The notes under the pieces: model-generated
The model's input: only the letters and a program-made list of their open reading frames with translations
Database searches by the model: none
Told to the model about the DNA's origin: nothing
Source: Streptomyces sp. NBC_00690
Lineage (GTDB): Bacteria > Actinomycetota > Actinomycetes > Streptomycetales > Streptomycetaceae
Reading direction: 5' to 3'
Length of the DNA: 64,000 nt
NCBI RefSeq assembly: GCF_036226685.1
Contig: NZ_CP109009.1
Location: forward strand, 8,211,501 to 8,275,500
Made by a program: the position numbers and the translations under genes
Shown: one piece after another, positions 1 to 64,000 of the stretch
How the letters are laid out: each line of letters opens with the position of its first letter
Numbering within the stretch: position 1 is the stretch's first letter

Positions 1-963
1 GGAGTCGCCGGGGGCGGTCTGCCAGATGGCGAAGGTGAAGTTGAACATAAAGCCGATGCCGACGGCTGGTATCCAGAAGGTCGCGGGACCGGACAGGGGG
101 AGCGCCAGGAGGAAGAGGCTCTCCAGTATGGCGCCGGCGATGAAGAGGCTACGGGTGCTGCCGAACCTGTCGGCGATCCAGCCCGCCGCGATGCTCCCCG
201 GTACTCCGGCCATGCCGATGAGGAAGGCGGCGGCGGCGACCGTGGAGCCGGACAGCCCACGGTGCTCACCGTAGGAGGCGATCAGTTGGGAGCCGGTCAG
301 ATAGGCGCCGTAGGCACCGAAGAAGGCGATGCCGTACAACCAGATGTCCCGGTTGCCCAGGGTCCGCCGCAGCCCCTCGCGGGTCAAGTGCACGCCCTGG
401 AGGGCATCCGCACCGGGTGGGATGCGGAAGAAGACGGCGCTGGCGGCGGCGACGGCGAGGCAGAACACACCGCCGATGACCAGTGAGGTGCGCCAGGAGG
501 TGGCCGCGGTGATGTCCGCCCATACGTACAGTCCGAGCGCGGTGCCCACGCTGAACGCGGCGGAGGAGATACCGAGTGCCAGGGTGTGATGTCTCTCGCG
601 GAACCACACACTGACGGCCGCGATACCCACTGCGGCGAAGACCGAGGCCCCCACCCCGCACAACGCCCGCCAGATGATCAGTTCGGTGAAGCTCTGGGCG
701 GTCGCCGAGAGCAGGGCGCCGAGGCCCTCCACGGCGAGACCGAGGGCGAGTACCTTGCGCAGTCCCCATTTCGTGGCCAGGAAGCCACCGGGGATGTGCA
801 GCAGTCCATATGCTGCGACGAAGATGGAGATGAGCATTGCCACCGACGGGACGGTGAGTCCGAACTCGTCCGCGATGGGACCGAAACCCGTGGCGATGTT
901 GAACCAGTTGACGGTCATCGCCACGAACCCGAGCGAGACCAGCGTAAGCATTCCCCACTTCAT
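1..963 (-). CDS. MFS transporter, C-terminus cut by window edge
   Basis: About 320 residues are visible, starting at an ATG whose complement is at 961-963, with an AGAGGAG ribosome site about 5 bases upstream; the stop lies beyond base 1. The protein is a run of hydrophobic helices with MFS features: a long helix 1, an Arg/Lys-rich loop after helix 2 (ATKWGLRK) and WIADRFGSTR in the second half. It is the last gene of the minus-strand group made of monooxygenase, Hod-like dioxygenase and alpha/beta hydrolase, about 60 bases after the hydrolase stop. It is therefore inferred to import an aromatic substrate of that pathway or to export a product. The substrate itself cannot be read from sequence. 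Confidence 0.85.
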   Translation of the reverse strand, partial: MKWGMLTLVSLGFVAMTVNWFNIATGFGPIADEFGLTVPSVAMLISIFVAAYGLLHIPGGFLATKWGLRKVLALGLAVEGLGALLSATAQSFTELIIWRALCGVGASVFAAVGIAAVSVWFRERHHTLALGISSAAFSVGTALGLYVWADITAATSWRTSLVIGGVFCLAVAAASAVFFRIPPGADALQGVHLTREGLRRTLGNRDIWLYGIAFFGAYGAYLTGSQLIASYGEHRGLSGSTVAAAAFLIGMAGVPGSIAAGWIADRFGSTRSLFIAGAILESLFLLALPLSGPATFWIPAVGIGFMFNFTFAIWQTAPGDS

Positions 964-1022
964 GCGGTGCTCCTCTTTCGGCGGCCGGACGCCCTGCGGT
1001 AGGCGTCCGGATGTGGTTCGCC

Positions 1023-1922
1023 TCAGACCCGCCTTCGGACGGTTCTGGCTGCTCCGGCGGCTGTAGAGGATTGGTCCACCAGGTGCACCAGCCGTTCGAA
1101 CAGCGCGGAATCCGGGTCGGCGAGGTCGAGGAAGATGTCGTAGTGGTGACGGCCGGGGACGACCAATAGACTGGCCGGGGCGTGCGCGGAGTAGGAGTCG
1201 TGGAATCGGGAGCTCTGCTCCAGGAAGCCGGTGCCGTCGTGTTCGGCGACGGCGATGACTGCCCGCGGATGGGTGGTCGCGGGGAAGTCGGCGAGCAGGG
1301 GGCTGAGGGCTGCCGCGCGTTGTGCGTCCAGCCCCAGCCATTCGTTGGCGAAGGACTTGACCAGCGGTCTTAGATCGAAGAGGCCGCTGATGGGCAGGGC
1401 GCCCTTCACCACGTCGGGCGGTAGCCCCAGTGGTTCTTGCCACCCACCGACCATGGTGGTGGCGGTGAGGTGTCCACCGGCCGAACTGCCTCCGACGACG
1501 ATGCGATCGGGGTCGAGGCCGAAGTCGGCGCCGTGTCGGTGGATCCAGGCCACGGCAGCCCGGACCTGTCGGACGATCTCCTCCAAGGAGGCGGTGGGCG
1601 CCAGTGTGTAGTCGATGGAGACGGTGGCGATTCCGGCGTCATTCAGTGCGCCGGCCATGAAGGCGGTGTCATGGCGCGACAGCATCCGCCAGTAGCCGCC
1701 GTGCACCGCCAGGAAGACCGGGCGTGGTCCTTCGTCGCTCACCCCCCACACATCAAGACGCTCATCGCTGTGCTCGTCGTAGGCGATGGCCCGGTGTCCG
1801 GCGAGCGGGCCCGTCACCCGCTCCGACTCCGTGCGGTAGGCGGTGACGGTACGCCGGAACTCGGTTTCCTCGACGGTCAGTCGGACGTTGTACGCGGCGT
1901 CGATGCACGGGTCGGAGCTCAT
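1023..1922 (-). CDS. Alpha/beta hydrolase, formamidase/AqdA-like
   Basis: 299-residue alpha/beta-hydrolase. The oxyanion motif HGGYWR is near residue 74 and the nucleophile elbow GSSAGG has Ser at about 147; an acidic residue in AEHDG and a His in RHHYD complete the triad. HGGYWR plus GSSAGG is the pattern of kynurenine-formamidase-like and N-acyl-anthranilate hydrolases. The neighbours are a Hod-type ring-cleaving dioxygenase and an FAD monooxygenase. In aqdABC clusters of Rhodococcus and Mycobacteroides, the AqdA hydrolase releases anthranilate and a fatty acid from the N-acylanthranilate made by AqdC. That role is inferred here from gene order plus fold. A generic esterase remains possible. 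Confidence 0.8.
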   Translation of the reverse strand: MSSDPCIDAAYNVRLTVEETEFRRTVTAYRTESERVTGPLAGHRAIAYDEHSDERLDVWGVSDEGPRPVFLAVHGGYWRMLSRHDTAFMAGALNDAGIATVSIDYTLAPTASLEEIVRQVRAAVAWIHRHGADFGLDPDRIVVGGSSAGGHLTATTMVGGWQEPLGLPPDVVKGALPISGLFDLRPLVKSFANEWLGLDAQRAAALSPLLADFPATTHPRAVIAVAEHDGTGFLEQSSRFHDSYSAHAPASLLVVPGRHHYDIFLDLADPDSALFERLVHLVDQSSTAAGAARTVRRRV

Positions 1923-1929
1923 GGCGCGC

Positions 1930-2763
1930 TCAGCTCGCCCCGGCTTCGCCGTCAGCGAGGAACGCTCGGATCTGGTCGGCCACCACCTCCGGCGAGTCCA
2001 GTGTCGGGAAGTGTGTCTCTCCGCCGACCTCGTGGTACGAGAACCAGGGGTGCCGGGCCGCGAACTCCCGCTGGGCGTTCACATACGCGGGCACTGTCGG
2101 TTGCGAGAACAGATGCCGTACGGGACGGTGTTCGCCCAGGGCCAGCATCCGCTCCAGGGGAGAGCCCCACTGTTCGTAGGCGTCGGCGATGACCCGGCAG
2201 GACCTCGCCCACATCTCGAAGTCGAACCCGGCCATCTCGTGGTCGAGGTGGTGGCGCACACCGGCGTGCGTCGAGCCGTTGAGCCAGGTGTCGAAGAGCC
2301 CTTGGCGCCCGGCCACCCACCGCTTCGGGTCCTGGATGGCGGCCAGCCCGTCGGCGAAGCCCGCCGGAGGTGCGGTCATGATCCAGTCGATCACGATCGC
2401 CCTTGGCACCCGGGCCGGGCCGAGCCGGTCGGCGATTTCGACGTTGGCCCAGCCGCCATGCGAGGTGGAGACGGGAAGAAACGTTTCTACCTCTAGCTTG
2501 TCGAGCAGGGCGAGTACATCGTCGGCCTGTTCCTGATAGCCGAAATCGGTGATGGGCGACCGGTCATCGCCGTGGCCACGCCAGTTGATGCGAAGTACCT
2601 GATGGGTGCTTGCGAGTTGGGGCACCAACGGATTGAACAGACGGTGGTCCTGGCACCAGCCGCTGAGCAGCACCACGACCGGGGCGCCCTCGGGTCCGTG
2701 CAGATCATGAGTGATGGGATGGCCGTTCACGGTGGTGCTCCGGAGGGCGTCAGAACTGCTCAC
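1930..2763 (-). CDS. Cofactor-free 2,4-dioxygenase of the Hod/AqdC type
   Basis: 277-residue alpha/beta-hydrolase-fold protein closely resembling 1H-3-hydroxy-4-oxoquinaldine 2,4-dioxygenase (Hod), which opens the heterocyclic ring of 3-hydroxy-4(1H)-quinolones with O2, releasing CO and an N-acylanthranilate, without metal or flavin. With the GTG start at 2763 (GGGAG eight bases upstream), key residues fall on the Hod numbers as I recall them: Trp36 in GWCQDH, Ser101-His102 in STSHGG, Asp126 in IDWIM and His251 in GGETHFP. Long stretches such as DFGYQEQ, VETFLPVS, FSQPT and HPWFSY are Hod-like. One visible difference is Gln38 where I recall His in Hod. An upstream ATG at 2802 overlapping the monooxygenase stop would add 13 residues. 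Confidence 0.88.
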   Translation of the reverse strand: MSSSDALRSTTVNGHPITHDLHGPEGAPVVVLLSGWCQDHRLFNPLVPQLASTHQVLRINWRGHGDDRSPITDFGYQEQADDVLALLDKLEVETFLPVSTSHGGWANVEIADRLGPARVPRAIVIDWIMTAPPAGFADGLAAIQDPKRWVAGRQGLFDTWLNGSTHAGVRHHLDHEMAGFDFEMWARSCRVIADAYEQWGSPLERMLALGEHRPVRHLFSQPTVPAYVNAQREFAARHPWFSYHEVGGETHFPTLDSPEVVADQIRAFLADGEAGAS

Positions 2764-2798
2764 CGGTACTCCCTTCCACATTCGTTGTGTTCCGGTGG

Positions 2799-3980
2799 TC
2801 ATGCGGCAGCGCCGTCGAAGCGGTCAGCGCCCGTCGGGACGGCGAGGGCCGCCCGCATCCTGGACGCCCCGAGCCCCTTCCACCGACCGGTCAGACCGAG
2901 CAGCGAGGAACGGGGTGCATCGGGGATCAGATTGAGCAGCCGCAACCGGTACGACCACTGCTGGGTGTGCTCGATCAGCGGGCGCTCCGCCGCCTCCCAG
3001 GCCGCGAGCCGCCCTTCCACCGGGCCTGCACCCGGTGCGGACAGTGCGTCGGCGAGCCCCAGCGCGTTCATCATGGCGCACCCACCGCCCTGCCCGAGGT
3101 AGGGCGGCTGGGCGTGCGCCGCGTCCCCGATCAGCGCCACTCGCCCGTGGGACCAGGAGCGGAGCTTGAGGAACTCAAAGGTGTCCCAGCGGGCGGGGAC
3201 GCCGTCCAGCGAACGCAACAGGGTCTCCAGGTGTGGGAAGGACCGCACCCAGGTGTCGGTGTCGACGGGCACCTTGCTGGCAGCCGTGTCACTCTCGTCG
3301 GCGACCAGTGCGACATAGAGCGCCGTGGCGCTGGACGGGGTGTAGAGGACCCGGCGACGACCACTGAAGTACTCGATGTACTTGTCGCGGTCGGCGGCCG
3401 GTACGAAGTCGTCCGAGCGGGGGACGGTGAGCCTGGTGGCGCCCTGTTTCATATGGTCGTGGCAGACAGTCAGACCGAACCGGTCCCGGACTCGGGAGCG
3501 GACGCCGTCCGCCGCGATCACCACGTCAGCCCCGCCACCGACGGATTCACCGTCGACGTTCACCAACGCTCCATCCGAACCGGAGACGGTGACCTCGGAG
3601 CCGGTGACGATCTCCACGCCCGCCGCTTCGGCGCCCTTGACCAGGGTGCTGATGAGACGGTCGCGCATGATGGTGCGGACCTCGGGCCGACCGGCGGAGT
3701 TGATCGGGATGCTCTCTACCACTCGGTTGCGGTGGTCACGGCTCTCCAACACCGGACCGATGTGCGCGCCGACGACGGCCTCGTCGTGGAGACCCAGCGC
3801 TTTCAGGGCCCGCAGTCCGTTTCCCCACACGTAGATGCCCGCACCGATGGCCCGGATCTCACTGTCGCGTTCGTGCAGTCGCACGGACCAGCCTCGCTGC
3901 CCGAGGGCGGTGGCAACGGTCAGTCCGCTGATTCCTGCGCCGATGATCTCGGCATGTCCCTGGGCCGGCTTCGTCGACAT
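2799..3980 (-). CDS. FAD-dependent aromatic monooxygenase, AqdB/PqsH-like
   Basis: 393-residue class A flavin monooxygenase. The dinucleotide-binding GAGISG is near residue 13, the DG motif is in AADGVRSRVR, and the GD motif is in GDAAHAQPPYLGQGG, where the ribityl phosphate and FAD are contacted. The start at 3980 is chosen for an AAGGAGG site ten bases upstream; a longer frame to 4085 has no such signal. It is first in the operon, overlapping or just ahead of the Hod-like gene. In alkylquinolone catabolism the equivalent enzyme hydroxylates the 2-alkyl-4(1H)-quinolone at C3, creating the Hod substrate. The family is certain; the quinolone substrate is inferred from the neighbour. Confidence 0.87.
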   Translation of the reverse strand: MSTKPAQGHAEIIGAGISGLTVATALGQRGWSVRLHERDSEIRAIGAGIYVWGNGLRALKALGLHDEAVVGAHIGPVLESRDHRNRVVESIPINSAGRPEVRTIMRDRLISTLVKGAEAAGVEIVTGSEVTVSGSDGALVNVDGESVGGGADVVIAADGVRSRVRDRFGLTVCHDHMKQGATRLTVPRSDDFVPAADRDKYIEYFSGRRRVLYTPSSATALYVALVADESDTAASKVPVDTDTWVRSFPHLETLLRSLDGVPARWDTFEFLKLRSWSHGRVALIGDAAHAQPPYLGQGGGCAMMNALGLADALSAPGAGPVEGRLAAWEAAERPLIEHTQQWSYRLRLLNLIPDAPRSSLLGLTGRWKGLGASRMRAALAVPTGADRFDGAAA

Positions 3981-4025
3981 GCAGACGCCTCCTTGTGTGG
4001 TGCCGATCATCATGAGAGGCAGCAC

Positions 4026-4076
4026 ACATGCATGTCGAATGCCGACTTGGGGCCGCGACATGCCTGAACGGGCATG
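4026..4076. promoter_or_regulatory. Palindromes upstream of the Hod operon
   Basis: The 387-base gap 3981-4367 ahead of the monooxygenase holds a perfect palindrome ACATGCATGT (4026-4035) and an inverted repeat CATGCC-N6-GGCATG (4059-4076). Both lie 46-96 bases upstream of the start codon, where an operator would be expected. No regulator gene adjoins the operon and no convincing -35/-10 pair was seen. The rest of the gap (4101-4367) shows nothing recognisable. Confidence 0.3.
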
Positions 4077-4367
4077 GGAGCGCAACCATGGGGGCTGTTG
4101 ATGATCGCGTGGCCGGCGGGTGATGGCACCGCTCGGCTGCGGTTCGCCATCTTACGCACTGTGCGGGGAGGTTCGGGACCCGGCCCCGGTTCGACGCGAA
4201 ACCTCGATCGGCAGACGACGGCAGCGGGGAGCTGGTTCCACTCGATGTCACAGCGGCACCCCTCTCCCTGTGCACCCGCCCCCGGCGTACGGCGAGCGGA
4301 CTCATCTGCCGCGAATGGCAGGATAGTGACGGTGCATCAGTTCAGATGTGAGGGAGTCGTCTGCTGC

Positions 4368-5816
4368 TCAGCGATGGGAGTGGACGCCCTCCGCTCGGAT
4401 CCCATCGCACCCGCCGACCGGGCCCGCACCGCCGAGCTCCTCAAGCGTCTGACCGGTCGTCCTCAGTCCGCAGGCCAGAGCAATGGCCGCACCCGCCGCC
4501 AACACCCCCGTGACCAGCGCGAACACCCCGCCGAATCCGACCACCGGGTACAGCACACCGATGGCCAACGGCGCCGCGATCCCGCCGAGCCGCCCGAAGG
4601 CGGAGGCGGCGCCCGCACCGGTCGCGCGGATCGCGGTCGGGTAGACCTCGGTGCTGTAGGCGTAGAGAGCGGCATAGCTGCCGTTCATGAAGTACGAGAG
4701 GAACGCTCCGCACCACAGGATGCGGGCCTCCGCGCCACCCTGGGCGAGGAGTCCCGCCGACAGTGCACCGCCGGCCAGATAGAGCGCGATCGTCCGAGTG
4801 CGTCCCAGACGCTCGCTCAGGAACGCCGCCGAGTAGTAGCCGGGGATCTGGGCGAGCGTGATCAGGAGGGTGCTGGTGAAGCTCTGCTCCATGCTCATAC
4901 CCCGCTCGATCAGTAGCGAGGGCATCCAGATGAAGAAGCCGTAGTAGGCGAAGGTGGTGCAGATCCAGAGCAGCCACAGCACGACGGTGCGCCGTGCGAA
5001 GCCACCGCGCCACAGGGCGGCAAGCCGTGTCCGCGAACGCATCTGTGACACGGGTGGAGCCGAGAGGCCGTAGGTCGGTGGCACCGGAGGAAGGGTTCGA
5101 CCGGTCGCCCGCTCGACCCTGGTCTCCAACTCCGTGACGACCTCGTCCGCCTCTCGCATCCTGCCGCGCTGTACGAGCCAGCGCGGTGACTCCGGGAGCC
5201 TGGTGCGCCACCACAGGAGCATCAAGACCGGTGCAGAGGTGACGAGTTGTGCGATCCGCCAGCCCTCTTCATGGCCCGGAATGAGGAATCTGCCGAGCAG
5301 CGCGGCGCCGAGATAGCCGAAGGAGAAGAAACCGGCGATCGCTCCGACGAAGAGCCCGCGCACCCGGCCGGGCACGAACTCGGCCATGAACGCCGGGATG
5401 ATCGCGGCCTCGGCGCCCGCTCCGATGCCGGCCACTACCCTCGCTCCGAAGAAGAACTGCCAGTTCGGAGCAAGGGCCGCCACGGCAGTCGCACCGCAGT
5501 AGAGGGCGAGGGCGTACATCATCACGGGCCGCCGCCCGATCTTGTCCCCGACCAGCCCGGCTGTCAGTGCGCCGATCATGATGCCGATCAGGAGCGAACT
5601 GCCGAGCAGCCCGGTCTGCCAGGACGAGAGGTGCCACAACTCCGTGACGGCGGGCAGGACGTACGCGAGGAGTGCGCCGTCCATGCCGTCGAACGCGATG
5701 CCCAAGCCGCCCATGAGCAGCAGGGCGTGATGCGGCCTGGAGACCGGGAGGCGTTCCAGCCGGGCGAGCAGGGTTTGACCGTCGACCTGAGCCGGCGCAG
5801 CGGTCGATACCCGCAT
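4368..5816 (-). CDS. MFS transporter, sugar/aromatic-acid porter type
   Basis: 482 residues with twelve predicted membrane helices. Diagnostic motifs are GDKIGRRPVM after helix 2, PESPRWLV at the end of helix 6 and the central cytoplasmic loop, and SERLGRTRT after helix 8. PESPRWL with an acidic residue in helix 1 (FDGMDGAL) points to the proton-coupled aromatic-acid/NiaP-like branch rather than drug efflux. The gene lies upstream of the Hod-type operon on the same strand, separated by about 390 bases, so it may be expressed separately. Uptake of a heteroaromatic or aryl carboxylate is the likely role, inferred from family and neighbours. Confidence 0.85.
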   Translation of the reverse strand: MRVSTAAPAQVDGQTLLARLERLPVSRPHHALLLMGGLGIAFDGMDGALLAYVLPAVTELWHLSSWQTGLLGSSLLIGIMIGALTAGLVGDKIGRRPVMMYALALYCGATAVAALAPNWQFFFGARVVAGIGAGAEAAIIPAFMAEFVPGRVRGLFVGAIAGFFSFGYLGAALLGRFLIPGHEEGWRIAQLVTSAPVLMLLWWRTRLPESPRWLVQRGRMREADEVVTELETRVERATGRTLPPVPPTYGLSAPPVSQMRSRTRLAALWRGGFARRTVVLWLLWICTTFAYYGFFIWMPSLLIERGMSMEQSFTSTLLITLAQIPGYYSAAFLSERLGRTRTIALYLAGGALSAGLLAQGGAEARILWCGAFLSYFMNGSYAALYAYSTEVYPTAIRATGAGAASAFGRLGGIAAPLAIGVLYPVVGFGGVFALVTGVLAAGAAIALACGLRTTGQTLEELGGAGPVGGCDGIRAEGVHSHR

Positions 5817-6115
5817 GGAGCCTCCTGGTGCAGGGACACTCCGATCGCCGTGCTGGCAAGGAACCGGGCCGTGTCATGACCTCCGCAGCCATGGCGGAGG
5901 TGGTGTTGTTGTGGACGGTGGTGGATGCACCCGGAGCTCGCAGCCGCTCGCACTGAGTCGTCGGGCCGTTCGGCCCACGAGTGTGAGGTGGGGGCTTCCC
6001 GAGCCCGTGGCAGTCGCAGGCCGACGGGTGCTTCGCCCGCCCGGAGGTCAGCCCGTCGGGCGAGGTGTGGGTGAGGGGCGGGCCGGATCCACCCGGTCGG
6101 CCCGCCCGGGGCTCG
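5817..6115. other. Intergenic stretch
   Basis: About 300 bases between the MFS start and the amidohydrolase stop, both minus strand. No supported gene is present. It should contain the MFS promoter; the only clear structure is the hairpin listed at 6076-6107. Confidence 0.6.
6076..6107 (-). terminator. Hairpin terminator after amidohydrolase
   Basis: Perfect 10-bp stem GGGCGGGCCG / CGGCCCGCCC with a 12-base loop, starting 9 bases past the amidohydrolase stop. There is no clear T tract, as is common for actinomycete terminators. Confidence 0.6.
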
Positions 6116-7432
6116 TCAGGCTCCGACCGGGAACCCGAAACTGATCACGCTATCGGGTGTCTTGAGCACGGACACGTTCCGCAACGGGTCGCCGTCGATC
6201 AGAACCGCATCCCCACGAAATCCGCGCGCCAGCCTGCCGGCGGTCCGCTCCAGGCCGATCAACCGGGCCGCGTTCGTGGTGGCGGTGCGGATCGAGTCCA
6301 GTGCGGTGAGTCCAGACGCCCGCATCAACTCGATCTCGCGGCCTATCGGGTCGACGGTGCCACCGGCCGAGTCGCTGCCCGCAGCGAGTGGAACGCCCAT
6401 CTCGTGCGCCCTGAGCACGGCGCGCTTGATGACGGGGAGGAAGACGCGGCCACGCTCGGCAAGGATCGGGTTGGGGTCCTCGGCCAGCCCGGCCATCGCG
6501 GACAGCGTCGGTGTGAAGTAGGTGCCGCGTCGGCGCATCTCGCCCATGGTGCGCTCGCCGAGGTACACGCCGTGCTCGATGCTCTTGACGCCGGCCACCA
6601 CGGCGTCGTGGCACCCCTTCTCGCTGTAGCAGTGGCACAGCACCGACGCGCCACCCCGGCGGGCCGCGGCCACGATGGTGGACAGTTGGTCACGGTCGTA
6701 GACCCGGGTGAGCGGGTCCTGGTCGGGAACTCCCGCACGGCCGTTGGCACTGGTCTTGATGGCATCGGCGCCCCGGGCGAGATTGACCCCGACGATACGG
6801 CGCAGATCGTCGTCGGCATGGATGCCGTCCTTGCGGCGGGCGAGCGGTGCGAGATCGGGGTCGGCGAGGATCGAGTCGCCCAGCTTGGGCTGGACATGGA
6901 CGCCCGCGGCCCGCACGCGCGGTGCGCGCTGAGGCGTCCAGCGGGCCAACTCGCGCACGGCGATGTCCTGGTAGAAGAGCGCGGAACCGCTGCGCACGCT
7001 GGTGACGCCCTGGCGGAGCACGGTGTGGGCCTCGGTGAGGGTGCTGAGGTGGATATGGGCGTCGACCAGCCCGGGGAGCACCCAACGGCCGTGGGCCTTG
7101 ACGATCCGTGCGATTCCCTTGACGGCGGCGACGTCGTTGCGGGTGGCCCTCCGGGTCCCGGCGGCGCGCACGATGCCGTCCTCGATGACGACCACCGCGT
7201 CCTCGGTGGTTCGACCCGTCAGCGGGTCCAAGAGCGTGCCACCGTCGATGATCATCGTTCCACCGCGTGGCGGACGGCTCTGCGGGGCGGTCTTCGGTCT
7301 CTCGCCCGCCACCGCCGTTCCCGATGCGGTACCGGTCAGGGCTGCTGCCCCCGCGAGTGCTGCCGCGGCAGCCATCACACCCCTGCGGGTGGCTTGTGCG
7401 GAGGGCGGCGGAGTGGAGTGGTCAAGGCACAT
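6116..7432 (-). CDS. Tat-exported amidohydrolase (imidazolonepropionase-like)
   Basis: 438 residues from an ATG at 7432 with AAGGAG nine bases upstream. The N-terminus carries a twin-arginine signal (ATRRGVMA) and an Ala-rich hydrophobic stretch ending near GTASG, so export in folded form is expected. The mature part is a metal-dependent amidohydrolase: DAHIHLST gives the first HxH metal pair, IKTSANG probably supplies the bridging residue, and CHCYSEKG, IEHGVYL and AAGSDSAGG supply further ligands and the catalytic Asp. This set fits the prolidase/imidazolonepropionase-like branch. It is divergent from an RpiR regulator with a palindrome between them, so its expression is probably controlled by that protein. 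The substrate is unknown. Confidence 0.85.
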   Translation of the reverse strand: MCLDHSTPPPSAQATRRGVMAAAAALAGAAALTGTASGTAVAGERPKTAPQSRPPRGGTMIIDGGTLLDPLTGRTTEDAVVVIEDGIVRAAGTRRATRNDVAAVKGIARIVKAHGRWVLPGLVDAHIHLSTLTEAHTVLRQGVTSVRSGSALFYQDIAVRELARWTPQRAPRVRAAGVHVQPKLGDSILADPDLAPLARRKDGIHADDDLRRIVGVNLARGADAIKTSANGRAGVPDQDPLTRVYDRDQLSTIVAAARRGGASVLCHCYSEKGCHDAVVAGVKSIEHGVYLGERTMGEMRRRGTYFTPTLSAMAGLAEDPNPILAERGRVFLPVIKRAVLRAHEMGVPLAAGSDSAGGTVDPIGREIELMRASGLTALDSIRTATTNAARLIGLERTAGRLARGFRGDAVLIDGDPLRNVSVLKTPDSVISFGFPVGA

Positions 7433-7495
7433 GGGCAAGGCTCCTTGAGTTGGCCATGGCTGCGCGGCTGCTGGGCCGGTGAGCGACTGCGACGG

Positions 7496-7524
7496 ACAGT
7501 ATCTGCACAAGAACATGCGTACAA
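7496..7524 (-). promoter_or_regulatory. Promoter of amidohydrolase gene
   Basis: On the minus strand, TTGTAC (complement of 7519-7524) is followed after 17 bases by TACTGT (complement of 7496-7501), a good sigma70-like pair. The start codon lies about 64 bases downstream. Confidence 0.55.
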
Positions 7525-7527
7525 CAC

Positions 7528-7539
7528 TTGATGCATCAA
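7528..7539. promoter_or_regulatory. Palindromic operator candidate (RpiR)
   Basis: TTGATGCATCAA is a perfect 12-bp palindrome directly upstream of the amidohydrolase -35 and 25 bases before the regulator start. Its place between the divergent genes suggests the RpiR protein binds here and controls both. Confidence 0.45.
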
Positions 7540-7563
7540 TTCATGCAAAGAGAGAATGGCTTC

Positions 7564-8490
7564 GTGACCTATGACAGTGGTGCTGACGACATCGACACGG
7601 GGGCACACCCCCCAGAAGGCGCGGGCGGTGGGGGCACGGTCGCGGAGTGGCTCGACGGGTTACTGACCGGCGTCTCCGTCGGCCCCAAGGCGGCCCACGT
7701 CCGCGAGGTGCTGACGACCCAACCCACCTACTGCTCGTACGCCACCGCCGCGGAGGTCGCGGCGCGTGCCGAGGTCAACCCGGCGACGGTGGTGCGGTTC
7801 GCGCAGCTCCTCGGCTTTCCCGGATGGCCGCAACTGCAGGCCGGATTGCGGGCCGTCTACCTCGACCAGCGGTTCGACACCGGGCATCCGGTCGGGGGCG
7901 ACGGGGGCCTGCTGGCGACCGCCTTCGCCCGGGACGCGCAAAACCTGAAGGCGCTGGAGAAGTCCTTCGACTTCGAGACCGCCCGACGCGTGGTGAGCGC
8001 CATCCGAGACGCCCGCCGTACGGTCGTCGTTGCCTCCGGCACTCACGCCATCCCGGCGAGCGCCCTGGCGATGGTCGCGGCCAGCCGCGGCTTCCCGATC
8101 AGTTACGAGGACCGGGGCGGACCCCAACTCGCCAATGTGCTCGCCCGGCTGGGGGCGGGCGACTGCCTGGTGGCCTGGAGCTTTTGGCAACACTACCGGC
8201 AGACCGTCGCCGCACTACGGATCGCCCGGGCGGCGGGCGCCACGACCTGCGTGATCACGGACACGCTTCGTTCCCCACCGGCGCGGGAGGCCGAACACGT
8301 CCTGGTCATCCCCACCGAGGGAGTGGCGAGCATCCAGTCGATGACCGCCGCGACCAGCGTCGCCTACGGTCTCCTCGCCGAGCTGATGGCATCCGACCCC
8401 GCGGGGAGCCGCACCGCGGTCCGGCAGGTGTCCGGCATCTGGCGCGAGCTCGACCTGTTCGCCGAGGACGCGTCGGAGAAGGGTGTCTAG
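7564..8490 (+). CDS. MurR/RpiR-family transcriptional regulator
   Basis: 308 residues from GTG 7564, chosen because AGAGAG lies about 9 bases upstream; a TTG at 7528 would put the palindrome inside the gene. The N-terminal RpiR helix-turn-helix is seen in YATAAEVAARAEVNPATVVRFAQLLGF. A C-terminal SIS domain follows from about residue 110, with VVASGTHAIPAS and TTCVITDTLRSPPA typical of phosphosugar-binding folds. Such proteins usually repress and respond to a sugar phosphate or related ligand. It diverges from the Tat amidohydrolase, its most likely target. The ligand cannot be deduced. Confidence 0.88.
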   Translation: MTYDSGADDIDTGAHPPEGAGGGGTVAEWLDGLLTGVSVGPKAAHVREVLTTQPTYCSYATAAEVAARAEVNPATVVRFAQLLGFPGWPQLQAGLRAVYLDQRFDTGHPVGGDGGLLATAFARDAQNLKALEKSFDFETARRVVSAIRDARRTVVVASGTHAIPASALAMVAASRGFPISYEDRGGPQLANVLARLGAGDCLVAWSFWQHYRQTVAALRIARAAGATTCVITDTLRSPPAREAEHVLVIPTEGVASIQSMTAATSVAYGLLAELMASDPAGSRTAVRQVSGIWRELDLFAEDASEKGV

Positions 8491-8810
8491 CGCGCCAGCC
8501 GAAAGGGTTCGCAGGAGTCGGCAACGGGCTTTCCTCATCCGGCCGGCCGACTGCTGCGCATCCCCGGAGCCAACGGCTACCAGGGAGAACACCGGAGTAT
8601 GGCGCGGCGGACCGTCGTCGACACCGTGAGCCGAGCTCGCCACCAAGCAGTCGGACTGCCGGATCGGCAACCCGGTGGCGCTGATGGCCGCAGCAACCGT
8701 CAGCAACGCCGAATCCCCCCTGTGAACCTATCGGTTCGCGGCTCCGCCCCGCAGGGAGACACGGGCGGGTCGGTGAACGGCCACCTCGACGATCCATGGA
8801 ACGACGGACA
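8491..8810. other. Gap between convergent genes, nothing seen
   Basis: About 320 bases between the RpiR stop and the signal peptidase stop. Frames here have no recognisable domain, ribosome site or compositional support. No clear terminator stem was found. Confidence 0.5.
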
Positions 8811-9299
8811 TCACCCACCGTACGGATGCGGGTGCACGTCCTCGTCCGCGGTCGCCACCGGGGCCGCTCGGCTCAGGACGCGTACCACCACGCCCAGAAC
8901 CTGGTCCACCGGGCAGGGGCCGTGGCTTCGCGAGTCGTCGCTGTGCACGCCGTCGCCGACGACCGCGAGATGGCCCGCCGGCACCGGTCCGGCGCCGAAC
9001 GGGTCGCCCGCCAGCGCCACCGCCCGTTTGATGAACCACTCGGTGGCCGCCAGATCCCCGGAGACCGGTGGCCTCTCTCGCCACGAGGTCATCGAATCAG
9101 GGCAGGCGACCACCACGATGTCATTGCGCCGCAGTCCGCGCCGGCCGCGCCGGATGAGAACCCGGTCGTGGTCCGCCAGGGTCGGCAGCATGCTCTCCCC
9201 GCGCACGGTCACGGCCACATAGCGGCGCCGTACCCACCACGCGGCGAGGGCCGCGACTGCACAGAGCAGTACAGCGAGCAGGGTGAGGAACCACGTCAT
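8811..9299 (-). CDS. S26 (type I) signal peptidase
   Basis: 162 residues from an ATG at 9299 that overlaps the upstream small-protein stop by four bases. One N-terminal membrane helix (residues 2-22) is followed by GESMLPTL with nucleophile Ser36 and by FIKRAVALAGDP with general base Lys91, the Ser-Lys dyad of S26 peptidases. The active site would face outside the cell. It is the last gene of the coupled string for the Cys-rich peptide. The ABC exporter of that locus has no C39 peptidase domain, so this enzyme is the best candidate to remove the peptide leader, which carries an Ala-Trp-Ala-Ala stretch. Housekeeping secretion is the alternative. Confidence 0.88.
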   Translation of the reverse strand: MTWFLTLLAVLLCAVAALAAWWVRRRYVAVTVRGESMLPTLADHDRVLIRRGRRGLRRNDIVVVACPDSMTSWRERPPVSGDLAATEWFIKRAVALAGDPFGAGPVPAGHLAVVGDGVHSDDSRSHGPCPVDQVLGVVVRVLSRAAPVATADEDVHPHPYGG

Positions 9300-9499
9300 A
9301 CGATCCGGCCGTCCTGTTGCCGGACCACCCGGTCCAGACCCAACGACACCCTCGACGCGCTGGCCCTGGCCCCGACTCGCCGATCGACGTCCATCCGGTA
9401 CCCCTTGCACGGCCCGCCGACCTCGACCAGGAAGTCCTGCCGGCCCACGAAACCACGCCGGTCCCTCGTCGATGCCGCCGCTTCCATCGAGTCGCTCAC
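9296..9499 (-). CDS. Small protein of unknown function (67 aa)
   Basis: Not recognised. 67 residues from a GTG at 9499. It is supported by tight coupling: its start overlaps the ABC stop (GTGA) and its stop overlaps the peptidase start (ATGA). The sequence is charged, with 11 Arg, and soluble, with a central DFLVEVGGPCKGYRMDV segment and one Cys. It has no signal peptide or membrane helix. A cytosolic partner that binds or modifies the Cys-rich precursor is conceivable, but nothing in the sequence proves a role. Confidence 0.6.
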   Translation of the reverse strand: MSDSMEAAASTRDRRGFVGRQDFLVEVGGPCKGYRMDVDRRVGARASASRVSLGLDRVVRQQDGRIV

Positions 9500-11403
9500 A
9501 CCGCCACCTCCTCGTCCTCTGCTTCGTCTTCTGCTTCGTTCTCGTCGTCGGTGTATCCCGACGCCTGGAGTGCGAAGAGCCGCGCGTACTCACCTCGCAG
9601 GGCGACGAGTTCGCCATGGTTGCCGCACTCGCTGATCTTGCCGTCCGCCAGGACCACGATGCGATCGGCCCCGCGTACGGTGCCCAGCCGGTGGGAGATC
9701 AGCAGACTGGTCGCGCCCGCGCGATGGGTCCGCATCCGCTCGTGGAGGCCGTGCTCCGCGGCGGCGTCGAGGCCGGCGGTCGGCTCGTCCAGGATGATCA
9801 GATCCCGGTCCTCGCGCAGCATCGCGCGGGCCAGCGCGAGGCGCTGCCACTGGCCACCGGAGAGTGCCACACCCATCGACGGCTCGCCCGTCCCCTCGTC
9901 GTCGGCCTCTGGGAAGGTGCGGGACAGCAGCGTGGCATAGCCGCGCGGCAGTTTGCCGATGAAGTCGTGGGCATCGGCGCGACGCGCCGCGTCGGCGATC
10001 CGCTCGGGGTCGCCGAGATGGCGCAGGTCCCCGATGCCGATGTTATCCGTCGCCGACAGGTCATAGGCCACACGGTCCTGGAACACCGCGCTGATCCGGT
10101 CCCGCAGCCGTGCCGGGTCCATCTCCCGGATGTCCGTACCGTCCCAGCGCACGGTGCCCCGCGTCGGGTCGTACAACCGGCAGATCAGCTTGACCAGCGT
10201 GGACTTGCCGGCACCGTTGAGGCCGACGAGGGCCACGGACTCGCCCCGAGCGATCGTCAGACTCACCCCGCGCAGCACCCATGGCCCGTCCTCCCGATAG
10301 CGGAACCAGACGTCGTCGAACTCGATGCGGTCCGCCAGCGGTGCCACGGGCACCGGGTCGGGTCGCACCGGCAGATCGACGGGGAGGCCGTTCACATCCA
10401 CGTAGTGACGGAACGTCAGCAGGCCCTGGTAGCCGCCGGTGATGTGGCTGATCATGGCCGACAGGGCCCCCTGCACCCCGGCGGACGCGGTGAGGAAGGC
10501 CGATACGTCACCGACGCCGAACCGCCCCGACAGCGCGCCGTGGACCGTCCATGCCAGTCCACCCGCGGCGATGAGGGCACTGAGCACCAGGGGCGGTGAC
10601 TGGAAGGCGAACACCCGCCGCTCGTGCCGCTCCTCCGCGGCGTTGATGTCCCGCGTCTCGGAGTTCATCCGGCCGAGCAGAAAGCCCCCGGCACCGAACA
10701 GCCGCACCTCCTTGACCGCGGAGACGTCCAGCATCAGCCCCTGGTAGAAGATCTGGCGCCGGTTGCGGGGACTGATCCGCCACATTAGCGCGGCCTGCCG
10801 CCGGGTGAGCGAGACCTGGACCAGCAGCGCGGGCACCGCCGCCGCGGCGGTCACGACCGTCAGCCACGGGGAGATCGAGGAGAGGACCGCGACCATCCCC
10901 AGGACTGCGATGGCCTGTTGGACCAGGCCGGACATGGCGGTGGTGATCTCGGCGGGTGCGCTGATCGCCGAGTCCTGGGCCAGCCGGAGCCGGTCCAGGA
11001 ACTGCGGGTCCTCGAACCGCGACAGACCGACGAAGCGGTTCACCTTTCCGTACAGGCGCTGCTGGGCCAGATGTGCAATGCCGCGCTGGAGGCGGGCTCG
11101 GGTGTAGTCCGCGGCGAGCGGCAGCAAGGCCATCAGCGCGGTGACCGCGCCGAGTCCCGTCGCGAGCGCCAGGGGGGAGGGGCCGGCTGTGTCCCGGCCG
11201 TACTGGAGTGCGTCGAAGAGCCACTTCGTCAGCAGGGTGAGTGCGGCGGGCAGCAGCCCCTGCACCACGGTCAGTAGAAGGTGGCAGACGCAGGCGACCG
11301 GCCCGGCGCGCCAGGTCAGCTCCAGTGCGGCGCCCGCGCCGGTGACGAAGCCCCGCAACCCGCCGAGCTGGTGCGCCCCGGGCTCCCCCCGGCCCGCGTT
11401 CAC
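9496..11403 (-). CDS. ABC exporter, fused permease and ATPase
   Basis: 635 residues from a GTG overlapping the thioredoxin-like gene. The N-terminal half has about six membrane helices (residues 30-330). The C-terminal ATPase has Walker A GLNGAGKST, Q-loop VFQDRVAYDLS, signature LSGGQWQRLALARA, Walker B LIILDEPTAGLD and a switch His in LLISHRLG. The N-terminus lacks the Cys/His peptidase domain of bacteriocin exporters, so it would export but not cleave its cargo. The tail is very acidic (DDENEAEDEAEDEE). In this locus it is inferred to export the Cys-rich peptide, probably as a homodimer. Confidence 0.87.
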   Translation of the reverse strand: MNAGRGEPGAHQLGGLRGFVTGAGAALELTWRAGPVACVCHLLLTVVQGLLPAALTLLTKWLFDALQYGRDTAGPSPLALATGLGAVTALMALLPLAADYTRARLQRGIAHLAQQRLYGKVNRFVGLSRFEDPQFLDRLRLAQDSAISAPAEITTAMSGLVQQAIAVLGMVAVLSSISPWLTVVTAAAAVPALLVQVSLTRRQAALMWRISPRNRRQIFYQGLMLDVSAVKEVRLFGAGGFLLGRMNSETRDINAAEERHERRVFAFQSPPLVLSALIAAGGLAWTVHGALSGRFGVGDVSAFLTASAGVQGALSAMISHITGGYQGLLTFRHYVDVNGLPVDLPVRPDPVPVAPLADRIEFDDVWFRYREDGPWVLRGVSLTIARGESVALVGLNGAGKSTLVKLICRLYDPTRGTVRWDGTDIREMDPARLRDRISAVFQDRVAYDLSATDNIGIGDLRHLGDPERIADAARRADAHDFIGKLPRGYATLLSRTFPEADDEGTGEPSMGVALSGGQWQRLALARAMLREDRDLIILDEPTAGLDAAAEHGLHERMRTHRAGATSLLISHRLGTVRGADRIVVLADGKISECGNHGELVALRGEYARLFALQASGYTDDENEAEDEAEDEEVAV

Positions 11404-11945
11404 GCCGGTAGGCGGTCCAGCACCGGATTGGTGCCGGCTCGGGCGTAGGTGACGGTGCCTTCCGGGTCGACCGACACCGTGGTGGGCGTGCCCTTGATCG
11501 CGTACAGAGTGGACAACGGGCCCGCGGCCTCCTCGAACACCACCTTGGCGACCCCGTCCAGTGGGGCCGCCATCTCCCGGGCCGTCGCCTCGTCCCCGGC
11601 GATCACCACCACCATCTGCTCGGCGGCCATACCGGCGAGCCTGGCGGCCTCGGGCAGGTCGGCCGCCGCTGTGACACAGACGGAACAGTCGGTGGACAGG
11701 AAGGTCAGTGCTGCTTCTCGGCCCCGGAGGGCGTCTGAGTCCACCAGCGTCCCGTCGGTGGCGACAGCGGTGAAGGCGGGGAGCGGCTCACCCGTCGGAG
11801 GGCCGGATTCCAGATTCTCGGTCCCGAACAGCCTCTTGCGCTCGTCCTCGTGGCGGCGCAGCCGCCTGATGACGGCGAGGATCAGCACCAAATTCAGCGC
11901 GGTGACGGCTCCCACGAGCAGCAGTCCGATGGACAGATAGACCAT
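11400..11945 (-). CDS. MauD-like membrane-anchored thioredoxin-fold protein
   Basis: 181 residues. An N-terminal membrane anchor (residues 2-25) is followed by a TlpA/MauD-type thioredoxin fold with active-site Cys87-Ser-Val-Cys90 in STDCSVC and the cis-proline loop in KGTPTTVSVD. The ATG at 11945 has AAGGAAG upstream. The fold should sit outside the membrane. MauD and MauE are needed in methylotrophs to form the many disulfides of the methylamine dehydrogenase light chain. Here the pair lies beside a ten-Cys peptide and no dehydrogenase subunits are present. Its inferred job is oxidising or isomerising that peptide. Confidence 0.85.
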   Translation of the reverse strand: MVYLSIGLLLVGAVTALNLVLILAVIRRLRRHEDERKRLFGTENLESGPPTGEPLPAFTAVATDGTLVDSDALRGREAALTFLSTDCSVCVTAAADLPEAARLAGMAAEQMVVVIAGDEATAREMAAPLDGVAKVVFEEAAGPLSTLYAIKGTPTTVSVDPEGTVTYARAGTNPVLDRLPA

Positions 11946-12066
11946 GCCACTTCCTTTCGTCCGATGAGTCCTGCAAGTCCTGTGAATCCGGTGCGTTGGG
12001 TGAGTTGGGGCGCATTTCGTGTGGGAGCGGGTGGGTCGACGGGGATGCGTTCCTCGTACGGCCAGG

Positions 12067-12597
12067 TCATGGCACGGCCAGCAGATCGACGATGTCGTCG
12101 AAGAAGGCGGTCACCGCGGTGATTACCGCCGCCGCGGCGGCACAGAGGAACACGGCGGGCAGTGCCGGTGCGGTCCAGGATGCGGCTCCGGCTCCCACCA
12201 GCCCTAGGGCAGCCAGACACAACAAGGGTGCGTTGCGTACGATGTGCCGCCGACCTAGCCGTGCGGTGGGGCGGCCGAAGCAGGCGCACGACACCTCGGT
12301 GCGGGACACGGTGGCCACGACGGCGACAGCGGTGAACCCCGCGGTGAGCACGACCGCGGCGATGAATCCGGGTCGTACCGTCTGCGCCGGGCCGAGGAGC
12401 GCGACGGCGGTGACGCCCTCTGCCGCGATCAGCGCGGCGGCCGAGGGCCGGGCCAGACGCCGGGCGCCGGGGCCGGCCCGCCGCAGCAGGCCGTCCAACA
12501 TCTCCCGCGTCTCCCCGAACGACCATGCCTTGGCGATCGCGGACACCAGGAGGACCCCGGCGAGTGCGAGCCGCGCCATGAGCACCGCGTAGGTCAT
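12067..12597 (-). CDS. MauE/DoxX-family redox membrane protein
   Basis: 176 residues, overlapping the upstream gene by ATGA. Four to five hydrophobic helices, with SAIAKAWSF after helix 1 and a conserved CACFGRP segment (a Cys-X-Cys pair) followed by RRHIVRNAPLL, are the hallmark of MauE-type proteins. This family is thought to pass electrons between membrane quinones and an extracytoplasmic thioredoxin-like partner. The partner is encoded next, 122 bases downstream. Together the two genes form a plausible disulfide-generating module for the Cys-rich peptide. Confidence 0.83.
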   Translation of the reverse strand: MTYAVLMARLALAGVLLVSAIAKAWSFGETREMLDGLLRRAGPGARRLARPSAAALIAAEGVTAVALLGPAQTVRPGFIAAVVLTAGFTAVAVVATVSRTEVSCACFGRPTARLGRRHIVRNAPLLCLAALGLVGAGAASWTAPALPAVFLCAAAAAVITAVTAFFDDIVDLLAVP

Positions 12598-12914
12598 GCC
12601 CACTCCTTTGCCAGCAGTCGGGCCATTGCCCTGGGCCGCTGGATCAGTACGGGGACCGGTTCGGACGCCGTAGCCAACGCCCTGCCCGCGACGATGACAC
12701 CGGCGCCGAGTACGAGTGGGCCTTGCACCACCCCGCGGGACAGCAGCCACAGCGCGGCGGCCCCAACGAGCAACCCCCCGGTGGCCGAGCCCAACAGGTC
12801 GATGAGCATCATCTCCAGATGCACCAACCGGGTTGTCACATAACCTCGTTGGGTCGGGGTCACGACGTCGTAGGCGTCACGGCCCGTGGAGATGGCGCCT
12901 ACGGCGGTCAGCAT
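12594..12914 (-). CDS. Small two-helix membrane protein
   Basis: Not recognised. 106 residues from an ATG at 12914 with CGGAGG about six bases upstream; a longer frame to 13016 lacks a ribosome site. A polar N-terminal part (GRDAYDVVTPTQRGYVTTRLVHLE) is followed by two membrane helices and a basic C-terminal tail with RPRAMARLLAKEW. It lies between the peptide gene and mauE-like gene and is coupled to the latter by a four-base overlap. A scaffold or immunity role is possible; no evidence separates these. Confidence 0.65.
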   Translation of the reverse strand: MLTAVGAISTGRDAYDVVTPTQRGYVTTRLVHLEMMLIDLLGSATGGLLVGAAALWLLSRGVVQGPLVLGAGVIVAGRALATASEPVPVLIQRPRAMARLLAKEWA

Positions 12915-13050
12915 GCCGGCCTCCGTGTGACCGACAGCATCGCGAACGACGGCATCGCTCTTGGGAGCCCGGCGAGGAGAGCCATGAACTCGACCGGTTG
13001 ACACGCCGGTTGGCACTGCATCGAGCGGAACACCTACCCTCCTCGTCGGG

Positions 13051-13074
13051 CCGGTCAGCGGACGGGAGGACCGG
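13051..13074 (-). terminator. Short hairpin just after the Cys-rich peptide gene
   Basis: CCGGTC / GACCGG, 6-bp stem with a 12-base loop, abutting the stop codon at 13075. A weak stem at this place could attenuate read-through and keep peptide message in excess over the processing genes. Confidence 0.35.
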
Positions 13075-13317
13075 TCAGCAGGTCAGGACGCCACAGTTCT
13101 TCCAGGGGCCGCAGGACACCGTGGGGCAGGCACTACCGCCCACGTAGCAACAGCGCTTGTGCAGCCGGTTGGCTACACAAGCGCCGACCTGGACATAGGC
13201 GGTGTTACAGGCGCCGGGTGAACAGCTGCCGAGACATGGGTTGTTGGCGGCCCACGCCTCGGTCTCGGGGGCAAGTTTGCTCAGCAGGCTATCGCCGAGT
13301 CGGGTCAGGAACGTCAC
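13075..13317 (-). CDS. Cys-rich secreted peptide precursor (10 Cys)
   Basis: 80 residues from a GTG at 13317, with AGAGG about nine bases upstream. Residues 1-24 are a Leu-rich, Cys-free leader with acidic residues, ending KLAPETEAWAA; an Ala-X-Ala pattern (21-23) suits a signal peptidase. Residues 25-80 carry ten Cys at 28, 32, 37, 47, 56, 57, 64, 69, 75 and 80, with Cys as the last residue. An even Cys count and a paired CC suggest five disulfides. The genes downstream encode thiol-redox proteins, an exporter and an S26 peptidase. I know no named family with this spacing; an antimicrobial or signalling peptide is inferred. Confidence 0.75.
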   Translation of the reverse strand: MTFLTRLGDSLLSKLAPETEAWAANNPCLGSCSPGACNTAYVQVGACVANRLHKRCCYVGGSACPTVSCGPWKNCGVLTC

Positions 13318-13838
13318 AGGTTCGCCTCTCTCATCGGTCGGTGCACCGTGGCGGTTCTGAGGGCCCGGGATCCCTATGGGTTCTCCAGGGAACCCGGGAC
13401 CACGCGTCCATCCTGAACGCGATGTGGATCAGAGCATTCACTCCCCGTGATCACAACGAGGCAATCGATTTGTGACCCAGGCCACATTCGGCGGTGGTGG
13501 GTTGTTCAAGTGTCCTGTCTCGAAACCTTGTTGCGCCTCCAGCCATGACATTCTGCGTCTGTGCTGGTCAGAGCTGGAACGGAGGGTGTCGGGCGGGGCA
13601 GTCCCGACTCCGGTTCATGCCGCGGCCACCGGCTGAAAAACTTCGACTATCACGAGATAGGCCCAGGAGCCGGCCGTGATATCGGCGTTGGAACCGGTCG
13701 ACGGCAGCGGCTGTTCGATCGTCCGAGGGGAGGAGGACAACGGATTGTTGGTTCGGATGCGAAGAAGGTGAGCACTGGCCGGGCCGGGCGGAGAACTCCG
13801 CCGCGGGCGCCGGGTTCGCCCCGCCGGGCCGCGAGGGA
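13318..13838. other. Intergenic region upstream of Cys-rich peptide gene
   Basis: About 520 bases. It must hold the promoter of the peptide operon and the end of the MOSC operon. A perfect 8-bp palindrome GTGATCAC lies at 13447-13454, about 130 bases upstream of the peptide start. No coding region or firm -35/-10 pair was found. Confidence 0.45.
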
Positions 13839-15665
13839 CTAGATCTGAACGCTCACACTGCCCGTCGGAACCGCACAGCACAGGAGCGCCTGGCCCGGTT
13901 CCAGGGGGACGGACGGTGTGACGAGGTGGTGGACGGCGCCGGTGACGCGCTGACGGCAGGTTCCGCAGCCCCCGGAGCGACAGGCCGATGGAGGGGCCAG
14001 CCCGGCGGCCTCAGCCACATCGAGGAGTGTGCCGTCATCCTCTGACCAGCGGGTATGAAGGTCCGACCCGGCGAAGTGGACGTCGAACGGACCGGGCGCC
14101 GGCGGCGGACGCTCCGCCAAGGAGACCTCCCCGGGGGAGTAGAACAACTCGTCCGCGATGGCGTCGTCGGGCACCCCGGCTTGCACCAGGGTGTTCCGTA
14201 CGCTCTGTACGAATCCTTCCGGGCCGCAGAGATAGACCTCGACATCACCATCGGCGGCCAGTCCCTTGAGGTCGTCCTCCGTCGGGCGACCGGGGGTGGC
14301 GCCCTCGGGCAGGGTGTGTCCCGGGTCGTGCGCGGTGACGAAGAGGCGGTGGGAGGCGCGGGGCAACTGGGCCATCAGCGCCAACGCCTCGTCCCAGAGG
14401 GGGACCTCGTCGAGCGAGCGGACGACATTGATCACGGTCACCGCTCGCGTCGGGTTCTCGTCGATCAGCTGCCGCAGCACCGGCAGCACCGGAGTGATGC
14501 CGATTCCCGCACAGGCCAGCACCAGGGGGCGCCGGCTGTCGGAGTCGATGAGCTCGTCCCCGTACGGTCCGGAGATCAGTACCGGCGAGCCGGTCGTGAG
14601 GGAGTGCAGCAGAGGGGACGCCCGGCCCTCCTCGACCTGCTTGACACTGATGCGGATGGACGTCGCTGTGGCGGCGGTGATGGTGTAGCAACGCCACAGC
14701 GGCGCACCCTGCCCGTCGGTGAGGTGGACGCGCAGATGTTGGCCGGGGCGACAGTCGGCACCCGCGGAGTCGCCGAAGGTCAGACTGGTGACACTGGGGC
14801 TCTGGGGGGTGCGGGCGATCAGCTCGGCTGTGCGCGGCCAAGCCGGATCGGGCTCCGGCAGTGTGGACGCATCGACGAGCGGACCCAGATCGACCAGTGC
14901 GTCGCCGGGGGCGATCGTGCCGCCCCGTACGACCCGGGCGTACACACCACAGCACATGTGGCCGTAGCGGGATGCGAGCAACACCGGCACATTGAGGTTC
15001 CGTCTCCCGGTGTCGGGGTCGACGGTGGTGGCCCGACACCGGTCGGTGGTCTGGACGACCTCCAACTCTGCATCACCGATGCGGACCCGATGCCCCACGA
15101 GGTCGAACTCCCGCCAGGCCCCGAGTCCCGAGACATAGAGATTGGCGCGGAACCTGCGGGGATCGATCGCGACGCCGGACACGGCCGCCATGTCGTCCAG
15201 GGTGTCCAGATTGATCAGCGAGATGGCCGCGTACGGCCAGTCCCACACGGGTGCCCGAGGGCGGGTGAGTTGTACGGGGCCGAGCGGGCCGGCGGGGAAC
15301 CAGCCGGCCAACTCGGAGTTGGCCTTCTTGAGCTCGGTGGCGTCCGGGCCGCCGTCCATCCCGGTACGAATCTCCACCGACCGGCCATCCGGCGCGCTGA
15401 TGCTCAGCGCGCCGGCTCCCGCGGGATCGTCGTCCACCAGCGCCACTCGGTAGCGGGCGATCTCCGCGTTCCGCACGAGGCGCAGGAAGGCGAGGCTCGA
15501 GATCCAGCCGTCCTCCACCGTGGCCGCCACCTCACCGTTGAGCAGACCGCAGACACGGTCCATGGGCAGCCCGCGGCCGGGGGTCAGGGTGACCGCAGGC
15601 AGGGCGTGCCCCTGGAATCCCTTCACCGGGTAGCGGGCGATCTCCGTGAGCCGGGCCGGGGTCAT
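13839..15665 (-). CDS. MOSC - flavin reductase - 2Fe2S ferredoxin fusion
   Basis: 608 residues from an ATG at 15665. Residues 1-270 are a MOSC domain (N-terminal beta-barrel MTPARLTEIARYPVKG, then DRCRATTVDPDTG), the molybdenum-cofactor sulfurase C-terminal fold of mARC/YiiM proteins. Residues about 300-510 are a ferredoxin-NADP-reductase-type module (PGQHLRV, GIGITPVLPV, YLCGPEGFV). Residues about 525-608 are a plant-type ferredoxin with Cys ligands in ACRSGGCGTC and LLCCAV. The electron path would be NAD(P)H to flavin to 2Fe2S to molybdenum, reducing an N-hydroxylated or similar group. It is last in the peptide-import operon, 37 bases after the C45 gene. The substrate is unknown. Confidence 0.85.
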   Translation of the reverse strand: MTPARLTEIARYPVKGFQGHALPAVTLTPGRGLPMDRVCGLLNGEVAATVEDGWISSLAFLRLVRNAEIARYRVALVDDDPAGAGALSISAPDGRSVEIRTGMDGGPDATELKKANSELAGWFPAGPLGPVQLTRPRAPVWDWPYAAISLINLDTLDDMAAVSGVAIDPRRFRANLYVSGLGAWREFDLVGHRVRIGDAELEVVQTTDRCRATTVDPDTGRRNLNVPVLLASRYGHMCCGVYARVVRGGTIAPGDALVDLGPLVDASTLPEPDPAWPRTAELIARTPQSPSVTSLTFGDSAGADCRPGQHLRVHLTDGQGAPLWRCYTITAATATSIRISVKQVEEGRASPLLHSLTTGSPVLISGPYGDELIDSDSRRPLVLACAGIGITPVLPVLRQLIDENPTRAVTVINVVRSLDEVPLWDEALALMAQLPRASHRLFVTAHDPGHTLPEGATPGRPTEDDLKGLAADGDVEVYLCGPEGFVQSVRNTLVQAGVPDDAIADELFYSPGEVSLAERPPPAPGPFDVHFAGSDLHTRWSEDDGTLLDVAEAAGLAPPSACRSGGCGTCRQRVTGAVHHLVTPSVPLEPGQALLCCAVPTGSVSVQI

Positions 15666-15702
15666 GGGGGGACGTCCTTTCACGATCGAGAAGTGGCCAA
15701 GG

Positions 15703-16815
15703 TCAGAAATGCTGCCAGGTGGAGGTGCCTGCCGTGCAAGGGCCACCGTCGTGGTAGCGCAGGCTACTCGCGGCCAGGTCGAGACTGACCGTGAGCAAGG
15801 TGCTCCACTGCTGGTGGGAGGGCAGGTCTGGCTGGGGATGACAGCAGATCGGCGCCCCGTCCACGTCGTGTGAACGAAGCAGATCGGTCCAGTGTGCCCG
15901 GTCGCAGGACATGAGCAGTTCGCGATGGGCGCTGAGGTGGGCGAGACGGGGATGGGTGCTGGCCTCGCGCGCCGCCTGATCCCCCTTCGCCAGTGTGGGA
16001 TCGAGGAAGTGGTTGGTGTGCAGCAGCACTCCATCGCGGTCCGGCCTGACGGCCGCCGTCCCCGCCGGGCTCATTTCGATGCAGGCGGCGTCGCTCTCCC
16101 GGCCGTCGTACGTGACCACGGTCAGCACGGTCGAGGCGGAGACGGTGGCAGACGCCGCGATGTCCCTCGCCTCGGCGACGGTGGTCGCCTCCTCCAGCAC
16201 TCTGCGGGCCACGACATGGACGGGAACGTTGATCCCGGTGCCGTCGCTGCGGTGGCTGAGGATGTTGAAGTGGACACCGAGTCCGGCGGAATTGACACCA
16301 ATTTTGGCGAGGATGCCCGCCTCGGTGAAGGTGCTCACCGTTGGTCCACCGCCGACGGGCCGGAGGCGGACGAGCGTCCGGGAGGCAGTGAACTCCCGGT
16401 GCCAGTCCCACGTCTGTATGGTGTGCGGCGCCCCCGGGCCGCCCACGTACACGGCGGTCGAGCACTCGCCCTCGCCAGTGGCACCCACCGTGGCGAGGAT
16501 CTCCGTACGGGCGTTGAGCATGCCGATGCGCCAGGGCGGGACCTCGGCGCCGGCAGCCACCGCGATGAGCTCGCGGTGCAGGCCAGGGGCCCATCCCTCG
16601 ATCTGAGCCAGTGCGGTTTCGCCGTGCTCGCGCAGATCGGCGGGTTTCACTCCCACCGCGGTGAACAGGTCGTCGTATCCGGCGACTGCCGTGTGGATGC
16701 GGGCCCGCACGGCCGTCCCGACGGCGAGCCCGCGGCGCTCACGGTCGGTGTGGTCGCTGCGAACGCGGGCGATGGACAGGGGGAGCTCCGGGCACTCGGT
16801 TGCAGCAGGGATCAC
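15703..16815 (-). CDS. C45-family self-processing acyltransferase/hydrolase
   Basis: 370 residues from a GTG at 16815 that overlaps the P1 hydrolase stop (GTGA). It is an N-terminal-nucleophile protein of the penicillin acyltransferase/C45 family: the expected self-cleavage is before Cys118 in GEGECSTAVY, followed by the family-typical TWDWH and AGILAKIGVNSAGLGV. Members include fungal isopenicillin N acyltransferase and insect N-beta-alanyldopamine hydrolase, so amide cleavage or acyl transfer on small amines is expected. Its place behind an oligopeptide importer and a P1 hydrolase suggests intracellular breakdown of an imported N-acyl or beta-amino peptide. Confidence 0.85.
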   Translation of the reverse strand: MIPAATECPELPLSIARVRSDHTDRERRGLAVGTAVRARIHTAVAGYDDLFTAVGVKPADLREHGETALAQIEGWAPGLHRELIAVAAGAEVPPWRIGMLNARTEILATVGATGEGECSTAVYVGGPGAPHTIQTWDWHREFTASRTLVRLRPVGGGPTVSTFTEAGILAKIGVNSAGLGVHFNILSHRSDGTGINVPVHVVARRVLEEATTVAEARDIAASATVSASTVLTVVTYDGRESDAACIEMSPAGTAAVRPDRDGVLLHTNHFLDPTLAKGDQAAREASTHPRLAHLSAHRELLMSCDRAHWTDLLRSHDVDGAPICCHPQPDLPSHQQWSTLLTVSLDLAASSLRYHDGGPCTAGTSTWQHF

Positions 16816-17882
16816 AGGGCGCTGCTCAAGATCGCGTCCCACATGACCTCGGAGGCCACCGCCCCGAGGCCGACGGAGGTGAGGGCGTGTGCCCCGAGCC
16901 GTGATGGAGTGCTGGGGAGGTCGATCTCGTCCGTGGTGAGGGTGAAGAGGGTGTCTCCGTCGAGATTGGTGTGGAAGGGCTGGATGCCGCGGTGCATGGA
17001 GCTGTGCACCTGACGGCCGAACATGCGCAGTTCCTTGTCACCGAGCCGGACGTTGGTGATGACGATGGAGATGGTGGTGTTTCCCGCCAGGGTGGCCGGA
17101 GCGGCTCCGGATTCGGCGAAGGCCGCTTCGTAGTCGAGGGCGGGCAGCCTGCGGGTGCCGGTCGTGCTGTCGTAGTTGCCGCGGACGACCGTGCCGTTTC
17201 GGTCCACGATGGCACCGACGGCATTGACCACGGTGGCGGCGAGGATCTTGACATCGCCGATCTGTCGGAAGGCTGCGCCCTGGCCGGCGAATTCACAACG
17301 ACCGTGCTCGATCTTGCCGACGGACGCGGTGGCGCCACCACCGCAACGGCCGACCGGGAAGGTGCCGTGGACGGCGTTGCGCAGCGCTGCGGCCCCGAGC
17401 GCGGCATCGGGATGGACGGAGTTGTCACGGGCAGCGAAGTCGTAGACGATGGCGCCGCTGGCGAGCTTGAGGTCGTTCCAGCCGACACGGTTCGCGTTGC
17501 CCCTGAGCAGCTCCTCGTTGACGCCGGCAGTGGCGGCGAGCCCGTAGAGCGATCCGCCGGCGAGACAGACGGCATGGGTGAACTGCTTGTCGCTGGAGAG
17601 CAGGCCGATGGCGCCACCACGCTCGTCGATGTGCATGCGGGCTCCCGCGGGCACATGGATGACCGTGGCGCCGGTGGGGCCCTCGGTGTACTCGGCGGTG
17701 CCGACCTCGACGCCGGGGAAGTCGAACTTCACGCTCTCGCGACCCGGGCTGGGCCGGGGGACCAGGGGCGCTCCGAAGTCCGCGTTGCCCCGTTGGGCAC
17801 TGTCCCGGGTGTCGGCGGGCACCAGCCGGGGGCCGGCGGGGTGCAGCTCCGCGGCGGTCGGGGTGGTGGGCTCAGTGGTCAC
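16812..17882 (-). CDS. P1-family hydrolase, NylC/DmpA-like
   Basis: 356 residues. An N-terminal-nucleophile hydrolase of the P1 (S58) family, which includes DmpA/BapA beta-aminopeptidases and the nylon-oligomer hydrolase NylC. The predicted self-cleavage is between Asn268 and Thr269 in AGNTTISIVITN, making Thr the nucleophile as in NylC rather than Ser as in DmpA. Other family segments are GGSLYGLAATAGV, GRCGGGATASVGK and HRGIQPFHTNLDGDTLF. It overlaps the importer ATPase gene and the C45 gene by four bases each. It is inferred to cleave imported oligomers or beta-peptides. Confidence 0.86.
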   Translation of the reverse strand: MTTEPTTPTAAELHPAGPRLVPADTRDSAQRGNADFGAPLVPRPSPGRESVKFDFPGVEVGTAEYTEGPTGATVIHVPAGARMHIDERGGAIGLLSSDKQFTHAVCLAGGSLYGLAATAGVNEELLRGNANRVGWNDLKLASGAIVYDFAARDNSVHPDAALGAAALRNAVHGTFPVGRCGGGATASVGKIEHGRCEFAGQGAAFRQIGDVKILAATVVNAVGAIVDRNGTVVRGNYDSTTGTRRLPALDYEAAFAESGAAPATLAGNTTISIVITNVRLGDKELRMFGRQVHSSMHRGIQPFHTNLDGDTLFTLTTDEIDLPSTPSRLGAHALTSVGLGAVASEVMWDAILSSAL

Positions 17883-18652
17883 AAGGTCTCCAGAAGTTGT
17901 TGTGAGTAGGGGTGCTGGGGGGTGTCGTAGAACCGTTCGGTGTCGGCGAGTTCGACGACCCGGCCGTGTTGCATGACCGCGATGCGGTGGGCCAGATAGC
18001 GGACGGCCGCCAGGTCGTGCGAGATGAACAGCGCACCGAAGCCGTGTTCGACCTGGAGGTCATGGATCAGATTGAGGATCTGTGCCTGGACGGACACATC
18101 GAGGGCGCTGACGGCCTCGTCGAAGACGATGAACCGGGGGTGGGTGATGAGCGAGCGTGCGATGGCGACGCGTTGGCGCTGCCCACCGCTGAGTTCGTGC
18201 GGCAGCCGATCCGCGAACCCGCCGCCGAGCCCGACCTGTTCCAGCATCCCCAGGACCGTGGCCCGGTGGGAGCGCAGCCGCCCGCCTTCGGTGGCGGTCA
18301 GGGGTTCTGCCACCGAGTCCCCGACCGTCAGCCGCGGGTTGAGGGACCAGTGGGGGTTCTGGAGCACCGCTTGGATCGCACCGGCGCGGGATCGGGGCGA
18401 ACCGAACGCGCCGCCGAGGAAGCGGACCGCCCCGGAGTCGGGCTTGCGCAGACCGAGTGCGATGGACCCGGTGGTGGTCTTGCCCGAACCCGACTCGCCG
18501 ACGAGGCCGAGGGTCTCACCGGCGTGGATGTCGAAGGAGACCGAATCCATCGCGGTCACGGAGCGCCTGGATCGGCCCCGGCCCGAGGAGAACACCACCC
18601 GGACCTCTTCGAGTTCGAGTACGGCCCGTGGCGGAGTCGGTGCAGTGCTCAT
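17879..18652 (-). CDS. Oligopeptide ABC importer ATPase (OppF/DppF type)
   Basis: 257 residues from an ATG at 18652 inside the end of the preceding gene. Walker A GESGSGKTT, Q-loop VLQNPHWSLNPR, signature LSGGQRQRVAIARS, Walker B FIVFDEAVSALD and switch HDLAAVRYLAHR are intact. The LNPR stretch after the Q-loop and the C-terminal TPQHPYSQQLLETL are typical of the peptide/nickel family. It pairs with the next ATPase to power the two permeases. It is fifth in the operon beginning with the binding protein. Confidence 0.9.
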   Translation of the reverse strand: MSTAPTPPRAVLELEEVRVVFSSGRGRSRRSVTAMDSVSFDIHAGETLGLVGESGSGKTTTGSIALGLRKPDSGAVRFLGGAFGSPRSRAGAIQAVLQNPHWSLNPRLTVGDSVAEPLTATEGGRLRSHRATVLGMLEQVGLGGGFADRLPHELSGGQRQRVAIARSLITHPRFIVFDEAVSALDVSVQAQILNLIHDLQVEHGFGALFISHDLAAVRYLAHRIAVMQHGRVVELADTERFYDTPQHPYSQQLLETL

Positions 18653-19752
18653 CGGGTCGCCTCCGCCCGGTGGATCGGACTGGATCCGAGGGGCGTGCTC
18701 GCCTCGGGTGCCAACGGGTCGGGGTGGTGGCATGCGACCGTACGACCGGCGACGACACGGGCCGCCGGACGGTCGGTCCTGCACAGTTCGGTAGCTCGGT
18801 CACAGCGCGGGGCGAAAACACAGCCGTCGAGTCGGACATCGGGCGTCGGTGGGCCGCCGCTGATCGTGCGAAGCCGCTCGCCCGAGGTCGCTCGGGCCGG
18901 ATCGGTGTCCGACAGGGCTGCGGTGTACGGGTGTCGGGGTGAGGTGAGCACCTCGTCGGCGGCTCCGTCCTCGACGACGCGACCGCCGTACATGACCACG
19001 GTCCGTTCACACCAGCGGGTCACGCCGGCGAGGTCGTGACTGAGCCACAGCACGGTGGTCCCGTGCTCCGAGGCGAGGGAGAAGATCAGTCGTAGCACCT
19101 CTGCCCTCACCTGGCTGTCGAGGGCTGCGGTCGGCTCGTCGGCGATCAGCAGATCGGGTTCGCGGGCCATGACCATGGCGACGGCCACGCGTTGGGCCAT
19201 GCCGCCCGAGATCTCGTGCGGGTAGAGCCGCAACACCCGTTCCGGGTCGTGGATCAGGACCCTGTCGAGCATGGCGCCCAATTCGCTCTCGCTGGGCTTG
19301 CGGGCGGTCCCACGGCCCGAGCGCAGCGCGAGTCGTAGCTGTCGGCCGATCCGCAGGGTGGGGTTGAGCGCACCGACGGGGTCCTGGGCGATCAGGCCCA
19401 GTCGCTGGCGGCGTAGCAGTGCGATGCGTTCGGCCGGCAGGTCCAGTACGGATTCGCCGTCCACGAGGACCCGACCGCGCGGATACCGGGTCGCAGCCGG
19501 CAACAGCCGTCCGATCACGAGCCCTAGGGTGGACTTGCCCGAACCGCTCTCGCCGACGATGCCGACGCGTTCGCCGCGGTTGACCGTCAGGTCGACACCG
19601 TCGAGGGCCCGTACGGTCCGTTGCGGGGTGTGGTACTCGGCGACGAGGTCCTCAATGGACAACAACGGGGCTTCGGTTCCGGGGGGTGACGCCATCGGAC
19701 GGCCCCGAAGGGTGTCGGGTGCAGTGTCGGGAGGAGGTGTACCGGCGGTCAT
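18649..19752 (-). CDS. Oligopeptide ABC importer ATPase (OppD/DppD type)
   Basis: 367 residues, ATG at 19752 overlapping the permease stop. Walker A GESGSGKST, Q-loop LIAQDPVGALNPTLRIG, signature EISGGMAQRVAVAM, Walker B LLIADEPTAALD and switch SHDLAGVT. The C-terminal extension holds the Cys-rich segment typical of OppD/DppD, with GCVFAPRCDRATELC and VACHHP, which in some homologues binds an iron-sulfur cluster. It is translationally coupled on both sides. Confidence 0.9.
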   Translation of the reverse strand: MTAGTPPPDTAPDTLRGRPMASPPGTEAPLLSIEDLVAEYHTPQRTVRALDGVDLTVNRGERVGIVGESGSGKSTLGLVIGRLLPAATRYPRGRVLVDGESVLDLPAERIALLRRQRLGLIAQDPVGALNPTLRIGRQLRLALRSGRGTARKPSESELGAMLDRVLIHDPERVLRLYPHEISGGMAQRVAVAMVMAREPDLLIADEPTAALDSQVRAEVLRLIFSLASEHGTTVLWLSHDLAGVTRWCERTVVMYGGRVVEDGAADEVLTSPRHPYTAALSDTDPARATSGERLRTISGGPPTPDVRLDGCVFAPRCDRATELCRTDRPAARVVAGRTVACHHPDPLAPEASTPLGSSPIHRAEATR

Positions 19753-20624
19753 GTCAGCGACCTCGTCTCTCGCGGTTCGAATCGGTCGCGCAGGCTGTCA
19801 CCGATGAGGTTGATCGAGACGATCGCCGCGACCAGCACCACACCGGGCGCCACGATCAGCCATGGGGCGTTGACCATGTACAGGCTGCCTTCCTGGATCA
19901 ACAGGCCCAGGGAGGCATCGGGGAGTTGGACCCCGTAGCCGAGGAAGCTCAGTCCGCCCTCGACCAGGATTCCGACCGACAGTGCGTAGGTCCCGTGGAC
20001 GGCGATGGTGCCGGACACATTGGACAGGACGTGTCGTCGCATGATCGTGGTCGTCGAGACGCCGCTGATCCTGGCCGCGACGACGAAGTCGCGCTGGGCG
20101 ACCGAGCGGGCCGCCGTTCCGACCATCCGGGTCATGAGCGGAACCGTCACCAGCACGATGCTGGCGAGCGCGGCGATCCTGCCGGGGCCGATCACCGCGG
20201 CGACCAGGACGGCCAGCACGATCGCCGGGAAGGAGTAGAGCACTTCGCCCGCTCTCATGATGAGACCGGCCGTCCGTCCGCCCCGGTAACCGGCCACGAT
20301 ACCCAGTGCCGTACTGATGATCGCGGTGCACAGCACCGCCACGGACGACAGCAGAAGGGTGGTGCCCACCCCCTGGAGCAGCCGGGGGAGCAGGGACCGG
20401 CCGAGGTTGTCCGTGCCCAGTGGCAGGCCGCCGCCCGGGGGTGAGAGCCGCTGTCCCACGGTGGCGTCGGGTGCGCCTCCCACTCCGATGAGTTGGCCGG
20501 CCAGGGTGACGACGATCAGGAGGGCCAGCAGCCATACGGCACCCCGGAACAGTGAGTCGAATCCGCCCATGGCCAGTACCCGCCGCAGTCGCCCTCGTGA
20601 TGTGGATCGGGTTTCGGTACTCAT
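19749..20624 (-). CDS. Oligopeptide ABC importer permease (OppC/DppC type)
   Basis: 291 residues with an N-terminal cytosolic tail and five to six helices. The extracytoplasmic segment ATVGQRLSPPGGGLPLGTDNLGR matches the DppC signature HPLGTDxxGRD. The cytosolic coupling loop is AARISGVSTTTIMRRHVLSN (EAA-type). It overlaps both neighbours by four bases and forms the channel with the next permease. Confidence 0.9.
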   Translation of the reverse strand: MSTETRSTSRGRLRRVLAMGGFDSLFRGAVWLLALLIVVTLAGQLIGVGGAPDATVGQRLSPPGGGLPLGTDNLGRSLLPRLLQGVGTTLLLSSVAVLCTAIISTALGIVAGYRGGRTAGLIMRAGEVLYSFPAIVLAVLVAAVIGPGRIAALASIVLVTVPLMTRMVGTAARSVAQRDFVVAARISGVSTTTIMRRHVLSNVSGTIAVHGTYALSVGILVEGGLSFLGYGVQLPDASLGLLIQEGSLYMVNAPWLIVAPGVVLVAAIVSINLIGDSLRDRFEPRETRSLT

Positions 20625-21667
20625 GCTCCGTCCTTTCCGGCTGCGGTGTCGATGCGGGGATCGATCACCGCGCTGACCAGGTCGACCAGGAGGTTCATGA
20701 CGATGAAGACGGCTGCGGCCAGGAGCACTCCGGCCTGCACGATCGCGTAGTCGCGGCGATCGAGGCCGTCCACGAGGTACGAGCCGAGACCGGGCAGGTT
20801 GAAGAGGCGCTCCACGATCACCGTGCCGCCCAGCAGATATGCCGTGAGCGTGCCGACGAGGGTCAGGACGGGGATCGAGGCGTTGCGAAGGATGTGGTGG
20901 CGCACGATGAACCCCTTGGACTCCCCCCGGGCGACGGCGGCGGCCACATGGGGTTCCACCAGGACGCCCATGACCGCATCCCGTGTGGTGCGAGCGGTCA
21001 CGGCGACGCAGAACACCGAGAGGACGGCGCCGGGCAGCAGCATCGAGGTGACCGAGCCGACCGGGTCCTGTGACCAGGGGACGTACACGCCGACGGTGAG
21101 TCCGAGGCTGTACCGGGTGAAGAGGAAGAGCACCAGAGTGCCGAGGACGAACTCGGGGACGCTCATTCCCAGGCTGCTGACCAGCCGCCCCACGATGGCA
21201 CCCCTGCCGCTCCCGACGCTGCGGATTCCGGTCAGCACACCGAGGGGAATGCCGATGAGGAGGATGAAGACGAGTGCCAGGGTGGTGAGGAGCACTGTCA
21301 CCGGGAGCCGAACGGCAAGTTCCTGGCCGACCGGCGTGCCACTGGCCAGGGACGTTCCGAAGTCGCCCTGCACGGAATTGAGCAGCCAGTGCCCGTACTG
21401 CTCCACGACGGGTCCGTCGAGCCCGAACTTCTCGGCGGCTGCCTTCTTCGCCTCCGGGGTGGCGAGGGGGCCGAGGACGAGATCCGTATAACTCCCGGGC
21501 ATGGCCCGGACCGCCGCGAAGATCAGGACGGAGACGCCGAGCATGGTGAGGGCCGCCACCCCGACCTGTTGGACGAAGCGTTGGAAGGGGCGCAGCGCCC
21601 TGCGGACGCCGGCCCAGGGTGAGGCGGGCGAAGTGCCTGGCTGTGCGGTGAGGGTGAGGTTCGGCAT
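20621..21667 (-). CDS. Oligopeptide ABC importer permease (OppB/DppB type)
   Basis: 348 residues with six predicted helices. The N-terminal segment VLGPLATPEAKKAAAEKFGLDGPVVEQYGHWL is the DppB-type extracytoplasmic region, and the EAA coupling loop is VAAAVARGESKGFIVRHHILRNA. GTVIVERLFNLPGLGSYLVD near the C-terminus is family-typical. It starts 6 bases after the binding-protein stop. Confidence 0.9.
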   Translation of the reverse strand: MPNLTLTAQPGTSPASPWAGVRRALRPFQRFVQQVGVAALTMLGVSVLIFAAVRAMPGSYTDLVLGPLATPEAKKAAAEKFGLDGPVVEQYGHWLLNSVQGDFGTSLASGTPVGQELAVRLPVTVLLTTLALVFILLIGIPLGVLTGIRSVGSGRGAIVGRLVSSLGMSVPEFVLGTLVLFLFTRYSLGLTVGVYVPWSQDPVGSVTSMLLPGAVLSVFCVAVTARTTRDAVMGVLVEPHVAAAVARGESKGFIVRHHILRNASIPVLTLVGTLTAYLLGGTVIVERLFNLPGLGSYLVDGLDRRDYAIVQAGVLLAAAVFIVMNLLVDLVSAVIDPRIDTAAGKDGA

Positions 21668-21673
21668 CGCTGG

Positions 21674-23302
21674 CTACTTCGCTGACGGGAGCGTGAAGTC
21701 GACGATGTTGCGCAGGATGTTGCCGTATCCCTCGTTGCTGTGGAGGGTGGGGCTCACCTTGTCCGTGCGGTAGCCGATGACGGCCGGACGGGTGACCAGC
21801 GGCAGCAGGGCCGCATTCGTGTCGACGCGTTCACACACCTCGGTCAGGCTGGTGTTGCGAGCACTGCCCGCGGGCTGCCCACTCGCCTTGTCGATCAGCT
21901 TGTTCAGCTCGACGTCGTTGTTGAGGAAGGCGGCGGAGAAGCCCGCCACCTCGGGATTCCACCAGCGGGTGACCATCGCCGGATCCACGTAGCCGGCGAA
22001 CCAGCTGATGGCGAGGTCGAAGTCGGGCTTCTCACCGTAGATTTTGGAGATGTAGGTGCTGGTGTCGTACTTGAGTATCTTCACCGTCACACCGGCCTTG
22101 GCGTACTGCTGCTGGATCACCTGGGCGATCTGAGCGTTGGCCGGTTCCGAGTTGTACACCGCGAGCCGGAGCGTGAGGTCCTTGAAGCCGGCTTCCTTGA
22201 GGGCGGCTTGGAGCGCTTGCTTGGCGGAGGATGTACCGGCTTCTGCCCCGGGGAGCTTCGTCGGGTCACAGGCGCCCGGCAGCACGGTGGGGGTCACCCC
22301 CGTCGGCTGGGTCTTTCCGCCGAAGGCGACGGACGCTATCTGCCCTCGGTCCAGCGCGCTGTTCAGGGCGAATCGCACCTTCTGGTTTGCCAGGGGTGAG
22401 TTCTTGTTCTTGGCGTTCTGGATCAGATAGTAGAAGTCGCTATTGCGCTGACTGACCGCCTTGGCATTTCTGGTTCCGGCCAACTGATCAAGCGTGTCGA
22501 CGTTGTTGAAGAATACGAAGTCGGCGCTGCCGTTTCTGAGGGCGGCGAGTCGTGTGGTCTCCTGCGGAACGATTTTCACGTTGAGTTCGGAGATTCTCAA
22601 TCGCGCCGCGTCACGGTAGCTGGTACTCGGGGCGAACACCCAGTGCTGGTCCTGCTTGTGTTCCTTTACGGTGAACGGGCCTGTGCCCAGCATCTCCTTC
22701 TTGAGGTCCAGCGAACCGTCGTTCACCTCCTTCATGGGAAGGATGGCCGCCGGGGTGTTCGCCAGCGCGGCGAGGAATGGGGTGTAGGCACGGCTGAGCT
22801 TCACCGTCACCTGGTCGGGACCGGTGGCCTTCACCGATGCGACGGGGCCGAGCTGGCGGGCGTACGGCGCGGGCAACTTCAGCAGGCGCTGGAGGCTGCC
22901 GACCACATCGGCCGTCGTCAGTGCGCGCCCGTTGGAGAACGTGACGCCCTTGCGCAGGGTGAAGACGTAGGTCGTCGCGTCGGGCTGGGTCCAGGAACTC
23001 GCGAGGAGCGGCTTGATGGAGAAGTCGGGACCGACGGTCACCAGCGGTTCGTAGACCAGGGAGCCGAGGGACCAGGAGCGGGCGGTGTCGGCGGACTGGG
23101 GGTCGAGGCCGTCCTCTTCCACCGAGTCGTAGTCGAGTTGCACGGTCAGCGGGCCGCGCCCCGTAGCGGAAGTGTCCGCCACGGCGAGGAAACCGGCCTT
23201 CTTCGGGGACTTCGTGGCCTCGGTCGCGGCGGGCGCAGAGCAGGAGGTGATGAGAGCCGACAGGGCGGCGGTGCATCCTATGGTGACGATTAGTCTCCGC
23301 AC
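21674..23302 (-). CDS. Peptide-binding lipoprotein of ABC importer
   Basis: 542 residues from a GTG at 23302 with a strong AAAGGAGG eight bases upstream; the longer frame to 23446 would run through the promoter and operator. The lipoprotein signal RRLIVTIGCTAALSALITSC ends at the acylated Cys. The mature protein belongs to the family-5 peptide/nickel-binding proteins (SLVYEPLV, YVFTLRKGVTFSNG, MLGTGPFTVKEHK, KVRFALNSALDR). It is first in the operon for importer, P1 hydrolase, C45 hydrolase and MOSC fusion. Regulation by the upstream LacI protein is supported by an operator at the transcription start. Confidence 0.92.
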   Translation of the reverse strand: MRRLIVTIGCTAALSALITSCSAPAATEATKSPKKAGFLAVADTSATGRGPLTVQLDYDSVEEDGLDPQSADTARSWSLGSLVYEPLVTVGPDFSIKPLLASSWTQPDATTYVFTLRKGVTFSNGRALTTADVVGSLQRLLKLPAPYARQLGPVASVKATGPDQVTVKLSRAYTPFLAALANTPAAILPMKEVNDGSLDLKKEMLGTGPFTVKEHKQDQHWVFAPSTSYRDAARLRISELNVKIVPQETTRLAALRNGSADFVFFNNVDTLDQLAGTRNAKAVSQRNSDFYYLIQNAKNKNSPLANQKVRFALNSALDRGQIASVAFGGKTQPTGVTPTVLPGACDPTKLPGAEAGTSSAKQALQAALKEAGFKDLTLRLAVYNSEPANAQIAQVIQQQYAKAGVTVKILKYDTSTYISKIYGEKPDFDLAISWFAGYVDPAMVTRWWNPEVAGFSAAFLNNDVELNKLIDKASGQPAGSARNTSLTEVCERVDTNAALLPLVTRPAVIGYRTDKVSPTLHSNEGYGNILRNIVDFTLPSAK

Positions 23303-23329
23303 AGGGCCGCCTCCTTTCCGAAAAGGATG

Positions 23330-23347
23330 GGCCGGATCGTTCCGGCA
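23330..23347. promoter_or_regulatory. LacI-type operator, copy 1 (importer operon)
   Basis: GGCCGGATCGTTCCGGCA differs at 2 of 18 bases from the perfect palindrome at 27651-27668 and shares its central CG. It lies 7 bases downstream of the -10 of the importer promoter, covering the expected transcription start, so a bound repressor would block initiation. Confidence 0.75.
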
Positions 23348-23354
23348 TGGGGGA

Positions 23355-23383
23355 AAATTAGCCCCCTTGAAATGGCCTGTCAA
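23355..23383 (-). promoter_or_regulatory. Promoter of importer operon
   Basis: Minus strand: TTGACA (complement of 23378-23383), 17-base spacer, TAATTT (complement of 23355-23360). This is a near-consensus housekeeping promoter. A GGGGG-N8-CCCCC inverted repeat (23349-23366) also straddles the -10. Confidence 0.75.
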
Positions 23384-23455
23384 CGACTTGTGCAAGGAAA
23401 ATTGATAGGTAATGAGAAGGAAATGCGGGGGGTGAAATAAAGGCATGCGAAAGCG

Positions 23456-23481
23456 CCGGACAGGTCTGGTGGCCTGTCCGG
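23456..23481 (-). terminator. Terminator between lacI-type gene and importer operon
   Basis: Perfect 9-bp stem CCGGACAGG / CCTGTCCGG with an 8-base loop, 15 bases beyond the regulator stop, followed on the minus strand by short T runs. It should separate regulator transcription from the importer promoter. Confidence 0.65.
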
Positions 23482-23495
23482 TGGATCGGAAATCC

Positions 23496-24503
23496 CTACC
23501 AGCGGGTAGAGTCCCGGATTTTCATTTCGATCGACAGGGTCCGCGTGGTGCCGGGTTCCGCGTCCCCGGTCAGGATTTCGCACAGCAGACGGGCGCATTC
23601 CGCGCCCATGACGCGTGGTCGAAGGTCGATCGACGTAATCGGCGGCTCCGCCATGCGCATGGCGGAACTGTCGACGCACGAGGCGAGGAGGATGTCCTGG
23701 CCCACCGTCCGCCCGGCCGCACGGATCTCCGGGAGCACGGCTGCCGCGGCCCCGTCAGCACCACAGATCAGGGCGTCGATCTCGGGAGATCGGGCCAGCA
23801 TGTCGCGCACGGTCCGTTGGAGCACATCGGGAGACGCGCTGAAGGGAGCCTTGCCGACAAGAACGGGCAGGTCATGTGCCGCGCACCACTCAGCATGGGT
23901 GTCGAGCAGGGTCGTCGCCCAGTCGGATGTGGTGTCGGAGGCGAGGAAGGCGGGCCGACGCGCTCCCGCGTCCCTGAGGTGATCGAGCAACTGGGTGGTG
24001 AGCTGCGCGTGGTCGGACCAGATGATGCCGGTCGGTTGGGCCTCGCCCACATAGCGCTCGGCCGTCACCACCGGCAGATTCGCGTTCATCAGTTGGTCCA
24101 CCACGGGATCACCCGCCACCGGGTCGCACAGCACCAGCCCGTCCACCTGCGGAATCGCGCTGTGCTGGGGAAGATGGCCGGAAGAGATCAAAGTGACGTT
24201 CAGCCCCGCCCGCGCTGCCTGCTCGGCCACCCCGAAGACGAACCCCATGTAGTACTCGGCACTCGTCAGGAACTCGGGGATGTGCAGCGCGATCGTCTCG
24301 GTCACCGAGGTCCGCAACGATCGCGCATTGCGGTTGGGTGCGTATCCGAGCTGCCGGGCGGCGGCCAACACCGCTTCCCTGGTCGCGCCCGATACCCTGC
24401 CGTGCCCGCGCAGCGCATCGGACGCGGTCGTCTTGGACACGGACGCCGCCCGTGCCACATCGGCGATGGTCGGGGCTGCTGGAGTGTCTTCTGCGCTCGG
24501 CAT
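23496..24503 (-). CDS. LacI-family transcriptional regulator
   Basis: 335 residues from an ATG at 24503 with AGGA upstream. The N-terminal helix-turn-helix is TIADVARAASVSKTTASDALRGHGRVS, followed by the hinge region and a periplasmic-binding-like effector domain (VDGLVLCDPVAGDPVVDQL through GQDILLASCVDSSAMRMAEPPITSIDLRP). Downstream is the importer operon and upstream the kinase-aminotransferase gene; both promoters carry the same LacI-type palindrome, so this protein is the likely repressor of both. The effector would be a breakdown product of the imported compound. Confidence 0.92.
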   Translation of the reverse strand: MPSAEDTPAAPTIADVARAASVSKTTASDALRGHGRVSGATREAVLAAARQLGYAPNRNARSLRTSVTETIALHIPEFLTSAEYYMGFVFGVAEQAARAGLNVTLISSGHLPQHSAIPQVDGLVLCDPVAGDPVVDQLMNANLPVVTAERYVGEAQPTGIIWSDHAQLTTQLLDHLRDAGARRPAFLASDTTSDWATTLLDTHAEWCAAHDLPVLVGKAPFSASPDVLQRTVRDMLARSPEIDALICGADGAAAAVLPEIRAAGRTVGQDILLASCVDSSAMRMAEPPITSIDLRPRVMGAECARLLCEILTGDAEPGTTRTLSIEMKIRDSTRW

Positions 24504-24627
24504 GAGCGGAATCCTAGAGGCCATCAGCAATCGCCCCCCACATGATCGGGAATGCCCGCCCGGTCCTTCACCCGGACCCCGGGCGCGTGCGGCCGAAGGA
24601 GGCCATTCCGTGGTCGAACCGTCATGA

Positions 24628-27600
24628 TCACCACCCGTGGGAGAGGACGTCGTCGAGTGCGGACAGGAACACATCAGCGCTCCGGTCGGTCAGACACATC
24701 GGAGGTTTGATCTTCAGGACGCACTGGCGGTCCGAGGTCGGTTGGACGATCGCTCCCAACTCGCGCAGCCGTTCACAGATGGCCGCGGTCTCCTCGGTGG
24801 CCGGCTCCAGGGTGACGCGGTCGCGCACGAACTCCACGCCGAGATAGAGGCCGTTGCCGTGCACGGCACCGATCAGCGGATGCCGCTCGGCGAGCGCCTC
24901 CAGACCCGCCTTGAGATATGCGCCCACCGTGCTGGCGTTCTCCCGTAGACCTTCGTCGCGCAGGACATCCAGCACGGTCAGACCGACCGTGGAGCTGACC
25001 GGGCTGCCGCCCGCCGAGGCGAAGAAGTAGCCCTGTGAGCGATAGGCGTCCGCGATCCCCCGACGGGTGATCACCGCACCGAGCGGATGTCCGTTGCCCA
25101 TCGACTTGGCGATCGTCACGATGTCCGGGACGACACCCTGCTGCTCGAACCCCCAGAACCAGGTGCCGAGCCGCCCGTAGCCGACCTGCACCTCGTCCGC
25201 GATGCACAGTCCCCCAGCCGCTCGGGTCGCCGCGTACACCTGTTCCAGATAGCCGTCCGGGAGCGCCATGCCCCCGGCATTGCCGTAGTACGCCTCAGCC
25301 ACGAACGCGGCCGGAGCCCGCCCGGAGCGGGCCAACTCTGCGATGGCCTCGGCCGCCTCCGGTCCGTACCGGTGGGCCTGCGTCCCCCGGTGCCGACCGC
25401 GGTAGGAGTTGGGAGCCGGCACCGTGTGCACCCAGGAGGGCCGTGACACCAGGGCGTTGGGGTTGTCCGCGATGGAGGTGGAGACGGCATCACTGGCGAA
25501 GGTCCACCCGTGGTACGCCTCGCCGACCGCGACGACGTCCTGCCGTTCGGTGGCCGCCCAGGCGAGCCGCAGTGCCAGATCGACCGCCTCGGAGCCGCTG
25601 TTCACCAGGAACACCGTGTCCAGCTCGGGAGGCAGCAACTCCGCGAGGCGCTCGGACAGTTCGACGACGGAACCGTAGTGGAACCGGGAGTTGGTGTTGA
25701 GGCGCTGCCACTGTCGGTGCACCGCGTCACTCAGCACGGGATGGCCGTGTCCCAGCACCGTGACGTTGTTGAGCATGTCCAGATAGGTGCGGGCCTCGGT
25801 GTCGACCAGATGGTGCCGCCAGCCGCGCTCGATCCGGGGCGGTTCGAGATAGTAGTGCTCCTGGACCCTGGCGAACGCGCGGTCGCGGCGGAGCAGCAAC
25901 TCCGCGGCGCTCTCGCCCGGTACCGCTCCGGCGCTTACCCCGCAGTCCGGGGCCGGGTCAGCAACCAGCAGCCGGGTCGGGTCGGGGCAGACGGCCAGCC
26001 ATCCCGCCGCCAGGTCCGCGCTGACGAAACGCGGCGGCACGACGGCGCTTTCCAGCTGGGAGAGTTGGATCCACAAACCGTCCCCGTTCCCCGCACCGGG
26101 GACGGTACCCAGTGGCTGGCCCGCGACCACCGGGCCGCGCTCGACGGTGGCGTCCACCCCGTCCAGGAACAACGCCGGGCCATCGTCCCGGGTGAGTGTC
26201 AGCGCCCGCCCCGCGCCCGGGACGACCGTACCCGCCCAGGGAGCGTGGACGACCGCGCTCGACCGGGGGTGCAACTCGACTCCCAGCGCAAGAGTGGCCG
26301 TGCTCGTGGTGACGTCGGTCCGGGCCCGGGTGAGTCGGTGCTCACCGTGGGCGGTCCGAACGGCCCGGGCCGATGGGTGTTCGGCCAGGGTGTGCGCCAC
26401 GAGCTCCGACTCGATGCCCTCCGAGAGCCACCGACCCGAGTGGAGCGCATCATTGTGCACCGAGAGGTCCACGACGGCGAGGCGCACCGATTGTTCTTCG
26501 TACCCCGGAGCATGGCCGTCGGACGCCCACAGCACGGAGTGCTGGTCATGCGCTCGGGCAAGCCGCCCGGCTTCTGTGGCGGATTGTTCGAGCTCATGAC
26601 ACAGCTGTGCCGTCATCACCTCGACCGGTTGGGACGTGGCCATCTCGAACATTGCCCACTCGCGCTCCAGCGCGGCAGCCGCGTACGCATTGCCCGGGTC
26701 GTGCTGTACGTCGTACCGTCCGCTGGCCACGAGCACGCTCGCCCGCAGCACGATCAGGGGCCACAACACCGCCGTCTCATCGGGGCCGAGGGGCCGGACG
26801 GTGTGGAAGGCCCGTACAGCAGGGAGTACGGAGGCGGGGGACGCGCCGTGGTGGTGCAGGATCGACGTACAGGTGACGGCGAGCTCAGCCACGGTCCAAC
26901 CGTACGAGAGGTCACCGAAGTCGATCACTCCCGCGGGCAGCGGTCGGCCGTCCCGCTGCCGGTCGAACACCACATTGTTGTCGGTGACATCACCGTGGAT
27001 CATCTGCACGGGCAGACGGTCCGCCACCGCCGCGACCACTCGATGGGCGCCGAGGGCGGCGCGGAGCACCCGTTGGGCGTCCTTCGCCTCGCTCATGTGT
27101 GGCGCGAGTGATTCCACCACTTCGAGGGCGTTGCGCAGGTCCCACATCGTCGATGGAACGATCCCCACCGGAGTGAACCCGGCCAGCCCTGCCGTGATGC
27201 GCCCTGACAACTCGCCGAGTCGGGCGATGACGTGAGGTGCGAGATAGCGACTGTCCATGATCGGCTCGCCGTCGACATAGTCGAACAGTCGGCAGTGCAG
27301 CTCGCCGCTCTCCGTCCGCAGTGGTTGCAGGTACTCCCCGTCCGTGCCGCGCCGAGCACGGGGCAGCCGTAGGCCCGGGGCAGTGGTCGTCAGATGCTCG
27401 ACCGCCTGACACTGGGCGCGCAGCGCGTCCGGACCGGTGGCGGGGTTCGACACCTTCAGTACGTAGCTCTCGCCGGATTCCGGCTGAACCCGAAAGTTGC
27501 GGTCCTGCTGGCTGCCCAGATCCCGGACCGTTCCGCTGACCCCGAACCGCTTCGACAACACGTCCAGCACGGCCTTCTGGGGGACACCGGGCGTCGGCCC

Positions 27601-27630
27601 TACGCACCAGTCGGCAGCGGATGCGCTCAT
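24628..27630 (-). CDS. Kinase-aminotransferase (phospholyase-type) fusion
   Basis: 1000 residues from an ATG at 27630. Three parts are visible. Residues about 1-330 are an aminoglycoside-phosphotransferase/hydroxylysine-kinase fold, with [13 protein letters not shown] as catalytic loop and [10 protein letters not shown] as metal-binding loop. Residues about 430-530 resemble a degenerate M23 peptidase/lipoyl-like barrel ([13 protein letters not shown]). Residues about 590-1000 are a class III PLP aminotransferase with [13 protein letters not shown] and [16 protein letters not shown], where Lys binds PLP. In animals the separate proteins HYKK and AGXT2L2 phosphorylate hydroxylysine and then eliminate phosphate. 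Substrate inferred: an imported hydroxyamino compound. Confidence 0.88.
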
Positions 27631-27650
27631 GGGGTGGTCCCTCTCTTCCA

Positions 27651-27668
27651 TGCCGGAACGTTCCGGCA
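27651..27668. promoter_or_regulatory. LacI-type operator, copy 2 (perfect palindrome)
   Basis: TGCCGGAACGTTCCGGCA is a perfect 18-bp palindrome with the central CG typical of LacI-family sites. It begins one base past the -10 of the fusion-gene promoter and lies 20 bases ahead of the start codon. Confidence 0.82.
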
Positions 27669-27669
27669 G

Positions 27670-27698
27670 ACGGTAGTGACCGTCTCCAGCGGTGTCAA
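27670..27698 (-). promoter_or_regulatory. Promoter of kinase-aminotransferase gene
   Basis: Minus strand: TTGACA (complement of 27693-27698), 17-base spacer, TACCGT (complement of 27670-27675). It has the same layout as the importer promoter, with the operator immediately downstream. Confidence 0.72.
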
Positions 27699-27792
27699 TG
27701 GTCTGGGATCGCCCTTGTGTGTCCGGCATGTGCGGTGTTCTCTGCGGCCGGCCCGGGCGCCGATCATCGGGTGCGGGCGTGCGCTCCCCGGC

Positions 27793-27823
27793 TTGACCTT
27801 GTCACGGTGACAACGTCTTCACT
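27793..27823 (+). promoter_or_regulatory. MerR-type promoter with central inverted repeat
   Basis: TTGACC (27793-27798) is followed 19 bases later by TTCACT (27818-27823), the overlong spacing of MerR-family promoters. The spacer contains TTGTCAC-G-GTGACAA (27799-27813), a perfect inverted repeat. The downstream operon encodes a MerR regulator, so autoregulation is likely. Transcription would start only a few bases before the GTG at 27835. Confidence 0.6.
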
Positions 27824-27834
27824 GTGTCAAGGAG

Positions 27835-28578
27835 GTGGTCGCCCTGAACAGGCCGGCGCAGCACACAGACCCAGGCACAGTCACAGGAGCACGAGCAGGA
27901 AAAGACACCGACACAGGTACCGACACGAACATGGTTCGAGCTCTTCGGGGGCTGGAGGACGGTGACTCGTCGGTGCGGCTGCGGGCGGCACTGGCGGTCG
28001 GCACAACCCCTGACGAGCGGTTCATCGGCAAGCTCATCGAGCGATCTGCGATCGAGCCCGAGTTTTACGTGCGCGACATGCTCACCTGGGCACTCACCCG
28101 CCACCCAGTATCGGTCACCATGCCGAGACTGCTCCAGGAAGTCCATTCGGACCGGGTGCAAGCACGCAGCCAGGCACTGCACACACTGTCCAAGATCGGG
28201 GACAACCGGGCGTGGCCGGCGATCACCCGTGCGCTTCTGTCCGACGCCGACGACGAGGTGGCACGGAGTGCTTGGCGGGCGGCGGTGGTACTGGTACCGG
28301 AGGGCGAAGCACCGGAGTTGGCAGTAATGTTGTCGACCCAGCTGGGGCGGGGCGCACGGGAGACACAGCTCAGCCTCAGTCGGGCGCTGATCGCACTCGG
28401 CGAGGTGATCATGCCGATGCTGCGCTCGGCGGCGGAGCAGGATCGCGACCCTCGCGTGCGGGCGCACGCGCTGGCCACGGAACGACTGTTGCGCGACCCG
28501 GACGCAGGGTTCAAGTTCGCGATTGGGGAGGCGAAGCGCGTGGTGGCCCTCGGCAGCACCACCGGCCAGGAGGGATGA
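27835..28578 (+). CDS. HEAT-repeat protein
   Basis: 247 residues from a GTG at 27835. This start is uncertain because AAGGAGG overlaps it; the message may be leaderless, or translation may begin at the ATG at 27931. From residue 33 on it is a chain of about 30-residue alpha-helical repeats (MVRALRGLEDGDSSVRLRAALAVG, ITRALLSDADDEVARSAWRAAVVLV), that is, HEAT repeats. These generally bind proteins or peptides. It is followed after 6 bases by a MerR regulator whose C-terminal part has the same repeat type, so the two products probably interact or share ancestry. Confidence 0.75.
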   Translation: MVALNRPAQHTDPGTVTGARAGKDTDTGTDTNMVRALRGLEDGDSSVRLRAALAVGTTPDERFIGKLIERSAIEPEFYVRDMLTWALTRHPVSVTMPRLLQEVHSDRVQARSQALHTLSKIGDNRAWPAITRALLSDADDEVARSAWRAAVVLVPEGEAPELAVMLSTQLGRGARETQLSLSRALIALGEVIMPMLRSAAEQDRDPRVRAHALATERLLRDPDAGFKFAIGEAKRVVALGSTTGQEG

Positions 28579-28584
28579 TGGACC

Positions 28585-29589
28585 GTGTTGATCGGTGATG
28601 TGGCACGGCGGTCCGGGGTCAGCGCCCGCATGCTCAGGCACTATGAATCGTTCGGCCTGGTGCGGCCCACGGGTCGTACCGAAGGCGGCTATCGGGAGTA
28701 CTCCGGCGAGGACATCCGACGCATCTTCCACATCGAGAGCCTTCGATCATTGGGACTGTCATTGCGGGAGGTCAAGCGCGCCCTCGATGATCCCGCCTTC
28801 ACCCCTTTGGAACTCGTCGACGACCTCATCCGGCAGACGCGCGAACGCATCGAACAGGAGACGGAGCTGCTCATGCGCCTCCGTCAGGTCGGTGCCGTGG
28901 AACCCGCCGGTTGGGAGGACGTCCTCCAGATCGTTGGACTCCTTCGGGCGTTGGCGTCGAAGAGTGCCGGAAAACGCCAGAGCGCGGCCCTGTTCTCGGC
29001 AGAAGAGACCGTGGTGCCCGTGGAGGCGCTGGTCGAGGCGGTGCTGAGCGAGTCCGATCCCCATGTAGCCGGCGCCCTTCGATGGGCCTTGGCACAAGCG
29101 GGCGACGGTGTGGCCGAGCTACTGGCGGAGGGCCTTGACTCACCGACGGCCGAGGTGCGCAAGCGCGCCGTCCAGTCCATCGCCGAGGTGACGAACGGTG
29201 GGGCGACCGCAGCGCTGCGGAATGCTCTCACCAACTCCGACATCGTGGTGCGTAGATGTGCAGCTCTGGCACTCGGGCCACGTGGTGTGGCCGACGCGGT
29301 CCCGGTTCTCATCGACATGGTGGTCGAGGAACAGAGCGATGTGGAGGCAGCCGATGCGCTGGCTGCGTTGGCGAGTCACCCCGCGTTGGCGGACCGGATC
29401 GCCACCGAGCTCGTTGAGCGCCTCGCTCACGGTGCCGCTGATGCGTCCGCGCGTCGACGCCTGGCCGAGGCCCTCGCGGACATCCCGGGAAGTGTGGCGG
29501 CACGGTCCCTCGCAGAGCTCTCGCAGGACGAGGATCGAGCCGTCGCGCTCACCGCGGCCTATGTACTGAGGTTGCGCGACACGCGATAG
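28585..29589 (+). CDS. MerR-family regulator with HEAT-repeat sensor domain
   Basis: 334 residues from a GTG at 28585. The N-terminal winged helix is classic MerR (MLIGDVARRSGVSARMLRHYESFGLV, GGYREYSGEDIRRI), followed by the dimerisation coiled coil to about residue 110. The C-terminal 200 residues are HEAT-like repeats (DPHVAGALRWALAQAGD, SPTAEVRKRAVQSIAEVTNGGATAALRNAL) instead of a small-molecule or metal pocket. The Cys ligands of metal-sensing MerR proteins are absent. It probably controls its own operon through the inverted repeat at 27799-27813. Confidence 0.88.
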   Translation: MLIGDVARRSGVSARMLRHYESFGLVRPTGRTEGGYREYSGEDIRRIFHIESLRSLGLSLREVKRALDDPAFTPLELVDDLIRQTRERIEQETELLMRLRQVGAVEPAGWEDVLQIVGLLRALASKSAGKRQSAALFSAEETVVPVEALVEAVLSESDPHVAGALRWALAQAGDGVAELLAEGLDSPTAEVRKRAVQSIAEVTNGGATAALRNALTNSDIVVRRCAALALGPRGVADAVPVLIDMVVEEQSDVEAADALAALASHPALADRIATELVERLAHGAADASARRRLAEALADIPGSVAARSLAELSQDEDRAVALTAAYVLRLRDTR

Positions 29590-29765
29590 CGGTCTTCGCT
29601 GAGGTGCTGGGCAGGCGGCCCGATGGTGGCAGGTCATCCCCGGGCCCGGTTGTTGTTCATCCCGGGCCCCGGGGATCTGCCCACCACGCAGTGCAGTGCC
29701 ACCGGGGCAGCGCAGGGAGGCACCTGTCCGCTGTGGCAACCCGTACGCCATGCGTCCCGTATGAC

Positions 29766-30674
29766 TCAGAAGCCTCCCAGGCCACCGAGGGAGGGTGGGT
29801 CGCTGATCACGATTTCGGGCTCCCGAGGTCTCTCCTGCGGCGGGGGTGAGGGTGCGGGCGGAGGGTTCAACGGGTGCTTCTTCGCCAGTGCGCTACGACC
29901 GCGCCACGCCACCTCCCGGGCGAGCCGAGCATCCGTAGTCGTGAGCCATGCGTCGTTCAGCACGGCTTGCAGCATCTTGTGCCCGTGTTCCGAGACATGC
30001 TCACGGGAGTGGTACCGGTAGTGCTGGCGACGGGTGTGCCCGGCCCACATCAGGAGCGGGTAGAGCAGTAGCGGGAGGTAGGAGTCCGTCGCATAGGCCA
30101 CCACCGCTCCTGCCACGGCCAGATACCCCACCCACCACCATGCCGTGTCGAGATGGGCGTGTGCCTGTTTCCAGCGCAGAACGGCGGGCTGGCCTGGGAG
30201 GACACCCGGCGGAAGGCCGGCGTCACAGAGCAGTCCGTCCCGCATGAGTCGCTCGCGCAGGGCGTCGATGCGAGGATCATCGGTCGGGGGATGGATCGGC
30301 CACTCGAACATGCCGTCCCCTCCCACGGTCGCCGCGAGGGCTTCCAGCGCCATGGCCTCCATGTCGTCCTGCGGCGCCGGTCCGGGCGTCTCGACGGCGA
30401 TGCGGTGCGCCGGCTTCTTCTTCTTCTTCTTCTTGACCACCAACCGTCCCTCGGCATGCATCAGTACCATCGCCGTCTCGATGAGTCGACGCGGACCGAG
30501 CTTGAGGTACGCCACTTCGTAGGGATCGAGGCCGACATCCGGCGTACGTGGGGGCGGAGCGGAGGACCGGAGGTCCCGGTCTGCGCGGCGCAGCGGTGCC
30601 TCGGTCATGGCCACCACCACAAGTGCCAACAGGACCAGGGCGCACCCGAGTTCGTTGCCTAACACGGTCCCCAT
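29766..30674 (-). CDS. TIGR04222-like membrane protein
   Basis: 302 residues from an ATG at 30674. An N-terminal membrane helix (ALVLLALVVVAM) is followed by DPYEVAYLKLGPRRLIETAMVLMHAEGRLVV, the opening of the TIGR04222 domain of actinomycetes, then a soluble region and a central helical hairpin (WWWVGYLAVAGAVVAYATDSYLPLLLYPLLMW). The C-terminus is Pro-rich. A run of seven Lys (near residue 80) is encoded by a trinucleotide repeat. Function unknown. The neighbouring MerR-HEAT operon converges on it. Confidence 0.7.
   Translation of the reverse strand: MGTVLGNELGCALVLLALVVVAMTEAPLRRADRDLRSSAPPPRTPDVGLDPYEVAYLKLGPRRLIETAMVLMHAEGRLVVKKKKKKKPAHRIAVETPGPAPQDDMEAMALEALAATVGGDGMFEWPIHPPTDDPRIDALRERLMRDGLLCDAGLPPGVLPGQPAVLRWKQAHAHLDTAWWWVGYLAVAGAVVAYATDSYLPLLLYPLLMWAGHTRRQHYRYHSREHVSEHGHKMLQAVLNDAWLTTTDARLAREVAWRGRSALAKKHPLNPPPAPSPPPQERPREPEIVISDPPSLGGLGGF
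30411..30434. repeat. CTT/AAG trinucleotide tract
   Basis: About seven tandem CTT units on the plus strand encode the poly-Lys run of the TIGR04222-like protein. Such tracts can change length in units of one residue without breaking the frame. Confidence 0.85.
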
Positions 30675-30865
30675 CCGTTCCCCCGACTCAGCTCGACGAC
30701 CAGCTTGACGACCAACTCCCGAGGCGTACCCGCTGGCGACAGAGGGAAGCCCGGATCGGCCCTCCGCCGCACGCCGAACCAACCGAACGGAACACGCGCG
30801 TCGGATGGGAGATCTGAGGGCACGACTCGCCTTCCCTCGTCCCGGTGCAGACCGGACAGAAGGCA

Positions 30866-31711
30866 TCAGCCGACGCCGGGGTTTCGCCAGACGACGACCT
30901 CGGTGCTCGGCTGCCGCTCGGACCACCAGCCGGACGGGGACGACGTCCGCAGCAACTGGCGCAGGTCCGACTCGAAGTCGTCCCGCCGGGTTCCGAAGAG
31001 GTGTGGGGTCGACGAGGACAGGGAGAACACCCCTGCGACCACCGAGTCCGAGGTGCGTTCCAGGGCCTGTCCGCCCGGGATGACATGGTGCTGCGGGTCC
31101 ACGAGTCCCGCGCCGGCGTACACCGCGGCCTCATCGCCGGGTGTCCCCTTCGGAAGCACGCCGCGGCCGGCGCGGCGGACCGGCCCCAAGTACCGCTTGA
31201 CCAGCGTGTCGATGGCGGCGTATGGCACTGGCGGATGGGTGAATCCCTCGACGGATCGGGATTCCGTCTTGAGGTCCGAGATGTGCACCAGAGCCCCTTC
31301 GGGCCGCAGCATTCCCCTGACCGTCCTCGCCACCAGCTCGCGGTCCATCCAGTGGAAGGACTGGCCGAAGGTCGCGACGGTGAACGTGCCGAGGTCCGCG
31401 GGCAGTTCCTCGGCACGGATGGGCACCCAGATGGCTCTTCGAACCACGCCCGCAGCCCTGGCCGCGCGGCCGGCCTCGGCGATCATGTCTCGGTCCGGGT
31501 CGATCCCGACGACCTCGGCGAAGGAGTGCGCCAGCGTCAGCGCCAGGGTGCCCGGTCCGCATCCCACGTCCAGGAGGCGACCTCGTCCGTCGAGCCCCAG
31601 CACCTCGGTGAGCGAGTCCACCAGTCCGGGCGCGTAGGGGAGTCGACCGCGGGCGTAGTGGAGGGCCGCACCCGAGAACAGTGTCTCGTCCCACACCCAG
31701 TCGTCAGTCAC
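30866..31711 (-). CDS. Class I SAM-dependent methyltransferase
   Basis: 281 residues from a GTG at 31711. The SAM-binding core is clear: LLDVGCGPGTLALTLA (motif I), EVVGIDPDRDMIAEA (acidic end of strand 2) and VATFGQSFHWMD (motif IV, aromatic as in ubiquinone/menaquinone-type methyltransferases). It has FSGAALHYARGRLPY at the N-terminus, typical of the methyltransferase-11 family. The gene is single and unlinked by overlap to its neighbours. The substrate cannot be assigned. Confidence 0.85.
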   Translation of the reverse strand: MTDDWVWDETLFSGAALHYARGRLPYAPGLVDSLTEVLGLDGRGRLLDVGCGPGTLALTLAHSFAEVVGIDPDRDMIAEAGRAARAAGVVRRAIWVPIRAEELPADLGTFTVATFGQSFHWMDRELVARTVRGMLRPEGALVHISDLKTESRSVEGFTHPPVPYAAIDTLVKRYLGPVRRAGRGVLPKGTPGDEAAVYAGAGLVDPQHHVIPGGQALERTSDSVVAGVFSLSSSTPHLFGTRRDDFESDLRQLLRTSSPSGWWSERQPSTEVVVWRNPGVG

Positions 31712-31877
31712 TTCCGTGCACGTCCTTCGATGAGATCCCTGGTGGACGGCTCCGATGGTTTCACGGCCGTTGCCTGCGGCGCCGCGATCCGGTGCGCGAG
31801 CCGGGGGCGTCACCGTGGCGAGCTCCCAGCATCCGGGGAGGCGTGTGGTCCGGAGACTGCGACGGCATGCCCGAAGG

Positions 31878-33122
31878 TCAGCGCCCCACCGTATCCGCGT
31901 GGGCTGGGTCATCGGGGTAGAGCAGGGTCAGTCGACCGCCTTCGTCCAGCGGTGTCGGAACCGTCAAGGTGGTGCGCTGATCCGGTCGGTCCGCGTCCAC
32001 GAGTTCGATCTCGCCATGACCCCCTCGGGTGACGGCGATGAGTGAACCGGCGGGGGAAGCGGCAATGGCCCTGCGCTGGACGCCGTCCCAGGGTGTTGTG
32101 CCCTGCTGTGGCGCGCCCGACATCGCAGGCAGGGCGATTCGTGCGCTGATCCGGGGGGACTGTCCTGGCTCGACCAACACCAGTTCGTCGCCGTCGGGAT
32201 GGACCCGGGCATAGGCGATGTGCCGGGCGGCGACAGCCAGCCGAAAGACCAGCCCAGGGCCGAGCGGCAGCCGACCGGTGCGGCCCGAGTCGAGGTGGTG
32301 CCACCAGGCGTCGTTGTCCCACCGGTGCCACTGGTCCGGCTCGGGCGGACCGCTGCGGATGCCGGACCAGAGCAGCCGTCGGGCTGGATCGAGTCGCAGA
32401 TAGTATCCGCGACCAGGTCCGATCCAGGGGAGAGGGGCTTCCGGCACCAGATCGGCACCCTGGTAGCGCACCCGGTGGACGCCCGAGCCCGCCGCCGCGA
32501 ACAGGCGCCGGGTGTGCGGGTCATGGGCGTCGCCGTGCCCGTCGTCGTCCGGTAGGGAGAGGGTCGATCGCGGCTCGGGACGCGGGCAACCGGGCGTGGC
32601 GCCCAGTACATCGGTGTGACGGTACGCGGCCAGCAGTCCCGGCTCCCGGTGGCGCAGCACGATCAGTGGGTCCTCGGAGCCGGTGAGTGTGACGCCGGGC
32701 TCGCCCGTGCGCGCTCGAAAGCGCACCGCGTCCGGTCGACCGGGCGGCCTGAGGTCGACCGCGGTCACGAGGTCCGACCATGCCTCTGCGTGGTGGCCGA
32801 GTCCGGTGGTGACGGCGAGGCGACTGCCGGTCGGATCGGCCGCTAGGTGCTCGGCTGGCACGGCGACCGGCACCGTCGTTTCGATCAGTGGTCGTCCGTG
32901 GGCCGGGCCGTACGGGTCCAGGACGATCAGTTCGCCCGCCCGGTCGTCGACGAAGGCCGTGCGGCTTCGGGGGAGGGCGAGGAAGCCGGCGTGTTCGGCG
33001 AGATGGCGTCCGTCGACGACCGAACTCTGCTGGCCGTCGGGCAGGTTGAGGACCCTCAACGATCCGGCGACCTGGTCGGCGACGACCAGGAGCGGGGACA
33101 GGGACACGGAAGACCTCCACAT
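31878..33122 (-). CDS. Beta-propeller protein, Zur box upstream
   Basis: 414 residues from an ATG at 33122, which leaves the Zur box outside the gene. It has repeated beta-blade segments (GSLRVLNLPDGQQ, GELIVLDPYGP, DELVLVEPGQSP, GEIELVDADRPDQ), as in YncE/WD40-like propellers. There is no signal peptide or membrane helix. The sequence is His-rich, with DDDGHGDAHDPH as one cluster that could bind zinc. It diverges from the metallophore-type importer, with a Zur operator 8 bases upstream of its start codon, so it should be made under zinc starvation. Its function in that response is not known. Confidence 0.7.
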   Translation of the reverse strand: MWRSSVSLSPLLVVADQVAGSLRVLNLPDGQQSSVVDGRHLAEHAGFLALPRSRTAFVDDRAGELIVLDPYGPAHGRPLIETTVPVAVPAEHLAADPTGSRLAVTTGLGHHAEAWSDLVTAVDLRPPGRPDAVRFRARTGEPGVTLTGSEDPLIVLRHREPGLLAAYRHTDVLGATPGCPRPEPRSTLSLPDDDGHGDAHDPHTRRLFAAAGSGVHRVRYQGADLVPEAPLPWIGPGRGYYLRLDPARRLLWSGIRSGPPEPDQWHRWDNDAWWHHLDSGRTGRLPLGPGLVFRLAVAARHIAYARVHPDGDELVLVEPGQSPRISARIALPAMSGAPQQGTTPWDGVQRRAIAASPAGSLIAVTRGGHGEIELVDADRPDQRTTLTVPTPLDEGGRLTLLYPDDPAHADTVGR

Positions 33123-33130
33123 CGGCTTTT

Positions 33131-33145
33131 TGGTAATGATTATCA
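33131..33145. promoter_or_regulatory. Zur box 1 (divergent)
   Basis: TGGTAATGATTATCA fits the streptomycete Zur consensus TGNNAATGATNNTCA at every fixed base as a 7-1-7 palindrome. It lies between the beta-propeller gene and the importer lipoprotein gene and should repress both when zinc is plentiful. Confidence 0.85.
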
Positions 33146-33188
33146 TGTGGCACTATCGCACTCATCGACAAGAAGCCCGGGGGGACCC

Positions 33189-34175
33189 ATGCTCCGTAGA
33201 ACATCACTCACCGTGCGCAGGCTGGCACTGGCCGCTGTTGCGGCCGTGGCACTCGCCGGCTGCAACACCACCACCGAACCAGCGACAGACGGCAAAGCGG
33301 ACAGTGGATCGAAGACCGAGGTCACGGTCCGCCCCATCGAAGCCGCCCGCAGTGTGACCGATGCGCGCGGTGTCACCGTGACCACACCGGAACCGCCGCA
33401 ACGCATCGTCTGCCTCGTCGCACTCTGCGACGACATGCTGACCGAGTTGGGCATGACGCCCACCGCCAGCAACTCCCGCCTCCTCGCCCACGACAAGTTC
33501 CTCGGGCCGGCCAAGGCCGCCCAAGTACCCGTGGTGCCCGGCGGGTTCCTCAGCCCCGAGGTGGAGGCGGTCCTCTCCTTCAAGCCCGACCTGGTTATCG
33601 GTCTGAAGGACACCCACGGCAAACTCGCACCTGCGCTCAAGGGCGCGACCGTCTTCTGGCCGGTACAGCCCGAGACCTGGCAGCACAGCGTGGGATACCT
33701 GCGCGATCTGGCCGCGCTCACCGGACGCACCGCACAGGGGGAGAAGGCTGAGGGGGCATTCCGGCAACGGCTCGCCACCGCGGAGGCCGACCCCAGCGAA
33801 CGGACCGCCCTCGTGATGTACGGCAACGACGAGAACTTCGGTGTCGCCGCCCCCGGTTCCGATGTCACCGCCGGTCTCTTCCCGAGGATCACCCGGTATC
33901 CGTGGGAGAGCCGGGGGATCGAAGGGACCTACAGCATGGAGGAGATCCTCGCCAAGGACGTCGACGTCCTGTTCGTCGAGACGCTCTCCTTCGGCGGCCC
34001 CGCTAAGGCCGGGGAGCGGCTCTCCGACAAGCTCGCCAAGAACCCCCTCTGGTCACGCATCCCCGCGGTGAAGAACGGCAAGGTCATCGAGGTCGACCCC
34101 GAGGTATGGGCCAAGGGCCGTGGCACACGGTCGTTGGGCATCGTCCTCGACGAGGCCACGGCCGCACTGCGGTGA
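33189..34175 (+). CDS. Metallophore-binding lipoprotein (BtuF/FecB-like)
   Basis: 328 residues from an ATG at 33189. The lipoprotein signal is RRLALAAVAAVALAGC, acylated at the Cys. The mature domain is a class III binding protein (PPQRIVCLVALCDDMLTELGM, VEAVLSFKPDLVIGL, VDVLFVETLSFGG), the type that binds siderophores, haem or cobalamin chelates rather than bare zinc. It lacks the His-rich loop of ZnuA-type zinc proteins. It is first in a coupled operon with two permeases and an ATPase. With a Zur box upstream, its ligand is probably a zinc-loaded chelator. Confidence 0.88.
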   Translation: MLRRTSLTVRRLALAAVAAVALAGCNTTTEPATDGKADSGSKTEVTVRPIEAARSVTDARGVTVTTPEPPQRIVCLVALCDDMLTELGMTPTASNSRLLAHDKFLGPAKAAQVPVVPGGFLSPEVEAVLSFKPDLVIGLKDTHGKLAPALKGATVFWPVQPETWQHSVGYLRDLAALTGRTAQGEKAEGAFRQRLATAEADPSERTALVMYGNDENFGVAAPGSDVTAGLFPRITRYPWESRGIEGTYSMEEILAKDVDVLFVETLSFGGPAKAGERLSDKLAKNPLWSRIPAVKNGKVIEVDPEVWAKGRGTRSLGIVLDEATAALR

Positions 34176-35182
34176 CGGCCCCACAACCCCCGTCCCGGGC
34201 GGCCCTTCGCCCCTTGGTGCTGGTCGGGTTGCTCATGGTGGCGGCGCTGGGGACCCTGTGTCTGGGCACCCCCAGGCTGTCCCCCGCCGAGCTTCCTGCC
34301 GCGCTCGGCGGCGACGACCTCGCCGGGGTCGTCCTGACCGAACTGAGAATGCCCCGGCTCGTGCTCGCCGTCGTGGCCGGTGCCTGCCTCGGGGCGGCCG
34401 GGCTGGTCCTCCAGGAGGCGCTGCGCAACCCGCTGGCCGTACCGGAGATGCTGGGAGTGTCCTCAGGCGCCGCCCTCGGTGTGGCAGCCCCGCTCGTACT
34501 CGCCGTGACGGTTCCGGTCGTCGTCGAACCGCTTCTGGCGCTGGCCGGCGCGGTGGTGGGCGGTCTGCTCACACTGGTGGCCGGAGGGTTCGGGCGCAGC
34601 CCATCGGCTGTGCTGTTGACCGGCGCCGCCGTGACCGCTGCACTCCAGGCCGGGCTGCTCGTCCTGATGGTGCTCGCGGACCAACTCGACCTCCAGCTCA
34701 TCTACCGCTATCTGCTGGGCAGTCTGGCATCGCGCACCTGGGACGATGTCACGGGGCTGTGGCCCTGGCTGGTCGTGGCAGTGCCGGCCCTCGTGTTGTG
34801 CGCGCCCGTCCTGTCCGTCCTGCGCCTCGGCGATGACGAGGCGCGTGCCCTCGGTGTGCGGGTGCGGTGGGCGCGGCTCGCGGCCCTCGCCATCTCCATC
34901 CTTCTCATCGCGCCCGTGGTCGCCGTCTGTGGACCCGTCGCCTGGGTCGGCTTCCTTGCACCCCACCTCGCCCGGCAGTTGGCCCCGCACACCACGTCCG
35001 TCGGTTGGCTGCCGTGGTCGGCGCTCCTCGGAGCGATCACCGTGGTGCTGGCCGACCTACCCGCACGGCTCGCCCTCGCCCCCGTGGAAACCCCGGTGGG
35101 CGCCTGGACCGCACTGTTGGGCGTGCCGGTGGGCGTGGTGCTGCTGCGCAGGGGCCGCAGGGTCGTGGAGGAGAGCCGATGA
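34172..35182 (+). CDS. FecCD/BtuC-family permease 1
   Basis: 336 residues from a GTG at 34172 overlapping the lipoprotein stop. It has about nine to ten hydrophobic helices with the family segments RMPRLVLAVVAGACLGAAGLVLQEALRNPLAVPEMLGVSSGAALG and VCGPVAWVGFLAPHLARQL. These occur in the permeases for iron-siderophore and cobalamin uptake. It is expected to pair with the next permease as a heterodimer. Confidence 0.9.
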   Translation: MTAPQPPSRAALRPLVLVGLLMVAALGTLCLGTPRLSPAELPAALGGDDLAGVVLTELRMPRLVLAVVAGACLGAAGLVLQEALRNPLAVPEMLGVSSGAALGVAAPLVLAVTVPVVVEPLLALAGAVVGGLLTLVAGGFGRSPSAVLLTGAAVTAALQAGLLVLMVLADQLDLQLIYRYLLGSLASRTWDDVTGLWPWLVVAVPALVLCAPVLSVLRLGDDEARALGVRVRWARLAALAISILLIAPVVAVCGPVAWVGFLAPHLARQLAPHTTSVGWLPWSALLGAITVVLADLPARLALAPVETPVGAWTALLGVPVGVVLLRRGRRVVEESR

Positions 35183-36237
35183 AGTCATCAGCGCCTTCGG
35201 TACGCCCTTCTCTCCTTCGTTCACTTCCGGCCGCTGTCGGGCTGGGCGTACTCGGTCTGCTCGTTGTGGTCGCCGGGTTGGCAGGGCTGGTCTCCGGCCG
35301 GGCGGTCGACCTCCCCGTGGTGCGGGAGGTGCTGTCGGGCGGTGGTGATGCCACCGCCCGACACGTCGTCCTCCAACTCAGGCTGCCACGCGCCCTCGTG
35401 GCCCTGGGCGCGGGTGCGGCACTTGGCCTGGCGGGTGCCGTCCTCCAGTCCGCGCTGCGCAATCCACTGGCCGGCCCGGAGGTCACCGGGGTCACCCCGG
35501 GCGCGGTGCTCGGTGCCGTCGCCGCCACCGGCCTGGGGCTCGCGGGTTGGGAGGATCCCGCCGCGGTGGTGGTCGCGGCCTGTATCGGTGGTTTCGCCGG
35601 CGCCGGGCTGCTGTGGCTGCTCGCCGGACGGGAGCAGGGGGACCCGGTCCACACCGCGGTGTACGGCGTTCTCGCCTCGGCGGTGCTCTCCGGGCTCACG
35701 GCGATGATCCTCCTGGTCGCACCGGGGGAGTTGGGCAGCATCGTGCAGTGGCTGGTCGGATCGACCGAGGGGCGGGTCTGGGAACACTGGCACCTGCTCT
35801 GGCCCTGGACCCTCCTTTGGGGTCTCTGCGCCTTTGCGCTCGCCGCTCCGCTCACATTGCTGCGCTGCGGCGATGAACAGGCCGCAGCAGCTGGGCTCGC
35901 GACGGGTAGGGCCCGCGCTGCCGCCCTGGTGTGCGCGGTGGCCCTGACCGCCGGTGCGGTTCCCGCCGTGGGCGCGCTTGGATTCGTCGGTCTTCTCGTC
36001 CCTCACCTGGCGTTCGCCCTGTTCGGAGCCGATCTGCGGAGCGCGCTGCCCGGCGCTGCGCTGTTGGGCGCCCTGGTGGTCGGTGGTGCGGACGCGGGAG
36101 CCCAATGGCTCTCCCGGGTGCTGGCCGAGGTGTTGGGCTCGGACCGGCTGAGCATTCCGGTGGGCGCATTGACCACGGCCGTCGGTGCCGCCCTGCTGCT
36201 GGTCGTGGCCCGCCGTACCGCAGGGGTGCAGGAGTGA
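35179..36237 (+). CDS. FecCD/BtuC-family permease 2
   Basis: 352 residues from an ATG at 35179 overlapping the previous stop (ATGA). It repeats the family landmarks (RLPRALVALGAGAALGLAGAVLQSALRNPLAGPEVTGVTPGAVLG and VGALGFVGLLVPHLAFALFG). Together with permease 1 it forms the channel, energised by the ATPase that follows. Confidence 0.9.
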   Translation: MKSSAPSVRPSLLRSLPAAVGLGVLGLLVVVAGLAGLVSGRAVDLPVVREVLSGGGDATARHVVLQLRLPRALVALGAGAALGLAGAVLQSALRNPLAGPEVTGVTPGAVLGAVAATGLGLAGWEDPAAVVVAACIGGFAGAGLLWLLAGREQGDPVHTAVYGVLASAVLSGLTAMILLVAPGELGSIVQWLVGSTEGRVWEHWHLLWPWTLLWGLCAFALAAPLTLLRCGDEQAAAAGLATGRARAAALVCAVALTAGAVPAVGALGFVGLLVPHLAFALFGADLRSALPGAALLGALVVGGADAGAQWLSRVLAEVLGSDRLSIPVGALTTAVGAALLLVVARRTAGVQE

Positions 36238-36320
36238 TCCCCCCACCAGGGCCCGCAGGGGCGCGGGGCGATGTGAGCGTGTCGAAGGCGGCGATCCGGC
36301 GGCCGGGTGAGGAGGAAGCC

Positions 36321-37199
36321 ATGACCACGAAGGACTCCGATGCGGTACGGGAGGGAAGGGCTGAGGTGATCGACAGCGGCAGGGTACGGGCCGAAGGTCT
36401 GCGCTTCGGATACCCGGGCCGTGAGGTGCTGTGCGGTGTCGACCTCGATGTGGCGGCCGGTGAACTGGTCGCCCTGATCGGCCTCAACGGCTGTGGCAAG
36501 AGCACCCTGCTGCGGCTGTGCGCCGGGCTGTTGCGGCCCGCATCGGGGACGGTGCGGATCGACGGCGCGGACGTCGGTCGGCTCTCCCGACGGGCCACGG
36601 CCCGACGGGTGGCCCTGCTCCATCAGTCGGCACCACCGGTCCCCGGTATGACAGTGCGTCAGCTCGTGCGGCAGGGGCGCTACGCGGCCCGTGGTCCGCT
36701 CGGCATGCTGCGCGATGCGGACGATGCGGTGTGCGCACGAGCCATGGCGGACATGGGGGTGACTTCCTGGGCCGAGCGACCGGTGGACGCCCTGTCGGGC
36801 GGTGAGCGTCAACGGGTGCGGTTGGCGATGGCACTGGCGCAGGACACCAGGGTCCTGCTGCTCGACGAGCCGACGACCTATCTCGACCTCCGACATCAGT
36901 TGGAGGTGATGGAGATGGTGGTTCGGCTGCGCGAGGAGCGAGGTCTGACCGTGGTCATGGTCCTGCACGACCTCGGCCATGCGGCCCGCTACGCCGACCG
37001 GATCGTGGCGTTGCGGGATGGTCTGGTGGTGGCGGACGGCGCTCCTGGGGCGGTGGTGACACCACGCCTGCTGGCCGATGCGCTGGGCGTGTCCGGTCGG
37101 GTCGGGATCGACCCGGTGGGCGGCTGGCCGGTGTGTTACCCGGATCACCCTCTGCGATCCGAGCATTCAGTCTTGAAAAATGACAATCATTTTCACTAA
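36321..37199 (+). CDS. Metallophore ABC importer ATPase (FepC/BtuD-like)
   Basis: 292 residues from an ATG at 36321, preceded by GAGGAGGAAG; a GTG at 36234 overlapping the permease stop would add 29 residues. Walker A is GLNGCGKST, then the Q-loop LLHQSAPPVPGMTVRQLVRQGRY, signature LSGGERQRVRLAMA, Walker B LLLDEPTTYLD and switch HDLGHAARYADR, all intact. The last codons, encoding NDNHFH, overlap the second Zur box, so the end of this gene doubles as the operator for the peptide operon downstream. The C-terminus is rich in His and Asn. Confidence 0.9.
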   Translation: MTTKDSDAVREGRAEVIDSGRVRAEGLRFGYPGREVLCGVDLDVAAGELVALIGLNGCGKSTLLRLCAGLLRPASGTVRIDGADVGRLSRRATARRVALLHQSAPPVPGMTVRQLVRQGRYAARGPLGMLRDADDAVCARAMADMGVTSWAERPVDALSGGERQRVRLAMALAQDTRVLLLDEPTTYLDLRHQLEVMEMVVRLREERGLTVVMVLHDLGHAARYADRIVALRDGLVVADGAPGAVVTPRLLADALGVSGRVGIDPVGGWPVCYPDHPLRSEHSVLKNDNHFH

Positions 37200-37202
37200 G
37201 AT
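37173..37202 (+). promoter_or_regulatory. Zur-controlled promoter of RiPP operon (Zur box 2)
   Basis: TTGAAA (37173-37178) and TAAGAT (37197-37202) form a -35/-10 pair with an 18-base spacer. TGACAATCATTTTCA (37181-37195) fits the Zur consensus, read on the complementary strand, and fills the spacer exactly. Zinc-bound Zur would exclude RNA polymerase. Confidence 0.82.
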
Positions 37203-37257
37203 GTTCGACATGGCAACGACCGTTGCTGCAAACACTGATGTATCGGAGGCTCAAACC

Positions 37258-37404
37258 ATGGAGCAGCACCAGGTGTTCACGCCGATCGCAGAGCCGGGCC
37301 AGCTCGCCCACCAGTCGGCCACCCACTCCAACGCCCTCGTGGAGAACCCGTTCGACGACCTGAACACGGACTCGGGCGCGACCGACACCCACGGCGACAA
37401 GTAG
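37258..37404 (+). CDS. RiPP precursor peptide (48 aa)
   Basis: 48 residues from an ATG at 37258 with CGGAGG seven to eight bases upstream. The N-terminal part (MEQHQVFTPIAEPGQLAH) is leader-like. The C-terminal part, PFDDLNTDSG then ATDTHGDK, has no Cys but holds Thr37, Ser39, Thr42 and Thr44 together with several Asp and one His. Ser/Thr can be cyclised by YcaO enzymes to (methyl)oxazolines, and Asp/His would favour metal binding. It lies directly downstream of a Zur-controlled promoter and upstream of a complete azoline-type enzyme set. No named precursor family was recognised. Confidence 0.78.
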   Translation: MEQHQVFTPIAEPGQLAHQSATHSNALVENPFDDLNTDSGATDTHGDK

Positions 37405-37414
37405 GTCCTGCGAG

Positions 37415-37448
37415 CGGGCCCGTCCGGCGCACCAACCGGGCGGGCCCG
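37415..37448 (+). terminator. Intercistronic hairpin after precursor gene
   Basis: A 13-bp stem (one G-U pair), CGGGCCCGTCCGG with CCGGGCGGGCCCG and an 8-base loop, starts 10 bases after the precursor stop and is followed by TTCCGTTCC. It probably stops most transcripts, giving excess precursor over enzymes, and may protect the short message. Confidence 0.65.
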
Positions 37449-37483
37449 TTCCGTTCCGTCCCCTCCCGTTCAGGAGACACACC

Positions 37484-38326
37484 GTGGCCACTGCCCCACG
37501 ACTCGCCCCCGGCACCACCCTCGTCACCGTCCCCGGGCGGGGGCTCGCCCTGCGCACACCCGACGGTGACTTCCTCCACGTCGACACCGCCGCCACCGAT
37601 CCGCAGGCGCTGACGGCCGCGCTCACCACGGGCGTGGCCGACCCCGATCCCGAACTCGACCGGCTCATCACGGCGTTCGAGCGAGCCGGGTACGCACGGC
37701 CCTCCAACACGGAACCCGTCGGACGGATCGCCGGCCGCACCGTTCTGCTGCTCGGAGACCCCCAACTCCTCGCCCCGCTCGACCGATTCGTCCGGGCCGA
37801 AGGCGGGCAGCCGCGCTCAGCGGCCCCCGCCGAACTCGCCGCACTGGGCCGCGGCCCCCGACGACCCCGTACCGCCGTCGTCTGGTGCCTCGACACTCCG
37901 GTCCCGCCCGGACTGTGGGACGAGGCCGACCACCTGCCCGCACGGGGGACCGCCTGGCTGCGCTGCCATCGCGAGGGGGCCCAGGTCTGGCTGGAACCGC
38001 TGGCCGACCGGCCGGGCGACGTCACCGCAGCACATGTCAGACGGCGCCGCCTCGCCGCCACCCCCGCCCACCGTGAGTTGGACGCCTACTGGCAGGGGCT
38101 GCGGACCCCCGAGACCGAGTCCCTGAGCACGGCCACATCCGCGGCCCTGATCGCCTCGCTGCTGACGGCCGACCTCATCGCCTGGGCGGCCGGCGATCCC
38201 GGGTCCGATGCGCTGCCCCTGCGGCGCAGACTGCGCAGGCTCGATCTGCGCGACCTCACCGTGACGCAACACCCGGTCCTGCCGGTTCCCGATGTGGCGC
38301 CACTCCCCGCCAGGACCGGGCCGTGA
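37484..38326 (+). CDS. TOMM leader-peptide-binding protein (ocin-ThiF-like)
   Basis: 280 residues from a GTG at 37484 with AGGAGA upstream. The N-terminal segment (LAPGTTLVTVPGRGLALRTPDGDF, then DPELDRLITAFERAGYARP) resembles the RRE-type winged-helix leader-binding domain of TOMM C proteins. The middle (IAGRTVLLLGDPQLLAPLDRFV) looks like a degenerate E1/ThiF Rossmann start. No E1 ATP-binding motif or zinc Cys pairs are seen. It would present the precursor leader to the YcaO enzyme. It overlaps the S15-type hydrolase by GTGA. Confidence 0.7.
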   Translation: MATAPRLAPGTTLVTVPGRGLALRTPDGDFLHVDTAATDPQALTAALTTGVADPDPELDRLITAFERAGYARPSNTEPVGRIAGRTVLLLGDPQLLAPLDRFVRAEGGQPRSAAPAELAALGRGPRRPRTAVVWCLDTPVPPGLWDEADHLPARGTAWLRCHREGAQVWLEPLADRPGDVTAAHVRRRRLAATPAHRELDAYWQGLRTPETESLSTATSAALIASLLTADLIAWAAGDPGSDALPLRRRLRRLDLRDLTVTQHPVLPVPDVAPLPARTGP

Positions 38327-39831
38327 TCACGAGCGTGCGCGTCCTGATGGACGACGGCGCCGCACTAACGGCCGATGTCTGTCTACCCGACTCCGACGCC
38401 GGTCCCCACCCTGCCGTGTTGCTCCGCACTCCCTACGGTCGACACAACCACCGCGCCGAGTTGCGAGCCTGGGCGGCTCATGGCTTCGCCGCCGTCGCCC
38501 AGGACGTCCGCGGCCGGCACGAATCCGAAGGCGACTGGCGTCCGTACCACCGCGAGGCCGCCGACGGTGCCGTGACCCTGCGCTGGCTCCGCACCCGCAG
38601 GTGGAGCGCCGGTCCCGTCATCACGGTCGGCAGCTCCTATGCGGCCCACTGTGCCCTCACCGCCGCGCTCGACAGCGACCCGAGCGTCCGCGCCGATGCC
38701 GTCATCGCCGCGGTACCCGCGCTCGGTGCCAGCGCGACCGCCCGCGAACCCCACGGCCCGGAACGGCTGTTCTCCCGCGCCGGCTGGTGGGCCGCCCACG
38801 GCGACCGTCCCGACTCCGACCCCGACGCCCTCGACCGTGCGCTCGCCGCCGACCCCCAACTGCTGGCACACCTCCCCGTCGCCACCCTTCCCGAGCGCCT
38901 CGGACGTGCCCTGCCGTCCTGGCGCGGAGTGTGGAACGCCGAACACCCGGATCCACTGACGCCCGAGCGACTGCGGAGTGCCCGGGTGCCCCTGCTCGCC
39001 ATCGGCGGCACCCGGGACCCGTTCGCCCCGGACACCCACCGCCTGTGGCAGGAGTGGGGCGGCCCAGCGCGCCTCCTGATCGGCCCCTGGGGACACGGCC
39101 TCACCGCCGACCCCGGCCCGGAGGCCCGCCCGGGCCACCGACTCAACCTCGGCCGGCTCTATGTGCAGTGGGGACGCGCCGCCCTTGTCGGAGTACTGCG
39201 GAAGGGGCACCGAGGGGCGCTCGCCCTCGGCGGCAGCCGACTGTGGTGCCGCGCCACCGACCAACACACCGAGCTCGTATGGGACGTCGGCAGTGCGGAG
39301 GGGCCACGCGTCGTGCACGGGGCCGCGTTCGTCGCCGACCCCGTACGCCCCGTGCGCTCGGACCGGCTGGACGTGCCCGACACGGGAACCCCCGACCGCT
39401 GTCTGCTGCTGACCGCCCCCCTCGCCCGTCCACTCGACCTCCTCGGGCCGGCAGCGCTCCGCCTGAACGCCGTCGCCGATGCAACGCCGGCCGACTGGGC
39501 GGTACGGATCGTCACCCTCGATCCCGCGGGCACGGCAGCCCCGCTCGCCACGGCCGTCGTACGCCGCACCGACCCGCCCGGCACTGCGGCCAGCTTCACC
39601 GTTCCGCTCGGACAACTGGCCCGTCGGCTCCCCGCCCGCACCCGGCTGCGCATCGAGATCGCGGGCCACCACTTCCCCGCACACATCCGCCAGCCGCACA
39701 CCGGCGAGGACCCGGTGACCGCGACCCGTCTGCTCGCCTCGCACCGGACCGTACGACCCGACGGCAGCGCCCTCCTGCTCACCACGGGCCGCGGCCGAGG
39801 CGTCAATCCCGTACAGGAGATCTGCCGTTGA
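38323..39831 (+). CDS. CocE/NonD-type S15 hydrolase
   Basis: 502 residues from a GTG at 38323. The N-terminal alpha/beta-hydrolase domain has LLRTPYGRHNHR, the oxyanion-side AQDVRGRHESEGDW and the nucleophile in TVGSSYAAHCAL; the acid and base fall in IGGTRDPFAPDT and GPWGHG. A C-terminal jelly-roll domain (ALRLNAVADATPADWAVRIVTLDPAG, RLRIEIAGHHFP) completes the X-Pro dipeptidyl-peptidase/CocE fold. It lies between leader-binding protein and YcaO genes with overlaps on both sides, so it is probably a maturation enzyme: a leader or terminal peptidase, or an ester/amide hydrolase. No signal peptide is visible. Confidence 0.85.
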   Translation: MITSVRVLMDDGAALTADVCLPDSDAGPHPAVLLRTPYGRHNHRAELRAWAAHGFAAVAQDVRGRHESEGDWRPYHREAADGAVTLRWLRTRRWSAGPVITVGSSYAAHCALTAALDSDPSVRADAVIAAVPALGASATAREPHGPERLFSRAGWWAAHGDRPDSDPDALDRALAADPQLLAHLPVATLPERLGRALPSWRGVWNAEHPDPLTPERLRSARVPLLAIGGTRDPFAPDTHRLWQEWGGPARLLIGPWGHGLTADPGPEARPGHRLNLGRLYVQWGRAALVGVLRKGHRGALALGGSRLWCRATDQHTELVWDVGSAEGPRVVHGAAFVADPVRPVRSDRLDVPDTGTPDRCLLLTAPLARPLDLLGPAALRLNAVADATPADWAVRIVTLDPAGTAAPLATAVVRRTDPPGTAASFTVPLGQLARRLPARTRLRIEIAGHHFPAHIRQPHTGEDPVTATRLLASHRTVRPDGSALLLTTGRGRGVNPVQEICR

Positions 39832-41198
39832 ACACCCCACCACTGCCGCTGGACGCGCTCGTGGATCCCGTGTGCGGAATCGTGCGAGCCGTCGCACCCG
39901 TGGAACACCCATCAGGTGCCCCGCGCCGCTACACCGCCATGACCGCCGACGTCTGTGACGCCCGCCGTCTCGGAGCCTGGCCCGCCGACCGGGTGTCGCT
40001 CGGGACCACCTTCGGCGACCGGGCGGGCGCCGAACTCGCCGCCGTCGCCGAAGCGGTCGAACGGTACTGCGGCAACCGGCTGCCGCCCCCCGGCCACCCC
40101 GACGCGCCCCGTCGGGCCACCGCCGCCGAGCTGGCAGCCGAGGGCCTGAGCCTGTACGGCCCCGGTGAACTGCCCCGCTACGCCGAGTGGCAGTACAACC
40201 GTCCCGGCTTCCCCTACCAGCGCTTCGACACCCACACCCCGACACTCTGGGCCCGGGGCAGCGAAGAGGAACGGGAGTGCTGGGCGCCCGTCGCCCTCAC
40301 CCACCTCAACTGGCGGCAGGGCGAACTGCGGACCCTGCCGCGCACCCACCATCTGAACTACGCGGGCATCGCGACCGGTCAAGGACTCGACGACGCAGTC
40401 GAACGCGGACTGCTGGAGGTCGTCGAGCGAGACGCACTCGAACTGTGGTGGCACCTCGAAGGACCCGTGCGCGGCATCGATCCCGCCAGTGTCCCCGGCC
40501 TCGATCAGGCCCTGGAAGGCTGCCCCCTCGACGTATGGATCGTGGAGATGCCATCCGAGTTCGCGCCCTGCATGGCCGCACTGGTCCACGACCCCCGACG
40601 CGGCATCCACGCCGCGGGCTTCGCCTGCCGCTACGACCCCGCCGAAGCCGCCGTCAAGGCCGTCCTGGAAGCCGTGCACACCTGGGTCTTCACCCAGGGC
40701 GCCATGGATGTCGACGGGTGGGTGTTTCGCGCGATCGACGCCGGAATGCTCGCCCGCGGCCTCTACCTCGACCACCGCGCCGACCGCCGCTACCTCGACG
40801 ACTGCGGGCCCCAGTTCGAGCGGATACGCGACCTGGGCGCCCATGTCCAGGTGTGGCTCGACCCCCGGATGACTGCGTTGGCCAGCCGATTCACCGCCCC
40901 CGCCCTGGGCACCGTCGACATCGGGGACATCGCCCGGGGCACCCGCATCGCACTCGACGCCCGCCTCGCCGAAGGCGGCCATCGCGTCATCACCTTCGAC
41001 CTCACCACGGAGGACGTCGCCGAAACCGCCCTGCGCGTGGCGCGGGTCCTGGTCTCCGGCCTCATTCCCAACGCTCCCGCAGCCTTCGCCTATCTGGGCT
41101 GCGACCGCTTCACCGACGCGGCCCTCACCCGGGGCTGGCGCACCGCCGCCCCGACCGGCCCGGACGACTTCACCCTCGCACCACCCCCGCACATGTGA
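39828..41198 (+). CDS. YcaO-family cyclodehydratase
   Basis: 456 residues from a TTG at 39828 overlapping the hydrolase stop (TTGA). The ATP/Mg-binding elements of YcaO proteins are visible: GAELAAVAEAVERYCG, NYAGIATGQGLDDAVERGLLEVVERDALELWW and later EAAVKAVLEAVHTW. The C-terminus ends APPPHM, a degenerate form of the PxPxP tail typical of azoline-forming members. YcaO enzymes activate a backbone amide with ATP so that a Cys, Ser or Thr side chain can cyclise. Since the adjacent precursor has no Cys, oxazoline or methyloxazoline formation is predicted. It is coupled to a SagB-type oxidase gene. Confidence 0.88.
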   Translation: MNTPPLPLDALVDPVCGIVRAVAPVEHPSGAPRRYTAMTADVCDARRLGAWPADRVSLGTTFGDRAGAELAAVAEAVERYCGNRLPPPGHPDAPRRATAAELAAEGLSLYGPGELPRYAEWQYNRPGFPYQRFDTHTPTLWARGSEEERECWAPVALTHLNWRQGELRTLPRTHHLNYAGIATGQGLDDAVERGLLEVVERDALELWWHLEGPVRGIDPASVPGLDQALEGCPLDVWIVEMPSEFAPCMAALVHDPRRGIHAAGFACRYDPAEAAVKAVLEAVHTWVFTQGAMDVDGWVFRAIDAGMLARGLYLDHRADRRYLDDCGPQFERIRDLGAHVQVWLDPRMTALASRFTAPALGTVDIGDIARGTRIALDARLAEGGHRVITFDLTTEDVAETALRVARVLVSGLIPNAPAAFAYLGCDRFTDAALTRGWRTAAPTGPDDFTLAPPPHM

Positions 41199-42538
41199 CC
41201 GCCGCCGTGACCCACGCAGACGCAACGCACTCCATCACCGCCGCCCTCACCCGAGCGCGCTCCGTCGAGCAGCCCACCGAAGGCACCCCTGCCCCGCGCC
41301 ACCGACCGACCGGGCCGAGCACCACGCTCCCGCCCGAACTCGACCGCGTCCTACGACACTCCCTCGCCGCCGGCCCCGGCGGACGGCTGCGCCCCGTACC
41401 GTCCGCCGGGGCGCTGCACCCCGTCGACGCACATCTCCTCGTCGGCCCGGGCAGCGCGCTACCGGCCGGCCGCTACGCGTACCACCCGCTCACCCACCGC
41501 CTCCACCGACGCGGCCCGGCGCCCTCCACCGCGCCTCCCGGCACACTCGCCGTCCTCACCGCCACCGTCGAGCCGACCGCCGCCCACTACGGACACCGCG
41601 CCTGGCCACTGTTGCTGCTCGACATCGGGCACGCGGCAGCGGCACTCGCCCTCGGAGGCTGCCCGGCCGTATGCCTGGACGCCCCCGGCCCACTGCTGGC
41701 CGCCGCCGCCCGCCTCGACGCCACCGACGCACCGCCGCTGGCGGCCGTACGCATCACGGCCGACTGCCCAACTGACGCCCTGCTGCGCTGGGCCGTCCGC
41801 GACGCGAACGACCCAACCGACCCGACCCACCCAATCGACCCAATCGACCGAACCGACCAACCGCCGCCCGCCCGCATCCGACCCGCGCGCCACGATCGGG
41901 GCGCCGACGACCCCAACGCCGGTGAACCCGCGGACACCCACCGGATCCTGTCGGCACTCGGCCAGCGCGCCGACACCCGGCACCACTGGCAGCCGACACC
42001 ATCCGTCGAGGTCCCCGAATCCGTGCTGCTCACCCGACGCAGCGCCACACCACCCCTTCTCGGAGCCCCGGACGACCGACAGTTGGTCACACTCCTGCGC
42101 GTGGCGGCGGCCGCCCACCCCGACGGCCCGTCCTGGTGCGCGGCCACCGGAGGGCCCCGACCTGCACTCGTGCACCTCGGGGACCACGGCCGACTCGAAG
42201 CCCTCGCCACCGGGGACGCCCGGCCCACCCTCGCCGTCTGGGCCGCCCGGCAGAGGTGGATCGCCACGACCGGTGCCGTGCTCCTCGCCCACGGCTGCCC
42301 CGACGACGCCCCACCCGCGCAGGTGCGCGCCCTCCACCAGATCGCGGGCTACGCCATGGGACACGCCCAACTAGCCGCCGTGTCCATGGGCCTGCGGTCC
42401 CGACCGATCGGCTCCTGGCAGCGCGCGGACCTCGGGGCAGCCATTGGCCGTGCACCCGGCCGCCACTGGGTGCTGCACGGCCTCGCCATCGGCCGCCAGC
42501 CCGACGAATGCCACGAAGGAGACGACGACCCCTCATGA
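41195..42538 (+). CDS. SagB-type nitroreductase-fold dehydrogenase
   Basis: 447 residues from a GTG at 41195 overlapping the YcaO stop (GTGA). It appears to be a tandem of two nitroreductase-like halves, as in long SagB-type proteins. The first has LRPVPSAGALHPVDAHLLV and the second SVEVPESVLLTRRSATPPL, with IGHAAAALALGG and IAGYAMGHAQLAAVSMGLRSRPIG as the FMN-fold helices. Such enzymes oxidise azolines to azoles with FMN. The halves are joined by a Pro/Asp-rich linker (DPTDPTHPIDPIDRTD). The presence of an oxidase implies aromatic (methyl)oxazoles in the product. Confidence 0.82.
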   Translation: MTAAVTHADATHSITAALTRARSVEQPTEGTPAPRHRPTGPSTTLPPELDRVLRHSLAAGPGGRLRPVPSAGALHPVDAHLLVGPGSALPAGRYAYHPLTHRLHRRGPAPSTAPPGTLAVLTATVEPTAAHYGHRAWPLLLLDIGHAAAALALGGCPAVCLDAPGPLLAAAARLDATDAPPLAAVRITADCPTDALLRWAVRDANDPTDPTHPIDPIDRTDQPPPARIRPARHDRGADDPNAGEPADTHRILSALGQRADTRHHWQPTPSVEVPESVLLTRRSATPPLLGAPDDRQLVTLLRVAAAAHPDGPSWCAATGGPRPALVHLGDHGRLEALATGDARPTLAVWAARQRWIATTGAVLLAHGCPDDAPPAQVRALHQIAGYAMGHAQLAAVSMGLRSRPIGSWQRADLGAAIGRAPGRHWVLHGLAIGRQPDECHEGDDDPS

Positions 42539-44343
42539 TGCTTCACCCCGAACTGCTGCGCGCAGCCCGCGTCGCACGCGGGCCACTCCTCGCCGCGACC
42601 GGCGTCCTGATCGCGGTGACCCTCACCCAGTTGGCGCAGGCGGTGCTGCTCGCCCTCGCCCTCGCCGACATCGCCCACGGTGACACCCATCGGCTCATCG
42701 TGCTCCTCGGTGGGGTCCTGGCCGTCGTCGTCCTGCGCGCAGCCCTCGTCCTCGTACAACGGGACCTCGCTGTACGGGCGGGCACACGGGTCCGCGTACA
42801 ACTGCGGGACACGCTCCTGGAACGTCTCGGGCGGCTCGGGGGGATCGCGGGAACCGTGGCACCCGGGGAGCCCGCCCGCGCCGGAGCCCTGCGGGCCACC
42901 CTCGTCGACGGCGTCGAAGGCGTCGACGCCTATGTCTCGCGCTACCTTCCCCAGGCCCTGGTGACCTGCTGCATCCCGCCCGCGCTGCTGGTGTGCGTCA
43001 CCGTCCTGGAGCCGCGGGCCGTCTTCGCGCTCGCGCCCGCGCTGCTGCTGGCCATCCTGGTGCCGCGCTGGTGGGACCGGTTGCTGAAGCGGCGCGGCGA
43101 ACAGCACTGGGGAGCGTACGAAGCCCTCGCCGCCGACTACCTCGAAGCCCTCCAGTCGATGCACGTTCTCCGGTCGGCCGGTGCCGTCGGACGCACCCGC
43201 GCTACCCTCGCCCGGCGCTCGGCGACCCTGCACCGCGCCACCGTCGCCAAACTGCGTGTGTCCCTCGTCGACACCGGGCTCACCGACCTCGCCGTCCAAG
43301 GCGGCACCATCGCCGCCGTCCTCGTCGCCTGCTGGTCCGCCGCGACCGGCCGGGCCACGGCCACCGGTACCTACCTCCTGCTGATGTTGGCGTCCGAGTG
43401 CTTCCGTCCCGTACGCGACCTCTCGCGCGAATGGCACGCCGGCTATCTGGGAGTGTCCGCCGCCGACGGAATCGCCCGGCTGCGCACCGCCACCGGAGGG
43501 GCCATCGACGCCGGCACCCGCAGCGCCTACTGGCCGCTGGCACCCGACGTCCGGTTCGACGAAGTCTCCTACCATCACCCGGGCGCCGCCCGGCCGGCCC
43601 TGACCGCCGTCACCTTCACCGCCGAAGCTGGGCGCACCACCGCGATCGTCGGTCCCTCGGGTGCGGGCAAGTCCACCCTGCTCGGCACGCTCCTACGCCG
43701 ACATGATCCCGACGGCGGTCAGGTGCTCATCGACGGCGTCGACACCCGCGACCTCACACTCGCCTCACTGCGGCAGGGAATCGCGGTCGTCTCCCAGGAG
43801 ACGTACCTCTTCCACGGCACCATCGCGGAGAACCTCCGCATCGCCCGCCCCCAAGCCCCCGACCTAGACCTCCACACAGCCGCCCGCACGGCCGGCATCC
43901 ACGACGAGATACGTCGGATGCCCCACGGCTACGACACCCTCGTCGGAGAGCGGGGCACCACCCTCTCCGGGGGCCAGCGCCAACGCCTCGCACTGGCCCG
44001 GGCACTGCTCGCCGACACACCCGTACTCGTCCTCGACGAAGCGACCAGCGCCGTCGACGAGAACCGACAGGCGCGCATCGGACAGGCCCTGCGCAACGCC
44101 GTACGGGGACGAACCTGCCTGGTCGTCGCCCACCGCCTCTCCACCGTGCGACACGCCGACCGCATCGTGGTCCTCCACGAAGGCCGGGTCGAGGCGATCG
44201 GCACGCACGACGAACTGCTCGCGACCAGCGATCTGTACGCGCGGTTGGTGACCGCCGACGGCCCTCGCGGCGGCGTGCTGCGCCCCGCTCCCGACGCGTC
44301 CACCACAGTCCCGCAACCCGTTCACCAGGGAGACGCCGCATGA
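42535..44343 (+). CDS. ABC exporter half-transporter 1 (CydD-like)
   Basis: 602 residues from an ATG at 42535, inside the end of the oxidase gene. Six membrane helices (about 15-310) precede an ATPase with Walker A GPSGAGKST, Q-loop VVSQETYLFHGTIAENL, signature LSGGQRQRLALARA, Walker B VLVLDEATSAVD and switch AHRLSTVRHAD. All catalytic residues look intact. The permease part resembles CydD and type I exporters. With the next gene it should form a heterodimeric exporter for the matured peptide. Confidence 0.9.
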   Translation: MMLHPELLRAARVARGPLLAATGVLIAVTLTQLAQAVLLALALADIAHGDTHRLIVLLGGVLAVVVLRAALVLVQRDLAVRAGTRVRVQLRDTLLERLGRLGGIAGTVAPGEPARAGALRATLVDGVEGVDAYVSRYLPQALVTCCIPPALLVCVTVLEPRAVFALAPALLLAILVPRWWDRLLKRRGEQHWGAYEALAADYLEALQSMHVLRSAGAVGRTRATLARRSATLHRATVAKLRVSLVDTGLTDLAVQGGTIAAVLVACWSAATGRATATGTYLLLMLASECFRPVRDLSREWHAGYLGVSAADGIARLRTATGGAIDAGTRSAYWPLAPDVRFDEVSYHHPGAARPALTAVTFTAEAGRTTAIVGPSGAGKSTLLGTLLRRHDPDGGQVLIDGVDTRDLTLASLRQGIAVVSQETYLFHGTIAENLRIARPQAPDLDLHTAARTAGIHDEIRRMPHGYDTLVGERGTTLSGGQRQRLALARALLADTPVLVLDEATSAVDENRQARIGQALRNAVRGRTCLVVAHRLSTVRHADRIVVLHEGRVEAIGTHDELLATSDLYARLVTADGPRGGVLRPAPDASTTVPQPVHQGDAA

Positions 44344-46127
44344 CCCCGTCCGCCGCTGACCGCCCGCACTCGGGCGCCCTGCGAGCGCTGCTGCCCGTCC
44401 TCGCAGCCCACCGGGCCATGACCCTGCGCACGTTCGCCGCCGCCCTGGTCGACCAGATCGCGCTCGTCGCCCTGGTCGCGCTCGCCGCGCACACGCTCGG
44501 CACCGCCGTCGTGGCGGGCACCCTGCCGGGCCCCGCCACCATCGGGCTGCTGCTCGGCCTCGTCGTGGTGCGCGCGCTGGCCACCTGGCGGGAGATGGAC
44601 CTCTCCCACGACCTCGCCTACCGCGTGCTGGCCGAACTGCGGGTCCGGGTCTTCGACGGGCTCGCCCGGAGCGCACCGGCCCGGATCGACGGCCGTCGCA
44701 GCGGGGACCTCGCCGCCGCCGCACTCGGTGATGTCGAGGCGCTGGAGTTCTTCTACGCCCACGCCATCGCCCAACTGGCCTCCTCCGTCCTGGTCTTCAG
44801 CAGTGGTGCCGCAGTCCTCGCCGCCGTCGAACCATGGCTGCTGGTGGTGGTGCTGCCGCTCGCCGCACTGCTCGCCCTGACTCCACTGCTGGACGGGCGG
44901 GGCCGCACCGAGCGCGGCACCAGAACCAGGACCGCAGCCGCAGAGCTCTCCGCCGATGCCGTGGAGACCGTGGACGGGCTGCCCGAACTGCTCGCCTTCG
45001 GCGGGTTGGAGGAGCGCCGGGAGCGACTGCGCCTGCGCGGCCGGCGGCTCGGCGACGCCCAGCGTCGTGAACACACCTGGGAGGCGGGGGCGGGAGCGCT
45101 GCGCGACCTCCTCGTGGTGGGGGCGGTCGTGGCTGTGGTGGCCGTCGTCGCGGGAGCGGTCGGCGCCGGTCGGTTGGGGGGCGCTTGGGCACCGACGGCG
45201 ATGGCGCTCGCTCTCGGTGTGCTGGCACCGGTCGCGGACTCGGCCGCAGCGCTGGGGCAGGCGGGTGGGCTGCGCGCCGCCGCCGCCCGGGTCGGCGCCG
45301 CGGTCCGTGCTCCCGCCGGGGCTCCTGAGCCCGTCGAACCGCGGACGCTGCCGCCCGGTCCGTTGGGGGTACGGCTACGGGGTGTCCGCTTCGACTACGG
45401 GGGCACGCGCGTCCTCGACGGCCTCGACCTGACCGTGCGCGCCGGTGAGACGATCGCCCTGGCCGGAGTGTCCGGGGCCGGCAAGTCGACCTGTGCTCAT
45501 CTGCTCGCCCGATTCTGGGACCCGTCCGAAGGCGCGGTGGAACTGCTGCCCCGCGACGGGGTCCCGGTGGACCTGCGCGAACTCGCGGAGTCCGACCTCC
45601 GCCGTGCGGTGGCCGTCGTCGGCCAGGACACCCCGCTGTTCCGCGGCAGTCTGGCCGAGAACCTTCGATTGGCCGCACCGGACGCATCCGAGGGGCGGAT
45701 GAGGGAAGTGGCGGCCCTGTGCGGGGTGGACCACATCGCCGCGGGGCTCCCGGACGGATACCGGAGCGCGGTGGGCGAGCGGGGCGCCACGCTCTCGGGT
45801 GGTCAGCGGGCCCGTATCGCCCTGGCCCGGGCGCTGTTGGCCGAACCTCGGCTCCTGGTCCTGGACGAGACGACCGCCCACCTCGATACAGAGGGCGATG
45901 AACAGATCGCGCACGCACTCCTCGCATCGGCTGGTGACCGTACGACGATCGTCATCGCACACCGCCCGGCCACGCTGCGGCGGGCCGACCGGATCGCGGT
46001 TCTCGCGGCTGGCCGCGTCGTGGAGGACGGGACGTGGGACACTCTCGTCTCACGGCCACAGGGCGCGCTGGGCCGGGTGCTCATCCACAGGGACACCGGC
46101 CACCACCGCAACGCGCTGACACCCTAG
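44340..46127 (+). CDS. ABC exporter half-transporter 2 (CydC-like)
   Basis: 595 residues from an ATG at 44340 overlapping the previous stop. The membrane domain (about 20-310) is followed by an ATPase with Walker A GVSGAGKST, Q-loop VVGQDTPLFRGSLAENL, signature LSGGQRARIALARA, Walker B LLVLDETTAHLD and switch AHRPATLRRAD. It is the last gene of the Zur-controlled operon, before a strong hairpin. A role as peptide exporter is inferred from position; the CydDC resemblance alone would suggest thiol export, but no cytochrome bd genes are nearby. Confidence 0.9.
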   Translation: MTPSAADRPHSGALRALLPVLAAHRAMTLRTFAAALVDQIALVALVALAAHTLGTAVVAGTLPGPATIGLLLGLVVVRALATWREMDLSHDLAYRVLAELRVRVFDGLARSAPARIDGRRSGDLAAAALGDVEALEFFYAHAIAQLASSVLVFSSGAAVLAAVEPWLLVVVLPLAALLALTPLLDGRGRTERGTRTRTAAAELSADAVETVDGLPELLAFGGLEERRERLRLRGRRLGDAQRREHTWEAGAGALRDLLVVGAVVAVVAVVAGAVGAGRLGGAWAPTAMALALGVLAPVADSAAALGQAGGLRAAAARVGAAVRAPAGAPEPVEPRTLPPGPLGVRLRGVRFDYGGTRVLDGLDLTVRAGETIALAGVSGAGKSTCAHLLARFWDPSEGAVELLPRDGVPVDLRELAESDLRRAVAVVGQDTPLFRGSLAENLRLAAPDASEGRMREVAALCGVDHIAAGLPDGYRSAVGERGATLSGGQRARIALARALLAEPRLLVLDETTAHLDTEGDEQIAHALLASAGDRTTIVIAHRPATLRRADRIAVLAAGRVVEDGTWDTLVSRPQGALGRVLIHRDTGHHRNALTP

Positions 46128-46161
46128 GGCCCGGCGAACCGTGCGGGGTTCGCCCCGGGCC
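46127..46161 (+). terminator. Terminator of RiPP operon
   Basis: GGGCCCGGCGAACC (46127-46140) pairs with GGTTCGCCCCGGGCC (46147-46161) with a two-base bulge and a short loop, overlapping the exporter stop codon. Confidence 0.65.
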
Positions 46162-46230
46162 GGTGGCGGACTCGCCGGTGTCGGGCTCCTGGGAATCCTG
46201 CTGTTGCGGCCATGACTCCCATGGCGGTCG

Positions 46231-46249
46231 CCCCCTTGAAAAGAGGGGG
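46231..46249. terminator. Hairpin between convergent operons
   Basis: CCCCCT with AGGGGG around a short A-rich loop, in the 257-base gap between the exporter and S14 stops. It could end transcription from either side. Confidence 0.4.
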
Positions 46250-46384
46250 AGCGGCGGCCAAGGCAGAGGTGGGGGAGTACGCCGCTCGAACCTCGTTGCC
46301 GGTTCCCGGCAGTGCGCGAAGGCGTCCGACCGGACGGTCGCAGCGGGAGGAACGCCCACCGCATCGACCGTCCGGCCGCCCTGG

Positions 46385-46690
46385 TCACCAGGAGGACTTG
46401 GTGACCCCGGGGAGGAAGCCCGCGTGCGCCTGTTCGCGCATCCGTACGCGCGAGAGTCCGAACTTGCGCAAGTGGCCGCGTGGGCGGCCGTCCACGGCGT
46501 CACGGTTGCGCACCCGGGTCGCGCTCGCGTCCCGGGGTTGGCGCCGCAACTCCGCCACGGCTGCGCGCCGTTCGGCGTCGGAGGAGGAAAGGCGGCGGAT
46601 GACCTCCTTCAACTCCGCCCGTCGGACCGCATACCGGTCGACGATCGCCTTCCGCTTCTCGTTCTGCGCGATCTTGCTCTTCTTCGCCAT
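46385..46690 (-). CDS. rpsN: 30S ribosomal protein S14, zinc-free form
   Basis: 101 residues. [27 protein letters not shown] and [28 protein letters not shown] are typical of long S14 proteins. It has no Cys at all, so it lacks the CXXC zinc ribbon of the housekeeping form and works without zinc. It overlaps the L28 stop by one base. Together with L28, L33 and L31 here it makes the C-minus set that replaces zinc-containing paralogues when zinc is scarce, releasing zinc from ribosomes. Confidence 0.95.
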
Positions 46691-46926
46691 CAGACCTTCC
46701 CTCCTCGGGCCCGGATGCGGGCGACGGCCGCTTCGATGCCGATGCGGTCGATGGTCTTGATCGCCTTGGTACTGAGGGTGAGGCGTACCGAACGGCCCTC
46801 GCTCGGCAACCAGTACCGCTTGCGCTGGACATTGGGGTCGAACCGGCGCGAAGTGCGTCGATGGGAGTGGGAGATGGCATTGCCGAAGCCGGGTCGGGCT
46901 CCGCTCAGTTGGCAGTGTGCGGACAC
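46690..46926 (-). CDS. rpmB: 50S ribosomal protein L28, C-minus form
   Basis: 78 residues from a GTG at 46926 with AGGTGA upstream. [19 protein letters not shown] and the [21 protein letters not shown] core are standard L28. It has only one Cys, so it cannot form the four-Cys zinc site of the housekeeping paralogue. It is divergent from L33 across a promoter region with a Zur-like box, which would control both directions. Confidence 0.95.
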
Positions 46927-46971
46927 GGTCGACGTCACCTCGCCCTGGAAGATGTCACGGAAGGACTGCTT

Positions 46972-46999
46972 TTGAAAATGGAAACCATTCCCATATAGT
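46972..46999 (+). promoter_or_regulatory. Promoter of L33 operon with Zur-like box 3
   Basis: TTGAAA (46972-46977), 16-base spacer, TATAGT (46994-46999). The spacer holds TGGAAACCATTCCCA (46979-46993), which matches 11 of 15 consensus Zur positions and again fills the gap between -35 and -10. It is a weaker match than boxes 1 and 2. Confidence 0.6.
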
Positions 47000-47007
47000 A
47001 CAGCTCC

Positions 47008-47172
47008 ATGGCCCGCAACGAACTCCGCCCGATCATCAAACTGCGCTCGACCGCAGGGACCGGCTACACGTACGTCACCCGGAAGAACCGCCGCAACGAC
47101 CCCGATCGCCTGGTCCTGCGCAAGTACGACCCGATCGCCCGCGCGCACGTCGACTTCCGCGAAGAACGCTGA
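47008..47172 (+). CDS. rpmG: 50S ribosomal protein L33, zinc-free form
   Basis: 54 residues ([39 protein letters not shown]) without any Cys, hence the zinc-independent L33. No ribosome-binding site precedes the ATG, and the -10 hexamer ends only 8 bases upstream, so the message is predicted to be leaderless. It begins the plus-strand operon L33-L31-CobW-type protein. Confidence 0.94.
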
Positions 47173-47206
47173 CCCCCGACAACCGCGCTCCCCTAGGAGG
47201 CACCTC

Positions 47207-47461
47207 ATGAAGCCAGGCATCCACCCCGACTACCGGCCCGTCGTGTTCCGCGACCGGGCAGCCGACTACGCCTTCCTCACCCGCTCCACCATGAGCAGCG
47301 ACAGGACCGTCGAGTGGGAGGACGGCAACACCTACCCCGTCGTCGACGTCGAGATCTCCCATGTGAGCCACCCCTTCTACACCGGGACCGCTCGCGTCCT
47401 GGACACTGCGGGCCGCGTCGAACGGTTCGAGCGCCGCTACGGACTGCGGGGCGCGAACTGA
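47207..47461 (+). CDS. rpmE: 50S ribosomal protein L31 type B
   Basis: 84 residues from an ATG with TAGGAGG upstream. [16 protein letters not shown] and [26 protein letters not shown] identify L31. It lacks the CXXC pair of zinc-containing L31, and the 84-residue length is that of type B. Its stop overlaps the start of the CobW-family gene (TGATG), showing co-translation. Confidence 0.95.
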
Positions 47462-48648
47462 TGGGGGAGGAACGGGCGGCGGGAGGCAACCCCCTCCCGG
47501 TCGTCATCGTCGCCGGACTGCACGCGGACGCCCGCAACGCGGTGGTGGAGGGCCTGCTGCGCTCGGTGCCGGGCAGCCTCGCCCTGCACCACGACCTGAC
47601 CACGGCCGCCGAAGGCACCGTCCGGCGCGGCGTCCGCGACGCCTCGGGCGAACGGTCATCGGGCAGTACCCCGCTTGTCAACGACTGCGCCTGCTGTGCG
47701 CTGCGGCAGGACCTCATCCCCGAACTGGAGCGACTGGCCGAGGACTTCACCACCCGGCTGGCGATCGTCGAGCTCTGGGATTCGGTGGAACCCAAGGCCA
47801 TGGCCGAGGTCGTGGACTCGCACGGCGGATCCGCCCTCGAACTCACCAATGTCATCACCGCGGTCGACCCGGCGCTGGTGCTGCCCTACCTCGCCAACGG
47901 GGACGATCTGGCCGAAGCCGGATTGGCAGCAGCGGCCACCGACCGACGGACGATCGGTGACACCTGGGCCCGGCAATTGGAGTACGCCCCGGTCCTCGCG
48001 CTCGTCGAGTGCGACACCCCCGACGGCCGCGAGCCTGCGGACGACGCCGACCGTGCACTGCTGACCCAACTCCACCCCACCGCTCGACAGGTTCCGGCCG
48101 GGTCGGGGGAGCTCGCCGCGCTGGCCTTCGCCGGCTTCGACGTCGAGGCCGCGGCGGCGGCCCATCACCCGGCCTGTGCCCTCCTGCCGCACGAAGCTGA
48201 CGAGGCGGGCGTCAGCACCCTCGTCTGGCACCGTCGACGCCCGTTCCACTCCGAGCGTCTCTACCAGGCGCTGGAGGACCTCTGTTGTGGTGCGGCCCGT
48301 AGCAGGGGTCGCTTCTGGCTTGCCGACCGACCGAACGCCCTGCTCGCCTGGGACGCCGCCGGTGGCGCGCTCAGCGTGGAGAGCGCGGGCCCCTGGCTCG
48401 CCTCCCTACCGGATGCTGCCTGGGAACTGGTGCCGCCCGTGCGCCAGGTCGCCGCCGCACTCGACTGGCACCCCCAGCACGGAGACTGCTGTCAGCATCT
48501 CGTCTTCACTTCCCCCGGCCTTGACCGCGATGCCCTGACCCGTCTTCTGGACTCCTGTCTGTTGACCGACGACGAGTACGCCGCAGGGCCCGATGCGTGG
48601 AGACAGTTGCCGGCCGCCTTCGACGCCTTCCTCGCCCCCGTCACCTGA
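47461..48648 (+). CDS. CobW/COG0523-family protein with degenerate P-loop
   Basis: 395 residues. COG0523 proteins are GTPases that deliver or handle metals, often zinc under starvation. Family features are seen in LVNDCACCALRQDLIPEL, with the metal-binding Cys-X-Cys-Cys at 76-79, and in the C-terminal CobW domain (LVWHRRRPFHSERLYQALED, GRFWLADRP, HGDCCQHLVF). The N-terminal nucleotide loop, normally GxxGxGKT/S, reads AGLHADARNAVV and lacks the Gly-Lys-Thr, so GTP hydrolysis is doubtful. It is co-translated with L31, which fits a role in zinc-limited cells. Confidence 0.85.
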   Translation: MGEERAAGGNPLPVVIVAGLHADARNAVVEGLLRSVPGSLALHHDLTTAAEGTVRRGVRDASGERSSGSTPLVNDCACCALRQDLIPELERLAEDFTTRLAIVELWDSVEPKAMAEVVDSHGGSALELTNVITAVDPALVLPYLANGDDLAEAGLAAAATDRRTIGDTWARQLEYAPVLALVECDTPDGREPADDADRALLTQLHPTARQVPAGSGELAALAFAGFDVEAAAAAHHPACALLPHEADEAGVSTLVWHRRRPFHSERLYQALEDLCCGAARSRGRFWLADRPNALLAWDAAGGALSVESAGPWLASLPDAAWELVPPVRQVAAALDWHPQHGDCCQHLVFTSPGLDRDALTRLLDSCLLTDDEYAAGPDAWRQLPAAFDAFLAPVT

Positions 48649-48738
48649 CGGGGTGATCGAGTCCTTGCGGGGCGGACCGTGCCCCCTCCGCAACTCTCTC
48701 CGCCCGGGCTTCTTCGCGGTCCGGGTCCGGCCAGCTGC

Positions 48739-49437
48739 TCAATCGAGGCTGTTCGCCCCGGGAGAAGGGAGGGCGGTGTGCACCGCGTGGTGCACGGCAC
48801 GGGCCAGACGTGCGCCCCACAGCGACCGTGGGCCGGCGAAGGCATGGGTCTCGGCTTCGGGATGGGGACGTCGTGCGGCGATGCACACGGCATCGGTGGG
48901 TGTGCCGGTGCAGTCGTATCCCGCGTCCAGCAGGGCCTGCACCTTGGCCTCGGTGGCAGTGGCCACCGCGTTGACCAGCGCGGCATCGGTCAGCGGCACC
49001 GGGAGCGCGGCGATGATGTTGATCGTGCCGGGGGCTGGTGCACGAGAGGTGCCTTCCGACGGGGATGCGGCCCAGCCGCGTACCCCGATGCCCGCGGTCA
49101 CAACGGCCGCCGCGCCCGCGTCGTACCCCTGGGCGTGCGCGGTGACGTCGGCGGCAGTCAACATGCCCACGCCCTCGCCCCGGGCCCGGGCGTCCCGAGC
49201 CAGCTCGGTGAGGTGTTGCGCCGGATCGGTCCGTCGGTAGCCATGGGAGACCTGGGCATTGAGAACCCACGCACGCTCGGCGATCCCACCGCCGAGGACC
49301 GTACTGCTGATCATCCGCCAGCCGGGGCCGGCGGACCACAACAGGGCGTGCAACTGTTCGCCGTCCTCGGTGCGCGTCAGACACTCCACGGACAACGGGA
49401 GCGTACGGGTGCGAAGTGGCGGGACGACGGCGGTCAC
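48739..49437 (-). CDS. cbiZ: Adenosylcobinamide amidohydrolase
   Basis: 232 residues from a GTG at 49437 with AAGGAG upstream. CbiZ family landmarks are WRMISSTVLGGGI, NAQVSHGYRRTDPAQHL, GVGMLTAADV, GTINIIAALPVPLTDAALVNAVATATEAK and GTPTDAVCIA. The enzyme removes the aminopropanol arm of adenosylcobinamide so that the corrinoid can enter the de novo cobalamin route, that is, it salvages incomplete corrinoids. It converges with the CobW-type gene. No corrinoid importer other than the Zur-linked one is in the window. Confidence 0.88.
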   Translation of the reverse strand: MTAVVPPLRTRTLPLSVECLTRTEDGEQLHALLWSAGPGWRMISSTVLGGGIAERAWVLNAQVSHGYRRTDPAQHLTELARDARARGEGVGMLTAADVTAHAQGYDAGAAAVVTAGIGVRGWAASPSEGTSRAPAPGTINIIAALPVPLTDAALVNAVATATEAKVQALLDAGYDCTGTPTDAVCIAARRPHPEAETHAFAGPRSLWGARLARAVHHAVHTALPSPGANSLD

Positions 49438-49636
49438 GGGCGAAGGCTCCTTCGGGCGGCACGGACCGGCTGATCGTAGGCACGCCCTCATCGGCAGGGG
49501 CACGCCGGGGGTCCCTCCGCGGTCCGGGTGCCGAAGGATGTCACCGGATCGGACGGCACACCACCCGGGTACGGAGCCCACGTGCTGATGTCTTCGGCTC
49601 GCCGACCTCCCCTGTCGGCGAGCCCATGGCGTTCGG

Positions 49637-50350
49637 CTACGCCGTGTGTTGGAGTTCGGGCACCTCATCGTTCGGGTCCGAGGCGAGGAAGTCCGAGACG
49701 GTGTCGCAGTTGACGAGCAGGGTGCCGTCCGGCAGTCGTTTCACCAGACCGCGGCAGGTGAAGTTCTTGAGGAAGAATCCGATACGAGACCGGGTCGTTC
49801 CCACCATGGCGGCGAGTTCATCGTGGGTGATGCGGGCGTCGATGTGCTGCCACTGCGAACCCCGGCCGGCGAATCGGTGGGACAGATGCAGCAGGATCGC
49901 CGCGAGGCGGTACTCGCACTTCATGGTGACCAGATGCTTGATGGTGCTTTCGCGCTCGCGAATGCGCTGGGCCAGATGCTGGCTCCATTTCTGGAACAGA
50001 TCCGGGTCGCTGCGCAACATGCGGACGAAGTCGCGGCGATTGATGCGCAATACATGGCTGTCCAGCATCGCGGTGGCGGACTCTTCATGCACGGAGGGTC
50101 TCAGTGAAAGAGCGCCAAGAATGTCACCGCGTCGACAGATATCGAGAATACACTCCTTTCCGCTGTGCGCGCTGGTGGTGAGTTTGATACCACCGTGGAT
50201 GACGAGGAAGAGGTTGTCGATGCTGTCGCCGCAGGTGTAGAGGTTGTAACCACGCTCCAAGTTGATGGGGGTCAGCGAGATCTTGGACTCGTCCATGTTC
50301 TGCAGCAGATGTAAATAGAAGGCAGACTTGCCGAATCGAGCGTGCTGCAT
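49637..50350 (-). CDS. Crp/Fnr-family regulator of polyketide cluster
   Basis: 237 residues from an ATG at 50350 with GGGGAGG about eight bases upstream and a TATTAA -10-like hexamer close by. The cyclic-nucleotide-like barrel (LYTCGDSIDNLFLVIHGGIKL, CRRGDILGALSL), dimer helix and C-terminal HTH (ITHDELAAMVGTTRSRIGFFLKNF) are clear. The phosphate-binding cassette RGDILGALS lacks the usual Arg-Ser/Thr-Ala for cAMP, and there are no Fnr-type N-terminal Cys. It sits at the edge of the polyketide cluster, where shared palindromes could be its sites. Confidence 0.88.
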   Translation of the reverse strand: MQHARFGKSAFYLHLLQNMDESKISLTPINLERGYNLYTCGDSIDNLFLVIHGGIKLTTSAHSGKECILDICRRGDILGALSLRPSVHEESATAMLDSHVLRINRRDFVRMLRSDPDLFQKWSQHLAQRIRERESTIKHLVTMKCEYRLAAILLHLSHRFAGRGSQWQHIDARITHDELAAMVGTTRSRIGFFLKNFTCRGLVKRLPDGTLLVNCDTVSDFLASDPNDEVPELQHTA

Positions 50351-50435
50351 CGAAATGCCTCCCCATTGTTAATATGCTGCCCTGGAGGATTCGGGGTCAC
50401 GGCCGCGGTGGGCCGGACCCCGACCAGGCGAATCA

Positions 50436-51005
50436 CTACGGATATAGCTTCTCTTTGTTCAACATCATCGCGATGAACTTCTCGATGCGCTTGGCGCGCG
50501 TCTCGGCCTTTTTGGCGCTCTGGAGGCGGTACAGAATGGCGTACCGGTTCTTGCTGTCCAGCGTCGCGAAGAACTCAGCTGCTTCGGGTTCCTCGGCGAG
50601 TGCGGACTGCCAGTCGTCCGGCACGGTCATCTTGCTCTGGGAGGCGTAGGCCGCCTCCCAACGCCCGTCGGCCTTCGCCGCGTCGATCTCGCGCTGGCCC
50701 GCCGGGCGGATGCTGCCCGCCGCGCTCAGTCGCTCCACCCGCTCCCGGTTCGCCTGCGACCAGGGGCTCTTCTTGGTCCGCGGGGTGAAGCGCTGCTGCC
50801 AGTACAGGTCGTCCACCTTGTCGCGCTGGCTGTCGATCCACCCAAAGCAGATGGCGACGTCGAGTGCCTCCGCATAGGTGATGCTCGGCAGCCCGCTGGC
50901 CTTCTTCGCGATCTTCACCCACACACCGGCAACAGTGTTGTGGTTCTCCTCCAGCCACTGCTCCCACCGTCGTTGTTCCTCGAAAAAGATGATCGATTCG
51001 CTCAT
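50436..51005 (-). CDS. YdeI/OmpD-associated family protein
   Basis: 189 residues from an ATG at 51005; an in-frame TTG at 51017 would add four. SIIFFEEQRRWEQWLEENHNT, GVWVKIAKKASG and ITYAEALDVAICFGWIDSQRDKVDD are hallmarks of this small soluble family, sometimes described as bacteriocin-protection proteins. The C-terminal part is a YdeI-like helical domain (SAKKAETRAKRIEKFIAMM). It lies 12 bases after the phosphopantetheinyl transferase gene, so the two are probably cotranscribed. A self-protection role is possible but unproven. Confidence 0.85.
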   Translation of the reverse strand: MSESIIFFEEQRRWEQWLEENHNTVAGVWVKIAKKASGLPSITYAEALDVAICFGWIDSQRDKVDDLYWQQRFTPRTKKSPWSQANRERVERLSAAGSIRPAGQREIDAAKADGRWEAAYASQSKMTVPDDWQSALAEEPEAAEFFATLDSKNRYAILYRLQSAKKAETRAKRIEKFIAMMLNKEKLYP

Positions 51006-51017
51006 CCTTCGATCCAA

Positions 51018-51788
51018 TCAGAACCGTGCGGTCTGCGGGCGTTCGTCGTCGGTGCCGGACAGGTGAACCCTGACCGTGACATCGCTCCCCTGCTCGATGG
51101 TGGCCCTGCCCTGTACCGCCAGGGCGAGAAGTCCACCGCGCTGTACCGGCCACTGCCTGAACGTGTATCGGGCGTGCTCGGGCCCTGCGGCGAGGGACAG
51201 CAGCGCCGGCCGGCTGGTGCCGACCGCGAACTCGCACGCGGTCATGGGAAACCGCATGCCCGAGCCGATCGCCTTGAGGTACGCCTCCTTCACCGTCCAG
51301 TAGCGAAAGAACAGTTCCTGGCGCCGGCCCGGCGGGGCCAGATCGAACTCGCGCTGCTCGCGCTCCGAGAGCACGGACCTGGTGAGCCGGTGCAGCGGCA
51401 GCACCCGAACAGGGCGCTCCACATCAACACCACAACGCGCACCCCGGGTTGTCACACAAGCCACGATGCCGTCCGTGTGCGACAGATTGAACCTAAGGGA
51501 ACGAGCCCAGGTCGGATAGTGCACCTCGGGGCGACCGAGGCTGGAACGGAGAAAGCGCCACTCATCCGGGTGTACCCGGGGTTCAACGGTGCTCAGGGCG
51601 TGCCGGACAAGACCCCAGGCCGCACCGTACACAGCGCGATCCTGTGTGCGACGCAACGCGTCCCGGCTGGTCCGTTCCGAATCGGACAGCGCCCACTCGA
51701 CGTCAGCGACACCTACGCCGTTACCAGTTGCCGCCTCGTCGGCGACTTCTCGGCACCACACGTGCGCCACCGTTCCGGAGTATTGCAT
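51018..51788 (-). CDS. Sfp-type 4'-phosphopantetheinyl transferase
   Basis: 256 residues from an ATG at 51788 with GAGGAGG upstream. Motifs in order: LRFNLSHTDGIVACV (P1-P2), GVDVERPVRVLPL (Mg-binding Asp/Glu) and FFRYWTVKEAYLKAIGSGM (catalytic WxxKEAxxK). It transfers the phosphopantetheine arm of CoA to carrier-protein serines. In this cluster it should activate the two ACP domains of the megasynthase and others beyond the edge. It is divergent from the HMG-CoA-synthase-like gene. Confidence 0.92.
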   Translation of the reverse strand: MQYSGTVAHVWCREVADEAATGNGVGVADVEWALSDSERTSRDALRRTQDRAVYGAAWGLVRHALSTVEPRVHPDEWRFLRSSLGRPEVHYPTWARSLRFNLSHTDGIVACVTTRGARCGVDVERPVRVLPLHRLTRSVLSEREQREFDLAPPGRRQELFFRYWTVKEAYLKAIGSGMRFPMTACEFAVGTSRPALLSLAAGPEHARYTFRQWPVQRGGLLALAVQGRATIEQGSDVTVRVHLSGTDDERPQTARF

Positions 51789-52136
51789 CGGCCCTGCGCC
51801 TCCTCGTGGCCAGGTCGGAGCATTTTGGACTGATTTTGCACTGGAGCACTTCTAGCGGTTCCGCCTTAAGGAACTCTTCAGCGCGGCCCCAGGCCGTGTC
51901 TGTCAAATCCCGCCTGTCTGGCGGGGTCTGCCCCGTTACCGGTCCCGGTGAGGGCGTCCCCCTCCCTTCGTACGGCGGCAAATTTTCATGTTCCTGACAC
52001 AGCCTTGTGAGGTTAGCGTGGTACGCAAGAGGATCCCCAGACTGCGCAATAGTGTGCAGTCACCGCGTTCCTCTCCGCGTCATGCTCGGCGCCGGTCAGA
52101 CGGACGCCGGCGCGCTCCGGCAGACGGGAGAGCCGC
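51789..52136. other. Divergent intergenic control region
   Basis: 348 bases between PPTase and HMG-CoA-synthase-like genes. It contains overlapping GC-rich inverted repeats (CCCGCC-N5-GGCGGG and CGGGG-N4-CCCCG around 51918-51937) and the shared palindrome listed separately. No gene is supported here. Confidence 0.6.
52040..52067 (+). promoter_or_regulatory. Shared operator, copy A (upstream of HCS gene)
   Basis: ACTGCGCAATAGTGTGCAGT is an 8-4-8 inverted repeat with one mismatch. A sequence of the same form, also followed by CCGCG, lies at 62841-62868. The GCGCA-N4-TGTGC core has the spacing of Fnr/Crp-family sites. It lies about 80-95 bases before the start codon. Confidence 0.65.
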
Positions 52137-53366
52137 ATGGGCGTCGGAATCAGAGCACTCCACCCGTACGTGGGACGGACCTGCGTCGACATCAGGACCC
52201 TGTACGAGACACGGGGCCATGACATGAGCCGCTTCGGCAATCTGATGATGCGCCGGAAGTCGGTCAACCTGCCGTTCGAGGACGCGGTGACCAATGCGGT
52301 CAACGCAGCCCTTCCGCTGGTGCGCGGGCTCACCCCGGCAGAACGCGATCGGATCGAGGCCGTCGTGGTGGCGACCGAGTCGGGCGTCGACCTCGGCAAG
52401 TCGATCAGCACCTATGTGCATCACTACCTTGAACTCGGCCCCCGCTGCCGCTCCTTCGAGGTCAAACAGGCGTGTTACGGAGGAACTGCCGCGCTGCACT
52501 CCGCCGTGGGCATGGTGCACGCGAGCCCCTTCGACGATGCGCTCGCCCTGGTCATCGCCGCCGATGCCGCGGGAGTGCCGGCACTCGGCGAACAGTGGGA
52601 GGGCGCCGAAGGTGCCGGAGCTGTCGCCATGCTCATCGGCCGCGACGCCACCACCCTGGACATCGATCTCGGCGCCAGCGGCTGCCACACCTTCGAGGTG
52701 ATGGACACCTTCCGGCCCGGCCCCGGCATCGACGTGGTCAACCAGGACATCTCCATGCTGGCCTACCTCGAATGCGTACAACAGGCTTTCGGCGCCTACC
52801 GCGACCGGGTGGACGGCACCGACGTCGTCGACAGCTTCGCCTATCTGGGCTTCCACACCCCGTTCGTGGGCATGGTGCGCGGCGCCCACCGACGACTCCT
52901 GCGCCAACAGCGCAACTCCGACCAGCAGGAAGTGGACGCCGACTACGAACGGCGGGTGAGCCAGTCCCAGGTGTACGGCGCGGAGGTCGGCAACATCTTC
53001 TCCGCCTCCCTCTACCTGGCGTTGTGTTCGCTGATCCGGCACGGCAGCTTTCCCGAACCCAGGCGGATCGGACTCTTCTCCTACGGATCCGGCTGCGCCT
53101 CCGAGTTCTTCAGCGGTGTCGTCCACCCCCGTGCGGTGGACGACCTGGCGGCGCTCGGCGTCGAGGAAGCACTGGCCACCCGCAGGCCCCTGACCATCGC
53201 CGAGTACGACCTGGTCGCCGCAGCGGGCGACCGTGCGCAGTTCGGCGTGCGGGACGCCCACTTCGACCTCGATGAACACGGCGACCTCGGCAAGGAGTTC
53301 ACCGGCCGGGGCCTGCTGGTGCTGGATCGGATCGAGGGGTACCACCGCACGTACAGGTGGACCTGA
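52137..53366 (+). CDS. HMG-CoA-synthase homologue for polyketide beta-branching
   Basis: 409 residues. The catalytic triad of the HCS family is present: Glu81 in ATESG, Cys113 in QACYGG and His240 in FHTPF. Standalone HCS proteins in trans-AT clusters (PksG type) add an acetyl-derived carbanion to the beta-keto group of an ACP-bound chain, starting a beta-methyl or related branch. A primary-metabolism mevalonate role is unlikely next to an enoyl-CoA hydratase, acyltransferases and a megasynthase. It begins the plus-strand operon, with a palindromic operator upstream, and its stop overlaps the hydratase start. Confidence 0.92.
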   Translation: MGVGIRALHPYVGRTCVDIRTLYETRGHDMSRFGNLMMRRKSVNLPFEDAVTNAVNAALPLVRGLTPAERDRIEAVVVATESGVDLGKSISTYVHHYLELGPRCRSFEVKQACYGGTAALHSAVGMVHASPFDDALALVIAADAAGVPALGEQWEGAEGAGAVAMLIGRDATTLDIDLGASGCHTFEVMDTFRPGPGIDVVNQDISMLAYLECVQQAFGAYRDRVDGTDVVDSFAYLGFHTPFVGMVRGAHRRLLRQQRNSDQQEVDADYERRVSQSQVYGAEVGNIFSASLYLALCSLIRHGSFPEPRRIGLFSYGSGCASEFFSGVVHPRAVDDLAALGVEEALATRRPLTIAEYDLVAAAGDRAQFGVRDAHFDLDEHGDLGKEFTGRGLLVLDRIEGYHRTYRWT

Positions 53367-54133
53367 TGACCACCCACACCACCGGGCCGGCCGTGCTCGT
53401 CGATCGGGACGGCCCCGTCACCCGGCTCACGATCAACCGACCGCACCGCCGCAACAGCCTGACACCCGACGACGTCGCCCTGCTGCGCGACGCGGTGGAG
53501 TCGGCGGCCGTGGATCCACGGACGCGCGCCCTGGTCCTTGAGGGCAGCGGCGGCACACTGTGCACAGGCATGGACCTCGCTGACATCTCCACCGACGAGG
53601 GCGACAGCGGCGGCGGTGACTTCTTCGACCTGCTCCACCGGATCACCGAGGTGCCGATCACCGTGCTCGCCAAGGTTGACGGCCAAGCCGCCGGAGGCGG
53701 GGTCGGCCTGGTCGCAGCCTGTGATCTGGTGGTCGCCACCGACCGCAGCTCCTTCGCCCTGCCCGAGGCCCTGTGGGGCCTGTTGCCCTGCAACATTCTG
53801 CCGTTCCTGATGCGCAGGATCGGCTTCCAACGGGCCTATGCCATGACCCTGTCCACGGCACCGATCACCGCATCCGACGCACGCGCTTTCGGGCTGGTCG
53901 ACGAGGTAGAAGGCGAACACGGGCAGCAACTGCGCAGACTGCTGGGCCGCGTCACCAAGATAGACCGGTCGACCACCGCCGCCGCGAAGGCGTACTGCGC
54001 AAGCCTCGCACCGATCCCCGATACCGCGCGGGCCCACGCCGGCGAGGTGTTCGCGCAACTGCTCGCCTCCCCGGCGGTGCGCACCAGGATCGACAACTAC
54101 GTACACCACCAGCGGATGCCGTGGGAGGGATAG
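53366..54133 (+). CDS. Enoyl-CoA hydratase (crotonase), beta-branching type
   Basis: 255 residues from an ATG at 53366 overlapping the HCS stop (TGATG). Crotonase fold with oxyanion-hole segments GGTLCTGMDLADIS and DGQAAGGGVGLVAACDLVVATD, then SSFALPEALWGLLPCNI, as in PksH-type ECH1 dehydratases. In beta-branching the ECH1 enzyme dehydrates the HMG-like intermediate and a second ECH decarboxylates it. Only one ECH is in the window, so ECH2 may be beyond the right edge or fused elsewhere. Confidence 0.9.
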   Translation: MTTHTTGPAVLVDRDGPVTRLTINRPHRRNSLTPDDVALLRDAVESAAVDPRTRALVLEGSGGTLCTGMDLADISTDEGDSGGGDFFDLLHRITEVPITVLAKVDGQAAGGGVGLVAACDLVVATDRSSFALPEALWGLLPCNILPFLMRRIGFQRAYAMTLSTAPITASDARAFGLVDEVEGEHGQQLRRLLGRVTKIDRSTTAAAKAYCASLAPIPDTARAHAGEVFAQLLASPAVRTRIDNYVHHQRMPWEG

Positions 54134-54137
54134 ATCC

Positions 54138-55067
54138 GTGCTGACAGCCCTCGCCTTCGCCGGACAAGGCGCCCTACGCGGGCAGAGCGGCGCCGAACTG
54201 CTCGACCGGTATCCCGAGCTGACCGCGCAGGCGGAGGCCGTTCTCGGCCATCCCCTGCGTCCGGTGCTCACAGCCGAGTCCGGCAGCGCCTGGCGCCACC
54301 TGTCCAGGGTCCAGCCGACGCTCTTCGTCATCACCCGCCTTGCCGCACTGGATGCGCCCGAAGCGTCCTATCTGGTCGGTCACAGCATGGGCGAGCTCAC
54401 CGCGTTGTGCCACGCCGGCTGCATCGACTTCCCCACCGCACTGCGTCTGGTGCACACCCGGGCCCGGTTGATCTCCGCATGCCCGGTGCCCGGTGGGATG
54501 TTGGCGGTCACGGGCATCGGAGTCCGGGAGCTGACGGTGGTGATGGCGACCGAGGGGTTCGCCGACATCGACATCGCCAACCTGAATGCACCGGACCAGA
54601 CCGTACTGGCCGGCCCCACCGGATCGCTGCGGGCACTTGCCGCAGTGGTCCGCGGGGGCGGTGTCGCCAAGGCAACCCTGATCGACGCGCCCAACCCAGG
54701 CCACTCCCGGTACATGGCCGACGCCGCCGCGGGGTTCGCCGAAGTGCTCGCCACGGTCACGTTCGCCTCTCCCCGCATTCCGGTGATCTCCAATGTGACC
54801 GCCCGGCCCCATCGCCTCGACCGACTGCCCGAACTGCTCGCCCAGCACCTGTACAGGCCGGTGCGCTGGTCCGACAGCATGTCCTACCTCCGAGACGCCG
54901 GGGTCACGGAGCTCCACCAGGCGGGCACCGGCAGTCTGCTGCCCCGCCTCTGGGCGGCATGCACCGCGACGGACGAATCCGATGGTCCGGTCACAACGCT
55001 CAGGAGTGAGCGGGGCAAGCGCCCGTACGCCTCTAACGTGCGGGGCGGAACACCGAACGCTGGATGA
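54138..55067 (+). CDS. Free-standing acyltransferase (trans-AT or acyl hydrolase)
   Basis: 309 residues from a GTG at 54138 with GGGAGGG upstream. FabD-like fold with FAGQGAL, the active-site GHSMGE (Ser83) and a catalytic His in NPGHS (His189). The extender-selecting GAFH-type stretch is unusual (DAPNPGHS). Discrete ATs of trans-AT clusters either load malonyl units or, in the PedC branch, hydrolyse stalled acyl chains. A second AT starts at 63788, so one may load and the other proofread; sequence alone does not say which. It overlaps the megasynthase start. Confidence 0.88.
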   Translation: MLTALAFAGQGALRGQSGAELLDRYPELTAQAEAVLGHPLRPVLTAESGSAWRHLSRVQPTLFVITRLAALDAPEASYLVGHSMGELTALCHAGCIDFPTALRLVHTRARLISACPVPGGMLAVTGIGVRELTVVMATEGFADIDIANLNAPDQTVLAGPTGSLRALAAVVRGGGVAKATLIDAPNPGHSRYMADAAAGFAEVLATVTFASPRIPVISNVTARPHRLDRLPELLAQHLYRPVRWSDSMSYLRDAGVTELHQAGTGSLLPRLWAACTATDESDGPVTTLRSERGKRPYASNVRGGTPNAG

Positions 55068-58000
55068 CAGGGGTGAGCGTGGTGTACAGCGAGCAGGAAC
55101 AGTGGGTCCTCCTCTCAGCGGCCGACGAGGAGCGGCTGGTGCACCTCGCCCGGCTCTACCGGGACTTCCTCGACACCGCGGAACCGCCGGCGTTGGCCGA
55201 CATCGCGTTCACCAGCCAGAACGGTCGGGTGCCGCTCGGTCACCGCCTCGCCGTACGGTGTCGCACGGTCGCGCAGTTGTGTGCGGCACTCGACGATGTG
55301 GTGGCGGACAGGTCGTCGGCGGCGGTGCGGCGCTCCGTGGTGCACACGCTCCCCTCCCGCACCGCGGAACCGACGGCGGTCACCGACCGGCAAGAGGCGG
55401 TGGCGGCATGGCTGGCTGGGCAGGAGGTGAACTGGCGGCCCTTGTGGAAGGTACCGGCCCGGCGCATCACACTGCCGTCGTACCCCTTTGACGACTTCGA
55501 CCCGTCACCCGTGCACACGTCGCCTCCTCCTGAGCCTGCTCCCGACCCCGAACTGTCGGCGCCCACCGATGGCGGCTGGGCGCTCGACTACATGTGCCGG
55601 CTGTTCGCGGAGACGGCCGGCCTGCCCGTGGAAGACGCCCATCCGCACACTCCACTGGAGGAGTTGGGCCTCAGCTCCTTCCTGATCACCCGGCTCAACA
55701 CCCGGCTCGCCCATGACCTGGGGGAGCGGAGCAAGACACTGTTCTTCCAGCACCGCACCCTCGCCGACATCGCCAGCGTGCTTGCGGTGCGTCACAGTGC
55801 ACCGGTGGACGTGTCCGCCCGCGCCCGGGTGCGCCCGTCCGCGCCGGGGTCCACCGCACCCGAGCCCCTGGCCATCGTCGGCATCGCAGGTCGCTTCCCC
55901 GGCGCCGACTCGCTCGCCGAGTTCTGGGAGAGCCTGCGCACGGGTGCCTGCACGGTCGGCCCGATGCCCGCCGACCGGCTGCGACCGGGCTGGCCGGCCT
56001 CCTTGATGCACGGCGGCTACCTCAGCGACGTGGACCGGTTCGACCCACTGCTGTTCGGTATCAGCCCCCGGCACGCGGAGCTGATGGATCCACAGGAGCG
56101 ACTCTGTCTGGAAGCCGTCTGGGAGGCCCTGGACGACGCCGGCTACCCGGCTCACCGACTACGTACCGCCCATGACTCCAAGGTCGGGGTCTACGTCGGG
56201 TCCATGTACAACGAGTATCCGTACTTCGGAGTGGAGCACAGCCTGCGCGGCGCCGTCGCCGACAGTGGTTCCACCGTGGCGGGCATCGCCAACCGCATCT
56301 CGTTCGCCTTCGACCTGCACGGCCCCAGCATGACCGTGGACACCATGTGCTCAGCCTCCCTGGTCGCCCTGCACCTGGCCGCCCGTGCCCTGCGCGCCGG
56401 CGACTGCGAGGCCGCCGTGGTCGCCGCGACGAATTTGTCGCTCCATCCGAACAAGTTCCGCCAGATCGACCGATTGGGCGGGGCGTCCAGCGATGGCCTC
56501 TGCCGCAGTTTCGGACGCGGTGGCGACGGGATGGTCCCCGCCGAGACCGTCTGCGCCCTGATCGTCAAACCGCTGTCGGCGGCCTTGGCCGCCGGCGACC
56601 GGGTGCACGCCGTGGTGGCCGGCACCGCCGTGGTCAACGCGGGGCGAACCAACGGATGGATCGTCCCGAGCCCCACCGCTCAGGCCGAGGTGGTCCAACA
56701 GGCCCTGTCGGACGCCGGTCTGGAGCCCCAGGACATCGGATACCTGGAGGCGCACGGCGCCGGCACCGCACTCGGTGACCCGATCGAGGCCGAGGGTCTG
56801 CACCGGGTCTTCCAGCCGGACGCGATGGGTCGTGCCACCCTGCCGATGGGGTCGGTGAAGTCCAACATCGGCCACGCCGAGGCAGCAGCCGGCCTGGCCG
56901 GCATCGCCAAGGCCGTGCTCCAGCTCACCCATCGGACGCTGGTGGCTTCCCTGCACGCCGAGGAACTCAACCCGGACATCGACTGGGACTCCTCCCCACT
57001 GCGGGTCCAACGCACACGGCAACCGTGGACCGTGCCGGACGGGAAGCCGCGTCGGGCCGGGGTGAGTTCGTTCGGCGCCGGGGGCACCTTGGCCCACGTC
57101 ATCCTTGAGGAACCGCCCACCCGTTCGGCTCCGCCCGCTCCGGCTCCCTCTCCGCCGAACGCGACCCTGATCATGCTGTCGGCGTATGACGAGGATCGAC
57201 TGCGCGAGGTGATCACCCGTCTGTCGGGCCATCTGCGCGACCATCCGACCATCGATCTCACCGATCTGGCCTTCACCCTCGCGGAAGGTCGCCATCACCT
57301 GAGGGAGCGGGCCGCCGCGGTGGTGGCCGACATCGACGAACTGGCCGGGCGGCTCCGCCGCCATCTGGACGGGGATCCGACCGCGCTGCTCCGGGGCCGG
57401 GCACCGTCGAACCGAAGGCCCGACGACGCAGTCAGTACCGGTGACCCGGAAGCGCTCGCACAGCAGTGGGTCACGGGACGGCCGGTCGGCATCGAGTGGC
57501 CGGCCGGGTGCCGGCCGAGCGTACTGACCCTGCCCGCCTATCCCTTCGCCCGGATGCGCTGCTGGCTGCCCGATCCCGAACCGGCCATCGGCCTTCCCGC
57601 CGTTGCCCCTCCCGCAACGGACGGTCCCGATGAACTGCCGCTGTACCGCAAGACCTGGCGCCTGGCCGGCCCGGTGGGCGCCCCGGTGGCCCTGCACGGC
57701 AGTCTGCTCTGCCTCTACGGTCCGGGCAGCCGTGCCCTGGCCCATGCCGTCGTGGCACGGATCGGTCCCGACCGGGTCCACCTGGTGCAGGAGGGCCCCG
57801 GCGACCGCGACGCGCACGCATCCCTCACCGGTGCCCGCGGGGAGGACCTCGCGGATCGGGCCCTGGCCGCGCATCCCGACCTGGCGGCCGTCATCGACCT
57901 CACCGATCTCACCGACCCTTCAGACACCGCAGACACCGCAGACACCGCAGACACCGCAGACACCGACCGCCCCACCGGTGGGACGGAATCGTGGCAGACG

Positions 58001-60985
58001 CGGGTCGCCCTGCTGCAACGGCTGACCGCCTCCGGCCCCGCCCGCCGGGCAGCGGGCCGCACCCGGCCGGTGCACGTTCTCCACGCCACCCGTGGCCGAC
58101 GCGCGGTCGGCAGCGGCCCGGGGCAGCCCACCGGGGCACGCATGGCCGGGTTCATACGCTTCCTCGGTGCCGAGACCGGCCATCTCACCGCGGTCACGGT
58201 CGACCTCGACGAAACCGGCCGGACACTTGACGACCAGGTCGGGGAACTGCTGGCCGCCCTGCCGGGAAACACATACGGCGAGTGCGTCCACCGAGCCGGA
58301 CAGACGTACGTACCGGCCCTAACCCCGATCGTCGACGCCCTGACTCCCGCGCCCCGGCTGGACCACTACGGCGTCTATCTGCTCACCGGGGCCACCCGTG
58401 GCATCGGCTCCCGCGTCGCCCGCCACCTAGTGGCACGCGGCGCCCGTCATCTCGCCCTCCTGGGTGCCCGGTCGCTACCGGAGACGGCACGTTTCGACGC
58501 TCCGGACCTGAGCGCCGAGGCGCGCGCCGCGGTGGAGACCGTACGGGCGTTGGAAGCCGCAGGCGCGCGGGTGCACGTCCACCGTGGTGCCCTGCTGGAC
58601 CAAGGAGGGCTCGAAGACTTCCTCGACCAGGTCCGCGAAGTCAGCGGCCCGGTGCGCGGAGCGGTCCACTGCGCTGCGGTGACCCCTTCGGTGGGGCCAT
58701 TCGCCGGGCGGGCCACGAGCGACATCCAACGCGTCCTCGAACCCAAGGCGGATGCGCTGGACGTCCTCTACCGGCTGTGCCTTGCGGACCGTCCCGACTT
58801 CCTGGTGGCCTTCTCCTCGCTTGCCGCCGTGGTGCCATCCGTCGCCTCAGGTGTGCTGGAGTACGCGGCGGCCAATGCGTACGTCGACGATCTGACCGAG
58901 CACCTGGCGACGGCCAACTCCTGGGTGCACTCGGTGGCCTGGCCCATGTGGCGCGACAGTGGTGCCCGACAGGGTGCGGGCAACCCGGGAGCCCGGTTCG
59001 GGCTCGACTCCGCCGGGGACGAAGAGGCACTGCGCGCACTCGACCGGGTCATCTGCTCGGACACCGGTGGCCCGGTGGTGGCACTGCGCACGCTGCGGGG
59101 CGCAGAACCCAATGAGCTCCTCAAACTGCCGGCCGTGATGGACGATGCGCCACCGCCCGCACTCCAAGCGCCGTCGCCGACCCCTGAACCCTCACCTCGG
59201 CTCAACGGCCACCGTCCGGTGCCCAGTTGGCTGTTCGACATCTTCGCCCGAGTGGTCGGCATCCCGGCCGCCGACTTCGACCCGACCGCGGAGTTCGCCG
59301 AACTGGGTGTCGAATCGGTGATGCTCGGCGAACTCCTCGACGCGATCGAACAACAGGTCGGCAGGTCCCTCGACCCGGTGTTGCTGCTGGAGCACAGCAC
59401 CCTGCGGGCCCTCGCGGGCCGGTTGAACGAGCTCACGCCGCCATCGGACCGACCGCAGGAACCCACTCCGGTCGCCGAGCCATGGACCGAAGCCACTCAG
59501 CCACCGCTCACGACGGTTCGCCACTCCCAGCCCCCGCCGGCGACGCAGCCGCAGCCCGACCGAGTACGAACACACGAGCCATCGACACCGAAGAGTGATG
59601 CCATCGCGGTGATCGGGATGGCCTGTCGACTGCCCGGGGCCCCCGACGTGGCGACCTTCTGGCGCAACCTGGTGGCGGGACACCTGGCCATCGGTGAGGT
59701 ACCTCCGGAGCGCTGGGACGCCTCCCGGTTCCACCGGCCCACTCCACAACCTGGCCGTACGGTCGGCAAGTGGGGCGGCTTCGTCCCCGGGATCGAGGAG
59801 TTCGACGCCGGACACTTCGGCCTCACGGACGACCAGGCCCGCTATCTGGACCCGACCATCCGGCTCTTCCTGGAAGGCACGGCGGACTGCTTGCGCGATG
59901 CCGGTCTGGAAGGCCCCGAACTCGCCGGCCGGGACGTCGGAGTGTTCGCCGGAGCCCGAGGCACCGGCTACGCCGGTCGCGGTGAGATACGGGCCGAAGT
60001 ACCGGAGTCGGACGCGAACTTCGTCGCCTCCCACGTCGGACAGCACTTCGACCTACGAGGCCCGCACCTCGTCGTGGACAGCGCCTGCTCGTCCTCCCTG
60101 GTGGCCATTCACCTGGCCTGTCAGAGCCTGCGCAGCGGGGAGATCGACCTGGCCGTCGCCGGCGGCAGCAGCGTACTGCTGGACGAGACGTCCTTCCTGG
60201 AGTTCTCGGCCGCAGGCGCCCTGTCACCCACGGGCCGGTGCGCCGCGTTCGACCGGCGTGCCGATGGATTCGTACCAGGGGAGGGCAGTGTCGTCCTCCT
60301 GCTCAAACCACTCGACGCCGCCCTGCGCGACGGGGATCCGATCCGCGGTGTCATCGAGGGCTCAGCGGTGACCAACGACGGTCGGACCATGGGCCTGACC
60401 ACACCGAATCCCACCGCCCAAGCCGCCGCGGTACGAAGGGCCCTGCGTGCGGCCCGGCGCTCACCCTCCGAGATCGGCATGATCGAGACACATGGCACCG
60501 GTACCGCGATCGGCGACCCGCTGGAGTTCCGGGCCCTGAGCACCGTCTTCGACGAGGACGACTCCCAGCGGGCCGGGCGGTGCCTGCTCGGCTCGGTCAA
60601 GACCAACGTGGGCCACCTCTTGCACGCGGCCGGCGCAGTCGGCCTCCTCAAGGCCCTGTTGGCCGTCGAGCACGGCATCGTCCCGCCGACGCTCAACTGC
60701 GAGAGCCCCAACCCCCGACTGCAACTCGACGCCTCGCCGTTCGCCCTGGCCACCGAGGCGCAGCAGTGGCCACTGCCAGGGCGCAGAGCCGCCGGGGTGA
60801 GCTCGTTCGGCTTCGGCGGCACCAATGCCCATGTGGTGGTCGGGCAGGCGCCCCCCGCCGACCGGCCCAGCCGGGCGAGCCGGCCGCCCATCGCCTTCGA
60901 ACGCCGACGCCTATGGCTGGAGCGCCCGGGCGGGGCACCGTCCGCGCCCGCGGAAACACCCGCACTGCGCCTGGTCTTCCGATGA
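55064..60985 (+). CDS. Trans-AT polyketide synthase: ACP-KS-KR-ACP-KS
   Basis: 1973 residues. Order: a post-KS-type linker (about 15-150, ending LPSYPFDDF), ACP1 with Ser205 in GLSSFL, KS1 with Cys429, His564 and His604 intact, a linker, KR (about 860-1330) with TGATRGIG, SSLA and Tyr1267 in YAAAN, ACP2 with Ser1418 in GVESV, KS2 with Cys1675, His1810 and His1851, and a short post-KS tail. There is no AT domain; malonyl units must come from separate ATs. Beginning with a linker and ACP and ending with a KS means modules are split between proteins. A 9-bp tandem repeat lies in the KR structural half. Confidence 0.93.
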   Translation: MTGVSVVYSEQEQWVLLSAADEERLVHLARLYRDFLDTAEPPALADIAFTSQNGRVPLGHRLAVRCRTVAQLCAALDDVVADRSSAAVRRSVVHTLPSRTAEPTAVTDRQEAVAAWLAGQEVNWRPLWKVPARRITLPSYPFDDFDPSPVHTSPPPEPAPDPELSAPTDGGWALDYMCRLFAETAGLPVEDAHPHTPLEELGLSSFLITRLNTRLAHDLGERSKTLFFQHRTLADIASVLAVRHSAPVDVSARARVRPSAPGSTAPEPLAIVGIAGRFPGADSLAEFWESLRTGACTVGPMPADRLRPGWPASLMHGGYLSDVDRFDPLLFGISPRHAELMDPQERLCLEAVWEALDDAGYPAHRLRTAHDSKVGVYVGSMYNEYPYFGVEHSLRGAVADSGSTVAGIANRISFAFDLHGPSMTVDTMCSASLVALHLAARALRAGDCEAAVVAATNLSLHPNKFRQIDRLGGASSDGLCRSFGRGGDGMVPAETVCALIVKPLSAALAAGDRVHAVVAGTAVVNAGRTNGWIVPSPTAQAEVVQQALSDAGLEPQDIGYLEAHGAGTALGDPIEAEGLHRVFQPDAMGRATLPMGSVKSNIGHAEAAAGLAGIAKAVLQLTHRTLVASLHAEELNPDIDWDSSPLRVQRTRQPWTVPDGKPRRAGVSSFGAGGTLAHVILEEPPTRSAPPAPAPSPPNATLIMLSAYDEDRLREVITRLSGHLRDHPTIDLTDLAFTLAEGRHHLRERAAAVVADIDELAGRLRRHLDGDPTALLRGRAPSNRRPDDAVSTGDPEALAQQWVTGRPVGIEWPAGCRPSVLTLPAYPFARMRCWLPDPEPAIGLPAVAPPATDGPDELPLYRKTWRLAGPVGAPVALHGSLLCLYGPGSRALAHAVVARIGPDRVHLVQEGPGDRDAHASLTGARGEDLADRALAAHPDLAAVIDLTDLTDPSDTADTADTADTADTDRPTGGTESWQTRVALLQRLTASGPARRAAGRTRPVHVLHATRGRRAVGSGPGQPTGARMAGFIRFLGAETGHLTAVTVDLDETGRTLDDQVGELLAALPGNTYGECVHRAGQTYVPALTPIVDALTPAPRLDHYGVYLLTGATRGIGSRVARHLVARGARHLALLGARSLPETARFDAPDLSAEARAAVETVRALEAAGARVHVHRGALLDQGGLEDFLDQVREVSGPVRGAVHCAAVTPSVGPFAGRATSDIQRVLEPKADALDVLYRLCLADRPDFLVAFSSLAAVVPSVASGVLEYAAANAYVDDLTEHLATANSWVHSVAWPMWRDSGARQGAGNPGARFGLDSAGDEEALRALDRVICSDTGGPVVALRTLRGAEPNELLKLPAVMDDAPPPALQAPSPTPEPSPRLNGHRPVPSWLFDIFARVVGIPAADFDPTAEFAELGVESVMLGELLDAIEQQVGRSLDPVLLLEHSTLRALAGRLNELTPPSDRPQEPTPVAEPWTEATQPPLTTVRHSQPPPATQPQPDRVRTHEPSTPKSDAIAVIGMACRLPGAPDVATFWRNLVAGHLAIGEVPPERWDASRFHRPTPQPGRTVGKWGGFVPGIEEFDAGHFGLTDDQARYLDPTIRLFLEGTADCLRDAGLEGPELAGRDVGVFAGARGTGYAGRGEIRAEVPESDANFVASHVGQHFDLRGPHLVVDSACSSSLVAIHLACQSLRSGEIDLAVAGGSSVLLDETSFLEFSAAGALSPTGRCAAFDRRADGFVPGEGSVVLLLKPLDAALRDGDPIRGVIEGSAVTNDGRTMGLTTPNPTAQAAAVRRALRAARRSPSEIGMIETHGTGTAIGDPLEFRALSTVFDEDDSQRAGRCLLGSVKTNVGHLLHAAGAVGLLKALLAVEHGIVPPTLNCESPNPRLQLDASPFALATEAQQWPLPGRRAAGVSSFGFGGTNAHVVVGQAPPADRPSRASRPPIAFERRRLWLERPGGAPSAPAETPALRLVFR
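57921..57965. repeat. 9-bp tandem repeat, five copies
   Basis: CAGACACCG is repeated five times without interruption, encoding an Asp-Thr-Ala series in the non-catalytic half of the KR. The unit is a multiple of three, so copy-number change keeps the frame. Confidence 0.92.
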
Positions 60986-61240
60986 TCGCTCCGGACCTGG
61001 GAACGCGGACGTGGCCGGATGCCGGCGAGATCCTGCCGAACCCCCGTCAGGGCCGGTAGTATCCCGCGCCGGCGCGGGATCACAGGGGCCGCACGAACAA
61101 TCGGCCGCCGGGTGCGGCGAAGCGTCCGTGTCCGCAACCACGTCCAGAAGATCATCGGCAAGCCGCATGCGGAGAATCCGTACGCGCGGAATGGAAAGGG
61201 GGATGGGTCCTGGCCTTCGGGAACCGGGCCCCAACTACCC
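60986..61240. other. Gap between megasynthase and MFS gene
   Basis: 255 bases. A short inverted repeat (CCCGCGCCGGCGCGGG region near 61062-61079) directly follows the megasynthase and may act as a terminator or attenuator. No gene or firm promoter was seen. Confidence 0.45.
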
Positions 61241-62833
61241 ATGGCAGCGTCGCAACCGCAGGACTTAGCCCGACCCGAATTGAGCAAACGGCAGATCAAC
61301 CGCGCCATCATCGGTGTGATGACGGGCCTGCTGCTCTCCGCGCTGGACCAGACGGTGGTCAGCACGGCACTGCCCAGCATCGTCAGCGACGTGGGTGGCC
61401 TGGAGAACCTCGCCTGGGTGATCACGGCGTACCTGTTGACGTCGATGGCGAGCACCCCCGTCTGGGGCAAGGTGTCCGACCAGTTCGGGCGCCGCAGCGT
61501 GTTCATCGTTGCGACGAGCGTCTTTATCGTGGGCTCCGCGCTGTGCGGCATCGCCCAGGAGATCGCCCAATTGATCGCCGCCCGCGCGGTACAGGGCCTG
61601 GGTGCCGGTGCGCTCTACGCCCTGGCCCTGGCCGTGATCGCCGATGTCGTACCGGTCCGTGAGCGGGGTCGCTACCAGGGCATGGTGGCCGGGGTCTTCG
61701 GCATCGCCACCCTGGCCGGCCCCCTGGTCGGCGGCGGTCTGGTGGACGCGATCGGCTGGCGGTGGATCTTCCTGATCAATGTTCCGCTGGGACTGCTCTC
61801 GCTGCTCGTCACGGTCTCCGCACTGAAGATCCCCACCGAACGCCGCAGCCACTCGGTGGACTATCTGGGCGCCACCCTCGTCATCGCCGCCACCACCCCG
61901 CTGTTGTTGTACTTGAGCTGGGCCGGTAGCGAGCACGGTTGGACGGACCCCCTGTCACTCGGGCTCCTCGCGGCCTCCCTCGTGCTGTCCGTCGCCCTGG
62001 TCGTGGTGGAGCGGCGTGCTGCCGAACCGGTCATGCCGATCCCCTTGTTCCGGCTGAGACTGTTCGCCCTCGGGTCCGTCTACAGCCTCGTGGCCGGCAT
62101 GGCGCTGTTCACCGGCATCATCTTCCTCCCGGTGTTCTTCCAAGCCGTCAAGGGCATGTCGGCCTTCACCGCCGGCTTGGCCATGGTGCCGACCATGATC
62201 GGTGTCGGCTTCGCCTCGATCTACGCAGGCAACCGGATGAGTGCCACCGGCCGCTTCCGCGTCTTCCCCGTCCTCGGCGCCGCCCTGCTGGGGTTGACGC
62301 TGCTGCCGCTCGGCTTCATCAGTGCGGACACGCCGAGTTGGCTGGTCATCGTGTTGGGCGTCGTCTTCGGCATCGGCGCGGGCTTTAGCCTCCAGCCGAT
62401 CATCACCGCCGTACAGGGGGTCGTACCGCAGACGGACATCGGCGCGGCCACCGCCGCCGTCAGCTTCTTCCAACGGCTCGGCTCGGCGATCGGTGTGGCC
62501 CTGCTGGGTGCCATCCTCAACAGTCGGTTCGCCGATCTGCTGAGCGAGAAGGGGGCAGTGAGTAGCGGCCTGGACGAGAAGTCACTGGGCAGCATCGATG
62601 CCATCCGCGACCTTCCTGGCGCGCAACGGGACATCGTCGTGGGCGCGTACGGAGAGGCCCTCGCCGCGGTGTTCCTGACCGTCGTGGTCTTCGCCGTCCT
62701 CGCGCTCGTCCTCGGCCTCCTCATGCCGGAGACATCGCTGCGCGAGGCCACGGAAGAGAGTACGGAAGAGAGCACGGAAGCGAGTCCCGAACAGGCCGCC
62801 GACGGCAAGGAAAAGGTTTCCGAAGAAGAGTAA
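61241..62833 (+). CDS. DHA2-type MFS drug efflux transporter
   Basis: 530 residues from an ATG at 61241; no good ribosome site is visible, so the start is not certain. Fourteen helices are expected. Motif C-like LSALDQTVVSTALPSIVSDVGG in helix 1, GKVSDQFGRRSVF after helix 2 and GPLVGGGLVDAIGWRWIFLINVP in helix 5 identify the DHA2 (EmrB/QacA) family. The C-terminal tail is acidic with an imperfect EESTEESTEAS repeat. In the polyketide cluster it is inferred to export the product and give self-resistance. Confidence 0.9.
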   Translation: MAASQPQDLARPELSKRQINRAIIGVMTGLLLSALDQTVVSTALPSIVSDVGGLENLAWVITAYLLTSMASTPVWGKVSDQFGRRSVFIVATSVFIVGSALCGIAQEIAQLIAARAVQGLGAGALYALALAVIADVVPVRERGRYQGMVAGVFGIATLAGPLVGGGLVDAIGWRWIFLINVPLGLLSLLVTVSALKIPTERRSHSVDYLGATLVIAATTPLLLYLSWAGSEHGWTDPLSLGLLAASLVLSVALVVVERRAAEPVMPIPLFRLRLFALGSVYSLVAGMALFTGIIFLPVFFQAVKGMSAFTAGLAMVPTMIGVGFASIYAGNRMSATGRFRVFPVLGAALLGLTLLPLGFISADTPSWLVIVLGVVFGIGAGFSLQPIITAVQGVVPQTDIGAATAAVSFFQRLGSAIGVALLGAILNSRFADLLSEKGAVSSGLDEKSLGSIDAIRDLPGAQRDIVVGAYGEALAAVFLTVVVFAVLALVLGLLMPETSLREATEESTEESTEASPEQAADGKEKVSEEE

Positions 62834-62840
62834 TTCGAGC

Positions 62841-62868
62841 GACTGCGCAAAACTGTGCGTCGCCGCGA
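62841..62868 (+). promoter_or_regulatory. Shared operator, copy B
   Basis: GACTGCGCAAAACTGTGCG matches copy A at 52040 except for a few bases and is likewise followed by TCGCCGCG. TAGTGT at 62882-62887, 41 bases from the motif start, is a plausible -10; the same offset in copy A gives CATGCT. The palindrome centre would lie near -41/-42, a class II activator position. Confidence 0.65.
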
Positions 62869-62922
62869 TCCCCGCTCCTCCTAGTGTCGGCTTATCAAAG
62901 CCCATGAGGAGCGGAGGTCGCG

Positions 62923-63783
62923 GTGAACGACATTATGAAACCGGCCAGCCACCAGGTCGACAGGCCCGAAAAGGAACTGCTGCACTCGGGTAATGCGGGT
63001 TTCATCATCTCGCGCTACGCACATTTCAAGCCCGGGCATGAGCAAGAGGGTCTCAATTTCGTTTCCGAGGTCCTCAACCACATGAACAAGGCCGACCTCA
63101 ACGGAATGACGTTCTTCTTTTTCCAAAAGGCATTCGGCGACCAGGCCAAGCACCACTGGTTCATCAACATGAAGAGCCCGGCCGACTACGCGGCCAGCCT
63201 GGAGATGGTCGACCACGACGAGACCACCAAGATCCTGCTGGAGGACGACGTCGTCGCCGACGACCGTGGCTTCGGCAGCTGGGGCAACGCCGTCGTGCAG
63301 GGCAGCATCACCGAGGACATCCTCGTACCCCAGCACGGCCTGGACTACGGCGAGGACCACACCCACGAGGCATGGGTCCCGGAGGCGTGGCGACAGACCT
63401 CGGTGCCCCCGGAGGAGCAGCTCAACTCCGCCAACGCAGCCCTGATGGTGCACCGCGTCGCCTACGCCCGGTACCCCACCCGCAAGGAGGCGCGCTACTA
63501 CGCCTTCGCCTGGCAGAACTACGTCAACGAGAATCTGCGGGGCAAGGTCACCGCGTACCTCTACGAGGAGACCTTCGGCGCCATGGACCGGCTGCACATG
63601 CTGATCCACCTCGCCTCGTACGAGGCGTGGGAGGAACTGCGTAACCTGCCGCACCGCGACCCGCAGTTCCGCAAGCTGCTGGAGCGCGAGATGATCAGCC
63701 CGGAGAAGGGTGGCGGCACCGGAGCGCAGGCATTCGTGCCCGGTGGAGTCACCGACACCCTCCTCGTCCCGCGCCAGCTCTGA
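62923..63783 (+). CDS. Unrecognised internally duplicated protein in polyketide cluster
   Basis: 286 residues from a GTG at 62923 with GGAGG seven bases upstream. I do not recognise it with certainty. Two halves look alike: GFIISRYAHFKPGHEQEG with FFFQKAFGDQAKHHWFINMKSPADYAASLEMV, and AALMVHRVAYARYPTRKEA with YLYEETFGAMDRLHMLIHLASYEAWEEL. The strand-helix-helix-strand pattern and the terminal load of His, Trp and Phe suggest a duplicated dimeric alpha/beta-barrel (ABM-like) fold. Such folds serve as small monooxygenases, cyclases or decarboxylases. It lies ahead of the second AT gene and has its own operator, so it probably belongs to the pathway. Confidence 0.7.
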   Translation: MNDIMKPASHQVDRPEKELLHSGNAGFIISRYAHFKPGHEQEGLNFVSEVLNHMNKADLNGMTFFFFQKAFGDQAKHHWFINMKSPADYAASLEMVDHDETTKILLEDDVVADDRGFGSWGNAVVQGSITEDILVPQHGLDYGEDHTHEAWVPEAWRQTSVPPEEQLNSANAALMVHRVAYARYPTRKEARYYAFAWQNYVNENLRGKVTAYLYEETFGAMDRLHMLIHLASYEAWEELRNLPHRDPQFRKLLEREMISPEKGGGTGAQAFVPGGVTDTLLVPRQL

Positions 63784-63787
63784 CGCC

Positions 63788-64000
63788 GTGCGCGCGCTGC
63801 TCTTCGCCGGGCAGGGCAGTCAGCGCCGGGGCATGGGAGCCGAAGTCTTCGACGCCTTCCCCGAGCACTGCGCCCTCGCCGACGACATCCTCGGCTACTC
63901 GATCAGGGACCTGTGCCTCCATGACGAAGGCGATCGACTTCGGCGGACCCGGTACGCCCAACCCGCCCTCTTCACCGTCCATGCGCTCACCCACCTGGCA
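63788..64000 (+). CDS. Second free-standing acyltransferase, cut by window edge
   Basis: 71 residues visible from a GTG at 63788, four bases after the previous stop. LLFAGQGSQRRGMGAEVFDAFPEH is the canonical start of malonyl-CoA:ACP acyltransferases, and RYAQPALFTVHALTHLA is the helix before the GHSxG motif, which falls beyond the edge. It matches classical AT starts better than the AT at 54138, so it is the more likely malonyl loader. Confidence 0.88.
   Translation, partial: MRALLFAGQGSQRRGMGAEVFDAFPEHCALADDILGYSIRDLCLHDEGDRLRRTRYAQPALFTVHALTHLA

Follow-up and report, generated by a model that had tools for sequence, protein, structure and literature searches.

The window (the whole 64,000-nucleotide stretch of DNA analysed here) holds, in the region 33122..46161, a streptamidine (ami) cluster, which belongs to a known RiPP family and is not a new kind of locus. 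Its gene set agrees with the description in the main text of PMC8442711 (a FecBCDE-like importer, A, B, C, D, E, T1 and T2), and the same genes stand in the same order (amiX, F1-F4, A, B, C, D, E, T1, T2) in the ami cluster of S. albidoflavus J1074 (PMC8442711, MIBiG BGC0002115). The features are:

31878..33107, minus strand: amiX, beta-propeller protein, divergent from amiF1
33131..33145, no strand assigned: Zur-type box 1, between amiX and amiF1 (TGGTAATGATTATCA; 1 mismatch to the published motif)
33189..34175, plus strand: amiF1, substrate-binding lipoprotein (PF01497)
34172..35182, plus strand: amiF2, FecCD-type permease (PF01032, 240.5 bits)
35179..36237, plus strand: amiF3, FecCD-type permease (PF01032, 221.6 bits)
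36321..37199, plus strand: amiF4, importer ATPase (PF00005; best NCBIfam match FecE, below its cut-off)
37173..37202, plus strand: predicted amiA promoter TTGAAA-18-TAAGAT (consensus scan)
37181..37195, no strand assigned: Zur-type box 2, putative operator of amiA (TGACAATCATTTTCA; 0 mismatches)
37258..37404, plus strand: amiA, precursor peptide of 48 residues without Cys (NF040714)
37309..37332, plus strand: predicted core HQSATH (37309-37326), then Ser-Asn (alignment of 75 precursors)
37484..38326, plus strand: amiB, E1-like, leader-binding partner of the YcaO protein (TIGR03882, 26.2 bits, below the cut-off of 36.9)
38323..39831, plus strand: amiC, CocE/NonD (S15) hydrolase (TIGR00976, PF02129)
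39828..41198, plus strand: amiD, YcaO protein (PF02624)
41195..42538, plus strand: amiE, SagB-like dehydrogenase (TIGR03605, 48 bits, below the cut-off of 78.4)
42535..44343, plus strand: amiT1, half-ABC exporter (PF00664 and PF00005)
44340..46127, plus strand: amiT2, half-ABC exporter (PF00664 and PF00005)

From amiB to amiT2 each junction is a 4-base overlap (taking 42535 as the start of T1); 79 bases separate amiA from amiB, and 83 bases lie between amiF3 and the ATG of amiF4, for which an alternative GTG start would overlap amiF3. Within the window an exporter (T1/T2) and a metal-chelate-type importer are both linked to the biosynthesis genes, as in a zincophore system. A sequence-only reading of this DNA had described the Cys-free 48-residue precursor, the leader-binding protein, the S15-type hydrolase, the YcaO protein, the SagB-type oxidase and the two half-ABC exporters, all of which are present; it had also called the importer BtuF/BtuC/BtuC/BtuD-type. 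The importer genes are indeed there, and the named solved relatives of the amiF1 profile bind siderophores or iron chelates, with no BtuF among them. The divergent amiX, the streptamidine family name and the neighbouring ribosomal-protein genes were absent from that reading. The ribosomal-protein genes adjoin the cluster (46385-48648); the stretch from rpmB2 to rpmG2 has no Zur motif at ≤1 mismatch in the window scan, and an imperfect inverted repeat between these two genes, near 46974, was seen by eye only. Rfam and tRNA scans of the window gave no matches.

The precursor scores 65.8 bits against NF040714 (cut-off 40; scored on an in-frame version of 67 residues from 37201). In all 75 precursors aligned (that of the window and those of the named set, drawn from the best 80 of 159 relative loci) the core reads H-x-S-A-(S/T)-H and is followed by SNALV; Gln at core position 2 occurs only in the precursor of the window (1/75), which has HQSATH where S. 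albidoflavus has HLSATH. S. albidoflavus NRRL B-1271 shares the block GQLAHxSATHSNALVENPF and both boxes (TGGCAATGATTATCA, TGAAAATCATATTCA). Since the locus is a streptamidine cluster, an amidine peptide is expected, and HQSATH with an N-terminal six-membered amidine has a predicted m/z of 662.3005 ([M+H]+). The YcaO protein and the dehydrogenase score below the curated TOMM cut-offs (TIGR03604, 193.9 against 219.25; TIGR03605, 48 against 78.4). Klebsazolicin, which blocks translation, and bottromycin contain an amidine made by a YcaO enzyme, as does streptamidine (PMC8442711). Bottromycin is an antibiotic. The proposal of a new azole RiPP is not supported: the cluster falls in a published family whose characterised product, streptamidine of S. 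albidoflavus, is a six-residue amidine without an azole (PMC8442711).

Both of the good Zur boxes that had been claimed to flank the importer are real, with one and no mismatches to the published S. coelicolor Zur motif tGaNNatSatNNtCa (PMC5472717). Box 2 lies over the final codons of amiF4 and occupies the spacer between the two elements of the predicted amiA promoter; at box 1 the consensus scan gave no comparable promoter match. In the 9,169,300-base source genome a scan gave 7 copies of the perfect motif and 0 of its reversed control. One of the six perfect sites beyond box 2 lies at the AztABCD zinc importer and another before a nickel/CntA-like binding protein (matches below cut-offs); at a third (L005 of the genome scan) no zinc gene was seen. 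A site with one mismatch precedes znuA (ZnuA assigned by Pfam), and Znu and AztABCD are two further zinc importers of this genome. With a promoter operator matching the published motif, the ami locus bears the mark of a Zur-regulon member. The genome has three FUR-family genes, one of which is placed after znuA, znuC and znuB; its Zur name follows from this place, since its NCBIfam scores (Fur, 72.3 bits; Zur, 45.8 bits; both below cut-off) do not decide. The coelibactin locus of S. coelicolor is likewise a Zur-repressed secondary metabolite locus with a proposed zincophore product (PMC5472717); coelibactin is a putative nonribosomal peptide (PMC3430247), whereas the ami peptide is ribosomal.

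Among 159 loci encoding a relative, the best 80 were kept as the named set (best-segment identity to amiD, 74-82%); six without amiA in the stretch (L009, L027, L029, L035, L073 and L081) were excluded, and the remaining 74 together with 20 whole-genome loci give 94. As a caveat, most of these loci are from Streptomyces and share descent. A box with ≤1 mismatch stands upstream of amiA in 68 of the 74 named loci (from the best 80 of 159) and in 13 of the 20 whole-genome loci, against 0/1480 and 0/400 background windows, respectively; the reversed motif matched upstream of amiA once (1/20). At the same threshold a box stands upstream of amiF1 in 67 of the 68 relatives holding this gene (from the best 80 of 159; among the other named loci, four have a type II importer and L015 and L043 start inside the importer). 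The position is conserved as well: the amiA box begins before the end of amiF4 in 62/63 relatives, and TANNNT directly follows it in all 81 relatives with a box, where shuffled flanks average 5.7. Thirteen of the 94 loci have no box at ≤1 mismatch; twelve of these differ from one or both motifs at 2 positions. The other, L096, has 4 mismatches; it is the third ami copy of its genome, lies close to a contig end and has a truncated amiX.

The importer is linked to the ami biosynthesis genes in 93 of the 94 loci, and two importer types occur with the same peptide family. Separate type II importers carry a box in 10/10 cases tested, these being importers that form a unit of their own and not those on the same strand after amiX (L096 and L121, which cover one importer, enter the count once); the boxes thus persist where the locus has been rearranged. 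For type II FecCD the search used a stop-to-stop frame that included residues upstream, and outside the near relatives of L105 most matches start in the permease part. Three extra loci found through YcaO (L145-L147) have the box in 3/3 cases; L148, a two-YcaO cluster, was set apart. In the four loci of group f7, tblastn did not find amiB, amiE, amiX or amiT1/T2, so the exporter and the dehydrogenase are not universal; in one of these (L112) an MFS-type gene follows. Homologous YcaO loci lacking boxes and importer, the pattern that would have spoken against the sequence-only reading, are not what is found across several actinobacterial families, and the relatives support its claims of Zur-type control and of linkage between precursor, YcaO protein and metallophore-type importer, as judged from sequence. 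Putative Zur-type operators are thus conserved across the streptamidine family, and zinc-starvation control of the ami cluster is strongly predicted from this conservation. A search of open-access literature, with most subscription journals outside it, found no report of Zur control of the family among the matches listed, and the main text of PMC8442711, while suspecting metal import, contains the word Zur 0 times.

The beta-propeller protein AmiX offers a further possible tie to zinc. Its gene is present in 15 of 17 NF040714-positive genomes of the class sample, and a distant match occurs in one genome without NF040714. The AlphaFold2 model (pLDDT 95.3) is a propeller whose best solved fold match is AztD, the zinc chaperone of the AztABCD importer, which in the source genome stands under a perfect Zur-type box. 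Among 79 sequences, His39 and His191 are invariant and His87, His153 and His303 are at least 90% conserved, which makes them at most candidates for zinc-binding histidines in the propeller pore. Propellers are a common fold, which counts against the AztD reading. AztD is periplasmic or at the cell surface and passes zinc to AztC (PMC6689063); AmiX starts with no evident signal sequence, and the AztD model does not recognise it. By sequence, AmiX gave no NCBIfam match and no PDB match to AztD; its profile scored 6-8 bits against the two AztD-like proteins of the source genome, and the PDB matches obtained were chance ones, to profilin. The sequence link was therefore dropped and fold comparison alone was used. 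AmiF1 models (mean pLDDT 75.6; five models, 51.9 to 75.6) were left out of the fold search.

We incline, without strong conviction, to the reading that this streptamidine-family cluster, with Zur-type boxes before amiF1 and amiA, makes an amidine peptide induced by zinc starvation, for which export, zinc binding outside the cell and re-import by the cluster's own siderophore-type importer are predicted. Because Zur-type sites occur here and in most relatives examined, the peptide is likely made when zinc is short and would capture and return it. Zinc starvation would switch on amiF1 and amiA through the boxes; Zur is the probable binding protein, as this is the motif published for it from ChIP and as the source genome has it at AztABCD too and, with one mismatch, at znuA. 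AmiB, AmiC, AmiD and AmiE would act as published for S. albidoflavus, and the small amidine peptide would leave the cell and bind zinc there, its predicted ligands being perhaps the two conserved histidines with the amidine, perhaps in a product longer than streptamidine. The zinc-loaded peptide would return through the siderophore-type importer, after which the zinc may pass to AmiX, as an AztD-like propeller. Next to amiX, other genera encode an S9 peptidase that would degrade the peptide, by analogy with the esterases that free iron from siderophores.

We caution that this zincophore role is likely but unproven, and that it stands against published negative assays. In 2021 over 230 streptamidine-like clusters were reported with no known role, and the metal import then suspected was not borne out: streptamidine bound neither zinc nor other metals in LC-MS assays and gave no CAS signal, growth of an amiD null mutant under metal starvation matched that of the wild type, assays for antibacterial and antifungal activity detected none, and the authors left the role open, suggesting signalling or development (PMC8442711, main text). 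With its two histidines a hexapeptide makes a modest ligand, which also counts against a zincophore. An alternative interpretation in line with these assays is that the peptide is under Zur-type control, which is supported independently of chelation, and serves as a signal, protective or interfering peptide in zinc starvation that the importer recaptures; we consider this unlikely because the near-constant partner of the peptide is an importer (93/94 loci) whose AmiF1 has named solved relatives that bind siderophores or iron chelates, because separate importer units carry the box wherever tested (10/10), and because the divergently encoded AmiX resembles a zinc chaperone in its modelled fold. 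That the importer takes up some other zinc complex, for instance a chelator of neighbouring cells, with the peptide pathway merely co-regulated, would suit the presence of two different importer types with one peptide family; the linkage in 93 of 94 loci is, however, tighter than co-regulation needs, and we rate this as quite improbable.

The 7-1-7 boxes of Fur proteins resemble one another, and of the three FUR-family genes here the one in the znu operon scores higher as Fur than as Zur, both below cut-off, so the boxes could in principle be read by another Fur-family protein or serve iron. We think this very improbable, since the motif is the published Zur ChIP motif (PMC5472717) and marks AztABCD and, with one mismatch, znuA. 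As for iron, genome scans placed no motif site near 12 other FecCD importer loci, and neither promoter has a DmdR/IdeR-type box (8-11 of 19 positions mismatched, against a background of 8-12); iron control of the ami promoters was dropped accordingly. An ordinary azole (TOMM) antibiotic cluster with incidental boxes would account for the YcaO, E1-like and SagB-like proteins and seems to us scarcely credible: the precursor belongs to the streptamidine family, for which reason this reading was set aside, streptamidine showed no detected antibacterial or antifungal activity (PMC8442711), and the conservation of the boxes far above background largely refutes it.

Within the favoured zincophore reading, an azole may nevertheless occur in a larger product of the family. 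An ion of m/z 414.69, left unassigned in the main text of PMC8442711, fits an amidine-azole octapeptide by mass. In controls, random peptide m/z values were matched by some AmiA fragment in 45% (tolerance 0.005) to 64% (0.01) of trials, shuffled AmiA matched 414.69 in 65%, and a fit starting at the core His arose by chance in 1.5% (0.005) or 2.8% (0.01); the match, made post hoc, is thus notable only for its start at the core His. Tentatively, as a possibility that we regard as doubtful, the streptamidine family would comprise widespread ribosomal zincophores under Zur, of which streptamidine is only a fragment; in clusters with amiE the true ligand would be the octapeptide H-x-S-A-(S/T)-H-S-N, with an N-terminal amidine and one azole, the latter formed by AmiE as the essential dehydrogenase, and with cleavage directly ahead of the conserved ALV block. 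Such a ligand would account for the ion left without assignment, for the requirement for AmiE and for the failure of purified streptamidine to bind zinc.

Methanobactin, a copper-binding RiPP, is alike in being a ribosomal peptide that serves as a metallophore, with another metal, another chemistry and other enzymes. The streptamidine family and its gene order were already known; what is new is the conservation of Zur-type operators across the family, which predicts when its clusters are expressed and can be tested directly. The earlier negative results may have come from a truncated molecule, from a strain with other zinc importers, or from a possible loss of the amiA promoter along with the deleted importer genes. 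If the zincophore role is true, the family would represent a ribosomal class of zinc metallophores.

The window cluster clearly belongs, as judged from its sequence, to the streptamidine family: its amiA precursor scores 65.8 bits against the NCBIfam streptamidine-family model NF040714 (cut-off 40; the in-frame 67-residue version was scored), and it shares its gene order with the streptamidine ami cluster, given in PMC8442711 as amiX, amiF1-F4, amiA, amiB, amiC, amiD, amiE, amiT1 and amiT2. It is a new member of a family that was already published. The sequence-only reading had correctly picked out two Zur boxes, an importer, a Cys-free precursor and a run of seven genes, but its oxazol(in)e peptide is not supported as a new azole RiPP; the family leads us to expect a product that is an amidine hexapeptide or a longer form of one. 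The predicted core is HQSATH. Among 75 precursors (the window's and those of the 74 named loci described below) its second residue is Asp in 33, Leu in 27, Ala in 14 and Gln in the window alone; around this position GQLAH, SA, (S/T) and HSNALV are identical in 75/75, and HSNALV is retained in more distant precursors with other positions variable. Genome searches recovered the precursor from 38/295 genomes in the genus, 17/384 in the class (9 genera), 5/149 in one further family and 3/396 in the phylum.

The Zur motif obtained from ChIP in S. coelicolor, tGaNNatSatNNtCa (PMC5472717), occurs without mismatch at seven sites in the strain's own genome (9,169,300 bases, two contigs) and its reversed pattern at none. 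The relevant features of the window are as follows.

33131-33145, amiX/amiF1 gap: box 1, one mismatch to the S. coelicolor ChIP motif
37181-37195, before amiA: box 2, no mismatches to the same motif
Within 46385-48648, minus strand, directly after amiT2: S14 and L28 genes
Within 46385-48648, plus strand: L33, type B L31 and MRF/CobW-like GTPase genes

One further perfect site is the divergent promoter of the AztABCD zinc importer (AztA 247, AztB 378, AztC 395 and AztD 511 bits, all above cut-off), and znuA has a Zur-type site with one mismatch; the motif therefore marks zinc loci in this genome. A FUR-family gene downstream in the znuA operon was named Zur from its location. The AztABCD locus (L102:12217-15598) holds, besides a clear AztD, a second AztD-like lipoprotein (62.7 bits, below cut-off). 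Another perfect motif (L101, C1:428759-428773, on an own-genome contig) has two half-ABC genes on one side and a gene for a nickel/CntA-like binding protein (below cut-offs) on the other, possibly another zinc-chelate importer. Among the 26 FecCD matches in the genome, 24 are strong and fall in 13 loci, and the two weak ones correspond to the znu and azt zinc permeases; across these 13 loci and six YcaO loci, ami alone lies near a listed Zur-type site. A second locus with YcaO and a FecCD-type importer (L152, C1:4648001-4667900) has no Zur-type box at its promoters, its one 1-mismatch site lying about 4 kb from the importer within an open frame. No iron-regulator boxes were found at the amiF1 or amiA promoters.

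Boxes and importers recur in relatives when genomes are searched for precursor, YcaO, importer and Zur box, as the sequence-only reading had proposed. An AmiD search gave 159 loci, of which the best 80 were taken and 74 contain amiA; 20 further loci came from whole genomes. A box was counted where the 260 bases upstream of amiA contained a match, with one mismatch or none, to the ChIP motif or to TGANAANNNTTNTCA, a published motif for actinobacteria. Such boxes were present in 68/74 and 13/20 loci, respectively, against 0/1480 and 0/400 random same-operon windows and 0/74 and 1/20 for reversed motifs, and all 94 upstream stretches differ from one another. Twelve of the 13 loci without such a box have two mismatches, and L096 has four. 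L096 belongs with L094 and L095 to a 3.5 Mb genome (G139) holding three ami copies with one precursor sequence, two of them on one 70 kb contig; it has a truncated amiX close to a contig end and no box. A box also precedes amiF1 in 67/68 loci, and S. albidoflavus NRRL B-1271 (L047; not the J1074 of PMC8442711) carries both. A TANNNT hexamer immediately follows the box in 81/81 loci (shuffled flanks average 5.7), and a -35 TTG at 16-19 spacing, spanning the box, occurs in 35/81 (shuffled 0.1), which is the predicted geometry of a repressor site. Box 2 has the predicted promoter TTGAAA-18-TAAGAT; a consensus scan found no match of this kind at box 1. Importers were found in 74/74 named loci (two cut by the contig start) and 19/20 whole-genome loci, the sole importer-less locus, L095, sitting at a contig end.

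Rearranged relatives provide a stronger test of Zur-type control. In several genomes outside Streptomyces (including L105, L107 and L109) amiX adjoins amiA, mostly with one box in between, and the importer is of a second type (one FecCD permease, ATPase and substrate-binding protein), also found in four Streptomyces. Where such importers form separate units, 10/10 tested have a box of no more than one mismatch, 27-126 bases ahead of the point where the permease alignment begins; an adjacent FecCD importer of another kind in L118 has a best box of three mismatches. In a group of four loci (L108, L112, L146 and L147) the permeases diverge from the substrate-binding protein gene, and boxes stand at that promoter and at the amiA promoter in 4/4. 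Their layout is reduced to importer, precursor, hydrolase and YcaO, with a differing core, for example STHSAGHSNALV; tblastn found no amiB, amiE, amiX or T1/T2, and in L112 an MFS-type gene follows. On a plasmid of Rhodococcus rhodochrous, a locus whose annotation names the streptamidine family has TGACAATCGTTTTCA ahead of amiA. In a two-YcaO cluster (L148), in which no streptamidine-type precursor was recognised, a FecCD importer diverges from half-ABC exporters with a 1-mismatch Zur-like box in between. An S9 prolyl-oligopeptidase-like gene adjoins amiX in L145 (6912-8471) and 14 other loci outside Streptomyces, as if for breakdown of re-imported peptide.

Ribosomal paralogues of the S14/L28/L33/L31 kind are Zur-repressed in S. 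coelicolor (PMC5472717), and 46385-48648, as read from its genes, forms a ribosomal island of the Zur type next to amiT2. Near 46974, between its minus and plus halves, there is an imperfect inverted repeat. Among 65 loci with complete flanks, 18 carry S14 and L28 in the ami flanks, and at least three different arrangements occur; in L146 a box precedes an MRF-like gene, and S14 lies further along.

According to PMC8442711, Russell and co-workers observed no metal binding by streptamidine and no phenotype of the amiD mutant under metal starvation. Like the present genome, their strain may have additional zinc importers, which could bear on these negatives. Deletion of amiF1-F4 abolished the product in the same source, which may reflect an effect on the amiA promoter, because the amiA box begins within amiF4 in the window (37181-37199) and in 62/63 relatives (in L047 the box is 7261-7275 and the amiF4 stop codon ends at 7279). 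Streptamidine may also be a fragment of a larger product. An ion of m/z 414.69, which has no assignment in the main text of PMC8442711 and, as far as that text goes, no sighting in S. albidoflavus itself, fits HLSATHSN of the L047 amiA with two dehydrations and one oxidation (2+, 414.691). Loss of two waters and two hydrogens from this octapeptide was the sole fit among 67,392 combinations, and it stops directly before the conserved ALV; a random peptide mass would fit some fragment or other in 45-64% of cases and one beginning at the core His in 1.5-2.8%. The fit, which is post hoc, is suggestive and would give AmiE a product.

We judge Zur control of the ami cluster, as predicted from these sites, to be very probable; of the explanations weighed, a zincophore role fits best, and we lean towards it slightly. 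Zinc control of the streptamidine family appears unreported in the open-access literature searched, and Zur-type control would offer a direct test for the role of more than 230 streptamidine-like clusters.
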